Below, piece by piece: positions 1 to 34,463 of a stretch of DNA of 34,463 nt (positions are counted from its first letter, which is position 1; every line of letters begins with the position of its first letter). The translations under genes and the position numbers were made by a program. The DNA lies in IMG/VR virus record IMGVR_UViG_3300033156_000333, positions 1-34,463 of that record. One strand, 5' to 3'. The notes beneath the pieces are model-generated. The model had not been told where the DNA came from, searched no databases, and saw only the letters and a program-made list of their open reading frames with translations. The stretch is from a virus.

Positions 1-204
1 ATGCCGCCTGGGATGCCGCCGGGGATGCCGCCTGGGCTGCCGCCCGGGGTGTCGGCTGGGGTGTCGCCCGGGCTGCCGCCCTGGATGCCGCCTGGGATGC
101 CGCCGGGGATGCCGCCGGGGATGCCGCCTGGGCTGCCGCCCAGGGTGTCGTCTGGGCTGCCGCCTGGGCTGCCGCCCGGGTTGCCGCCCGGGGTGCCGCC
201 TGGC
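1..204. repeat. 17-unit 12-bp tandem repeat (minisatellite)
   Basis: The first 204 bases are seventeen uninterrupted copies of a 12-base unit of the form rTGCCGCCyGGG. No unit is inserted or lost out of register, so any reading frame stays open. In frame 3 it reads as a tetrapeptide repeat ([12 protein letters not shown]) that runs into non-repetitive protein sequence at about base 200. In frame 1 it would read M-P-P-G. Frame 3 is preferred because it alone leads into a sensible C-terminus. The array may continue left of the window. Confidence 0.9.
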
Positions 205-365
205 TCGTCGTGGCCGACCGGCTTTCGCACCCTAATCCCTGGGAGCCCCTCATGGAAGTGTGGCAGATGGGGTACTGGCCCGTCGGGCCAGTGGACGGCA
301 GTTTTGCGGTGTTTGAGCCTGAAGTTGTGGTACTGCAAAAGGCGTTGGAGGAGGGGAAGTCGTGA
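3..365 (+). CDS. 3' part of an alanine/tryptophan tetrapeptide-repeat protein
   Basis: Only the end of this gene is present; its start lies left of the window. Frame 3 has no stop from base 3 to the TGA at 363-365. It gives about 68 residues of (A-A-x-x)n repeat, where x is W, G, R, D or A, followed by a unique tail that includes WLVVADRL and [12 protein letters not shown] and ends in [10 protein letters not shown]. Similar Ala-Trp-Asp repeats occur in phage and bacterial proteins of unknown function and are probably helical. The stop overlaps the next start as GTGA, the usual junction in this operon, which supports this frame over the longer frame-1 reading (M-P-P-G repeats), whose tail looks random. 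Function unknown. Confidence 0.6.
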
Positions 366-1003
366 TAATCAAAGACGCCCCGGAATCACTGGTGCGATCC
401 GCTATCCTCTGGTGCCCCGAGCTCGCGGGTGATGCCCCTGTGCCCGCGTACGTGGCCGGGGGTTTCATCCGGGCTTACTTCGCGGGCGAGATGCCCAGCG
501 ACATGGACCTGTTCTGTCGGTCCGCCGGCATGGCTGACACGACAGAAGAGCGGCTGGTCAAATCAGGCTGGCAAAAGGTGTTCGAGACCGACCGGGCCCG
601 GACTTATGAGCGGGCCAACGAAAAAGGCCGCGCCCGCAGCGTGCAGGTCATCCGGTTCGCCTATGCTGAGCCAGCCGAAATGATCAGTCGGTTCGACTGG
701 ACAGTCTGCGCGGCGGCTCTGGAATTATCCCTCGGCGGTGCGGGGATGCTGGTCATCCACGACAACTTCTTCGAGCACTTGGCTGGACGGGTGCTCCACT
801 ATAACGACTCTCCGCGCCCTCTGGCCTCGCTGCGACGCATGGTCAAGTACCTGCGGCGGGGCTACCACATCTGCGACGAAAATCTGATCCGCCTCGCCGA
901 GGCGGTGTCGCGCGACGTGGACTGGGACGACCCCGAGGCCGTGCAAGACGCCATCGCGGGTCTGGACCCAGAGGGCGGCCGCCGGATCAGGGTGATTGAT
1001 TGA
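362..1003 (+). CDS. nucleotidyltransferase-fold protein (CCA-adding/poly(A) polymerase head-like)
   Basis: The 213-residue product has the signature of the polymerase-beta nucleotidyltransferase superfamily. VAGGFIR at residues 31-37 matches the glycine-rich GG loop, and SDMDL at 46-50 matches the metal-binding [S/D]-D-x-D-[I/L]. A basic segment around [19 protein letters not shown] resembles the helical region that follows the head domain in CCA-adding enzymes. Related short phage proteins are usually annotated only as nucleotidyltransferases, so substrate (tRNA end, nucleotide or protein) is unknown. It starts at GTG 362 in a GTGA overlap with the upstream stop. Assignment rests on motif pattern and order; the second carboxylate strand was not identified with certainty. 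Confidence 0.6.
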
Positions 1004-1037
1004 GGGAGCCGGATTCTGCAATTCGGGGGGGAGAGGA

Positions 1038-1538
1038 ATGACTAACGACATCCACGCCCTGGAGGGGCGGGAGCTGGACGCGGCGGTGCGCCGGGCCTTG
1101 GGGCATGAGGTTTACACGGGCCGCCAACTCATAGCAGAGGACATACTCTGGCGGCCGCAGCTGCCGGGGTTGTCGTACATGTGGGAATTGGCCGTAGATT
1201 GCCCCGACAAGTTGTTCTGCGTATCAGACCGGGAACTGCTGGCCGTCAGGCGCAGCGCGGGGGTGGATGCTGGCGGCGCGGTATCACCACTGCGCGACTA
1301 CCACCGATCCGTCGATGCCATCCTGCCATTAGTGCAGATCTTGTCCGAGCAGCGGTACGGGGATTATCTGGCGACCCGGCTGGCTACCTGCGATCCATAC
1401 GATTCGCAATGGTTCGCCAAAATCGGTAACGCTTTTGATGGGCGCAACGAAGGGTCCGCCACCGGCCCCATCCTCGCCGTCGCCCTGTGCCGGTTGTTGC
1501 TACTGGTTAAGAGGGAGGAGGCCAAGAGCGATGCCTGA
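1038..1538 (+). CDS. phage ABA-sandwich domain protein (DUF2591-like)
   Basis: The ATG at 1038 sits just behind a strong purine-rich ribosome site (GGGGGGAGAGGA) and gives 166 residues. The N-terminus (EGRELDAAVRRALGHEV) and the distal part (YHRSVDAILPLV, then ILAVALCRLLLLV) follow the layout of small phage proteins with the ABA-sandwich domain: an opening 'reLDaaVAealG' helix, a central 'Y..d..a.l.lv' segment and a closing 'A.crA.l' helix. The family has no known activity. An upstream in-frame ATG at 996 would overlap the previous gene without a ribosome site and is rejected. Confidence 0.6.
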   Translation: MTNDIHALEGRELDAAVRRALGHEVYTGRQLIAEDILWRPQLPGLSYMWELAVDCPDKLFCVSDRELLAVRRSAGVDAGGAVSPLRDYHRSVDAILPLVQILSEQRYGDYLATRLATCDPYDSQWFAKIGNAFDGRNEGSATGPILAVALCRLLLLVKREEAKSDA

Positions 1539-1815
1539 ACGCATGTGGGTTGTGCCCGGTGGCCCGGGGTGCGAAGAGGCGGCAGGCCCCGACGACCTCT
1601 GCGATCCGATACCCGCCCATTGCGTGGTCTCGGGCGACGGGGACCTGTGTTATGCCCTCCACCGGGAGCCGGGTAAGGGACAGACTCCGGGCCTGCTGTG
1701 GTCCGTGCAGGAACAGGGCGAAGACTTCTGCCTCGGCGACCTGGACGGCACGGCAGATATGCTGGAGGATGGCCGGGTCCTCCAGTGGGGAGAGGAGATA
1801 GAAAGCAGTGAATGA
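1531..1815 (+). CDS. hypothetical acidic protein
   Basis: The 94-residue product starts at ATG 1531 inside the end of the preceding gene (ATGCCTGA, an 8-base overlap), with GGGAGGAGG upstream as ribosome site. It is acidic, has five cysteines scattered without a CxxC pair, and shows no motif I recognise. Its final codons (GRVLQWGEEIE) are encoded by GCCGGGTCCTCCAGTGGGG and following bases, a segment that recurs exactly at 2321-2346 in non-coding context. Confidence 0.6.
   Translation: MPERMWVVPGGPGCEEAAGPDDLCDPIPAHCVVSGDGDLCYALHREPGKGQTPGLLWSVQEQGEDFCLGDLDGTADMLEDGRVLQWGEEIESSE
1772..1797. repeat. 26-bp direct repeat, copy 1
   Basis: These 26 bases (starting GCCGGGTCCTCC, ending GGGGAGAGGAG) are identical to 2321-2346. 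Here they encode the end of the 1531-1815 protein and supply the ribosome site of the next gene. The second copy is only used as leader and ribosome site of the gene at 2355. Confidence 0.9.
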
Positions 1816-2014
1816 CATGTACTGTCCCTATGCGCTGTCGAGTCGTTGGGCGGCAACGAACGAGGCATTTTTCAAGTGCTCGCCGCAGTGCATAGCCTAC
1901 CGCGACGGCAAGTGCGCCGTCATCGATGCCGCTGAGCGGCAGGCGAGGGCGTTGGAGGCATTGGCGGAGTCCGTGGTGCTGGATATTGCTCCGGCTTTCA
2001 AAACAAGGAGGTAA
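1808..2014 (+). CDS. small cysteine-containing hypothetical protein
   Basis: The 68-residue product begins at GTG 1808 with an 8-base overlap (GTGAATGA) and a GGAGAGGAG ribosome site. Its N-terminal half has the pattern C-P-Y-(x)n-F-K-C-S-P-Q-C-I-A-Y-R-D-G-K-C-A-V-I-D-A-A-E-R. The protein at 2650-3021 shares it (CLPSCMAFQDGCALIGAQER), so the two are probably related and may bind a metal. The last 20 residues (LEALAESVVLDIAPAFKTR) come from a 70-base duplicated segment. Function unknown. Confidence 0.65.
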   Translation: MNDMYCPYALSSRWAATNEAFFKCSPQCIAYRDGKCAVIDAAERQARALEALAESVVLDIAPAFKTRR

Positions 2015-2020
2015 TACCAC
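1951..2020. repeat. 70-bp direct repeat, copy 1
   Basis: This segment begins GTTGGAGGCATTGGCGGAGT and ends GTAATACCAC. It recurs at 2245-2314 with two mismatches. It covers the last 20 codons of the 1808-2014 gene plus the ribosome site (AAGGAGG) of the next gene. Confidence 0.9.
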
Positions 2021-2214
2021 TGGACCTGACACCTGAGAACAAAGCGCACATTGACAGCCTGAGCTACGAGCAGTTGCTGAGCCACTGGCGATTCGCCCCG
2101 GCTGGAGACCCGTGGTTTGCGGGGGAGACCGGGGCGTATTGGGAGGCACGAATGGCGAAAGCCAAGGCGGCCGCCGGGGTCAACGCCTCCGCCATCAGCA
2201 AGGGGTTGGGATAA
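2020..2214 (+). CDS. small conserved phage protein with CTG start
   Basis: The 64-residue product reads MDLTPENKAHIDSLSYEQLL, then SHWRFAPAGDPWFAGETGAYW, then a basic tail. This is the layout of a short phage protein family ('...YidsLSYEeLLrrWRFaPaGDpmFqGetGeYy...') of unknown function. No ATG, GTG or TTG is available in this frame. The CTG at 2020 sits 7 bases after a perfect AAGGAGG (2005-2011), so a CTG start is the best reading; CTG 2026 is the alternative. The frame and family pattern are convincing, the exact start less so. Confidence 0.7.
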   Translation: MDLTPENKAHIDSLSYEQLLSHWRFAPAGDPWFAGETGAYWEARMAKAKAAAGVNASAISKGLG

Positions 2215-2215
2215 T

Positions 2216-2308
2216 ATGCCCCTCACACCGAACCGGCGGCAGGTGTTGGAGGCATTGGCGGAGTCCGTGGTGCTAGATATTGCTCCGGCTTTCAAAACAA
2301 GGGGGTAA
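2216..2308 (+). CDS. 30-residue ORF ending in the duplicated peptide (possible remnant)
   Basis: ATG 2216 opens a 30-codon frame whose first ten residues (MPLTPNRRQV) are followed by LEALAESVVLDIAPAFKTRG, almost identical to the end of the 1808-2014 protein. It exists because the 70-base repeat landed in a short frame. It may be a truncated descendant of a gene like 1808-2014. AAGGGG ten bases upstream could serve as ribosome site. I cannot tell whether it is translated. Confidence 0.35.
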   Translation: MPLTPNRRQVLEALAESVVLDIAPAFKTRG

Positions 2309-2314
2309 TACCAC
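2245..2314. repeat. 70-bp direct repeat, copy 2
   Basis: This is the second copy of 1951-2020 with two substitutions. One changes AAGGAGG to AAGGGGG and so weakens the ribosome site. No CTG-start gene follows this copy; a copy of the 26-base repeat follows instead. Confidence 0.9.
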
Positions 2315-2320
2315 CCGGCT

Positions 2321-2346
2321 GCCGGGTCCTCCAGTGGGGAGAGGAG
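2321..2346. repeat. 26-bp direct repeat, copy 2
   Basis: Exact copy of 1772-1797. It lies just behind the second 70-base repeat and provides the GAGAGGAGG ribosome site of the gene starting at 2355. Confidence 0.9.
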
Positions 2347-2354
2347 GTTGGAGA

Positions 2355-2657
2355 ATGAGTGGCCGTTGGTATTGCGGGAACTGCGGGGAGCATCCCGCGC
2401 GGGTATGGATGATACCTCACAGCGCGTTCCGAGAGTGGGATGTCCTGTCAGAATACAATGGCGCACGCGAGGCTGTCGACTGCCTTGGGGTCGAGGTGCC
2501 GGGTACGCAGCGCGAATTGCCCCAAGACCAGTGGGAGTACAACTCCCTCAGCGGAGAGACGTACAAGCTTCCATATGCCGCGATATGCCCTCTGTGTCTG
2601 GATTGGAACTGCGAGGAATGTGTCTGGCAGGGAGAGGAGGCGGAGACCGGTGAGTGA
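2355..2657 (+). CDS. zinc-ribbon-like hypothetical protein
   Basis: The 100-residue product starts at ATG 2355 behind GAGAGGAGG. It has one cysteine pair at the N-terminus (YCGNC) and two near the C-terminus (CPLC and CEEC), a spacing suited to one or two structural zinc sites. Three tryptophans and an acidic tail complete it. No catalytic motif is visible and I do not recognise the family. Its last codons overlap the next start by eight bases (GTGAGTGA). Confidence 0.65.
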   Translation: MSGRWYCGNCGEHPARVWMIPHSAFREWDVLSEYNGAREAVDCLGVEVPGTQRELPQDQWEYNSLSGETYKLPYAAICPLCLDWNCEECVWQGEEAETGE

Positions 2658-3021
2658 AGGGATTGCGCTCCATACGCAACGGTGTCCGTGGTCTGGCCAG
2701 AGTTGTCTGCCCTCCTGTATGGCATTTCAGGACGGATGCGCCCTCATCGGCGCCCAGGAGCGGCTGGCCGAGGCCGCTGAGCGGGAGGCGGCCATCCGCG
2801 AGCGGCGCGCACGTGCGCCCGAATTGGGGCTCATGGCCGCCATTGACAAGTCTGGCGGATACAGGGCGTCGTCGTCGTGGACCGAGGCTTGGCTCCTCCG
2901 CATCCTGGAGGTAAAGGGCTACCTGTCGTCCGTCAGTCGCAGCGACGGAATCCGTTACTACCTCTCCGCAGCAGGCGAGGCGGCGCTGGGGGAAGCCGTC
3001 GCGGAGGAGGCGGGACAGTGA
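2650..3021 (+). CDS. hypothetical protein with Cys motif and winged-helix-like C-terminus
   Basis: The 123-residue product starts at GTG 2650. Residues about 10-40 carry CPWSGQSCLPSCMAFQDGC, related to the N-terminus of the 1808-2014 protein. A charged helix (ERLAEAAEREAAIRERRARA) follows. The C-terminal part reads LLRILEVKGYLSSVSRSDG then RYYLSAAGEAALGEA, which resembles the recognition helix, wing and final helix of a winged-helix domain. A DNA-binding or regulatory role is possible but inferred. Its end (GAGGAGG) is the ribosome site of the next gene. Confidence 0.6.
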   Translation: MSEGIALHTQRCPWSGQSCLPSCMAFQDGCALIGAQERLAEAAEREAAIRERRARAPELGLMAAIDKSGGYRASSSWTEAWLLRILEVKGYLSSVSRSDGIRYYLSAAGEAALGEAVAEEAGQ

Positions 3022-3248
3022 CGGAGAGTGGGTTACCGGAGAGCCGGTTGGCCGAGACGCGCCGGACGGTCCTCACCTACCTCCAGGAGTGGCGCACCGA
3101 GGCAGAGATACGGCAAAACCTGACCGAGGAGGAGCAGGCATACTGGCTATACGCTTGGCTGTACGGCGGGTTGGTGGAATCGGTTTCGCACTACCGTCTG
3201 ACTGAGGCCGGTAGGCGGGCGTTGGAGGAGAGTGGCGGGGATGCGTGA
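3018..3248 (+). CDS. small winged-helix-like hypothetical protein
   Basis: GTG 3018 overlaps the previous stop as GTGA behind GGAGGAGGCGGG and gives 76 residues. The body (RRTVLTYLQEWRTEAEIRQ, then YGGLVESVSHYRLTEAGRRA) looks like a compact winged-helix domain and resembles the C-terminal half of the preceding protein. The final codons (EESGGDA) double as the ribosome site for the next gene; a near copy of this gene end occurs at 3711-3745. Confidence 0.6.
   Translation: MTESGLPESRLAETRRTVLTYLQEWRTEAEIRQNLTEEEQAYWLYAWLYGGLVESVSHYRLTEAGRRALEESGGDA
3214..3248. repeat. 35-bp gene-end repeat, copy 1
   Basis: The 35 bases encoding the last residues (RALEESGGDA) and stop of the 3018-3248 gene are nearly identical to 3711-3745. 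Both copies contain the GGAGGA ribosome site and the ATG of the gene that follows. Confidence 0.8.
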
Positions 3249-3441
3249 CAACTGCCGTGTTAAACGCGTCGTGTGGAGCGAGAGATGTCTCGCCTGCGGG
3301 CGGCTGCTGGCGTGGCGCGGAAATGGTGTTGCCACATCGGCCAACTGCCCCTGCAAGCACAGCTATGTCGCCCCACCCAGCAGGGCGCACATGTTGATGG
3401 CCTGGGCAGAAGACGACGTGCTAGAGGAGGAAGAGCCATGA
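3241..3441 (+). CDS. small zinc-ribbon-like protein
   Basis: ATG 3241 overlaps the previous stop by eight bases (ATGCGTGA) and encodes 66 residues. CLACGRLLAW followed by CPCKHSYV suggests a single treble-clef or zinc-ribbon site, with a downstream acidic tail (EDDVLEEEEP) whose codons form the next ribosome site. No enzyme motif. Function unknown. Confidence 0.6.
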   Translation: MRDNCRVKRVVWSERCLACGRLLAWRGNGVATSANCPCKHSYVAPPSRAHMLMAWAEDDVLEEEEP

Positions 3442-3611
3442 AGCACTTGACAGGCAAGGACCTGCGGCGAGCCCTTGTCCGCATGGATAATGCGCTATAT
3501 GCCTGCGGGGCCGTCAACGGGTGGCAGCGCATAGACGTCGATAGGGACAATCGCACCGACGCCCTGGAGGCCATAGGGCGGTTTATCAAGGCGCTGGAGG
3601 GGTCGAAGTGA
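3438..3611 (+). CDS. small hypothetical protein, paralogue of 3738-3959
   Basis: ATG 3438 (ATGA overlap) gives 57 residues. It shares with the 3738-3959 product a helix of the form (L/Q)xxAL/AVDxxxxxLxxA and the closing sequence W-Q-R-(x)n-A-L-E-A-I-G-R-F-(I/V)-x-A-(L/V)-(E/Q)-G. The two are probably products of an old duplication in this gene train. Function unknown. Confidence 0.6.
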   Translation: MKHLTGKDLRRALVRMDNALYACGAVNGWQRIDVDRDNRTDALEAIGRFIKALEGSK

Positions 3612-3745
3612 GCACATCGGAGTTGGGCCAGAGGGTGAGGGCACGGGCGGTTGTAAAGAGCGTGAAGGCACACGCTCTCAAGCGGATTATATGCATCAAC
3701 CGCTCCGAATGGCGGGCGTTGGAGGAGGGTGGCGGGGATGAGTGA
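3608..3745 (+). CDS. 45-residue basic hypothetical protein
   Basis: GTG 3608 overlaps the previous stop (GTGA) behind CTGGAGGGG. The frame encodes MSTSELGQRVRARAVVKSVK followed by AHALKRIICINRSEWRALEE and GGGDE. It is strongly basic with an acidic end. The last ten codons are the duplicated gene end also present at 3214-3248. Tight coupling on both sides supports translation despite its size. Confidence 0.5.
   Translation: MSTSELGQRVRARAVVKSVKAHALKRIICINRSEWRALEEGGGDE
3711..3745. repeat. 35-bp gene-end repeat, copy 2
   Basis: Near-identical to 3214-3248 (ends GGCGGGGATGAGTGA instead of GGCGGGGATGCGTGA). In both places the segment closes one gene and opens the next, so it acts as a movable junction. 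Confidence 0.8.
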
Positions 3746-3959
3746 GAGGCTGGGGCGGTTGAGTAACGAGCAACTGGCCGAGGCCGTTGACTACCTGCTC
3801 GACGATCTGGACGATGCATGCGTGTTGTCCTTCGGTGGCACAGATGACGTTGGCACTGTATCTGTCTCATGTTACGAGATTGGGGACTGGCAGCGTGCCA
3901 CGGTCCTGGAAGCCATCGGTCGGTTCGTTGCAGCGGTGCAGGGGGAGGGATCGCAGTGA
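3738..3959 (+). CDS. small acidic hypothetical protein
   Basis: ATG 3738 overlaps the previous stop by eight bases and gives 73 residues. It is helical at the start (LSNEQLAEAVDYLLDDLDDA) and ends in RATVLEAIGRFVAAVQGEGS, matching the 3438-3611 product. No cysteine motif or catalytic residues are obvious. Confidence 0.6.
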   Translation: MSERLGRLSNEQLAEAVDYLLDDLDDACVLSFGGTDDVGTVSVSCYEIGDWQRATVLEAIGRFVAAVQGEGSQ

Positions 3960-4252
3960 CCTGGGCGACGTGCAGCAACTCATGGCTCAGGATGCCGCCC
4001 GCGCCCTCGGGCGGCGAGGCGACACATAGCGCGGAGCCATGCGTTGTGGAGTGCAGGACTACGTTGGGCATCCGCTATGACCCGGACCACGGCGTGTACC
4101 TGGAGTGTCCGCATCGGGAGTGTGGGGCCGCCTACGGCCTCCGCGCGCTGCCCCGCCTGTTGCGAGGACCTGCGGACCAAATCGGGCGCGCACTCGCCGA
4201 TGCCGGGCGGGACCTACTGCGGATGGCCAGGGAGGGTGATGGGGATGACTGA
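3956..4252 (+). CDS. zinc-ribbon-like protein, tandem paralogue 1
   Basis: GTG 3956 (GTGA overlap) gives 98 residues. The central sequence GVYLECPHRECGAAYGL and the C-terminal helix IGRALADAGRDLLRMAREG recur in the next two genes. The shared core is (L/V)-x-C-x(2,3)-C-x-(A/V)-x-Y-x-L, then about 15 residues, then IG(R/Q)(A/S)L and a mostly helical end. This looks like a one-knuckle zinc ribbon plus a helix. The N-terminus is the most divergent of the three. Function unknown. Confidence 0.6.
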   Translation: MTWATCSNSWLRMPPAPSGGEATHSAEPCVVECRTTLGIRYDPDHGVYLECPHRECGAAYGLRALPRLLRGPADQIGRALADAGRDLLRMAREGDGDD

Positions 4253-4523
4253 CTGCCTGCGATGTCACCACGAGCCGTACATGGACCACGAGTGCGGCGG
4301 CCGTCTTGCCCTTTATATCGAGGACGGCAGCCTGTCGCTCCGGTGCACCAAGTGCGGCGTGGAGTACGAGTTAATGGGCCTGTGCGACCTGTCGCACTGT
4401 GGCCGCATTGGGCAAGCCCTCGTCAACCTGGGCGTGGAGATGGTGCGGGAGGCTGCATATGGCGATGGGTACGCCACCGCCGAGGCTATCATGGCGGATG
4501 ACGAGGAGGGTGATGCGGAGTGA
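4245..4523 (+). CDS. zinc-ribbon-like protein, tandem paralogue 2
   Basis: The product has 92 residues from ATG 4245 (ATGACTGA overlap). An in-frame ATG at 4239 is possible, but the third paralogue begins MTD at the matching place. Cysteine pairs are CLRC near the N-terminus and CTKC in the shared core (SLRCTKCGVEYEL), followed by IGQALVNLGVEMVREA. Likely structural zinc binding; role unknown. Confidence 0.65.
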   Translation: MTDCLRCHHEPYMDHECGGRLALYIEDGSLSLRCTKCGVEYELMGLCDLSHCGRIGQALVNLGVEMVREAAYGDGYATAEAIMADDEEGDAE

Positions 4524-4810
4524 CTGATCACCTGCGGTGTAGCGCAGTCCATGCCGAGTGGGAGTATGGGGAGGGCGCACAACACCCTGAGACCTGGGAG
4601 ATACCCCCCTCGGTCTGTAATGGGCTACTCGGGGTGAGGGTTATTAATGGCGCAGTGCGTCTGGCCTGTACCAAGTGCGCAGCTACCTACAGCCTACACT
4701 GCCTCTTCGGTGGGGGCGATGAGGGCCGAATCGGACAATCACTCATACGAGTGGGGCAGGACATGGTCAGCATGGCTAGGGCGGCTGGCCAAAATAAAGG
4801 AGATATCTGA
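4520..4810 (+). CDS. zinc-ribbon-like protein, tandem paralogue 3
   Basis: GTG 4520 (GTGA overlap) gives 96 residues. It shares MTD-x-L-R-C, the core RLACTKCAATYSL and the end IGQSLIRVGQDMVSMARAA with its two upstream neighbours. Its stop overlaps the next start as TGATG. Three such genes in a row point to serial tandem duplication with rapid divergence of the part between the conserved blocks. Confidence 0.65.
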   Translation: MTDHLRCSAVHAEWEYGEGAQHPETWEIPPSVCNGLLGVRVINGAVRLACTKCAATYSLHCLFGGGDEGRIGQSLIRVGQDMVSMARAAGQNKGDI

Positions 4811-5985
4811 TGAGCGCCAACAGCAAGATTGAGTGGACGGATGCATCGTGGAATCCTGTGACCGGGTGTTCCCCGATTTCGGAGGGTTGCCAGAACTGCT
4901 ACGCCGCGAGGACGGCCAAGCGGTTGCGTGGTCGGTACGGCTACCCGGCGGATGACCCCTTCCGGGTTACGTTCTACCCGGACAGGCTGGAGGAGCCGAT
5001 GAAGTGGCGGAAACCGAGGCGGGTGTTCGTGTGTTCGATGGGCGACCTGTTCCATGATGACATCCAGGCGGAGTGGGCCGACCGCATCTTCCACGTCATG
5101 CATCGCTGCAAACAACACATCTTCATCCTGCTCACCAAGAGACCGGAGAACATCCGTCACCTACTCTACGATTGGCACACAGACCCGCCGGGCTGCGGGT
5201 TCCTCAGCAAACACGACCACCTCCCCAACGTCTGGCTAGGTGTGACTGCCGAGAACCAGGAGCAGGCAGACAAGCGTATCCCCGTATTGCTCGACATCCC
5301 AGCGGCTGTGCATTGGGTGTCAGTGGAGCCGATGCTTGGGCCGGTGGACCTGACCCCTTACCTGCACCGTTACTACCATGGGGGCGTTCCTGGACTTGAG
5401 CGTGGCGATAGACTACTGCCGCCCAGCGTCACCGGTCAGTCGACCCTACTGCAATACGCCGAAAAACTCTGCCCGAACGGCCCGCAAAAGGCGGACAAGG
5501 TTTACCTGACAACGGACAAGGAAGCGGCTGCGACGTTCGCTTTCGTATACCCTTTCGGACATACCTATCGGGCAATTCCTGAGAGGCCGGTGGAACATGA
5601 TCCCGACTGCACAGAGGTTGGCCTGTCGTATCAGGCCCCGTCTGCCACTGTGATGCCCGCGGGCACTTCTGCCCTCAACTGGGTCGTCTGCGGGGGCGAG
5701 TCCGGCCCGGGCGCACGACCGATGCATCCCGAATGGGCGCGGTCGCTCAGGGCGCAGTGCCAGTCTGCAGGGGTGCCGTTCTTTTTCAAGCAGTGGGGAG
5801 AGTGGGGGCCTGCGCCTGACAATGTCAGCGTAGATGGTCTTCGCTGTCGGTGGTGGACGGACGACCCATCGGACAGCCTTGTCTACCGCCTCGGCAAAAA
5901 GCGGACAAGCCGCGAACTCGACGGCCGGGTGTGGGACCAGATGCCGGGGGTGGTTGCGAAGGGTGGCGCAGGGAATGGCCTATAA
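4810..5985 (+). CDS. Gp37/Gp68 (DUF5131) three-Cys protein with embedded Arr-like ADP-ribosyltransferase domain
   Basis: The outer parts of this 391-residue protein match the phage Gp37/Gp68 (DUF5131) family: KIEWTDASWNPVTGC at the start, a cysteine triad C20-x6-C27-x2-C30, MGDLFHDD, ILLTKRPEN, SVEPMLGPVDL and, near the end, WVVCGGESGPGARPMHPEW and FFFKQWGEW. The family is radical-SAM-like and its reaction is unknown. About residues 187-283 are an insertion between two strands of that fold. The insert reads YYHGGVPGLERGDRLLPP, VYLTTDKEAAATFA, and a VEHDPD segment followed by SYQAPSATV. This is the pattern of the Arr (rifampin) ADP-ribosyltransferase family, with candidates for its His-Tyr-Asp triad at H190, Y232 and D264. 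Starts in a TGATG overlap. The DUF5131 call is secure; the Arr-like call is by motif only. Confidence 0.85.
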   Translation: MSANSKIEWTDASWNPVTGCSPISEGCQNCYAARTAKRLRGRYGYPADDPFRVTFYPDRLEEPMKWRKPRRVFVCSMGDLFHDDIQAEWADRIFHVMHRCKQHIFILLTKRPENIRHLLYDWHTDPPGCGFLSKHDHLPNVWLGVTAENQEQADKRIPVLLDIPAAVHWVSVEPMLGPVDLTPYLHRYYHGGVPGLERGDRLLPPSVTGQSTLLQYAEKLCPNGPQKADKVYLTTDKEAAATFAFVYPFGHTYRAIPERPVEHDPDCTEVGLSYQAPSATVMPAGTSALNWVVCGGESGPGARPMHPEWARSLRAQCQSAGVPFFFKQWGEWGPAPDNVSVDGLRCRWWTDDPSDSLVYRLGKKRTSRELDGRVWDQMPGVVAKGGAGNGL

Positions 5986-6166
5986 ATACCGCGTCTGGTG
6001 CCCTGATTGTTACGGTGTTGATCCCGAGGGGTGCTTCGGGGGCGCGGAGGAAGAGTCTGAGGAGACCTTTGCAACACGGCAGGAGGCCGAGGCTGCTGCT
6101 GAAGCATTTTGCAGGGATAGCATTTGGGAGTTCGAGGTTTTTGAGACGCCGGGGGTGGTGGGATGA
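5975..6166 (+). CDS. small hypothetical protein with one CxxC
   Basis: ATG 5975 lies inside the last codons of the Gp37/Gp68 gene and gives 63 residues behind GCAGGGA. A CPDC pair near the N-terminus is followed by an acidic helix (AEEESEETFATRQEAEAAAE) and a short aromatic C-terminus. It has the size and charge of small phage accessory proteins; no function can be given. Confidence 0.6.
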   Translation: MAYKYRVWCPDCYGVDPEGCFGGAEEESEETFATRQEAEAAAEAFCRDSIWEFEVFETPGVVG

Positions 6167-6717
6167 TGGGCTGGCCCGCGACCGACAGGTGGGGGACCAT
6201 CATGGCCGACCCTCCCTGGCCCGAGCGTGGAGGCGGCAAGTGCAAGCGGGGAGCGGACAAGCACTACCCGCTGATGCCCGTTGAGGAAATCGCCGCGCTG
6301 CCCGTGCAAGACCTGTGGTCGCCGCGGGGAGGGCACCTGTACTTGTGGACCACGAACAACCACCTAGAGCAGGCGTTTGAGGTCGTCAGGGCCTGGGGGT
6401 GCCGGTACGTAACAGTTATCACCTGGGTCAAATCCGGTGGCCCCGGACTCGGCCAGTATTTCCGCGGCAAGTCAGAGCATTGTTTGTTTGCCGTGACGCG
6501 CCATGCTACACCGCCCTACCGGATGCGGCAGAATGGTACGCGGGCGCAGGGTACAACCATCATCTGGGCGCCCCGGCTAGAGCATAGCCGCAAGCCGGAT
6601 GCCATTTACTCCATTGCGGAGGAGGTCAGCCCCGGTCCGAGGCTGGAGTTGTTTGCCCGCCGCCGGGTATCCGGTTGGTCGGCGTGGGGGAACGAGTGCG
6701 GGGAGGTGGTGGAGTGA
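6163..6717 (+). CDS. MT-A70 family adenine N6-methyltransferase
   Basis: This is a phage-type N6-adenine DNA methyltransferase of the MT-A70 family that would use S-adenosylmethionine. The catalytic motif DPPW is at residues 16-19 (IMADPPWPERG). It is followed by HLYLWTTNNHLEQAF, the VTVITWVKSG strand, the FRGKSEHCLFAV segment, and the C-terminal RKPDAIYSIAEEVSPG and ELFARRRVSGWSAWGNE block typical of the family. The length of 184 residues is normal for a stand-alone phage enzyme. ATGA overlap with the gene before it. Probable role: methylation of phage DNA against host restriction. Confidence 0.9.
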   Translation: MMGWPATDRWGTIMADPPWPERGGGKCKRGADKHYPLMPVEEIAALPVQDLWSPRGGHLYLWTTNNHLEQAFEVVRAWGCRYVTVITWVKSGGPGLGQYFRGKSEHCLFAVTRHATPPYRMRQNGTRAQGTTIIWAPRLEHSRKPDAIYSIAEEVSPGPRLELFARRRVSGWSAWGNECGEVVE

Positions 6718-6995
6718 TGGACAACAACTACTCCCATATCATCGACACACTAACCCGGCAGCCGGTAGTGGTTTTGGATCGCCTGCGGGACCAGATCATC
6801 GCCGAGTTTACCCGGCGTGGTTGTGCTCAGATGCCATTGTCCCTGTTCAGGCCGATTGCCAACAAGCACACTCGGGAACACATGTGTAACGACCGCCTGG
6901 TGGCAGTTATCGGGCATCTCGACTATCTAGAAGTATGGCGCGCGGGCAGCGGCTGGCGAGTGTGCCTGGTTCGTCCGGCGACCGGCGGCCCATGA
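6717..6995 (+). CDS. hypothetical protein
   Basis: ATG 6717 (GTG 6714 is in frame and also possible) gives 92 residues behind GGGAGGTGGTGG. The body is helical with an HTH-like stretch (VLDRLRDQIIAEFTRRGC) and ends LEVWRAGSGWRVCLVRPA, which could form a wing. It lies between a DNA methyltransferase and thymidylate synthase. No family recognised. Confidence 0.55.
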   Translation: MDNNYSHIIDTLTRQPVVVLDRLRDQIIAEFTRRGCAQMPLSLFRPIANKHTREHMCNDRLVAVIGHLDYLEVWRAGSGWRVCLVRPATGGP

Positions 6996-7717
6996 ATGAC
7001 CCAAATACGGGGGGTGTGAAAAACATGTCACCGATAGAGGCTAACCTGGTTGCTTTTTCACCAGATCCTGAACTAACGGTGGCGGCCAGTGCTCGCGTTT
7101 GTTATTCTCGCCGGGGCGTCAGTGAGTTGATGGCCGGGCTGCAGGTGGAGGAGGCTTATGATCTCATTCGCAAACTTATTCGCAAACGCCACCTGTCGCC
7201 GCTGGAGCATGTCGGATTCACCTTCTCTGCGGCTGTCAGTCGTGTTTGCTCCCATCAACTGGTGCGCCACCGCATAGCGTCATACAGTCACCAGAGCCAA
7301 CGCTACGTGAGCATGGATAGGGCCGAATGGCGGCTCCCCCCGGGCATAGTCGCCGACCCTGGGGCCAGGGACAAGTGTCGGGAGCTCCTGGAGCAGGCCC
7401 GCCGGGTGTACACCGAATTGATCGCCATGGGCATCGAACGGGAGGATGCTCGCTACCTCTTGCCGGGTGCGGCGCTCAGCCCAATTGTATTCACGATGAA
7501 TGCCCGCCAGTTGCTGCATTTCTTTTCCGTGCGTTGTTGCCGCCGCGCCCAATGGGAGATCCGCGACCTGGCCTGGTCCATGTTGAAAAAGGCCCGATCG
7601 GTGGCCCCGGTGTTGTTCGAAAGCGCAGGTCCCGCCTGTGCGCGGGGTAGCTGTTCTGAAGGCGACATGACGTGCGGGCGGCCTAAGTGGTGGTTAGAGG
7701 AGGGGCTGAGCGTATGA
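6992..7717 (+). CDS. thyX: flavin-dependent thymidylate synthase ThyX
   Basis: ThyX makes dTMP from dUMP with methylenetetrahydrofolate, FAD and NADPH. The signature RHRxxSxxxxSxRY is complete at residues 92-105 (RHRIASYSHQSQRY). The preceding LIRKRHLSPLEHVGFTF and following LLPGAALSPIVFTMNARQLL then FFSVRCCRRAQWEIRDLA are typical ThyX blocks. The product has 241 residues from ATG 6992 (ATGA overlap). ATG 7025, behind GGGGGTGTG, would give 230 residues starting MSPIEANLV and is equally plausible. Phages often carry thyX to raise dTTP supply. Confidence 0.93.
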   Translation: MNDPNTGGVKNMSPIEANLVAFSPDPELTVAASARVCYSRRGVSELMAGLQVEEAYDLIRKLIRKRHLSPLEHVGFTFSAAVSRVCSHQLVRHRIASYSHQSQRYVSMDRAEWRLPPGIVADPGARDKCRELLEQARRVYTELIAMGIEREDARYLLPGAALSPIVFTMNARQLLHFFSVRCCRRAQWEIRDLAWSMLKKARSVAPVLFESAGPACARGSCSEGDMTCGRPKWWLEEGLSV

Positions 7718-7899
7718 TTGGCGGGATGCAAGAATGGCATGCTGCTGTCCAGGCTATGCACGATGCACAGTCTGCCGTAGACCTCGCCGATCCGAACGAT
7801 CCCGGGGCGCTGGATGCTGCCTTGCTGTGCTTCGAAGCGGCGCGACGCAGATTGGACGGCTTGTACCGGCAGGCTAAACAGGAGGCATTGAGCGCATGA
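7714..7899 (+). CDS. small helical hypothetical protein
   Basis: ATG 7714 overlaps the thyX stop (ATGA) behind GAGGAGGGG and gives 61 residues that look like two helices (MQEWHAAVQAMHDAQSAVDL and DAALLCFEAARRRLDGLYRQ). Probably a helical hairpin; no function recognised. Confidence 0.6.
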   Translation: MIGGMQEWHAAVQAMHDAQSAVDLADPNDPGALDAALLCFEAARRRLDGLYRQAKQEALSA

Positions 7900-7907
7900 G
7901 TTAGGCC

Positions 7908-7950
7908 AGGTGGGCCGGGGTGCATCCCGTGTCCCGGCCCCGGCCCGCCT
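7908..7950 (+). terminator. 13-bp GC-rich hairpin before the replication gene
   Basis: AGGTGGGCCGGGG (7908-7920) pairs with CCCCGGCCCGCCT (7938-7950), thirteen pairs including one T-G wobble, around a 17-base loop. There is no T tract, and the ribosome site of the next gene follows at once. It may be a weak or Rho-type terminator, or an attenuator controlling replication gene expression. Confidence 0.5.
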
Positions 7951-7968
7951 TGCTCGGGAGGGTTGTAA

Positions 7969-8922
7969 ATGCCGAACAGGGGTATAAAGGAGAGCATCTG
8001 TACGTCTGAGACACTGGCCTCGATCTCGCCCGAGGCAGAGCGGCTGTTTTGGCGACTGGTCGTCCAGGCTGACGACTTCGGGCGATACGACGCCAGGATG
8101 AAAACGCTGCGAGGCAAGTGCATGACTGCTATGGTCGATAAAGTCTCACTGCCCGATATTGAGATTTGGTTGAGTGAACTGGAAAAGGCTGGTCTCATTA
8201 CAAGGTATATCGTGGATTCGAAACCTTATTTATACATTACCAGCTGGGAGAAGCATCAGCGCCGCAGATCATCAACATCGAAATGGCCGGAACCCGCGTC
8301 TGGTGTGCTTTACAGCGATGACGGAAATCCTTCGCCGTCAAATGACGGTACATGTTGTCATTCGTCGGCAGATGACAGCACATGTTGTCAAATGACAGCA
8401 GATGTTGCCGTACCCGTACCCGTACCCGTACACGTACACGAGACACGTACACGTACACGAGACTATATTAATATAATGTCGGACTCGCTACAAACCGAGT
8501 CCGACGACTCACCTAACCCACCTGATGACCAGACTACCCCCCCCTGCCGCAGCCGGGATGCCGTTGCACAGGTTGCTGCGAGTCATACCTCATGGAGTCG
8601 CTACTCGGAGCAGGAGCGAGAACAAATAGCCGACTACTGGGACGCCCAGCGATTACGACGACGATCTGGGACCATTTCCTCACGCATCATCGCAACCGAA
8701 ATGGACTACTGGTCGGGTTTCCCACCGGATGCCGCGATGTACGGCGTGAACCGGCACTTACGGGCATACAGGGAGAAACCTGAACGATACACACGGGGCA
8801 TCATCAGAAACCATGTAAGCGAACAGGAGGTGAGGAACCGTGTCAAAACCGATGAGAGTAGGCGACATTCTGAGGACAGAGACGGCGGCGGTAATCGGTA
8901 CAACCGCCTCATCATCGGGTGA
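7969..8922 (+). CDS. replication initiator / replisome organiser-like protein
   Basis: The N-terminal 110 residues (RGIKESICTSETLASISPEA, RLFWRLVVQADDFGRYDARM, ELEKAGLITRYIVDSKPYLY, SWEKHQ) follow the winged-helix layout of phage replication proteins that precede a helicase loader. The middle (about residues 120-185) is low-complexity and encoded by DNA repeats: iterons, hexamers, an AT palindrome and an inverted repeat. This is the arrangement of lambda O, where the origin lies inside the initiator gene. The C-terminal part (ISSRIIATEMDYWSGFPPDA and onward) may contact the loader. It has 317 residues from ATG 7969 behind GGGAGGGTTG. The next gene, starting at 8840, encodes a DnaC-like ATPase, which fits. 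The initiator role is inferred from domain and context. Confidence 0.75.
   Translation: MPNRGIKESICTSETLASISPEAERLFWRLVVQADDFGRYDARMKTLRGKCMTAMVDKVSLPDIEIWLSELEKAGLITRYIVDSKPYLYITSWEKHQRRRSSTSKWPEPASGVLYSDDGNPSPSNDGTCCHSSADDSTCCQMTADVAVPVPVPVHVHETRTRTRDYINIMSDSLQTESDDSPNPPDDQTTPPCRSRDAVAQVAASHTSWSRYSEQEREQIADYWDAQRLRRRSGTISSRIIATEMDYWSGFPPDAAMYGVNRHLRAYREKPERYTRGIIRNHVSEQEVRNRVKTDESRRHSEDRDGGGNRYNRLIIG
8341..8410. repeat. three 20-bp iterons inside the initiator gene
   Basis: Copies at 8341-8360, 8371-8390 and 8391-8410 follow the pattern rATGACrGyACATGTTGTCA. Each contains an imperfect dyad, TGAC...GTCA. The third copy is the most diverged. A weaker relative, GATGACGG...CCGTCA, lies at 8317-8340. 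Spacing is 30 and 20 bases. Repeats of this kind in a replication gene usually bind the initiator itself. Confidence 0.75.
8408..8463. repeat. tandem hexamer tract (CCGTAC / ACGTAC)
   Basis: Four CCGTAC units run into ACGTAC, ACGAGAC, two more ACGTAC, and ACGAGAC. Translated, it is the odd peptide VPVPVPVHVHETRTRTRD. The tract directly joins the iterons to the AT-rich palindrome, so it is best seen as part of the origin rather than as protein-driven sequence. Confidence 0.8.
8464..8505. other. putative replication origin core: AT palindrome plus 10-bp inverted repeat
   Basis: TATATTAATATA (8464-8475) is a perfect 12-base palindrome and the most AT-rich spot in this G+C-rich gene. It is followed at 8478-8505 by a perfect inverted repeat, GTCGGACTCG - 8 bases - CGAGTCCGAC. 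Iterons, then an AT-rich unwinding site, then a dyad, all within the initiator gene, match the organisation of lambdoid origins. Confidence 0.6.
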
Positions 8923-9694
8923 GCCGTACACTTGCGAACATTGCGGGCAGACCGTCAACCCGATAGAGACTGAGATATTCGGCGAGCCCCGCACCTATCG
9001 GGGCACCTGTGAGTGTGTGTTCCGACGGCAGGAGGAAGAGCGGCAAAGACAAGCGGAGGCAGAACGACGGCGGCGGATTGAGGCCAAATTCGGGCTCATC
9101 AGATTCCCGGTTCGCTACACTCACATGATTCTGGATGCGTTCGAGGCCCGACCCGGGAGCGAAAATGCATTTCGGGCCGCACGTGAGTACATAGATCGCT
9201 GGCCGGAACAGATGGATACCGGCGAAGGACTGATGTTGCTCGGCCCGCCAGGTAACGGGAAATCGCACCTCGCGGCGGCTGCTTACCACGCGCTTAAGGC
9301 GCGGGGTTTCGTGCCCGTTCTCGTGGTGGTCCCGGACCTCTGGAATACTATGGACGCGACGTATAGGGCGGGTTCGACAGAGCATGAGGCGGACATATAC
9401 GCAGCTCTAATCGACTGCGACCTGCTTGTGTTAGACGACATCGGGCCAGACAAACCTACCGACAAACGGCGCGAACGGCTATACACGATTGTCAACGCCC
9501 GGCTGCTCCGCAACCGCCCGATCATTGCCACGTCAAATGTCACCGACATGGACGAGCTAGAGTGGCGCATCAGCAAGCGCACCGTCGACAGGCTCATGGG
9601 CGAGTGTCTGACGGTACGAAACTCGGCATCCAGCTACCGTGAGGAGACGGCCGCGAAGAGGAGTGAGCGCTGGTGTCGCAGCAAATCAGGCTGA
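8840..9694 (+). CDS. DnaC-like helicase loader (AAA+ ATPase)
   Basis: The 284-residue protein has an N-terminal zinc site (C32-x2-C35 and C57-x-C59, as in phage DnaC/DnaI proteins) and a long charged helix (about residues 62-82). An AAA+ core follows, with Walker A GPPGNGKS at 135-142 and Walker B LLVLDDIG at 195-202. IIATSNVTDMDELEWRISKR further on fits sensor 1 and the arginine-rich region. It would load the replicative helicase at the origin. GTG 8840 follows AGGAGGTGAGG and overlaps the initiator gene by 83 bases. No replicative helicase gene is seen, so the host helicase is probably used. Confidence 0.9.
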   Translation: MSKPMRVGDILRTETAAVIGTTASSSGEPYTCEHCGQTVNPIETEIFGEPRTYRGTCECVFRRQEEERQRQAEAERRRRIEAKFGLIRFPVRYTHMILDAFEARPGSENAFRAAREYIDRWPEQMDTGEGLMLLGPPGNGKSHLAAAAYHALKARGFVPVLVVVPDLWNTMDATYRAGSTEHEADIYAALIDCDLLVLDDIGPDKPTDKRRERLYTIVNARLLRNRPIIATSNVTDMDELEWRISKRTVDRLMGECLTVRNSASSYREETAAKRSERWCRSKSG

Positions 9695-9915
9695 GGATGT
9701 GGGCGGAGAAGGCCGAGGAGGGCGATGCGCAAGAGCGCCGCCGTTACATACCGGGGCAGAACACTCAATTGTCGCTGGGAAACTGGGCGTTCGGCCCCCG
9801 ACCGGTGAGGGTCGACCCGGCGAAAGACATCCTTGCGGTCGACATCACCAATGGTGAGACGATACAGCGGCGCGAGGAATGGTTCGAAGGATTCCTGAGG
9901 GGGGCTAGACGATGA
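9673..9915 (+). CDS. hypothetical protein
   Basis: GTG 9673 lies within the end of the loader gene and gives 80 residues, basic and tryptophan-containing, with no cysteine motif (NTQLSLGNWAFGPRPVRVDP, then EEWFEGFLRGARR). Coupling to the helicase loader and the nuclease-like gene suggests a replication accessory, which is context only. Confidence 0.55.
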   Translation: MSQQIRLRMWAEKAEEGDAQERRRYIPGQNTQLSLGNWAFGPRPVRVDPAKDILAVDITNGETIQRREEWFEGFLRGARR

Positions 9916-10331
9916 TCCACTGGCCCGAACATTGTTTCGCCAACGCCATCTACGGCCGTCTACGCGCAGCGGGAGTACGTTGTGTGCTGGAGGTTCCCTG
10001 TCTATCGCGGTGCATCGACATGGTAGTGATGTGTGGTCCCTGGTACATCGCGGTGGAATTCAAAATGCATGCATGGAAACGAGCGTTGGCGCAGGCTACC
10101 GACCACCTGTTGGCAGTTGACTACTCGGTTGTGTGCATGCCGGAGCGGCAGGTCAGCCCCCAAATGTACGTTGCGTTTGCAGACGCAGGGGTGGGCCTGT
10201 GGCTGGCACAGTCGGCCTATGCGATTAGGGCAACCATACCACCGGCACCGTCGCTGCAAGTATGGCCCGTGGCGCGGCAGTGGCTGACAGAGTACCTGCA
10301 AACCAGAGCGCCGGAGGTGTTGGTGAAATGA
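9912..10331 (+). CDS. PD-(D/E)XK nuclease-like protein
   Basis: The 139-residue product resembles small PD-(D/E)XK nucleases. An N-terminal helix is followed by VLEVPCLSRCIDMVV, then YIAVEFKMHAW, where D (in CIDMV) and E-F-K supply the two-strand D...ExK signature, and then a helix with Q (ALAQATDHLL) and VDYSVVCMPE. The layout is like VRR-NUC or RecB-type folds used in recombination or phage defence. ATGA overlap with the gene before it. Activity and substrate are not known; the fold is inferred from the motif alone. Confidence 0.55.
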   Translation: MIHWPEHCFANAIYGRLRAAGVRCVLEVPCLSRCIDMVVMCGPWYIAVEFKMHAWKRALAQATDHLLAVDYSVVCMPERQVSPQMYVAFADAGVGLWLAQSAYAIRATIPPAPSLQVWPVARQWLTEYLQTRAPEVLVK

Positions 10332-10672
10332 CTACACGCCGCCACTACACTGGCAACAGCACGGGAGACGCCCTGCAACACCTTGCGTGTTTAATGACCG
10401 ACGAGGCGGCTCCCACGGCCGGTCACTGGAAACTAAACATCGACGCACAGGCCGAGGGGTACAGCCGCATCCTTCAGGCGTTGGACCTGGCGAACGCGAT
10501 GCATGGTGTAATATACAGTCCGGCGGCCAGAGAGGTACGGTTATTCGGCAGCATGGAGGGGTTGTTCAACACGCTGTCCCTCCTCCACTCTCTCCAGGAC
10601 CCCGAGGGGGCACCAGACGTAGTGAGACAGGCGAAACAAAACGCCGAATACGGGAGGACCAGACATGCTTAA
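10328..10672 (+). CDS. hypothetical protein upstream of ssb
   Basis: ATG 10328 (ATGA overlap) gives 114 residues with no motif I recognise. It is mixed alpha/beta in appearance (ILQALDLANAMHGVIYSPAA, REVRLFGSMEGLFNTLSLLH). Its end overlaps ssb by eight bases, so the two are translated together. Confidence 0.6.
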   Translation: MTTRRHYTGNSTGDALQHLACLMTDEAAPTAGHWKLNIDAQAEGYSRILQALDLANAMHGVIYSPAAREVRLFGSMEGLFNTLSLLHSLQDPEGAPDVVRQAKQNAEYGRTRHA

Positions 10673-11051
10673 CAGCGTGGTACTCATCGGCAGACTGACC
10701 GCGGACCCGGAGTTGAGAAAAACCAACAACGGGATATCGGTAACGACGTTCACGCTGGCAGTTGATAGAATAGGCAGAGGCGAGGCGGACTTCATCCGTT
10801 GCGTCTGCTGGCGTGGGACGGCAGAGGCAGTCGCAAACCACATGAGCAAAGGGCGTATGGTTGCGGTTGAAGGGCGCATTCAGGTACGACCGTGGGAGAC
10901 CGACGATGGCAACAAGCGCACGACAACCGAGGTTATCGCCCACCGGGTGCAATTCCTCGGCGGTGGTGAGCGGCGACAGAAACAGACTGAGGAGCCAGGG
11001 CCGGACCCGGAGTTCGTGGATGCGGAGAACGATGAGGAGTTGCCGTTCTGA
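10665..11051 (+). CDS. ssb: single-stranded DNA-binding protein
   Basis: The 128-residue SSB begins MLNSVVLIGRLTADPELRKT, continues through the OB-fold (FTLAVDRIGRGEADFIRCVC, MSKGRMVAVEGRIQVRPWET) and ends in the acidic tip DEELPF. This tip is the conserved docking peptide for SSB partner proteins. The linker is short, as in many phage SSBs. It coats single-stranded DNA during replication and recombination. The stop overlaps the next start (TGATG). Confidence 0.95.
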   Translation: MLNSVVLIGRLTADPELRKTNNGISVTTFTLAVDRIGRGEADFIRCVCWRGTAEAVANHMSKGRMVAVEGRIQVRPWETDDGNKRTTTEVIAHRVQFLGGGERRQKQTEEPGPDPEFVDAENDEELPF

Positions 11052-11449
11052 TGTCTGCAACACTGACCATTAAATGCGACATGTGTGGAAAAACAGCACA
11101 GGGGCTCAAGCCGCACGGCTGGTATGCAGACTATGTTTGGGGGCTGCCGAAAGACTTCTGTTCCGATACATGCTACGAGGAGTGGCAAGAACGGGTCGCC
11201 GATGCCGGTGGCGATACAGTGAACACCCGCGAGGCAAGTCTCAATGCGGCGCGGGCAATCATGGAGCACTTAATCTGGAACATGCACCAGCGGCTTCGCC
11301 ATATTCTGGCTGATACCTGGCAGCCAATATCGTTTCGTAGTTACACCATACATCTCCGCTGGTGCGACATCCTACAGTTCGCCGACAACCTGGAAACATA
11401 TGTGGTCGCGCTCCGGGCCGAAGCCAGGAAACGAGGTGAAACCCCATGA
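11051..11449 (+). CDS. zinc-binding hypothetical protein
   Basis: The 132-residue product opens with CDMCGKTAQGL and FCSDTCYEEW, a likely treble-clef zinc site of the type seen in small phage FCS/MYM-like fingers. A helical, tryptophan-rich rest follows (IMEHLIWNMHQRLRHILADT). It is coupled to ssb. Nucleic-acid binding is possible; the family is not recognised. Confidence 0.6.
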   Translation: MSATLTIKCDMCGKTAQGLKPHGWYADYVWGLPKDFCSDTCYEEWQERVADAGGDTVNTREASLNAARAIMEHLIWNMHQRLRHILADTWQPISFRSYTIHLRWCDILQFADNLETYVVALRAEARKRGETP

Positions 11450-12042
11450 TGCTGTTTAAAGAGCATCTGGCGGAGCAGATACTCAACGGCACGAAAACGC
11501 AGACCCGCCGGGACTGGCGGCGCAAGACCGGACCGGACAGGGGCAAGCCGTACTGCCGTATCAAACCGGGCTCAGTCCATCAAGTGCGGACGAGCTTCTT
11601 CTCCCCGCCCGTCTGCCACATCCTGATTACCGATGTGCGCAGGGAGAGGTTGGGGGACATCGGAGAGGAGGATGTCTGGCGCGAGGGTGTCGGCAGCATG
11701 CACGAATTTGCCTGTACATGGATTGACATTAATGGCAGTTGGGACCCTGACGCGGAGGTCTATGTGGTGGATTTCGCCCGCGTCGATACCCGCGAACTTA
11801 CCGCCGACGAGGGTGGCGGCTGGCTAGCCGAGGTGCCTGACTATCCGGGGTTGATGGCCGACGGCGGCACCAAAGAGGAGGCCCTGCGCGAACTGTTGGG
11901 AGCCTGGGAGGCATATAAACGGGCGCAGCGCGATTGCCCCTGCGTTGATTGTCAGTATGGTCCTGCGGGCGAGGCGTTATATCCCGATTGGTGCGGTCAT
12001 CCATTAATAGCGCCCAGCGGAGGTGACGTGACAGATGGATGA
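11446..12042 (+). CDS. ASCH domain - HicB-like domain fusion
   Basis: Residues 1-112 look like an ASCH domain: LAEQILNGTKTQTRR, PGSVHQVRTSFF, VRRERLGDIGEEDVWREG and the closing EVYVVDFARV strand. ASCH domains are PUA-like folds that bind or act on RNA or modified nucleosides. Residues 123-160 (GGGWLAEVPDYPGLMADG, then TKEEALRELLGAWEAYKRA) are a clear HicB-type partial RNase-H fold. A cysteine-rich end (CPCVDCQ, CGH) may bind zinc. HicB normally neutralises the HicA mRNA interferase, but no hicA is next to it, and no DNA-binding tail follows the HicB part. ATGA overlap upstream. Function unknown; both domain calls are by sequence pattern. Confidence 0.75.
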   Translation: MMLFKEHLAEQILNGTKTQTRRDWRRKTGPDRGKPYCRIKPGSVHQVRTSFFSPPVCHILITDVRRERLGDIGEEDVWREGVGSMHEFACTWIDINGSWDPDAEVYVVDFARVDTRELTADEGGGWLAEVPDYPGLMADGGTKEEALRELLGAWEAYKRAQRDCPCVDCQYGPAGEALYPDWCGHPLIAPSGGDVTDG

Positions 12043-12316
12043 GCAGCGCACTGTTTTGTCCGCTTACTGGGTTGTTCTCGACAAGGACTACGACATACTT
12101 CATATCTTCTGCGGCGAGGAGGCAACAGACATCTGGAAGTGGGGCGATGAGGACTGGCCGGGGATCATTGTTCAGCGACGAATGAGCGATGACGCTATTG
12201 TTGGGATTCAGGTCATGGAGTGGACCCAGCGCCGCGACGAGGTCAGGAAGCACATCTCCTGGCTTGACTGGGACGAGGTGGAGAGGCGGATCGCACAGCA
12301 GGGAGAGGAGGAATAA
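12035..12316 (+). CDS. hypothetical protein
   Basis: ATG 12035 overlaps the ASCH-HicB stop by eight bases (ATGGATGA) and gives 93 residues. The part DDAIVGIQVMEWTQRRDEV is reminiscent of DUF2283-type small proteins ('...vvGIeIld.s.r') but too short to be sure. The C-terminus is charged and helical. Confidence 0.55.
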   Translation: MDEQRTVLSAYWVVLDKDYDILHIFCGEEATDIWKWGDEDWPGIIVQRRMSDDAIVGIQVMEWTQRRDEVRKHISWLDWDEVERRIAQQGEEE

Positions 12317-12318
12317 CC

Positions 12319-12573
12319 ATGCCGCTTGGGGGCTACGGAGACTACCATGACATCATAATCAACGGAGTGTTGATGCAGAAGACCTGTCGGCATTGCGCAT
12401 ATGCCATGTTTATGTGTCGGCAGGACGACTGGGGTTGCAGGGCATGTGAAGGCAAGGGACACACACTGACCAAGGAGGGCGAGGCGCTTCTCAGACTCGT
12501 TGCTGGCAACCCGGAATTCATCACGGGGAACTATGAGGTGGTTCCTCAAACATTCGGTTTGCGGAGGCGGTAG
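12319..12573 (+). CDS. zinc-ribbon and wing-like small protein
   Basis: ATG 12319 lies two bases after the previous stop, behind GGAGAGGAGG, and encodes 84 residues. CRHCAYAMFMC and CRACEGKG form two cysteine pairs. HTLTKEGEALLRLVAGNPEF after them resembles the end of a winged helix. Function unknown. Confidence 0.6.
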   Translation: MPLGGYGDYHDIIINGVLMQKTCRHCAYAMFMCRQDDWGCRACEGKGHTLTKEGEALLRLVAGNPEFITGNYEVVPQTFGLRRR

Positions 12574-12614
12574 CATGGCCGGTCTTGTGGACAGGGTGCG
12601 AGGAGGTGGTATGG

Positions 12615-12863
12615 TTGGGTAGTGGTTTGGATCCGGAGACGGCGGAGCTTATGCGGGATATGATTCGCAAGACGCAAACCGAGCATCACCGCATTTGCCA
12701 GCGGGCCTTAGCGCGTATCGTCTACCTGCTCAATGAGCGGGCTCCCATCCCCGACCGCATGGCCGCCCAGGACGCGGAGCGCATCGCCTATGCGGCTCTG
12801 GAGGGCCGGTTGGTGGATGGGATTTTCGGGGTGGAGTGGGATGAAGTAGAGACAGGCGCATAA
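12615..12863 (+). CDS. helical hypothetical protein (TTG start)
   Basis: AGGAGGTGG at 12601-12609 points to the TTG at 12615 (spacer 5), giving 82 residues beginning MGSGLDPETAELMRDMIRKT. Earlier in-frame TTG 12585 and GTG 12606 are alternatives. The product is almost all helix. No family recognised. Confidence 0.5.
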   Translation: MGSGLDPETAELMRDMIRKTQTEHHRICQRALARIVYLLNERAPIPDRMAAQDAERIAYAALEGRLVDGIFGVEWDEVETGA

Positions 12864-12877
12864 GTGAGGTGGCGACC

Positions 12878-13273
12878 ATGGCTACAGCGGTGATCCCCGG
12901 TAGACCCATCCCGGCGGTAAGGATGACTCAGCGGGGGAAATTCGTGCGCCGCCAGGCACAGCGTTACCTCGCATACCGGGAGGAAGTGGCATGGCGGCTG
13001 GGGCAGGCGCTTGAACCCATAGAGGGATACGCCCTAATCACGGTGCGAATCTACCTCCATGCACGGACCGAAACCGGATTCGCCGGGCAGCACGGCGACC
13101 TGGATAACTACCTGAAGGCGGCGTGCGATGCCTGCCAAACGGCCGGACTACTAGAGAACGACCGCCAGATAATTGGGTTGGGGCCGGGTACGAGAATCTA
13201 CGCCTGCGCAGACCGGAAACAGGAGCGCATGGAAATCGAACTCGAACCTACACCGCTGGAGTGGGCGGGCTGA
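12878..13273 (+). CDS. rusA: RusA-family Holliday junction resolvase
   Basis: RusA cuts Holliday junctions and is common beside phage replication genes. From ATG 12878 the protein has 131 residues: FVIPGRP-like start (VIPGRPIPAVRMTQRGKF), GDLDNYLKAACDAC at 73-86 and ENDRQIIG at 93-100. D74, D76 and D95 match the spacing of the three catalytic aspartates of E. coli RusA (70, 72, 91). GTG 12869 is an alternative start adding three residues, but GTGAGGTGG sits better for 12878. The stop overlaps the next start (TGATG). Confidence 0.9.
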   Translation: MATAVIPGRPIPAVRMTQRGKFVRRQAQRYLAYREEVAWRLGQALEPIEGYALITVRIYLHARTETGFAGQHGDLDNYLKAACDACQTAGLLENDRQIIGLGPGTRIYACADRKQERMEIELEPTPLEWAG

Positions 13274-13659
13274 TGGGCCGCCGAAAGTTCAGTCCTAGCG
13301 TCGCCTATCGCATCCTCGGCGAGGCATGGGACCCGGCGATGTCCCGGCCTGAGCCGATTAATCTGCTGGATATCGTCAAATGGGAGATACCGGACGTACC
13401 GAACGCCCGACTTAGGGGCATCGTACTGTACATCCTGGCGGACGCAGAAGGCAAACAGCAGTGGGTAAGGGTGCTGCCCTGGACGCAGAGACGCCAGCTG
13501 TTCGAGGTGTTGCTGCTCCAGGATGACGACAAGAGCCAGCAGATAATGCGGCAGGTATACGGAGTTCTGGACCTGCCTGCGGATGCGGTCTACGTGGTTG
13601 GCAGGGCAAGGTTGGAGATAGTTGGCGACGAGGCAAAGAGCAAGGAGGGAGCGGCGTGA
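13273..13659 (+). CDS. hypothetical protein coupled to rusA
   Basis: The 128-residue product (start ATG 13273) has no family I recognise. It contains amphipathic helices (ARLRGIVLYILADAEGKQQW, QLFEVLLLQDDDKSQQIMRQ) and a short C-terminal strand region. Position between rusA and a TOPRIM gene suggests recombination or replication support by context only. Confidence 0.6.
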   Translation: MGRRKFSPSVAYRILGEAWDPAMSRPEPINLLDIVKWEIPDVPNARLRGIVLYILADAEGKQQWVRVLPWTQRRQLFEVLLLQDDDKSQQIMRQVYGVLDLPADAVYVVGRARLEIVGDEAKSKEGAA

Positions 13660-13874
13660 CTGTTGATGAGTATCGCCGGGTATGGCCCGTAGTAATACTC
13701 ATTGTTTCTGGGTCCCTAATTACTGGGACGTCACTGGGAGCGTTGTCTGAAAACCTTTGGATTTCAATCCCGCTAGGTTATTATGTGCTGGGCATAGTTG
13801 GAGGACTTGGCTGGCTGGTAACAGGCATCACCGCTATATGGGAACACGGACGGAGTAAGAGGCTAACACCATGA
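13656..13874 (+). CDS. small protein with two transmembrane segments
   Basis: GTG 13656 (GTGA overlap, after GCAAGGAGGGAGCG) gives 72 residues. Two hydrophobic stretches are obvious: VVILIVSGSLITGTSLGAL and YYVLGIVGGLGWLVTGITAI, with a charged C-terminus (WEHGRSKRLTP). The topology would suit a holin, but it is far from any lysis or structural gene, so I do not call it one. Confidence 0.6.
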   Translation: MTVDEYRRVWPVVILIVSGSLITGTSLGALSENLWISIPLGYYVLGIVGGLGWLVTGITAIWEHGRSKRLTP

Positions 13875-13954
13875 TGCCCACAGCACTGGTCTATCAGGCG
13901 GCGATGGTGAGCAGATATGATGCCGTCGTGAACAGCAAGGAGGAGAGAGCGTGA
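13871..13954 (+). CDS. 27-residue ORF
   Basis: ATG 13871 overlaps the previous stop (ATGA) and its own stop overlaps the next GTG (GTGA), so the frame MMPTALVYQAAMVSRYDAVV plus NSKEERA fits the coupled-gene pattern exactly. Its final codons form the AAGGAGGAGAG ribosome site of the TOPRIM gene. It may be only a translational coupling peptide. Confidence 0.4.
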   Translation: MMPTALVYQAAMVSRYDAVVNSKEERA

Positions 13955-14766
13955 GTCGGAAGAGTCGGGCGAGCCAAGAACTAGTACGATGTGAAGAACA
14001 GCGTGCACAACTCAAGGTCCTGCAGGCGAAGATTGGCGAGTTGGAGGAGCGATTGAGTTGGAGCGTACCAGGGGCAGAATTGATGCAATCAACCCTGGAC
14101 GATCTTCGTTGTCAAAAGCAAGCAGAGGCAAGAGCTTTGCACCACCGGGCCGTAGAGGCCCTGGAAAAGGACGGCCCGGAAGGCCCCGGAGGCCGCTACC
14201 TGGAGTCCCGAGGAATACCGTTTGCCCTGGCAAAGCGGTATCGTCTCGGCTACGCAGGACCCGGCCAGTGGCCCGGCGGAGGTCCAGCCCGACTAGTGGT
14301 GCCTCATACAACACCACCCGGGGATATTGTCAACCTCTACGGCAGGGCCATAAACGAAGCGGACCAATTTCTCCGGCACCGGAACCTGTTCGGCACGAAG
14401 GGCGTGTTCAACGCGGCGGTCATGAGCGGGCCTTTGGCCTACATCACCGAGGGGGCGTTCGACGCCCTGGCGCTGTTGGCCGCAGGGTTCCCCGCCCTGG
14501 CCGTGTTCGGCCTGCGGGGCCTGCGGTGGGAGTGGTTGCGGGCACGGCGGCTGGTCGTCTGCCTGGACGCCGACGAGCCGGGCCGGAGGGAGGCAAGCGC
14601 GTTGCTGGTCCAGGCGGTGGCCAGGGGCTACGAGACGTGGAGGGCTGACCCTCGGGCCTACGGCGGCTGTAAGGACGTCGCAGAGGCCCATAGGCGGGGC
14701 TGCCTCAACGTCGAGGCGTTGCGGCTTGCGGGTGGTATCACAGACACAAAGGAGGAAAGAGAATGA
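13951..14766 (+). CDS. TOPRIM-domain protein (primase-like, no zinc finger)
   Basis: The 271-residue protein has a charged N-terminal helix (1-70) instead of the CHC2 zinc finger of DnaG-type primases. Next comes a primase-like linker (GGRYLESRGIPFALAKRYRL), then a TOPRIM domain: AYITEGAFDALALLAAGF with E167 and LVVCLDADEPGRREA with D206 and D208, the acidic metal-binding set. It may act as primase, as a bipartite primase subunit or as an OLD/RecR-like nuclease part. Lack of a helicase domain and zinc finger makes a lone primase role uncertain. GTG 13951 start (GTGA overlap). Confidence 0.8.
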   Translation: MSRKSRASQELVRCEEQRAQLKVLQAKIGELEERLSWSVPGAELMQSTLDDLRCQKQAEARALHHRAVEALEKDGPEGPGGRYLESRGIPFALAKRYRLGYAGPGQWPGGGPARLVVPHTTPPGDIVNLYGRAINEADQFLRHRNLFGTKGVFNAAVMSGPLAYITEGAFDALALLAAGFPALAVFGLRGLRWEWLRARRLVVCLDADEPGRREASALLVQAVARGYETWRADPRAYGGCKDVAEAHRRGCLNVEALRLAGGITDTKEERE

Positions 14767-15083
14767 ACCAGAACGATTGGGCAACCCAGGAACAGAAGAA
14801 GTGTGAGGACAGGCTCAGTGAGTACGAGGACCGCGCCAAGAACCTGTGTACAACAATCGCCGACCTGCACAGGCAACTAGAGTGGGTTATCGAAGAGGCG
14901 AATCGGGCGCGTGCGAGCCTGAGCGCGTTGCAGAAAAAGCCGCCGAAGAGTTGGGTGATAACACTGCCTTACAAGCCAACCGAGTGCGCAAGAGAGTTCA
15001 ACACGGCGATGACCAAAGCCGAGAAAAACCTCGGCCGACTGGGCAATGAGACGAGGGCCACCGAGCGGACGATGACTACCTAA
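14763..15083 (+). CDS. coiled-coil hypothetical protein
   Basis: ATG 14763 (ATGA overlap, behind AAGGAGGAAAG) gives 106 residues with long heptad-like helices (QKKCEDRLSEYEDRAKNL, then TIADLHRQLEWVIEEANRAR) and a second helix near the end. It is the last gene of the replication operon before the gene-poor region. A similar short coiled-coil protein is encoded at 21209. Confidence 0.6.
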   Translation: MNQNDWATQEQKKCEDRLSEYEDRAKNLCTTIADLHRQLEWVIEEANRARASLSALQKKPPKSWVITLPYKPTECAREFNTAMTKAEKNLGRLGNETRATERTMTT

Positions 15084-15214
15084 GGATACTACAGAGTCGA
15101 CGGCAGCAGAAGTGCGACGTGGGCTATCGCAGCGGGCGGGTAGAACAAGGAAAGGCAGGACGAACAGGTAGATGAAAGTCCGCAGGCATAACACGGGACG
15201 ACAGGCGAGAGTCA

Positions 15215-15257
15215 AAGGGGGAGGTTGCTGGCCAATCGCAACGCCCGCCTCCCCCTT
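15215..15257 (+). terminator. 10-bp stem hairpin, probable end of the replication operon
   Basis: AAGGGGGAGG (15215-15224) pairs perfectly with CCTCCCCCTT (15248-15257), and inner TTGC/GCAA extends it. TGGTGGTCTTT follows. A short CCCC-TTCGC-GGGG hairpin lies at 15270-15282. The rest of 15084-15340 holds no convincing ORF. This stretch sits directly before the CRISPR array and could include a leader. Confidence 0.5.
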
Positions 15258-15340
15258 GGTGGTCTTTAGCCCCTTCGCGGGGAGGAAAGACAAACGCTGG
15301 AGCAGAAGCTATTGAGTGTCTGCTACACAGGAAGCGACAC

Positions 15341-15372
15341 GCTTTGTCTGACATCACATTCCCGTGCCTCGA
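15341..15372 (+). repeat. 32-bp direct repeat, copy 1 (fragment of the ParB gene start)
   Basis: These bases match 16251-16282 with two substitutions. In the frame TTG 15344 they read L-S-D-I-T-F-P-C-L-D-V-A-M-P then TAA, close to the real ParB-like start L-P-D-I-T-F-P-C-L-E-V-Q-M-V-P. The TAA at 15386-15388 falls inside the first CRISPR repeat. The two copies flank the whole CRISPR region. Confidence 0.85.
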
Positions 15373-15384
15373 CGTTGCTATGCC

Positions 15385-15779
15385 GTAACAACTGCGGCTG
15401 CGGTCGCGGCTCCGTTGAAGGTCGCCAGCAGGGTTCATGGAGGGCTTTGGCCGGAGTAACAACCGCGACTGCGGTCGCGGCTCCGTTGAAGGACCGTGCC
15501 GCCCCACTCCGGCACGTCGACGTATCTGGTAACAACCGCGACTGCGGTCGCGGCTCCGTTGAAGTGTGGCCATCGCCGACTCCATAAGCAACAGTCTGGG
15601 GTAACAACCGCGACTACGGTCGCGGCTCCATTGAAGCAAGGAGAGTGGCGACCTGGAATACTGCGCCGACGGTAACAACCGCGACTACGGTCGCGGCTCC
15701 GTTGAAGGGATAGCTCCCGCAGGTCCTGGGCCAGCACAGAGACGTAACAACTGCGACTACGGTCGCGGCTCCATTGAAG
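15385..15779. CRISPR. CRISPR array A: six 36-bp repeats, five spacers
   Basis: Repeats start at 15385, 15456, 15529, 15601, 15672 and 15744. Each begins GTAACAAC, contains a 7-bp hairpin CCGCGAC-4 bases-GTCGCGG, and ends in CTCCGTTGAAG (or CCATTGAAG in two copies). Spacers are 35, 37, 36, 35 and 36 bases and all different. Repeats vary at a few positions (loop TGCG or TACG, CCGTT or CCATT), more than usual for an active array. The 3' GTTGAAG end resembles type I/III repeats if transcribed rightward. No cas gene is in the window. Several spacers, read on the minus strand, stay open in one frame, as expected for protospacers from coding DNA. Confidence 0.95.
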
Positions 15780-15813
15780 CAGCAACGCTCCGCGCGATAG
15801 CCGTCAGGTGGAT

Positions 15814-15924
15814 GTAGCATCCGGCCTTCGGGCCGGATGGGGATTGAAACGCCTTAGTGTTGAGGAGGCCCGCCGCAAGCTAGCTAGGTAGCATCCGGCC
15901 TTCGGGCCGGATGAGGGTTGAAAC
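15814..15924. CRISPR. CRISPR array B: two 37-bp repeats of a second family
   Basis: Repeats at 15814-15850 and 15888-15924 begin GTAGCATCCGGCC, form the perfect hairpin CATCCGGCC-TTCG-GGCCGGATG and end in GGGRTTGAAAC, an end typical of type I/III repeats. They are unrelated to family A. The spacer between them (15851-15887) is 37 bases. The gap from the last A repeat to the first B repeat (15780-15813) is 34 bases, the length of a spacer, so A and B are joined as one chimeric array. A second B spacer (15925-15959) leads to a broken third repeat. Confidence 0.9.
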
Positions 15925-15959
15925 CTCTACGCCCTGTTGCGGTTCCTGAACGACCTGTA

Positions 15960-15972
15960 TAGCATCCGGCCC
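15960..15972. repeat. truncated third repeat of CRISPR family B
   Basis: TAGCATCCGGCCC matches the first third of repeat B at the expected distance (35 bases) from the previous repeat and then diverges. It marks the broken end of array B. The 70 bases that follow hold no gene; a small CCTGTG/CACAGG hairpin lies within them. Confidence 0.7.
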
Positions 15973-16023
15973 TGTGGGACGCACACACAGGCAGAAGCGG
16001 CCCGTATCGTTTCCCTCTAACCC

Positions 16024-16053
16024 TGGACAACAGACGTGGTAAAGTGGTATACT
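16024..16053 (+). promoter_or_regulatory. sigma70-type promoter for the modification operon
   Basis: TGGACA (16024-16029), 18 bases, then TATACT (16048-16053). Both hexamers differ from consensus by one base. It is the best promoter match I see in the window and lies 41 bases before the first gene of the ParB/methyltransferase/PAPS-reductase unit. The encoded ribbon-helix-helix protein is an obvious candidate to bind here. Confidence 0.6.
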
Positions 16054-16093
16054 AAGACCAGGGAGACAGAAGGGCGGGAAGGAGGCAAAGGCG

Positions 16094-16261
16094 TTGCGGA
16101 AACGGGGCTACATGACGCTGTCGGGCGTGACGGAAGAGTGGCGTATGCATCTGAAGTTAGAGGCGGTGAAGAGGAACCTCACAATGGGCGAGTTGGTGAA
16201 GGCAGCCCTGGCGGAATATCTGGAGCGTCACCCGGTGCCGGAGGTGAAGAGCTTTGCCTGA
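16094..16261 (+). CDS. ribbon-helix-helix (CopG/Arc-like) regulator
   Basis: A 55-residue gene starts at TTG 16094, eight bases after AAGGAGG (16079-16085). The product begins MRKRGYMTLSGVTEEWRMHL and continues KLEAVKRNLTMGELVKAALA then EYLERHP. A short strand followed by two helices with the 'nlTmgELVkaAL.eyl' pattern is the ribbon-helix-helix fold, which binds DNA as a dimer. It is first in the operon, right behind the promoter, so autoregulation is likely. Its stop overlaps the TTG of the ParB-like gene (TTGCCTGA). Confidence 0.7.
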   Translation: MRKRGYMTLSGVTEEWRMHLKLEAVKRNLTMGELVKAALAEYLERHPVPEVKSFA

Positions 16262-16282
16262 CATCACATTCCCATGCCTCGA
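16251..16282 (+). repeat. 32-bp direct repeat, copy 2 (intact ParB gene start)
   Basis: Partner of 15341-15372. This copy is in its proper coding place: the last codons of the ribbon-helix-helix gene and the first codons of the ParB-like gene. It lies 910 bases from the other copy, on the opposite side of the CRISPR array. Confidence 0.85.
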
Positions 16283-16757
16283 AGTGCAGATGGTTCCCGC
16301 CGAGAAGGTCCAGGCGAATGACTACAACCCGAACAAGGTAGCCACACCAGAGATGGAACTGCTCCGTCTGAGCATCGAGGAGGACGGGCTCACGCAACCC
16401 ATTGTAGTCTGCCATGACCCGGACCTGGACAGATACATCGTGGTTGACGGCTTCCATCGTTACGCCCTGTTGGCCAACCACTTCAAGTGCCCCGAAATCC
16501 CGGTGGTCGTCATTGCCAAGGACATCAAACAGAGAATGGCCGCGACCATCAGACACAACCGGGCACGGGGCAAACACCAGGTGGACCTGATGTCGGAGCT
16601 TGTGCGCAGCCTGTACGAAAAGGGCTGGGAGGATGAGCGGATCGCGGAGCACCTTGGCATGAGCGTGGAGGAACTACTACGGCTGAAGCAGATGAGCGGG
16701 GCCGCGAAGCTGCTCGCCGGTTCGGAGTACAGTGCAGCATGGGGTGAAATCGAATGA
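16254..16757 (+). CDS. ParB/sulfiredoxin-fold protein (IbrB-like)
   Basis: The 167-residue protein has the ParB N-terminal domain: VPAEKVQANDYNPNKV, EDGLTQPIVVCHDPDLDRYI, then VVDGFHRYALL with the G-x-x-R nucleotide-binding motif, and MAATIRHNRARGKHQVDLM. A HTH follows (DERIAEHLGMSVEELLRLKQ). ParB-fold proteins of this size are often paired with DUF3440 PAPS-reductase-like proteins, as in the IbrB-IbrA pair; such a partner is encoded four genes on. Some ParB folds are CTPases or ATPases. It starts at TTG 16254 overlapping the upstream stop. Plasmid-type partitioning is unlikely, as no ParA is present. Confidence 0.85.
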   Translation: MPDITFPCLEVQMVPAEKVQANDYNPNKVATPEMELLRLSIEEDGLTQPIVVCHDPDLDRYIVVDGFHRYALLANHFKCPEIPVVVIAKDIKQRMAATIRHNRARGKHQVDLMSELVRSLYEKGWEDERIAEHLGMSVEELLRLKQMSGAAKLLAGSEYSAAWGEIE

Positions 16758-17395
16758 CCCGCTGGACCTACGGCGACAGCTGGGAACGATACCCGATAGA
16801 GCCGGGGCAGGTGTGGATGGAGCGGACGACCGGGAGCAAATTGGCAGTGGTGGACATTTTCCATTCCATGCCCGGCTACATGCATGAGGCGGACATGGTC
16901 TACACCGATACGCCCTGGAACACAGGGAACATCAATACGTTCTACACCAAGGCGGGGCTGGAGGAGCGGCATACGTTTGAGGAGCTGGTTCAGGTCCTGC
17001 TGAGCTATTTGTCATACACGAACCCGCGAGTATGCTACCTGGAGATTGGCAGGCAAAATGCGCACCACTACCGGGGCCTCCTGCGACTGCTATACCCTAT
17101 AGTGCAGGAGTGGCCCATCACCTACTACCGAAAGAATCCGATGCTCCTTCTGCGTGGTGGCGAAGAGCCACAACACTACGATTTCACCGGCGACGACGAC
17201 GGAGTAACGCCGGGGCTGGCGATGCAGGTGGAGGAGTGGACCTGTGTAGCCGACCCGTGCATGGGGCGGGGCCTGACAGCGTGTAGCGCATTTGCTCTGG
17301 GCAAGTCGTTTGTGGGTACGGAATTAAACAAGCGGAGACTGGCGGTTACGATTGACCGGGTAGCGAAACAGGGGGGGGCTTGGACCCATGACTGA
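16754..17395 (+). CDS. DNA methyltransferase (beta-class order, DTPW catalytic motif)
   Basis: The 213-residue protein has the catalytic motif as TDTPWNTG (residues 51-58), a variant of (D/N)PPW, and the SAM-binding loop as ADPCMGRGLTACSAF (166-180) followed by FVGTELNKRRLAV. Motif IV before motif I is the beta-class order of amino-methyltransferases acting on adenine N6 or cytosine N4. ATGA overlap with the ParB-like gene ties it to that operon. It is probably active, with a relaxed second position in the catalytic loop. The target-recognition region is short. Confidence 0.8.
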   Translation: MTRWTYGDSWERYPIEPGQVWMERTTGSKLAVVDIFHSMPGYMHEADMVYTDTPWNTGNINTFYTKAGLEERHTFEELVQVLLSYLSYTNPRVCYLEIGRQNAHHYRGLLRLLYPIVQEWPITYYRKNPMLLLRGGEEPQHYDFTGDDDGVTPGLAMQVEEWTCVADPCMGRGLTACSAFALGKSFVGTELNKRRLAVTIDRVAKQGGAWTHD

Positions 17396-17963
17396 TTATC
17401 ACTCGGCCTTGAAGCCGGAGCTTGAGTTACCGGAGATGGTGGGCTACGAGGCTGGCGGCAGCGTAGTTTTCGCGCATGACATCACCCGAGGTGGCTGCAT
17501 CCATTTCGAGAACGCGGATGCCATCTACTCCGAACCGTCCTGGCGGGACGGGTACGGGAAGTTCAGAGACCGTGCGGGGGCGGACACCGGGGACTACAAA
17601 GCATATCTAGCTGCCCTGTTGCGGATTATCGAAGCCCTTCAGGTGCCGACGTACATGATTATCGGCAAACACATGGTGCGTGACCTGATGCCGGATGCCA
17701 GTGGTGCGATTAAACCCCTTACACTCCACGGCTACCCGGCGCTGTTGGCGCTGTGGAATGCAACTGTAGAAGAGAAACTGCCCACACCGAGGCATGTGAT
17801 CGACTACGTCTGCCAGCGGCATGACGTCATCCTGGATTTCAACTGCGGCTACGGCAACCTAGTAGCGGGAGCGCTGAAGTACGGTAAGCGATTCATCTGC
17901 TCCGACATCAACCGCAAGTGCGTCTACTACGTGGCCACACGGTACATGGGAGCCACGCCATGA
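17388..17963 (+). CDS. degenerate methyltransferase-like partner
   Basis: The 191-residue product repeats the architecture of its neighbour, with residues IYSEPSWRDGY (46-56) at the catalytic place and ILDFNCGYGNLVAGALKYG (148-166) as the SAM loop, then ICSDINRKCVYY. The catalytic (D/N)PPW is replaced by SEPSW, so the usual catalytic Asp is lost while the cofactor loop is kept. Active/inactive pairs of this type occur among MT-A70 enzymes, so a heterodimer with the preceding protein is a reasonable inference. Eight-base overlap upstream (ATGACTGA). Confidence 0.65.
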   Translation: MTDYHSALKPELELPEMVGYEAGGSVVFAHDITRGGCIHFENADAIYSEPSWRDGYGKFRDRAGADTGDYKAYLAALLRIIEALQVPTYMIIGKHMVRDLMPDASGAIKPLTLHGYPALLALWNATVEEKLPTPRHVIDYVCQRHDVILDFNCGYGNLVAGALKYGKRFICSDINRKCVYYVATRYMGATP

Positions 17964-18739
17964 TATACCTCAGCAAGGACATCGGGTTCCTCTCCCCTCC
18001 ACTCGACGGCAGAACGGTGTGCGTGGTGCACAAGGCGTACCCTGCGCCGAACATACCGGATGCACGGGTTGTTGCCTGGGAGGGGTTCGAGGAGGACCCG
18101 CAGGGATGCATCAAGGGATTCGACAACCTCGTCATGGTCGGGCTCAACAAACTCATAACTCCCTCCACCCGCACTAAGCATGTCTGGGAGATAGTCTACA
18201 ACCGGATGCGCGACATCCGCAAGGTGTCGATAGACCGAATGCTGTTTGTCAGTGAACCGTGGCGGGCCTGGTTCCACTTCGGGTTCGTCGGCGCAAAGTA
18301 CCTGGACTACGGCTACAGCTACATCGCCGAGACGCGTTGGAAGCAGTGGCGGGATGGAGTAGAGGAGTTTAACCCTTTCTCGGCTGAGGAAATACTGACA
18401 TGGGCGAAAGGTATAGTGGTCTGTGACTACGTGGAATACTTCGGCAGGCCGACTATCACGGTGATGCCCACCACGGCCGCGCAGAAGGTAGAGTATGAGG
18501 ACCTGAAAGCGCACCTGTTTGAGACGGAGACGACCATCAAGGGCGTGATCACCAAGCTGGCCCGATACGCCCGTGAGGTCTGCCCTGAGCGTAGAGTTCC
18601 CACGCTGGCCAGAGTGTTCGACAGAGAGCAACATGAGATTGTGCGGACGGACCTGAAGGTCGATGAACATCTGGTGAGCGAGCTGGTGGGGCTGATGGAG
18701 CTGACAAACGCCATTGCGGAGGGGTTGCGCTATGGCTAA
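17960..18739 (+). CDS. unknown protein of the ParB/methyltransferase/PAPS-reductase operon
   Basis: ATG 17960 (ATGA overlap) gives 259 residues. I recognise no family. The N-terminal half is alpha/beta and rich in aromatic residues (VCVVHKAYPAPNIPDARVVA, WRAWFHFGFVGAKYLDYGYS). The C-terminal half is charged and helical (EDLKAHLFETETTIKGVITK and onward). There is no Walker, TOPRIM or zinc motif. It overlaps the following gene by eight bases. Being locked between a methyltransferase pair and a PAPS-reductase-like protein, it probably acts with them. Confidence 0.7.
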   Translation: MIYLSKDIGFLSPPLDGRTVCVVHKAYPAPNIPDARVVAWEGFEEDPQGCIKGFDNLVMVGLNKLITPSTRTKHVWEIVYNRMRDIRKVSIDRMLFVSEPWRAWFHFGFVGAKYLDYGYSYIAETRWKQWRDGVEEFNPFSAEEILTWAKGIVVCDYVEYFGRPTITVMPTTAAQKVEYEDLKAHLFETETTIKGVITKLARYAREVCPERRVPTLARVFDREQHEIVRTDLKVDEHLVSELVGLMELTNAIAEGLRYG

Positions 18740-19820
18740 GGCGGCGCTGGTCGAGTACAAGGACATCAACGTGCTGGAGGCCGCAAGACAGCGGATTGCC
18801 AGGATATTCGACGAGTTCGACAATATCGTGGTCAGCGTGTCATCGGGTAAGGACAGCACGGTCTTGTTCCATCTCGCCATTGAGGAGGCCGAGCGGCGCG
18901 ACAGAAAAATGAAAGTGTTCTTCCTTGACCAGGAGGCGGAATACGCGGCAACGGTGTGCCTCATAGACAGCATGATGCGCCACCCAAAGGTCATTCCCAT
19001 GTGGTATCAGGTGCCGATCTATATGACCAACGCGACGTCTCACCGTGAGTATTTTCTCTACGCCTGGGGCGAAGGAGAGGCGTGGATGCGAGAGAAGAGC
19101 GACATTGCCATTCACTCTATCGACGCCGATTACCCGAAGCGGTTCTACGGGTTCTTCGACTGGCTGGAAACGCAGTTTGAGGAGCCTACCGCTATGCTGG
19201 TGGGCATCAGGTCGAAGGAGAGCCTGAACCGGTTCCGCGCCATCACCAAGAACCCCGGCTACAAAGACATTTGGTGGAGCACCAAGACGAAAAACCCCCA
19301 GGCGTGGAGGTTCTACCCCATTTACGACTGGTGCTTCCCCGACATCTGGAAGTATATCGCCGACCACAACCTAGAGTACAACCCCGTCTACGACCAGATG
19401 TTCGCCAAAATAGGCCACAACATCAGTGATATGCGGGTGTCGAACCTCATTCATGAGAAGGCATTCTACTGTCTCGCCAACCTCCAGGAGTTCGAGCCGG
19501 AGACCTACGAGCGATTGCTACGGAGGCTGCAGGGCGTCCACTGTGCGGCGCTATACGCAGACGACAGGCAGGTGTACTCGGCCGACGAGCTCCCCCCCCA
19601 TTTCGGCACCTGGAGGGAATACCGCGACTATCTGCTAGACACTACGCCGACGGACAAGGTGGAGCGATTTAAGAAGCGCTTTGCAGGGCAGGCGGAGAAT
19701 GAAGCGGTGCATCGGCACCAGTGCAGGCAGATACTGTTAAATGACTGGGAGAACAACGTGCCGGTAGTCAGCCGGGGGTTGAGCCCCGAGATGGTGGAGA
19801 AATGGTCGAAAATCCTGTAG
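18732..19820 (+). CDS. DUF3440 PAPS-reductase-like protein (IbrA-like)
   Basis: The 362-residue protein belongs to the PP-loop ATP-pyrophosphatase/PAPS-reductase group: IVVSVSSGKDSTVLFHLAI with the SSGKDS loop at 37-42, FFLDQEAEY after it, AMLVGIRSKESLNRFRAI, and YPIYDWCFPDIWKYI. The C-terminal extension (AFYCLANLQEFEPETYERLL, CRQILLNDWEN) is that of DUF3440 proteins such as IbrA. The PP-loop fold adenylates substrates or moves sulfur; DndC and SspD of DNA phosphorothioation share the fold, but the other Dnd/Ssp genes are absent. The reaction of the DUF3440 group is not established. Confidence 0.85.
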   Translation: MAKAALVEYKDINVLEAARQRIARIFDEFDNIVVSVSSGKDSTVLFHLAIEEAERRDRKMKVFFLDQEAEYAATVCLIDSMMRHPKVIPMWYQVPIYMTNATSHREYFLYAWGEGEAWMREKSDIAIHSIDADYPKRFYGFFDWLETQFEEPTAMLVGIRSKESLNRFRAITKNPGYKDIWWSTKTKNPQAWRFYPIYDWCFPDIWKYIADHNLEYNPVYDQMFAKIGHNISDMRVSNLIHEKAFYCLANLQEFEPETYERLLRRLQGVHCAALYADDRQVYSADELPPHFGTWREYRDYLLDTTPTDKVERFKKRFAGQAENEAVHRHQCRQILLNDWENNVPVVSRGLSPEMVEKWSKIL

Positions 19821-19890
19821 CAGGCAGGAATGGCGAGTGGAAACGTCGAAATAGGACTTACCCGAGCAAGGCGAGCGAAACACCATCTGG

Positions 19891-19932
19891 CTGACCCACC
19901 CCGGATCGGGACACCGGGGCCTGGGTCAGTTT
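19891..19932 (+). terminator. strong intrinsic terminator of the modification operon
   Basis: CTGACCCA (19891-19898) pairs with TGGGTCAG (19922-19929), and inner CCCCGG (19899-19904) with CCGGGG (19914-19919), with a two-base bulge. TTTGTAGTTTT follows. This is the best terminator in the window and closes the transcription unit that begins at 16024. Confidence 0.75.
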
Positions 19933-19964
19933 GTAGTTTTGCGGAGGAAAAGGGGTGTACACGT

Positions 19965-20420
19965 ATGATAGGAGGCTGCTGGTGGCCGCCAGTTGCCATG
20001 CTTATAGGATTTGGTGTTGTGGGTGCTGTACTTATCACAATCCTAGGCCGAGAAGGGACATTCTCTGCCGAAATGCCAATACTGAACTGCACAATCGTAT
20101 TGGGCGAGGGCACCAAAGCGACCTTTTATAGCAAGAGATACGAGGGATTTGACTACTGCAGCTGTATACCGGGGCCTACCATTGGCTACAGGCAAGCCGG
20201 GCGCATCGTGAAACACGGTCGGATAGTGTTGCAAGTTAAGAGCTTAGAGCGGTTGTATAAATGGGCACGCCGAGGTGCATCAAACGGAAGGGGCATACCA
20301 GTAGCACACCTGACCGCCCAGGAGTGTGAATGTCTAGTCAATGGATTATATGCGTACACATCTAAGAGCAGGCGTACAGCAGAAAAGGCATTGGCCGAAC
20401 AATCGCCACCAATCTGCTGA
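19965..20420 (+). CDS. membrane-anchored hypothetical protein
   Basis: ATG 19965 follows GGAGGAAAAGGGG and gives 151 residues. An N-terminal hydrophobic segment (PPVAMLIGFGVVGAVLITIL) suggests one membrane anchor. The rest is soluble and basic, with a helical C-terminus (AHLTAQECECLVNGLYAYTS). Lower G+C and more ATA/TAT codons than its neighbours suggest a separate origin. Function unknown. Confidence 0.55.
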   Translation: MIGGCWWPPVAMLIGFGVVGAVLITILGREGTFSAEMPILNCTIVLGEGTKATFYSKRYEGFDYCSCIPGPTIGYRQAGRIVKHGRIVLQVKSLERLYKWARRGASNGRGIPVAHLTAQECECLVNGLYAYTSKSRRTAEKALAEQSPPIC

Positions 20421-20441
20421 CTGGCTAGAAGGAGGCACACC

Positions 20442-20909
20442 ATGGGTACCAGCGTGGCTAGTAGCACGATATCTCGCCACTGGGGTAAAATGACCTACGC
20501 CGAGGCCCGTAACAAGTTGCGCCTCTACTACACCGTCATGCAGTTGACTGAATGGGATGGCTACTCGGCCCGCGGGGACATTATGCAGCTACCCCTCGGA
20601 AACAATGCCGGGGGGTCGGCGATGGCGAACAGGGTCTGCCGCAACGTGTCGTTGCAGATGCGGGTAGCTGATGTGGAGAGAGCAGTCAAACGGCTGGAGC
20701 CGGACCAGGAACTGCTGCTCCGGTTGAGATACGGGCCGGAAGGTTTGAGTCTGGATACGATAGTGGAAACAGCAGACATGTTTGCGGTGGAGATAAATGG
20801 TGAACAGGTCAAACCCCTCATGGCGGGAAAGAGCACATTGTGGCGCAAGGAAGTGGGGGCTCTGTGCCGATTCATTGCCGAACTGGGGCTGACGCCAGCC
20901 GGGTATTAA
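20442..20909 (+). CDS. putative phage transcription regulator (sigma region 4-like)
   Basis: The 155-residue product has the segment VERAVKRLEPDQELLLRLRY then GPEGLSLDTIVETADMF, similar to the 'ai..L...er.vl.lRY.eglsl.eIA' part of sigma region 4 and of late-gene regulators such as ArpU/RinA-type proteins. A HTH could follow (GKSTLWRKEVGALCRF). It sits just before the packaging genes, the usual place of late regulators. ATG 20442 follows GAAGGAGGC. Role inferred from pattern and position. Confidence 0.5.
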   Translation: MGTSVASSTISRHWGKMTYAEARNKLRLYYTVMQLTEWDGYSARGDIMQLPLGNNAGGSAMANRVCRNVSLQMRVADVERAVKRLEPDQELLLRLRYGPEGLSLDTIVETADMFAVEINGEQVKPLMAGKSTLWRKEVGALCRFIAELGLTPAGY

Positions 20910-20954
20910 GCGCAGACTATATAAGATGGAACAACTGTTTCACGGCATTTATGC

Positions 20955-20960
20955 TATGAT
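20955..20960 (+). promoter_or_regulatory. possible -10 element before the tRNA/late region
   Basis: TATGAT lies in an AT-rich stretch (20911-20965) about 40 bases before the next small gene. No convincing -35 box is seen 16-18 bases upstream, so this may be an activated promoter or not a promoter. Confidence 0.3.
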
Positions 20961-20999
20961 AGTAAGGGGAGAGTAGTCTCTGCGAATGGGAGGTGCATC

Positions 21000-21128
21000 A
21001 TGTCGGAATGGGATGAGTACGATGAGGCTATGGATATGGCGGGGTTGGGTTTTGGCTTTGGCATAATCATAGTAGCCATGTGCGGATTCATCGCACTATT
21101 TGTTCTTCAGGTGCTGTTTGGGGCGTAG
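21000..21128 (+). CDS. 42-residue single-span membrane protein
   Basis: ATG 21000 behind GGGAGGTG encodes an acidic head (MSEWDEYDEAMDMAGLG) and one long hydrophobic span (FGIIIVAMCGFIALFVLQVL). Its last ten bases are also the first ten of tRNA-Gln. Function unknown; size and topology are like small phage membrane peptides. Confidence 0.55.
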   Translation: MSEWDEYDEAMDMAGLGFGFGIIIVAMCGFIALFVLQVLFGA

Positions 21129-21192
21129 TCAAGTGATAAGACAGCGGGTTTTGAACCCGCTAGCGTAGGTTCGAGTCCTGCCGCCCCAGCCA
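21119..21192 (+). tRNA. tRNA-Gln (anticodon TTG)
   Basis: A complete 74-base cloverleaf: acceptor TGGGGCG (21119-21125) pairs with CGCCCCA (21182-21188); D arm GTC...GAC; anticodon stem GCGGG/CCCGC with loop TTTTGAA and anticodon TTG at 21151-21153; T arm GTAGG/CCTGC around TTCGAGT; discriminator G and encoded CCA (21190-21192). The U1-A72 pair and G73 are typical of bacterial tRNA-Gln. It overlaps the end of the preceding small gene by ten bases. Confidence 0.93.
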
Positions 21193-21208
21193 GGAGAGGT
21201 AGCACACC

Positions 21209-21400
21209 ATGAACGATAACATATGGGCGACGATAACACTAAAACGGCGCCTCGCAAGGGCCAAGGAGGAACTGGAAACCGTTTCAGCAACACTGATGTC
21301 TGTCGCCAATCAACTAAAAGGCAGTAAGTGTAATATATGTAGACGGACCAGAGCCGCATTAATGGACCTATTGGAAAAGCAGCCGGAGGTGGCTAAGTAG
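21209..21400 (+). CDS. small coiled-coil protein
   Basis: ATG 21209 behind CAGGAGAGG gives 63 residues: a basic amphipathic helix (LKRRLARAKEELETVSATLM) plus a CNIC pair (KCNICRRTRAALMDLLEK). It could be a small dimeric coiled coil with a metal site. Function unknown. Confidence 0.55.
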   Translation: MNDNIWATITLKRRLARAKEELETVSATLMSVANQLKGSKCNICRRTRAALMDLLEKQPEVAK

Positions 21401-21419
21401 CGGAGAGGGGGTAGCGCAG

Positions 21420-21548
21420 ATGGGCGGCTCGTTGTTTGGTGCAGGGGGGAGCACAGAACCAATTGTTCCCACAGGCTGGCCTTGCTGGGTTGAGCCAGCA
21501 ATTCTACTAGGCGTTAGTCTACTCGCAGGTATAGCGGTACTGCTTTGA
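21420..21548 (+). CDS. 42-residue hydrophobic peptide
   Basis: ATG 21420 follows GGAGAGGGGG and encodes MGGSLFGAGGSTEPIVPTGW, then a C-terminal membrane span (AILLGVSLLAGIAVLL). It is short, but the ribosome site and membrane span support it. Function unknown. Confidence 0.45.
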   Translation: MGGSLFGAGGSTEPIVPTGWPCWVEPAILLGVSLLAGIAVLL

Positions 21549-21576
21549 GAATGACGCCGCCACACGTCACCGAAAC

Positions 21577-21717
21577 CCCGGAATCTACTTCCGGGAAGGT
21601 CCGGACAACCGGCTAGGGGCGTGGGCGGCCGACTGACAGCGGGGAAGCCCGCAGGTGGTCCCGATCTTCGCCGCCATGCAACACGCTCATGGCCGGGATC
21701 GCCGTCAGTGATAACAG
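21577..21717 (+). ncRNA. candidate structured RNA upstream of the small terminase gene
   Basis: The 213 bases between 21548 and 21762 hold no convincing gene but fold well. There is a hairpin CCCGGAA-5-TTCCGGG (21577-21595). A three-way junction follows, closed by ACTGAC/GTCAGT (21632-21637 with 21704-21709). It encloses hairpin GCGGG/CCCGC (21639-21652) and a long arm GGTCCCG/CGGGATC (21657-21663 with 21694-21700) topped by GCCATG/CATGGC (21673-21678 with 21688-21693). An intrinsic terminator begins at 21718. I match it to no known RNA family. It could be a small RNA or a leader element. Confidence 0.45.
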
Positions 21718-21744
21718 AGACCGCATCGAGAGGTGCGGTCTTTT
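21718..21744 (+). terminator. intrinsic terminator before the packaging genes
   Basis: AGACCGCA (21718-21725) pairs with TGCGGTCT (21734-21741) around an 8-base loop, followed by TTTTCATTTG. A classic Rho-independent terminator, placed between the structured region and the ribosome site of the small terminase gene. Confidence 0.75.
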
Positions 21745-21761
21745 CATTTGGAGTGATAGAC

Positions 21762-22295
21762 ATGGGCAAGCACTGGAGCGCCGAGGACAGGATTAAAGCC
21801 CTGGTGTTGTGTGAGTCCATGTCGCTGGCTGAGGTGGCCAGCAAGACAGGAATACCTCGGGGGACGCTGGGGCGTTGGCGTAGTAAGAGGCAGGGCGAAA
21901 CGAAACGAAACGAAGCGAAACGCGAGAGTAAAAAAATAAGACGGCTGGCCGCCAAAGCGGAGAAGGCAGCGCAGGCCGAGTTGGCAGGGCATATCGTTGA
22001 TGTTGGCAAGCAGGTCGCTGATAAGTTACTGGCTGTAGTGCAACACGCAATACAGGAGATCGACAATACCATTGGGCGAGGACCTTTGCCCGATGAGGAC
22101 AGGTCCAAATGGGTACAAGCCCAGGTTGGTGTGGTAGCCCAGGGCGTGAAGAACTTCCAACTGCTCAGCGGCAAGCCCACAGGCATAAACGAACAAAGGG
22201 TGGACGGCGACAGTGCAAGGGAACGCCTCGCTAGCCGAGTCGATGAGCTCGCTGAGCGTAGAGGACAGAAGGAAACTGCTGTCGGAGCTAAGTGA
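21762..22295 (+). CDS. terS: terminase small subunit-like protein
   Basis: The 177-residue product starts with a helix-turn-helix (EDRIKALVLCESMSLAEVAS, then KTGIPRGTLGRWRSKRQ), as expected for the DNA-recognising small terminase subunit. A charged helix (about residues 45-75) and a C-terminal helical body (IVDVGKQVADKLLAVVQHAI) follow. It lies directly before and overlaps the large subunit gene. ATG 21762 has GGAG upstream. The small subunit call relies on position and the HTH; the sequence family is not specific. Confidence 0.7.
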   Translation: MGKHWSAEDRIKALVLCESMSLAEVASKTGIPRGTLGRWRSKRQGETKRNEAKRESKKIRRLAAKAEKAAQAELAGHIVDVGKQVADKLLAVVQHAIQEIDNTIGRGPLPDEDRSKWVQAQVGVVAQGVKNFQLLSGKPTGINEQRVDGDSARERLASRVDELAERRGQKETAVGAK

Positions 22296-23586
22296 GCAAG
22301 AGGCAGAGGCGCTGCTATACGACTGGCGGTTTTGGGCGCGCCCAAACCAGCTAGCTCCGAACGGCGATTGGCGTTACTGGCTGATACTTGCCGGGCGTGG
22401 CTTCGGCAAGACCCGCGCAGGCGCAGAGTGGGTACGCGAAGAGGTTCAGACCGGGCGGCGTGGACGACTGGCATTTGTGGCAAGGACCGCTGCCGATACT
22501 CGCGACGTCATGGTTGAGGAAATGAGTCAGGCGGCAGGATCGGGCATCCTGCAGGTGTCCCCCCCCTGGTTCAGGCCGGAATACGAACCATCCAAGCGAC
22601 GCCTCACTTGGCCCAACGGTGCAACGGCAACTCTTTACTCTTCTGATGAGCCCGACCTGCTCCGTGGTCCACAGCACGACGGGGCCTGGGCAGATGAACT
22701 TGCAGCATGGCAGTATCCCCAGGCGTGGGACATGCTGATGATGGGTTTGCGACTGGGCAATGACCCTCGCGCCGTGATAACAACTACACCCAAGGCGACT
22801 CAGCTTATCAAGGAACTCATCAAGGATCCGATGTGTGTAGTGACCAAGGGCAGCACCTATGACAACCTCGCCAACCTGGCCCCGTCGTTCCTGAACGTCA
22901 TTTTGCGCAAGTATGAGGGAACACGCCTCGGCCGCCAGGAGCTCTACGCAGAGATACTGGATGACGTTGAGGGCGCACTGTGGACGCATGATATCATTGA
23001 CAACCTGCGAGTGGACGAGTGTCCCGATTTAATCCGTATCGTTGTCGCGATAGACCCACAGGGAGCGCATCGACAGGCCGGACAGAAGCGCGCCATTGAG
23101 GATGAGGTAGATAGCGAAACCGGCATCGTCGTTGCCGGCGTCGCCAGAAACGGGCACTGCTATGTGCTGGCAGACCTGTCGGTGGATGCTTCCCCTGATG
23201 GCTGGGCTTCGCGGGCGGTCAACGCATACCACGATTACAAGGCCGACCGCATCTGCGCCGAAGTGAATTTCGGCGGAGACATGGTCCTGTCGACCATCCG
23301 CACAGCAGACCGCAACGTTCCAGTGACGAAACTACATGCCAGCCGAGGCAAGCTCATCCGTGCCGAACCCATCGCGGCGCTGTACGAACAGGGCCGCGTT
23401 CACCATGTGGGCAGTTTTCCTCAGTTGGAGGATCAGATGTGCAACTGGGTTCCAGGTGACTCCTCACCGGACAGACTAGATGCCCTTGTGTGGGCGCTGA
23501 CAGAAGTCGGACTTGGCGGTCGGGTTAGCACTGAGTTCCGCATCGACCCCAATTGGGGCAAGCGCCGCTCTCCCTGGAAGGTGTGA
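22213..23586 (+). CDS. terL: terminase large subunit
   Basis: The packaging motor ATPase/nuclease, 457 residues. Walker A is LAGRGFGKTRAG (59-70), the Walker B region includes GAWADELAAW (157-166), and ITTTPKATQLIKELI is the coupling motif region. The RNase-H-like nuclease domain starts at VVAIDPQG with D281, continues ICAEVNFGGDMV and ends with SPDRLDALVWALTEV. GTG 22213 overlaps terS by 83 bases, which is long; ATG 22243 would shorten the overlap to 53 bases and is a fair alternative. Confidence 0.95.
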   Translation: MQGNASLAESMSSLSVEDRRKLLSELSEQEAEALLYDWRFWARPNQLAPNGDWRYWLILAGRGFGKTRAGAEWVREEVQTGRRGRLAFVARTAADTRDVMVEEMSQAAGSGILQVSPPWFRPEYEPSKRRLTWPNGATATLYSSDEPDLLRGPQHDGAWADELAAWQYPQAWDMLMMGLRLGNDPRAVITTTPKATQLIKELIKDPMCVVTKGSTYDNLANLAPSFLNVILRKYEGTRLGRQELYAEILDDVEGALWTHDIIDNLRVDECPDLIRIVVAIDPQGAHRQAGQKRAIEDEVDSETGIVVAGVARNGHCYVLADLSVDASPDGWASRAVNAYHDYKADRICAEVNFGGDMVLSTIRTADRNVPVTKLHASRGKLIRAEPIAALYEQGRVHHVGSFPQLEDQMCNWVPGDSSPDRLDALVWALTEVGLGGRVSTEFRIDPNWGKRRSPWKV

Positions 23587-23590
23587 TTAG

Positions 23591-24889
23591 ATGGCCCAGC
23601 AGTATAGAGTATATGGCAGAACCGGCCTGCCCCGCTATGGCAGAATCATAGACCAGGAGATGCACAACACACTGAAGGGTACGAACGGCATCCGGGTTTA
23701 CAAGGAGATGCGGGACAACGATCCCATCATTGGCGCTATCATCCTCGTTACGGAGATGCTCTGCCGAGGCGTCGAGTGGGAGGTTTCCGCAGGTGAGGAT
23801 GCGGACCAGGGCAGCGTGGAGGCGGCTGAGTTCGTCGCCTCGTGCATCGAGGATATGTCGCACACCTGGCCGTCGTTCATCGGAGAGATATTCGGGTCGA
23901 TGCTGCCGTTTGGGTTCGCGCCGTTTGAACTGTGCTACAAGCAGCGGGCCGGTGAGTCCAAGGACCCGACCCGAAACTCCCGGTACACTGACGGGCGTAT
24001 CGGCTGGCGCAAGCTAGAGATACGGTCGCCCGAGACGGTCACCGGCTGGGAGTTTGACGACAACAACGAACTGAAGGGCATGTACCAGCAGGACCCGACG
24101 GGTGGGCCGGAAGTGCTCATTCCAATAGAAAAGCTGTTGCTTTTCCGCACCAAGGAGATGCTGGGCAACCCTGAGGGTCGGTCTATTCTGCGCAATGCAT
24201 TCAGGCCGTGGTATTTCACGAAGCGGATCCAGGAGATTGAGGCTATCGGCATAGAGCGGGACCTCGCCGGACTGCCTGTTCTGGAAGTGCCGCCCCACAT
24301 CACACTGGAGTCGGCAAGTGCGGATGAGAAGGCCCAGTACAATGATTTCAAGGAACAAATGGGCGATGTCAAACGCGACGAACGCGAGGGTCTTGTCATT
24401 CCGTGTGAGGAAATCTCCGACTCTGAAGGCAACGTCATCAAGACCGGGTTCAAGCTCCGCCTCCTCTCCACCGGAGGCACCAGACAGTTCGACACCAACG
24501 CCATCATCACTCGGTATGAGCAGCGGACCGCCATGTCCGCCTTGGCCGAGTTCTTATTCTTGGGTATGGAGAAGGTCGGGTCGTTCGCGCTGGCCAGCAG
24601 TAAGACCAACCTGTTCGCCACTGCGACGAACGCCTATCTGGACCACATCGCCGCGCAGATAAACCGCCACGCCGTGCCCAAGCTCCTGATCTACAACGGC
24701 ATGCAACCCGAGACTATGCCGGAGGTTACGCACGGCGACCTGGAGCAGATGCCGCTTGAGGAGATCGCCAAGATGATTACTGCCCTGAGCGGTGCCGGGG
24801 CGGTGCTGTTCCCGAACGAGGAGCTGACAAATGCAGTCTTCCAGCGCATGGGCCTGCCTCAAATCAAGGAGCAGGCGGACGAGCTATGA
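23591..24889 (+). CDS. portal protein
   Basis: The 432-residue portal forms the ring through which DNA enters the head. The layout of a DUF935/Mu gp29-like portal is seen: YKEMRDNDPIIGAIILVTEM at the start, EFVASCIEDMSHTWPSFIGE, FGFAPFELCYK, LLLFRTKEMLGNPEGRSILR, and helical end regions (ALAEFLFLGMEK, YLDHIAAQINRHAVPKLLIY). Start ATG 23591 lies just after the terL stop. Its place between terL and a Mu-F-like protein is standard. Confidence 0.9.
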   Translation: MAQQYRVYGRTGLPRYGRIIDQEMHNTLKGTNGIRVYKEMRDNDPIIGAIILVTEMLCRGVEWEVSAGEDADQGSVEAAEFVASCIEDMSHTWPSFIGEIFGSMLPFGFAPFELCYKQRAGESKDPTRNSRYTDGRIGWRKLEIRSPETVTGWEFDDNNELKGMYQQDPTGGPEVLIPIEKLLLFRTKEMLGNPEGRSILRNAFRPWYFTKRIQEIEAIGIERDLAGLPVLEVPPHITLESASADEKAQYNDFKEQMGDVKRDEREGLVIPCEEISDSEGNVIKTGFKLRLLSTGGTRQFDTNAIITRYEQRTAMSALAEFLFLGMEKVGSFALASSKTNLFATATNAYLDHIAAQINRHAVPKLLIYNGMQPETMPEVTHGDLEQMPLEEIAKMITALSGAGAVLFPNEELTNAVFQRMGLPQIKEQADEL

Positions 24890-25755
24890 AGCGACTGGTA
24901 ATCAAGGCCCCAAGCCGCAAGAGACCCACCAGCCCTAGCAACAAGGACCTAGACCGGTGGGTTCAGATGTTCAACGACAGCACGGCGAAGCTCAAGGAGT
25001 CCGTCTCCGAAGAGGCCGCCGTTATGGCCGTGCAGGTCGGGGCCCCCCACTTCGTGCTTGAATCCATGGCGTGGGAACGGTCCAGGGAGGCCGCAGAACG
25101 CAGTTGGGGCCGCATCTTGCGGGAGATATTCTTCCGTTCTGCCTACAAAGAGGCCGAGCGGCTGAAGATCAACCTTAACTTCGGCCTGCGCAACCCCTAC
25201 GCCGAGGAGTGGATACGGCGACACGGGACGGAACTGGTCGCCGAAGTGTACGACAACACCCGCGCAGGTATCAGGCGCATCATCGAAGATGCCTTCCGCC
25301 GTAGCGATCCGCCCTATCGCATGAGCCAGCGAATCAGGGAGATTATCGGCCTGACAGAACGTGAGGCCAAGGCGGTGCACAACTACTGGACGCGCCTCAC
25401 ACTGGAGGGCAACCGGTCGGCGAAGCTGGTCGACCGCATGACGGACAGCTACAGCCGCAAGATGCTGAGACGAAGGGCGATGCGAATAGCACGAACCGAG
25501 ACGATCAACGCCCAGGCGAAGGGCACTCAGGAATCGTGGAGGCAGGCACGGGAACAGGGCATAGTTCCCACCTACGCGATGCAGCAGTGGATAGCCGCGA
25601 AGGACGACAGGGTCTGCCCCATCTGCCGTGCGCTGGACGGGCAGATACAGCCCGTAGGTGGGATGTTTCAGGACAACGTCAGAGGGATACAGTTGCCGGG
25701 ACCGACGGCTCATCCTCTGTGTCGGTGCTCTGTGGGGTTGGTAGTGCCGGACTAA
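24886..25755 (+). CDS. Mu gpF-like head morphogenesis (minor head) protein
   Basis: The 289-residue product carries the hallmark RIARTETINAQAKGTQESWR followed by WIAAKDDRVCPICRALDGQ and, near the end, PTAHPLCRCSVGLVV. This is the phage Mu F / SPP1 gp7-like domain, with two cysteine pairs (CPIC and CRC) near a conserved Asp-Asp. Such proteins are minor capsid components that help portal incorporation. ATGA overlap with the portal gene. Confidence 0.92.
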   Translation: MKRLVIKAPSRKRPTSPSNKDLDRWVQMFNDSTAKLKESVSEEAAVMAVQVGAPHFVLESMAWERSREAAERSWGRILREIFFRSAYKEAERLKINLNFGLRNPYAEEWIRRHGTELVAEVYDNTRAGIRRIIEDAFRRSDPPYRMSQRIREIIGLTEREAKAVHNYWTRLTLEGNRSAKLVDRMTDSYSRKMLRRRAMRIARTETINAQAKGTQESWRQAREQGIVPTYAMQQWIAAKDDRVCPICRALDGQIQPVGGMFQDNVRGIQLPGPTAHPLCRCSVGLVVPD

Positions 25756-25774
25756 TAAGCGAGGGGGTAATTGC

Positions 25775-26080
25775 ATGCTGACAAAAGAATTGCGGTGCGA
25801 TATTTGCGGCAAGACGCGCAGCTTGGATGCGCCCGGACCCGGATCCTGGATAGGATTAGTGCGTATCTGTGTTGCATCAGACGGGCAATTGGAAAATGAC
25901 CTGATTGTCCACTGCTGCAGTTGGAACTGCGTAGACAGATACCACATATACGTACTACCAACTCTGCGCCATGGGACCAACTGGCCGTCTCCGCTTGATA
26001 CAGACCGCCCTCTCCGTCCGCGCCCAAACGACATCAGGCTAGCCGAAGGCAATGACGCCAGAGTGGACAACAGCCCATGA
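25775..26080 (+). CDS. zinc-finger-like hypothetical protein
   Basis: ATG 25775 gives 101 residues with CDICGKTRSLDAPG at the start and CCSWNCVDRYHIY in the middle, a likely treble-clef zinc site like that of the 11051-11449 product. A proline-rich tail follows. It is coupled to the cytidylyltransferase gene by ATGA. Function unknown. Confidence 0.6.
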   Translation: MLTKELRCDICGKTRSLDAPGPGSWIGLVRICVASDGQLENDLIVHCCSWNCVDRYHIYVLPTLRHGTNWPSPLDTDRPLRPRPNDIRLAEGNDARVDNSP

Positions 26081-26817
26081 AAACCATCGCGATAATCCAG
26101 GCCCGGCTCGGCTCCACCAGACTGCCCGGTAAGGTGCTCCTGCCTCTAGCCGGGCGTCCTGTTTTGGAGCACGTCATCAGGCGCACACAGCAGGCGGTTC
26201 CCGACGTGGTTGTGACCACCCCGGTAGGGGACAAATCCATTGTTGAGCTAGCCAAAACGCTGGGCTGTGAAGTGCACAGGTGGACCGGAGACGAGAATGA
26301 TGTCTCCGGGCGGTTTCGGGCAGTAGTGGAGCAGGAGCAACCGGATGTGTTTCTGAGGGTTACTGGCGACTGTCCGTTGGTTGATCCGAACATCCTAAAG
26401 AGCATGGTCTACATCGCCGAGACAACCACGACGCTCTATATCGATGCCACCAAACGGTATCTCTGCGACGGCGTGGGAGCCGAGTTGGTGGATGCATGGG
26501 AGTTTCTGCGCATTAACCCGAATCGGCTTCTGCCGGACGAGAGGGAGCATGTGACCTGTGAACTATGGACAAGATGGGCGGGGCGTTGTAGGGACGGGAC
26601 GACGCTTGCTCCACGCGCCTGCTGGGACAAGCACAAGCTGTCCATCGATTGGGAAGGCGACTACAAGCGTTTGCAGAGAATCTTCGCCCAGTTCGGGCCT
26701 GAGCCGGATACAGTTGCGTTGCTGACGTTGCTCGCGGCGGAAGCGACGCGCCTGGCGCAGGGGAAAGAGTCAGAATGGGGCAGAGCCGCCCTTTGTGGCC
26801 CGGAATCCCTGTTGTAG
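26077..26817 (+). CDS. spsF: SpsF-type cytidylyltransferase
   Basis: This enzyme should activate a sugar acid with CTP. The N-terminal signature IIQARLGSTRLPGKVLLPLA is that of the SpsF/KdsB/NeuA cytidylyltransferase group (R-x-G-S-x-R-L-P-x-K). FLRVTGDCPLVDPNIL carries the metal-binding D-x-P-L-x-D and REHVTCELWTR the following conserved block. The length of 246 residues is normal. Together with SpsE/NeuB- and SpsG/PseG-like genes downstream it mirrors the Bacillus spsEFG set for a nonulosonic-type sugar. The exact sugar is unknown. Confidence 0.88.
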   Translation: MKTIAIIQARLGSTRLPGKVLLPLAGRPVLEHVIRRTQQAVPDVVVTTPVGDKSIVELAKTLGCEVHRWTGDENDVSGRFRAVVEQEQPDVFLRVTGDCPLVDPNILKSMVYIAETTTTLYIDATKRYLCDGVGAELVDAWEFLRINPNRLLPDEREHVTCELWTRWAGRCRDGTTLAPRACWDKHKLSIDWEGDYKRLQRIFAQFGPEPDTVALLTLLAAEATRLAQGKESEWGRAALCGPESLL

Positions 26818-26848
26818 TTCACTTGCTGATGGCGAGAGGGGGAAATCC

Positions 26849-27202
26849 ATGTCCAAATTCAACAACTGTCCCCGCACGGCCAACAAACTGCCCGACGGCA
26901 CCCTTGAGACGGCCACTTGTAGAATGTGGGACCCCGAGACAGTCACCTGCCGATGTGTGCGGCCTGGGCATCGGTGCTCGGTGCCGGATATCCCGAAATG
27001 CCCCAACCGCGTAGGTGACACCGCGACGGTCGCCATCTGCAACTGCAGGTGGCAGGATGTGCTTGAGATGACCGGGGTCAGTAAATGCACGGCGGCCTGC
27101 AGAAACACTCTGGGACGGAGGGCGCAGGAACTACGAGAGATGTCGGGGGTGAGCTGGTGCGCATCCTCCTGCTGGCGAATAGCGGACTCGGAGTCGAAAT
27201 AG
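26849..27202 (+). CDS. cysteine-rich protein with internal repeat
   Basis: ATG 26849 follows GAGAGGGGG and gives 117 residues with 12 cysteines. Two related blocks close the protein: L-E-M-T-G-V-S-K-C-T-A-A-C and R-E-M-S-G-V-S-W-C-A-S-S-C, so part of it arose by duplication. Earlier cysteines come in CRC and C-x-C type groups. It could bind metal clusters or be disulfide-bonded outside the cell, though no signal peptide is seen. It overlaps the formyltransferase gene by 46 bases. Not recognised. Confidence 0.55.
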   Translation: MSKFNNCPRTANKLPDGTLETATCRMWDPETVTCRCVRPGHRCSVPDIPKCPNRVGDTATVAICNCRWQDVLEMTGVSKCTAACRNTLGRRAQELREMSGVSWCASSCWRIADSESK

Positions 27203-27954
27203 CGCAGTCCCTGCGGGAAGCCCGTGAGAGCGTCCTCGGCCTTGCGGTTCACCCGGACGAAACGGCAAAGCATAAGCAGGCCATCATTACCTGCCACCAC
27301 AACGCTGAGATTATCGTTGTCGATCCACACTGGAAGCAATATGGACAACCGAGGTGGCACACAGAAGCTCTCCGCCTCAAAGCCGACATCGGCGTCAGCG
27401 CCGGGTTCGGGTACAGGGTGCCAAAAGAACTGCTGGCCCACTTGCCCATTGTCAATGTTCACACTGGCTATCTCCCCTACAATCGAGGTGCCTGCCCCAA
27501 CGTCTGGCCCATCATCGACGGCAGCCCTGCGGGAGTCACACTGCACTGGATGGACGAGGGCATAGACACCGGGGACATTATTGCGCAGGAGCGCGTCGAC
27601 GTGCATCCGTGGGACACCGGCGAGACATTGCACTACAGATTACTGGAGACTGCCGCAGAGCTATTCCGTCGCACATGGCCCAGCATTAAGGAAGACACGG
27701 CACCCCGGACGCCGCAGGACCCCGAGACAGGGACACACTACAGGCTGTCTAGCCTCGACGTGATTGACGCAATCGACCTGGACCGGGAGTACAAGGCCCG
27801 CGACCTGGTGAACCTGCTCCGGGCCAGGACGTTCCCGCCGTACCAGGGAGCATACTTCAACGTGCCTGGCTTCGGTCGGGTATACATGCGGCTGGACATG
27901 GAGGCTGTGGAGGACAAGCGGCGGCCGTTTGAGTCGATGGGCTTTCGGGTGTGA
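27157..27954 (+). CDS. formyltransferase-family protein (sugar N-formyltransferase-like)
   Basis: The 265-residue product belongs to the formyltetrahydrofolate-dependent transferases. IVNVHTGYLPYNRGACPNVW and MDEGIDTGDIIAQ contain the catalytic set Asn100, His102 and Asp137 with the same spacing as methionyl-tRNA and GART formyltransferases. In this sugar cassette a role in N-formylating an amino-sugar (as with PseJ-like enzymes) is more likely than tRNA formylation. GTG 27157 begins MRILLLANSG, the expected first strand; upstream in-frame ATG 27085 lacks a family match. Confidence 0.82.
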   Translation: MRILLLANSGLGVEIAQSLREARESVLGLAVHPDETAKHKQAIITCHHNAEIIVVDPHWKQYGQPRWHTEALRLKADIGVSAGFGYRVPKELLAHLPIVNVHTGYLPYNRGACPNVWPIIDGSPAGVTLHWMDEGIDTGDIIAQERVDVHPWDTGETLHYRLLETAAELFRRTWPSIKEDTAPRTPQDPETGTHYRLSSLDVIDAIDLDREYKARDLVNLLRARTFPPYQGAYFNVPGFGRVYMRLDMEAVEDKRRPFESMGFRV

Positions 27955-27984
27955 GGGGTAGACACATCTGGGGAGGGGTGCACA

Positions 27985-28245
27985 GTGGACATTCAAGACA
28001 TGAAGTGGACTTGTGAGGATGGCTGGGATTATTACAAAGTTCCAATGGTAGAAGCCCTGCGAAGGGCAGCCAGTATTCAGGCGTTTTACCTGGATGCACT
28101 TCGCGCAAGGGCTGATGGCGAATCCGAGTTCCGGCTTACCCCGAAGCTTGAAGGCATCCCCTGGGACACACTTGAAGCGATGGTAGACGGAACGTTCAAC
28201 CTGGAGCGCAAGGCGGCCAAGGAGCAGCCCAATAAAACTGACTAG
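27985..28245 (+). CDS. hypothetical protein in sugar cassette
   Basis: GTG 27985 follows GGGGAGGGG and gives 86 residues, mostly helical (MVEALRRAASIQAFYLDALR, LEAMVDGTFNLERKAAKE). No family recognised. Its AAGGAG near the end serves the next gene. Confidence 0.55.
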   Translation: MDIQDMKWTCEDGWDYYKVPMVEALRRAASIQAFYLDALRARADGESEFRLTPKLEGIPWDTLEAMVDGTFNLERKAAKEQPNKTD

Positions 28246-28501
28246 CCTGCTCTGGTACGTCAAACAGTTGCTCCCTCTTGCCTACTGGTCTTGGTACATT
28301 GACGCCGACGGCACTTTGTATTTGTGCATTTGGCGCATGTGGTTTGGCAGGCACTTCGACGTCCTTGACCTGCCGATTGGTGCGGCTGTCCGAGCACGAT
28401 ACCCAGAGCGCTCCCTAAATCTGGAGTATCTCTATCATTCCACAGAACCTTTATCGATGCGGGAGCGGCGGACGCGATATAGCCGAGGAGAGAGACTGTA
28501 A
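28238..28501 (+). CDS. small conserved phage protein, start uncertain
   Basis: The frame gives LLWYVKQLLPLAYWSWYIDA and DGTLYLCIWRMWFGRHFDV, the pattern of a short phage protein ('...yirqLLPLtYrsrYrd..G..hf..WRMWFGR.F...') of unknown function. The conserved part begins before the only standard codon, TTG 28268. The real start is therefore probably CTG 28238 or ATA 28232; AAGGAG at 28219-28224 is seven bases from the latter. The stop is TAA 28499-28501. Confidence 0.5.
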   Translation: MTSLLWYVKQLLPLAYWSWYIDADGTLYLCIWRMWFGRHFDVLDLPIGAAVRARYPERSLNLEYLYHSTEPLSMRERRTRYSRGERL

Positions 28502-28537
28502 TCACCATACGGGGTAACACGCCTAGGGGGTAGCAAC

Positions 28538-29587
28538 ATGATCGACTGGACCCGCACCGTAATCGTGGCCGACGCAGGAGCAAACTTCAACGGCGACAAG
28601 GGCGAGGCGGAGCGACTCATCAAGGCGACGGCAGAAGCCGGAGTGGACTGCATCAAGTTCCAAACCTACACGAAGAACGGCCTGTGCCACCCCACACACT
28701 GGGCCTACGACCTGATTAAGCAGTGCCAGTTGCCCAGGGAGTGGCATGAGGAACTGGCCGACTACGCGGCAGAATGCGGCATAGCGTTCAACTCAACGCC
28801 GTTTGACTTTGAGGCGGTTGAACTGCTGAACGAGCTGTGGGTGCCGTTCTGGAAGGTCGCCTCGGGGGACCTGACGTACAGGGCACTGATTGAGCGCATG
28901 GCCGAAGTGCGGCCATCGCGGCCCATTGTGCTGTCGCAGGGAGCGGCAACCTGGCGCGAGGTGGTCCGAGCCGTTCAATGGGCATTGTCGGTCAGCAGCA
29001 ACCTGCAAATCACCATCTTGCACTGTGTGCCGGTGTATCCGGCAACGCCCGTGATGTACCATCTGCCGATGCTGCAACGCCAGCAGGAGGCGTTTCGCCG
29101 CACCGGTCTGCGTATCGATGTTGGCATTTCCGACCATACGACGAGCATAGGCTTGCCGGCGGCTTCGGTGGCGTTTGGTGGGCGGATGGTGGAAAAGCAT
29201 ATCACCATGAGCCGCGAACAGGACGGCCCGGACCACGGCCATGCTCTGGAGCCGCATGAGTTTGCGGCACTGGTGCAGGCGATTCGTGACGTTGAGGATG
29301 GAACCGCACCTTTCGGGCCGCCACGAGAGGCAGTGGTGGCAGTGACCAAGGCGCAGCCCCAAATTCGTAGGGCATGTTACTGGGCGAGAGACGTCAGAAA
29401 ACGCGAAGTGGGTCGATGGCAGGACCTGATTACAACGGTACGGCCAGCCCCGACTCCGTCGGCTACAAGCGGATTCCATCTCCCTGCCGAGGCCCTACGC
29501 TACCACGACAGAGTCGAGGTCATATTCCCGGGCCAAAAAGGTGAGCCCGTCATGTTGGACGCCGTTAGCATCAACCCGGAAGAGTAG
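28538..29587 (+). CDS. NeuB/SpsE-type nonulosonic acid synthase
   Basis: This enzyme condenses phosphoenolpyruvate with an amino-sugar to a nine-carbon sialic-acid-like sugar. The 349-residue protein shows the NeuB TIM-barrel blocks in order: IVADAGANFNGD, GVDCIKFQTYTKNGLC, IAFNSTPFDFEAVELL, FWKVASGDLT, ILHCVPVYPA, GISDHTTSIGLP, VEKHITMSREQDGPDHGHAL. A C-terminal antifreeze-like (SAF) domain follows from about residue 280. ATG 28538 sits behind GGGGGTAGC. Whether the product is a neuraminic, legionaminic or pseudaminic type cannot be told. Confidence 0.92.
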   Translation: MIDWTRTVIVADAGANFNGDKGEAERLIKATAEAGVDCIKFQTYTKNGLCHPTHWAYDLIKQCQLPREWHEELADYAAECGIAFNSTPFDFEAVELLNELWVPFWKVASGDLTYRALIERMAEVRPSRPIVLSQGAATWREVVRAVQWALSVSSNLQITILHCVPVYPATPVMYHLPMLQRQQEAFRRTGLRIDVGISDHTTSIGLPAASVAFGGRMVEKHITMSREQDGPDHGHALEPHEFAALVQAIRDVEDGTAPFGPPREAVVAVTKAQPQIRRACYWARDVRKREVGRWQDLITTVRPAPTPSATSGFHLPAEALRYHDRVEVIFPGQKGEPVMLDAVSINPEE

Positions 29588-29635
29588 GTGCACCGCCCTG
29601 TTCGTGAGGGGTAACATCATCAAGGGGGTACGAAG

Positions 29636-29881
29636 ATGAAAGACATCTTGAGCCGGGCTTGGTGGGGATTAGGAGAAGGAGTGAGGGTTGTCGGTCGTGC
29701 CTTGCTGGTATTTATCGGCGCGTCCGCAGTAGCAAGCGGCGGGGCACTCGCGATGTGGACGGCTGCCGACGTAATAGCAAATACCTATCCCTACAGCCAA
29801 TACATACTGACTGGGGTTGGCGCGTTTCTTGCTTTCGTCGTCGGGCTTTACATGTTCTGCGCCATAGTTTACGAGGACTGA
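29636..29881 (+). CDS. small membrane protein in sugar cassette
   Basis: ATG 29636 behind AAGGGGGTACG gives 81 residues with two membrane spans: ALLVFIGASAVASGGALAMW and YILTGVGAFLAFVVGLYMFC. It could anchor sugar-transfer steps at the membrane or be unrelated. No family recognised. Confidence 0.6.
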   Translation: MKDILSRAWWGLGEGVRVVGRALLVFIGASAVASGGALAMWTAADVIANTYPYSQYILTGVGAFLAFVVGLYMFCAIVYED

Positions 29882-29883
29882 CA

Positions 29884-30963
29884 ATGATCACCACCTACAC
29901 CGAATCAGGCCCGAACATCGGCATGGGGCATGTGAAGCGGGTTGAGCGGCTGAAGGGAGCCCTGGAGAACGCGGGGTTGGGCGATGAGAGAATTGACATC
30001 ATTGACGGCCCGTTCGCGAACAGCAGGCGGCCGGAGTGGAACCCGAAGTGCATCAGCGACCGTATCCGAATCGCCAGAAACGACGGGGCATTGACCATTG
30101 TCCTGACGGAGGACTATCAACCCGGCATGGGGCCGTGGCACGCCATGCGGCGTCGGTTCAGCTTGCCGGATCTTACCGTAGATACACGATTCAATGCCAA
30201 AACAATAGCCCCACGGTGGCGTGAGTGGAAGGGATGCATTCCTGCACTGATGGGACCCCGCTACGCCATGTTGGGCGAGGAGTACCGCCCTAACCGCCAT
30301 GAGCCATTCCGTGTTCGCGATAAAATTCACAACATCCTGGTGTTCATCAGCGGGCCGGAGTCCGTGGCAATGACCAAACGGATTGTTGAGACACTGCACC
30401 TGGCGACCTCCGACATGTCATCAGTGCTGGCCGGGTGGGGCGGTCCCCTGGCGTCTCGCTTCACCGTGAGCGTCGTTCTGGGAGCACATCAGGAAATGAG
30501 CCAGGACATCACCGACACGGTACGCCGACTATCGCCCCGGGGTACGTTGTGGACCGAGGATGATCCAGAGAACGAAGACATGTGCACCATGAAGTGGCTG
30601 TGTCGCTGGAGTGTCGAAACGGCCCTCCCCTCCCTCATCGACAAACTCCGGTGGGCCGACATCGCCATCATGGGCGGTGGACAGACGCTGTTCGAGGCGG
30701 CCCGAATGGGTGTGCCGCCTATCGTTGTGAGGATGCACGAAGACCAAATCCCGAACACCAGCTACCTCGCAGAACGCGGACTGGCAATCGACCTCGGCAC
30801 GGCACAGGAATTCCACTCGGACAAGCTCCTGAACGCCCTTGAGCAACTGGACTGCAAAACCCGCCTGCGGATGCACCGGGGCCTGCGGAGACTGGTCGAC
30901 GGGCGAGGGACGGAGCGGATTGTTCGGGAGGTGAAGCGGGCGCTCAAGAGACGAAGGAGGTGA
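29884..30963 (+). CDS. PseG/SpsG-like nucleotide-sugar hydrolase or glycosyltransferase
   Basis: The 359-residue protein starts ITTYTESGPNIGMGHVKR; G-x-G-H-x-x-R with His16 is the PseG/SpsG signature, where this His removes UDP from the sugar. The C-terminal GT-B half has ADIAIMGGGQTLFEAARMGV then PPIVVRMHEDQ, the UDP-binding loop of the MurG-like fold. In pseudaminic acid synthesis PseG releases the sugar that the NeuB-like PseI then uses. The N-terminal domain is longer than in PseG, so the substrate may differ. The ribosome site for the next gene (AAGGAGGTGA) overlaps its stop. Confidence 0.8.
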   Translation: MITTYTESGPNIGMGHVKRVERLKGALENAGLGDERIDIIDGPFANSRRPEWNPKCISDRIRIARNDGALTIVLTEDYQPGMGPWHAMRRRFSLPDLTVDTRFNAKTIAPRWREWKGCIPALMGPRYAMLGEEYRPNRHEPFRVRDKIHNILVFISGPESVAMTKRIVETLHLATSDMSSVLAGWGGPLASRFTVSVVLGAHQEMSQDITDTVRRLSPRGTLWTEDDPENEDMCTMKWLCRWSVETALPSLIDKLRWADIAIMGGGQTLFEAARMGVPPIVVRMHEDQIPNTSYLAERGLAIDLGTAQEFHSDKLLNALEQLDCKTRLRMHRGLRRLVDGRGTERIVREVKRALKRRRR

Positions 30964-30969
30964 CCCCCA

Positions 30970-31671
30970 ATGCCCCAGGGTGGCGGCTGGGACGAAACCA
31001 GCACCAGCTATCGCTACAGAGTGAGAGATCCTGGGAAGTTCCAGGAAGGGTCGTTCCGCACCATCAGTATGGGCGACAGCGGCGTGAAAGGCGTCGTAGG
31101 CAGGCTGGAAGGCCAGACCACGATGACACTGCAGTCGCTCATCTTTATCTTTCCAAAGGATAAGTTTACGGCGCAGCAGGCCCGTAAATGGGTCTCAGAA
31201 CATCCCGACGCCGTCAAGCGCAGATGGCAGGAGACGGTGACGCAGGCCGACGCGAAGATTTACAAGGTTGAGGATGTCGATGAGGAACTCGGCGTCGTCT
31301 TCGGCTGGGGCTACACCAACGCGCAGGTGACCAAGGACGGGCGCCAGCCGGTCTTCGACAGTCACAACGCGATCATTGAGGACATCGACTTGGAACGTGC
31401 CTGCTATGATTTCGTTGCCGAGGCCCGAGGCATGGACCAGCAACACGACTGGGAACGAGCCGGGGACCTTGTTGAGTGTGCCTTCATTGACGACCGCAAG
31501 CTGGAGGCCATGTTCCCCGGCCAGCCGAAACCGTACGGCTGGCGCGGTATGTGGGTGGGATTCAGACCCCACAGTGACGAGGTGTTGCAGAAGTTCAAAG
31601 ACGGCGAGTACGCAATGTTCTCGATTGGAGGGACGGCGGAAGTCGAGGTGATAGAAGATGCCTCATCCTGA
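30970..31671 (+). CDS. XkdF-like putative prohead protease
   Basis: The 233-residue protein matches the XkdF type of phage proteins: GVVFGWGYTNAQVTKDGR, PVFDSHNAIIEDIDLERACY, WERAGDLVECAFIDDRKLEA, GWRGMWVGFRPHSDEVLQKF and EYAMFSIGGTAEV. XkdF proteins resemble herpes/HK97-type prohead proteases and lie before scaffold and capsid genes, as here. The conserved DSH (in FDSHN) and Ser in MFSIGG fit a His/Ser active site by analogy. ATG 30970 has the best ribosome site in the region, AAGGAGGTGA. Confidence 0.82.
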   Translation: MPQGGGWDETSTSYRYRVRDPGKFQEGSFRTISMGDSGVKGVVGRLEGQTTMTLQSLIFIFPKDKFTAQQARKWVSEHPDAVKRRWQETVTQADAKIYKVEDVDEELGVVFGWGYTNAQVTKDGRQPVFDSHNAIIEDIDLERACYDFVAEARGMDQQHDWERAGDLVECAFIDDRKLEAMFPGQPKPYGWRGMWVGFRPHSDEVLQKFKDGEYAMFSIGGTAEVEVIEDASS

Positions 31672-32554
31672 ACCCAAGAAACGGCACAAGCTGAAGAACT
31701 TGCGGCTGGAGTTCGTGAGCGGCGTGGACCGTGGTTCGAGCCCCGGCGCACAGGTGATGCTGATGCGGCGGCAGGCAGGAGAGGAGCCGGAACCTGTGGA
31801 GAAGGGAGGCGGACCGGTGAGTTTGAAGGACTGGCTGGTCGGTTGGATTACGGCCACACGCAAGGGTCTGGACGATCTGATGAAGGAAGTGGGGGCCGAC
31901 GACCAGCAACAGACAACCGAGAAAGGACGTGGAGATCCCATGCCGGAGGACCCGAAGAACACGAAGGCGGCGGAAGCCAAGACCTACGAGGATGTATTGA
32001 AGAGCTTGCCCGAGGACCAGCGCAAGCTCGTTGAAGCGCAGATCGCTGAGGCGAAGAAGGCAGCCGAGGACAAGCCAGCTGCGCAGGCAGCGGAAAAAGC
32101 CAAGGAGGAAAAAGCGAAGCAGGAAAAGGACAAGCTCACGGTCGAGCTTGCCAAGAGGGATGAGCTAATTAAGAAACTCCGCGAGGACCTGGACGCCGAG
32201 AGGTTGGAGCGTCGGCGGGCCAATCTGCGCCAGGAGGTAGTCAAGTTCGACCGGCTCGGCAAGTCAACGAACGAGCTTGCTACCATGCTGGAGAAGGCCG
32301 AAAACGCCGATCCGGAACTCGCCAAGAGTCTGCGGGAGATGTGGGCAGGCGAGCAGGCGCGGGCCGTAGACGCAGGGCTGTTCCAGGAAATCGGCAAGTC
32401 GAGTGACGAGGTTCCGTCGGTCTCGGACCTCATCAAGAAGAAGGCCGATGAGTTCATGAAGGCCGATTCGAACTTGAAGCGCAGTGACGCAATTCGCATG
32501 GCGACCACCGACCCGGAGGTTGCCAAAGCATATGAAAGGGAGGCTGCTGGTTAA
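31658..32554 (+). CDS. capsid scaffold-like protein
   Basis: The 298-residue protein has a short basic N-terminus (PKKRHKLKNLRLEFVSGVDR), an acidic linker, and a long Lys/Glu/Ala coiled coil (about residues 105-190, including KAKEEKAKQEKDKLTVELAK). A helical tail follows (SDLIKKKADEFMKADSNLKR). Composition and location between protease and decoration/capsid genes are those of a scaffold that is degraded during head maturation. Its 14-base overlap with the protease gene suggests coupled synthesis. Confidence 0.78.
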   Translation: MPHPEPKKRHKLKNLRLEFVSGVDRGSSPGAQVMLMRRQAGEEPEPVEKGGGPVSLKDWLVGWITATRKGLDDLMKEVGADDQQQTTEKGRGDPMPEDPKNTKAAEAKTYEDVLKSLPEDQRKLVEAQIAEAKKAAEDKPAAQAAEKAKEEKAKQEKDKLTVELAKRDELIKKLREDLDAERLERRRANLRQEVVKFDRLGKSTNELATMLEKAENADPELAKSLREMWAGEQARAVDAGLFQEIGKSSDEVPSVSDLIKKKADEFMKADSNLKRSDAIRMATTDPEVAKAYEREAAG

Positions 32555-32934
32555 TGGCTCAAGAGGGACTGCTTCGCACTTGGCCCTTCACCGCCGGTGA
32601 GGACCTTAGCAGCACCGGCCAGTATCGGTTCGTCTCTGCGGCGACGAGTGACGGCTATGTGTACCTGTCAACCGGCATTGGAGGCCGCGTGCTTGGTGTA
32701 CTCCAGAACAACCCGTCCAGCGGGTATGACGCCGCTGTGGCCCTGCCGGGCAGCATCACGAAGATCAACACCGACGGGAGTATCGGCCTGGCTGAATCAG
32801 TGGCCTGCTCTAGTGTCGGGCGTGGACAGGCTTCGACCGCCGGGTCTTACGTGTTGGGCCAGATCATCACCGGCTCCAGCGGGTCGGCGGGCGATATCCT
32901 AACAATGCTGCTGCAAACACCGGCCACGACCTAG
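32554..32934 (+). CDS. DUF2190-like head decoration protein
   Basis: The 126-residue product is glycine/serine rich and beta-rich: GQYRFVSAATSDGYVYLSTG, then GGRVLGVLQNNPSSGYDAAV and ALPGSITKINTDGSI. The 'G.v.GVLqnnP..G..A.V...G' pattern is that of DUF2190/capsid cement proteins, which commonly precede the major capsid gene. TAATG overlap with the scaffold gene. Confidence 0.78.
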   Translation: MAQEGLLRTWPFTAGEDLSSTGQYRFVSAATSDGYVYLSTGIGGRVLGVLQNNPSSGYDAAVALPGSITKINTDGSIGLAESVACSSVGRGQASTAGSYVLGQIITGSSGSAGDILTMLLQTPATT

Positions 32935-33005
32935 TACCGATACCGACTCTGCAGGCTCTATATGGGGAATGCCGCCAGGGGTAGGCGAGCAGCACTCAAG
33001 GGAGA

Positions 33006-34007
33006 GTGAATGCATTGCCGAACCCAACGGCAACTGACGTGCATCAAAATGCAGTGCTGACCAACCTCAGCATCGCATTCATGCAGGACGCCAGTGAGTA
33101 TATCGCGGACCGGGTATTCCCGCGAGTCCCGGTCCAGAAACAGAGTGACATCTACTACACCTACGACATGGACTACTGGTTCCGGGCCGAAGCGCAAAAG
33201 CGCGCTCCGGCTACAGAATCCGCAGGTGGCGGGTATAAGCTCAATACTGACAGCTACCGCTGCGACGTGTACGCGTTTCATAAGGACGTCGCCGACCAGG
33301 AGCGGGCCAATGCCGACTCGGTAATTCAATTGGACCGCGAGGGTACCGAGTTCGTCATGGGCAACCTGTTGCTGACCCGCGAAATCGACTGGGCCACCGA
33401 CAACATGACCACCGGCGTCTGGACCGGCGCTACTGGGTCGACCGACATCACCGGCGTATCATCCGCCCCGAGCACCGACGAGGTGGTACAGTGGAATGAC
33501 GTCGACTCCACGCCGATTGAGGATGTGTCGGAGCAGGCGACCAGCATCATGGAGAAGACGGGCAAATGGCCGAATACACTGGTCCTCGGCCCGAAGGTGT
33601 TCGACCGCCTGAAGCATCATCCAGACATTCTCGACCGCATCAAGTACACCCAACGCGGCGTGGTTACCACGGAGATTCTGGCCGGACTGTTCGAGGTCGA
33701 CCGCATCTTCGTGCCTCGTTGCATCAAGGTCACCACACCCGAAGGCCGGACGAGCCATACCAAGTCATTCATCTACGGCAAGAGCGCGTTGCTGTGCTAT
33801 GCGGCCCCTGCCCCCGGCCTGCGCACTCCGAGTGCGGGCTATACGTTTACTTGGTCGGGCTACACCGGCCTGAACAACATGGGCGTGAAGATGAAGAAAT
33901 TCCGCATGGAAGAGCTGGAGGCCGACCGTATTGAAGGCGGAATGGCCTACGATATGAAGGTCGTGGCTGCGGACCTCGGAGCGTACTTCACCAGCATCGT
34001 GGCGTGA
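33006..34007 (+). CDS. major capsid protein
   Basis: The 333-residue product has the layout of a HK97-fold capsid protein of the 'phage major capsid E-like/gpN' type: YIADRVFPRVPVQKQSDIYY, the long spine-helix region (VIQLDREGTEFVMGNLLLTR), ATSIMEKTGKWPNTLVLGPK and VFDRLKHHPDILDRIKYTQR, then GKSALLCYAAPAPGLRTPSA. Position after scaffold and decoration protein agrees. Start is GTG 33006 (behind AAGGGAGA); TTG 33015 is possible. Confidence 0.9.
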   Translation: MNALPNPTATDVHQNAVLTNLSIAFMQDASEYIADRVFPRVPVQKQSDIYYTYDMDYWFRAEAQKRAPATESAGGGYKLNTDSYRCDVYAFHKDVADQERANADSVIQLDREGTEFVMGNLLLTREIDWATDNMTTGVWTGATGSTDITGVSSAPSTDEVVQWNDVDSTPIEDVSEQATSIMEKTGKWPNTLVLGPKVFDRLKHHPDILDRIKYTQRGVVTTEILAGLFEVDRIFVPRCIKVTTPEGRTSHTKSFIYGKSALLCYAAPAPGLRTPSAGYTFTWSGYTGLNNMGVKMKKFRMEELEADRIEGGMAYDMKVVAADLGAYFTSIVA

Positions 34008-34032
34008 GCCAAGAGCGAATAACAATGTCCAC

Positions 34033-34064
34033 GTAGGGGCCTGTCGAGTGTGGCAGGCCCCTAC
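34033..34064 (+). terminator. 11-bp hairpin after the capsid gene
   Basis: GTAGGGGCCTG (34033-34043) and CAGGCCCCTAC (34054-34064) form a perfect 11-bp stem with a 10-base loop, 26 bases after the capsid stop. No T tract follows. It may stabilise the abundant capsid mRNA or partly end transcription. Confidence 0.6.
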
Positions 34065-34117
34065 CCTGTGGGGAACCGCCGCTTGGGGGAGCGAGCAACC
34101 CCGCAGAGGTGACCTGT

Positions 34118-34463
34118 ATGGGTGTCGAGAAGTTCCGCCGCCAGGTCCACGCACCGGGCGCGGACCTGGGCGAGACGGTAATCAGTAAGGATGGTAGCGT
34201 AACGATCCGCCCCGACAGCAGCACGGGCGACATCAACCTGAAACTGAGGGACGCCGCCGGTGCCAGGAAGATCAACATCTACGATAGTTCGACAACCCTC
34301 GTGGCATCTATTGACTCCGACGGCGAGTTTACCGGCAGAGGGCTCACACTGACGAGCGATTTCTCCGCCGAAACCCTGACCGCCAGTAGTGCGGTAGTCG
34401 GCGCGACCATCGCCTCCAGTAGTGGCATCAGCGGCATTAACCTGACTCTTTCGAGTGAGGCCA
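34118..34463 (+). CDS. 5' part of a structural/tail fibre-like protein
   Basis: ATG 34118 behind CAGAGGTGA opens a frame that runs out of the window (115 codons). It starts MGVEKFRRQVHAPGADLGET, and continues with glycine/serine/threonine-rich beta sequence (KINIYDSSTTLVASIDSDGE, FTGRGLTLTSDFSAETLTAS). Such 'dsdG.ftg..lt..' repeats occur in phage fibres and head fibres. The position right after the capsid gene would also suit a head fibre. Confidence 0.65.
   Translation, partial: MGVEKFRRQVHAPGADLGETVISKDGSVTIRPDSSTGDINLKLRDAAGARKINIYDSSTTLVASIDSDGEFTGRGLTLTSDFSAETLTASSAVVGATIASSSGISGINLTLSSEA

Follow-up and report, generated by a model that had tools for sequence, protein, structure and literature searches.

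A gene module with ParB, DUF3440 and a new protein family, associated with type IV-B CRISPR-Cas and retained by a phage lacking the csf effector genes

Overview of the operon

The viral genome IMGVR_UViG_3300033156_000333 (34,463 nucleotides, analysed as a whole and referred to below as the window) contains an operon that is the leftover half of a type IV-B-linked gene cluster, from which the CRISPR effector genes have been cut out. Our leading explanation, to which we give about an even chance, is that the operon is a nucleic-acid-modification module belonging to a minority variant of type IV-B, the csf-cysH block of which was replaced in this phage. Nucleic-acid modification or counter-defence, as originally predicted, is still the best guess. 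The original prediction is also supported in its conserved neighbourhood, the pairing of ParB with DUF3440 and the folds of the methyltransferases, but not in its possible sulfur step.

All features described here are located on the plus strand. Six genes (16094-19820), with overlaps of 4-8 bases between neighbours, encode an RHH-like protein, ParB, two methyltransferase-like proteins (MT1 and MT2), UNK and DUF3440, and checking of the ORFs confirmed this expected layout. The small ORF at the head (16094..16261), which was thought to encode a DNA-binding regulator, is present, but its match to RHH_1 (E 0.031) falls below the cut-off and its final codons come from the end of a cysH gene that has been deleted. 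The promoter-like site TGGACA-18-TATACT with an extended -10 (16024..16053), initially considered a good promoter, has a consensus score of 10 of 12, although such sites are barely more frequent than by chance (4 found, 2.4 expected). A terminator-like hairpin with a T-rich tail (fold -28 kcal/mol, z -1.9) is located at 19890..19934. The dN/dS values against a sister phage, G001, were 0.05 for ParB, 0.056 for DUF3440, 0.075 for MT1, 0.10 for UNK and 0.23 for MT2; purifying selection acts on each of the five genes.

Replacement of the csf-cysH block

The genome of G001 (68 kb, about 92% identical to the window) contains the uninterrupted run of overlapping genes csf1-cas11-csf2-csf3-cysH-parB-MT1-MT2-UNK-DUF3440. 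The operon of the window is therefore not self-contained, as had been proposed, since the same ParB-MT1-MT2-UNK-DUF3440 genes form the 3' end of the longer csf operon in G001. The csf1, csf2 and csf3 genes of G001 matched NCBIfam models with E-values of 3e-16, 1e-20 and 4e-20, each below the curated cut-off, and its CysH-like gene matched PAPS_reduct (1e-13). G001 and its relatives fit the type IV-B gene set, with csf1, csf2, csf3 and a cysH-like gene in one operon. The window does not, as csf1 is reduced there to its first 19 codons and cysH to its final ones; both remnants were overlooked in the original prediction, the latter being hidden within the RHH gene.

The csf1 remnant (13871..13927), identified by tblastn with residues 1-19 of G001 Csf1 (84%, E 3.5e-5), marks the left edge of the replaced cassette, and the DNA of the two phages is near-identical as far as a breakpoint at about 13922. 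The alignment resumes from 16234, where the tail of the RHH-like ORF corresponds to the end of cysH (C-termini VPEVKNFA in G001 CysH and VPEVKSFA in the RHH-like ORF). Inside the replacement segment there is a Toprim/primase-like gene (13951..14766; phrog_47 DNA primase, 2.7e-14), which has no match in G001, and a duplicated cysH-end/parB-start junction (15341..15375), 91% identical to 16251-16285 and located immediately before a CRISPR array; ParB residues 1-13 were also matched at 15344-15382. The window falls within the csf-bearing clade of the DUF3440 tree, adjoining G001, so that loss of the csf genes is the simplest direction. The ancestor would have possessed the single operon still found in G001, and in the window the csf1-to-cysH block would have been swapped for a segment carrying two CRISPR mini-arrays together with the small RHH-like gene, leaving ParB-MT1-MT2-UNK-DUF3440 intact and under selection.

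UNK family and association with type IV-B loci

UNK (17960..18739) is a new protein family. The 259-residue protein, reported as unrecognised at the outset, indeed had no match in Pfam, PHROG, NCBIfam, PADLOC or PDB sequences, and a fold search was therefore required. Its AlphaFold model (pLDDT 91.7) gave the best Foldseek matches to SNF2 remodellers (8.5e-4) and phage SNF2/DEXDc helicases (1.7e-4). The top PDB and viral fold matches were mostly SNF2/SF2 proteins with E-values of 1e-4 to 1e-2, with TM-scores of only about 0.5, and neither a Walker A/B GKT motif nor a Pfam helicase match was found in 9 members of the family. The predicted fold of UNK resembles an SNF2-helicase lobe without Walker A, at a TM-score of about 0.5. 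True SNF2 helicase genes adjoin DUF3440 or UNK in six loci (L025-L027, L031, L038 and L039), and profile comparison of UNK with the neighbouring helicases of L038 and L039 gave no support for homology. Among 379 genomes of the phylum of a Sorangium MAG that carries UNK, only the already known Sorangium match was solid.

UNK was found in 10 loci, and seven of the nine outside the window are type IV-B loci, belonging to five viruses, one haloarchaeal plasmid and the Sorangium MAG; the neighbourhood, whose conservation was an initial question, is conserved in phages, a plasmid and a myxobacterial MAG. The csf genes are present in 7 of these 9 UNK loci and in none of 20 DUF3440-ParB phage loci without UNK (Fisher p 2e-5, ignoring relatedness). 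Besides G001, csf1-3 were found in L010, L011, L032, L035 and L036 and csf2-3 in L040, where the contig is cut; in L038 and L039, UNK is present but csf genes are not. A cysH-like match was detected in G001 and most other type IV-B relatives. The gene order varies: in L010 and L011, csf2 and cysH flank ParB-UNK-DUF3440, which thereby lies inside the type IV-B genes, and DUF3440-ParB-MT1 is located between csf3 and cysH in L057, where a 309-aa protein at the position of UNK shows a weak collinear match only (E 0.014). The core common to the type IV-B loci is ParB-UNK-DUF3440, with the methyltransferase genes being optional.

Of the 44 viral type IV-B loci that were sampled, 40 did not carry the module, and neither did Skermania phage SPI1 or the type IV-B plasmids of Rhodococcus; it is hence not required for type IV-B as such. 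The Csf2 profile search used a narrower alignment, the broader one being too diverse. A literature search for type IV CRISPR-Cas csf2 together with ParB, with a coverage that left out the type IV survey of Pinilla-Redondo et al., returned no paper.

Since each cassette occurs without the other, and the window lost its csf block cleanly while the rest stayed, type IV-B and the IbrAB-like genes might be independent accessory cassettes that recombined into one phage hotspot by coincidence. Coincidence is rather improbable, as the genes overlap in one operon, their orders are interleaved, the combination occurs in a haloarchaeal plasmid and a myxobacterial MAG as well as in phages, and most of the DUF3440/UNK clade is csf-bearing.

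ParB, DUF3440 and the methyltransferases

The ParB/sulfiredoxin-like protein (16254..16757; ParB_N 5e-9, phrog_2159 1.9e-63) is IbrB-like and carries a DGFHR motif, and the IbrA-like PP-loop ATPase DUF3440 (18732..19820; PAPS_reduct 1.5e-20, DUF3440 3.2e-11) is encoded alongside it, as in the IbrA/IbrB pair. Their expected partnership holds in nearly every relative. The PP-loop motif GKDS of DUF3440 is invariant in 30 of 30 members, while no alignment column exceeded 40% cysteine in these 30 proteins and no conserved cysteine column was found in 17 CysH-like proteins. The closest solved sequences are those of CysD and FAD synthase, adenylyl-transferring PP-loop enzymes. With the PP-loop kept and no conserved cysteine, adenylation fits DUF3440 by its sequence, whereas phosphorothioation does not; of the sulfur or adenylation step suggested originally, only the second alternative persists. 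DUF3440, IbrA/IbrB and the type IV-B CysH are not known to have an enzymatic activity or to give rise to a modified base.

A Dnd/Ssp-like phosphorothioation variant might be suspected from the weak similarity of DUF3440 to DndC (NCBIfam 3e-7; PADLOC 1e-9). Apart from the missing cysteines in both protein sets, no cysteine desulfurase, DndD or DndE gene is present in the operon, and none was noticed beside it among the part of the window ORFs that was scanned, in line with the initial view that the system is distinct from Dnd/Ssp. Phosphorothioation was rejected on the absence of these cysteines and partner genes, and we consider it very improbable; a review of type IV systems likewise concludes against it for CasCysH (PMC8175902).

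MT1 (16754..17395; N6_N4_Mtase 1.7e-4) and its paralogue MT2 (17388..17963; N6_N4_Mtase 6.9e-4) both have motif I matches below the Pfam cut-off. In MT1, motif IV (DTPW; DPPW in relatives) precedes motif I (DPCMGRG), and the protein is predicted from these motifs to be a beta-class amino-methyltransferase. Relatives of MT1 are encoded in L010, L020, L032, L035 and L057, and in L035 MT1 and ParB are fused in one ORF. MT2 is a degenerate partner of MT1: in the alignment, the position of an intact catalytic motif IV is occupied by SEPS or IPW, and its AlphaFold model (pLDDT 73.5) has structural matches to M1.HpyAVI (3e-6), MboII and CcrM. The lack of a canonical motif IV in MT2 suggests, by analogy with METTL3-METTL14, a pair of a catalytic enzyme and a pseudo-enzyme. 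In agreement with the original prediction, the fold of each of the two proteins is that of a DNA amino-methyltransferase or close to it, although the pair, seen there as central, is optional.

Another possible, though clearly less probable, role for these proteins is regulation of the IbrA/IbrB type, in which ParB and DUF3440 would co-activate or switch the transcription of genes of the phage or its host, the methyltransferases would set an epigenetic mark, and the nearness to type IV-B would reflect a shared phage accessory region. In published annotations, IbrA/IbrB co-activate the expression of prophage genes (PMC4490671; PMC8813620), and phages and plasmids that have no CRISPR genes commonly carry DUF3440-ParB pairs. 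However, regulation leaves the strictly kept PP-loop and the MT1-ParB fusion unexplained, and it does not account well for a module whose genes are embedded in csf operons in three or more different arrangements, nor for the predominance of type IV-B in the DUF3440/UNK clade.

CRISPR mini-arrays

Type IV-B loci normally lack CRISPR arrays. Directly upstream of the operon in the window, two arrays that had escaped the first inspection were identified. Mini-array 1 (15385..15813) consists of six 36-nt repeats (hairpin -14.4 kcal/mol, z -3.4), which span 15385-15779, with spacers A1-A6 of 34-37 nt. Mini-array 2 (15814..15961) contains two 37-nt repeats (hairpin -19 kcal/mol, z -3.6; Rfam RF01322 CRISPR-DR9, 45.3 bits), which span 15814-15924, with the 37-nt spacers B1 and B2, followed by a degenerate third repeat. 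Both have regular repeats and unique spacers, as in virus-borne mini-CRISPR arrays. A repeat scan of the module-bearing loci found arrays only in the window; G001 and the other relatives have none. In a search for the host via the repeats, that of mini-array 1 had no match in the viral contig collection and that of mini-array 2 none in the genome contig collection.

Spacer A2 partially matches a tail-assembly-chaperone gene (28/37 in G001, and also in Streptomyces phages), and spacer A3 a tape-measure gene (26/36 in G001, and also in one Gordonia phage); the best score among 480 shuffled spacers was 26. A 16-nt match of spacer B1 in G001 was dropped, having no support beyond those 16 bases. 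Three matches to plasmids were also discarded as incoherent, whereas the phage matches were coherent.

A rival reading is signalling or abortive infection that protects the lysogen from other phages: once the Csf complex or ParB has sensed nucleic acid of an invader, the PP-loop enzymes would adenylate or would produce a nucleotide messenger. The mini-array located here is a further pointer to conflict between phages. Second messengers are among the hypotheses listed in the type IV review (PMC8175902), and a cysteine-less PP-loop suits AMP transfer. Nevertheless, such signalling seems unlikely, given that the operon has no recognisable effector (nuclease, membrane protein or messenger sensor) and the module survives without Csf in the window phage.

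Proposed function

In the nucleic-acid-modification reading that we prefer, the five products would form a complex, in which the ParB-like protein and UNK, with its helicase-lobe fold, may hold and open DNA. The cysteine-less DUF3440 would activate the substrate by adenylation with the release of pyrophosphate, like CysD, FAD synthase and TilS and not like DndC, and methylation would be performed by the pair of MT1 and MT2, one catalytic and one degenerate. Where Csf is present, an RNA-bound Csf filament and CysH might direct or extend this activity; where it is absent, the module may act on the phage genome generally. The crRNAs of the mini-arrays may be supplied to a host CRISPR system, whose Cas proteins would use them against competing phages. 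A stronger version, which is rather doubtful, is that the Csf ribonucleoprotein guides a machine of two PP-loop enzymes (CysH and DUF3440), ParB, the SNF2-like protein and the methyltransferase to RNA-guided chemical modification of nucleic acid instead of cleavage, and that a phage can convert this composite system by putting a mini-CRISPR array in place of the Csf cassette.

The role of type IV-B and of its constant CysH-like partner has been named as an open question in the field (PMC8175902, PMC7937560). In the loci described here, which belong to phages, to a haloarchaeal plasmid and to a myxobacterial MAG, type IV-B genes share an operon with a ParB-like protein, a second PP-loop enzyme devoid of conserved cysteines and a new family with a helicase-lobe-like fold, often joined by a DNA amino-methyltransferase. 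This turns 'modification, not cleavage' into a concrete, testable hypothesis. Sister phages with and without the Csf cassette represent a natural deletion experiment and a new lead on the role of type IV-B; as the remaining module is under strong purifying selection, it is at least useful without Csf.

Comparison with known systems

Known type IV-B CRISPR-Cas systems (Csf1, Cas11, Csf2, Csf3 and a CysH-like protein; for example Mycobacterium sp. JS623, Rhodococcus plasmids, Fuxivirus) share csf1-csf2-csf3 and a CysH-like gene in one operon with G001 and most of its relatives. The module loci differ in the addition of ParB, UNK, the second PP-loop enzyme DUF3440 and often MT1, and the window differs further in having lost the csf and cysH genes and carrying CRISPR arrays. 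The IbrA/IbrB pair has the same two proteins adjacent to each other, DUF3440 homologues in other phages being 32-63% identical, whereas the module of the window has UNK between or beside the pair, two methyltransferases and the type IV-B linkage. Dnd/Ssp and type 4 BREX (DndC, SspD, BrxP) resemble it in the PP-loop/PAPS-reductase fold and in a ParB-superfamily partner, which in Dnd is DndB (PMC12839542), but the module has no conserved cysteine, desulfurase, DndD or DndE, and has methyltransferases instead. The beta-class enzymes M1.HpyAVI, MboII and CcrM are similar in fold and, for MT1, in the order of motifs IV and I, while MT2 departs from them in its non-canonical motif IV. Virus-borne mini-CRISPR arrays are known (PMC6858448; Chiyouvirus and Fuxivirus, PMC10848311), and those of the window are likewise short and carried by a virus, some of their spacers partly resembling genes of related viruses; they differ in repeats that are unmatched in the collections searched and in their location exactly at the site of the lost type IV-B effector cassette.

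Operon genes and signals

The operon lies in a linear phage fragment of 34.5 kb from IMG/VR and comprises, on the plus strand, the six genes listed in the original prediction, with neighbours overlapping by 4-8 bases: an RHH-like ORF (16094-16261), ParB (16254-16757), the paired methyltransferase-like proteins MT1 (16754-17395) and MT2 (17388-17963), a 259-residue protein, UNK (17960-18739), and the IbrA-like PP-loop protein DUF3440 (18732-19820). The ParB (ParB_N, 5e-9) and PAPS-reductase-like DUF3440 (PAPS_reduct, 1.5e-20; DUF3440, 3e-11) assignments are solid, those of the two methyltransferases rest on motif I, and for UNK none of Pfam, PHROGs, NCBIfam and PADLOC gave a significant match. 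The supposed RHH regulator at the operon head is indeed a small ORF, but its domain call is weak (E 0.031). The promoter is close to consensus, although such sites are scarcely above chance frequency in this region; the terminator hairpin folds stably.

A third methyltransferase, of the MT-A70 family (6163-6717, 6.7e-28), could alone produce 6mA in virion DNA, confounding modification tests of the operon. Elsewhere, short tandem Pro-Gly-Met/Leu repeats (PPGMPPGL; 1-432) are partly kept in the sister phage G001, and one protein joins an ASCH domain to a UPF0150/HicB-like domain (11446-12042). Nonulosonic-acid-type sugar genes, possibly involved in virion or host surface glycosylation, lie amid virion structural genes (26077-30963), with matches to cytidylyltransferase (CTP_transf_3, 1.9e-24), N-formyltransferase (7e-18) and NeuB (1e-61), and a PseG-like protein judged by eye.

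A type IV-B accessory module

The operon is well supported as the accessory module left over from an expanded type IV-B CRISPR locus. G001 (IMGVR_UViG_3300033141_002294, 68 kb), about 92% identical across much of the window, carries the same ParB-MT1-MT2-UNK-DUF3440 genes, preceded by csf1, a small 'HAVKRF' ORF, a Cas11-like gene, csf2, csf3 and a CysH-like gene, and overlapping reading frames join the two sets. The NCBIfam type IV scores (Csf1 3e-16, Csf2 1e-20, Csf3 4e-20) are under the curated cut-offs yet agree with one another, and the locus is of type IV-B. The 'HAVKRF/ERV' protein, assigned to no known family, occurs inside type IV-B loci in G001 (L001, 5136-5504), L011, L036, L040 and L042 (profile E 1e-30 to 1e-44); a further match in L035 is doubtful.

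The alignment with G001 stops at csf1 codon 19 (about 13922) and resumes at the last cysH codons (16234). Between these breakpoints the sequence differs: the window has a primase-like gene along with a short ORF, a duplicated junction, the CRISPR arrays, and the RHH-like ORF, which takes its C-terminus from the former cysH end. The duplicated cysH/parB junction (15341-15375 and 16251-16285), which flanks the arrays and the RHH-like gene, is a relic of the insertion of the array segment. In the DUF3440 tree the window branches with G001 as its sister, inside a group of csf-bearing loci, so that loss of the cas genes in the window is a simpler explanation than their gain in G001. Comparison of the two phages gives dN/dS of 0.05-0.23 for all five remaining genes.

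Distribution of the module

Ten loci with UNK emerged from profile searches: eight viral ones (the window, G001, L010, L011, L035, L036, L038 and L039), a haloarchaeal plasmid (L032, Actinarchaeum halophilum NZ_CP071309.1) and a Sorangium MAG (L040). Excluding the window, csf genes accompany UNK in 7/9 loci, versus 0/20 UNK-less DUF3440 viral loci (Fisher p 2.3e-5, uncorrected for kinship of loci and contig ends). Its place in the gene order varies: the module lies 3' of cysH in G001, L032 and L036, whereas L010 and L011 have it between csf2 and cysH. In L057 and L058, also type IV-B loci, DUF3440-ParB-MT1 is placed between csf3 and cysH, a 309-residue protein takes the UNK position, and an RHH-like gene is found close to where the operon starts. 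MT1 and ParB form a single ORF in L035 (7571-8992), a virus of 86.7 kb with a type IV-B locus.

Conversely, when Csf2 was used to sample viral type IV-B loci, only G001, L011 and L057/L058 among the 44 had the module, and it is absent from Skermania phage SPI1 and from type IV-B plasmids of Rhodococcus. Given this rarity, the module-bearing loci are a minority variant of type IV-B; both scans are pattern-based, and distant members escape them. A Rhodovastum plasmid (L042, NZ_OW485605.1) carries type IV-B genes and, nearby on the opposite strand, a separate DUF3440-GNAT-ParB set, a second way in which type IV-B and IbrAB are linked, this time without UNK.

CRISPR mini-arrays

The original account of the operon overlooked two mini-arrays immediately upstream: one of six 36-nt repeats with spacers of 34-37 nt (15385-15779), and one of two copies of a distinct 37-nt repeat (15814-15924; Rfam CRISPR-DR9). 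Strong hairpins were predicted for both repeat types. Spacer A2 of the first array agrees at 28/37 positions with the tail-assembly-chaperone gene of G001 and, over 30-32 nt, matches those of three Streptomyces phages at 87-91%. Spacer A3 has its matches in tape-measure genes, that of G001 (26/36) and that of a Gordonia phage. In 480 trials with shuffled spacers the score never rose above 26. Searching plasmids with the spacers gave no coherent matches. These similarities suggest, without proving, that the arrays act as guides against related tailed phages, perhaps used by a host CRISPR system; such a role has been described for virus-borne mini-arrays (PMC6858448).

Protein folds and likely chemistry

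The UNK model, a confident one (pLDDT 91.7), best matches SNF2/SF2 helicase lobes, but UNK has no Walker A motif; in several relatives, true SNF2 helicase genes stand next to UNK or DUF3440. The motifs of MT1 are intact and follow the beta-class order. MT2 resembles M1.HpyAVI, MboII and CcrM in fold, but has SEPS in place of (D/N)PP(W/Y), and therefore MT1 and MT2 may form a catalytic/pseudo-enzyme pair. The output of the module might be nucleic-acid modification, possibly with an RNA-guided link to type IV-B. The PP-loop motif GKDS is present in 30/30 DUF3440 members; no conserved cysteine was found in these or in type IV-B CysH-like proteins, and among solved proteins, CysD and FAD synthase are closest to DUF3440 in sequence. 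Adenylation followed by substitution would be the natural chemistry for DUF3440. A review of type IV systems came to the same adenylation view for CasCysH (PMC8175902).
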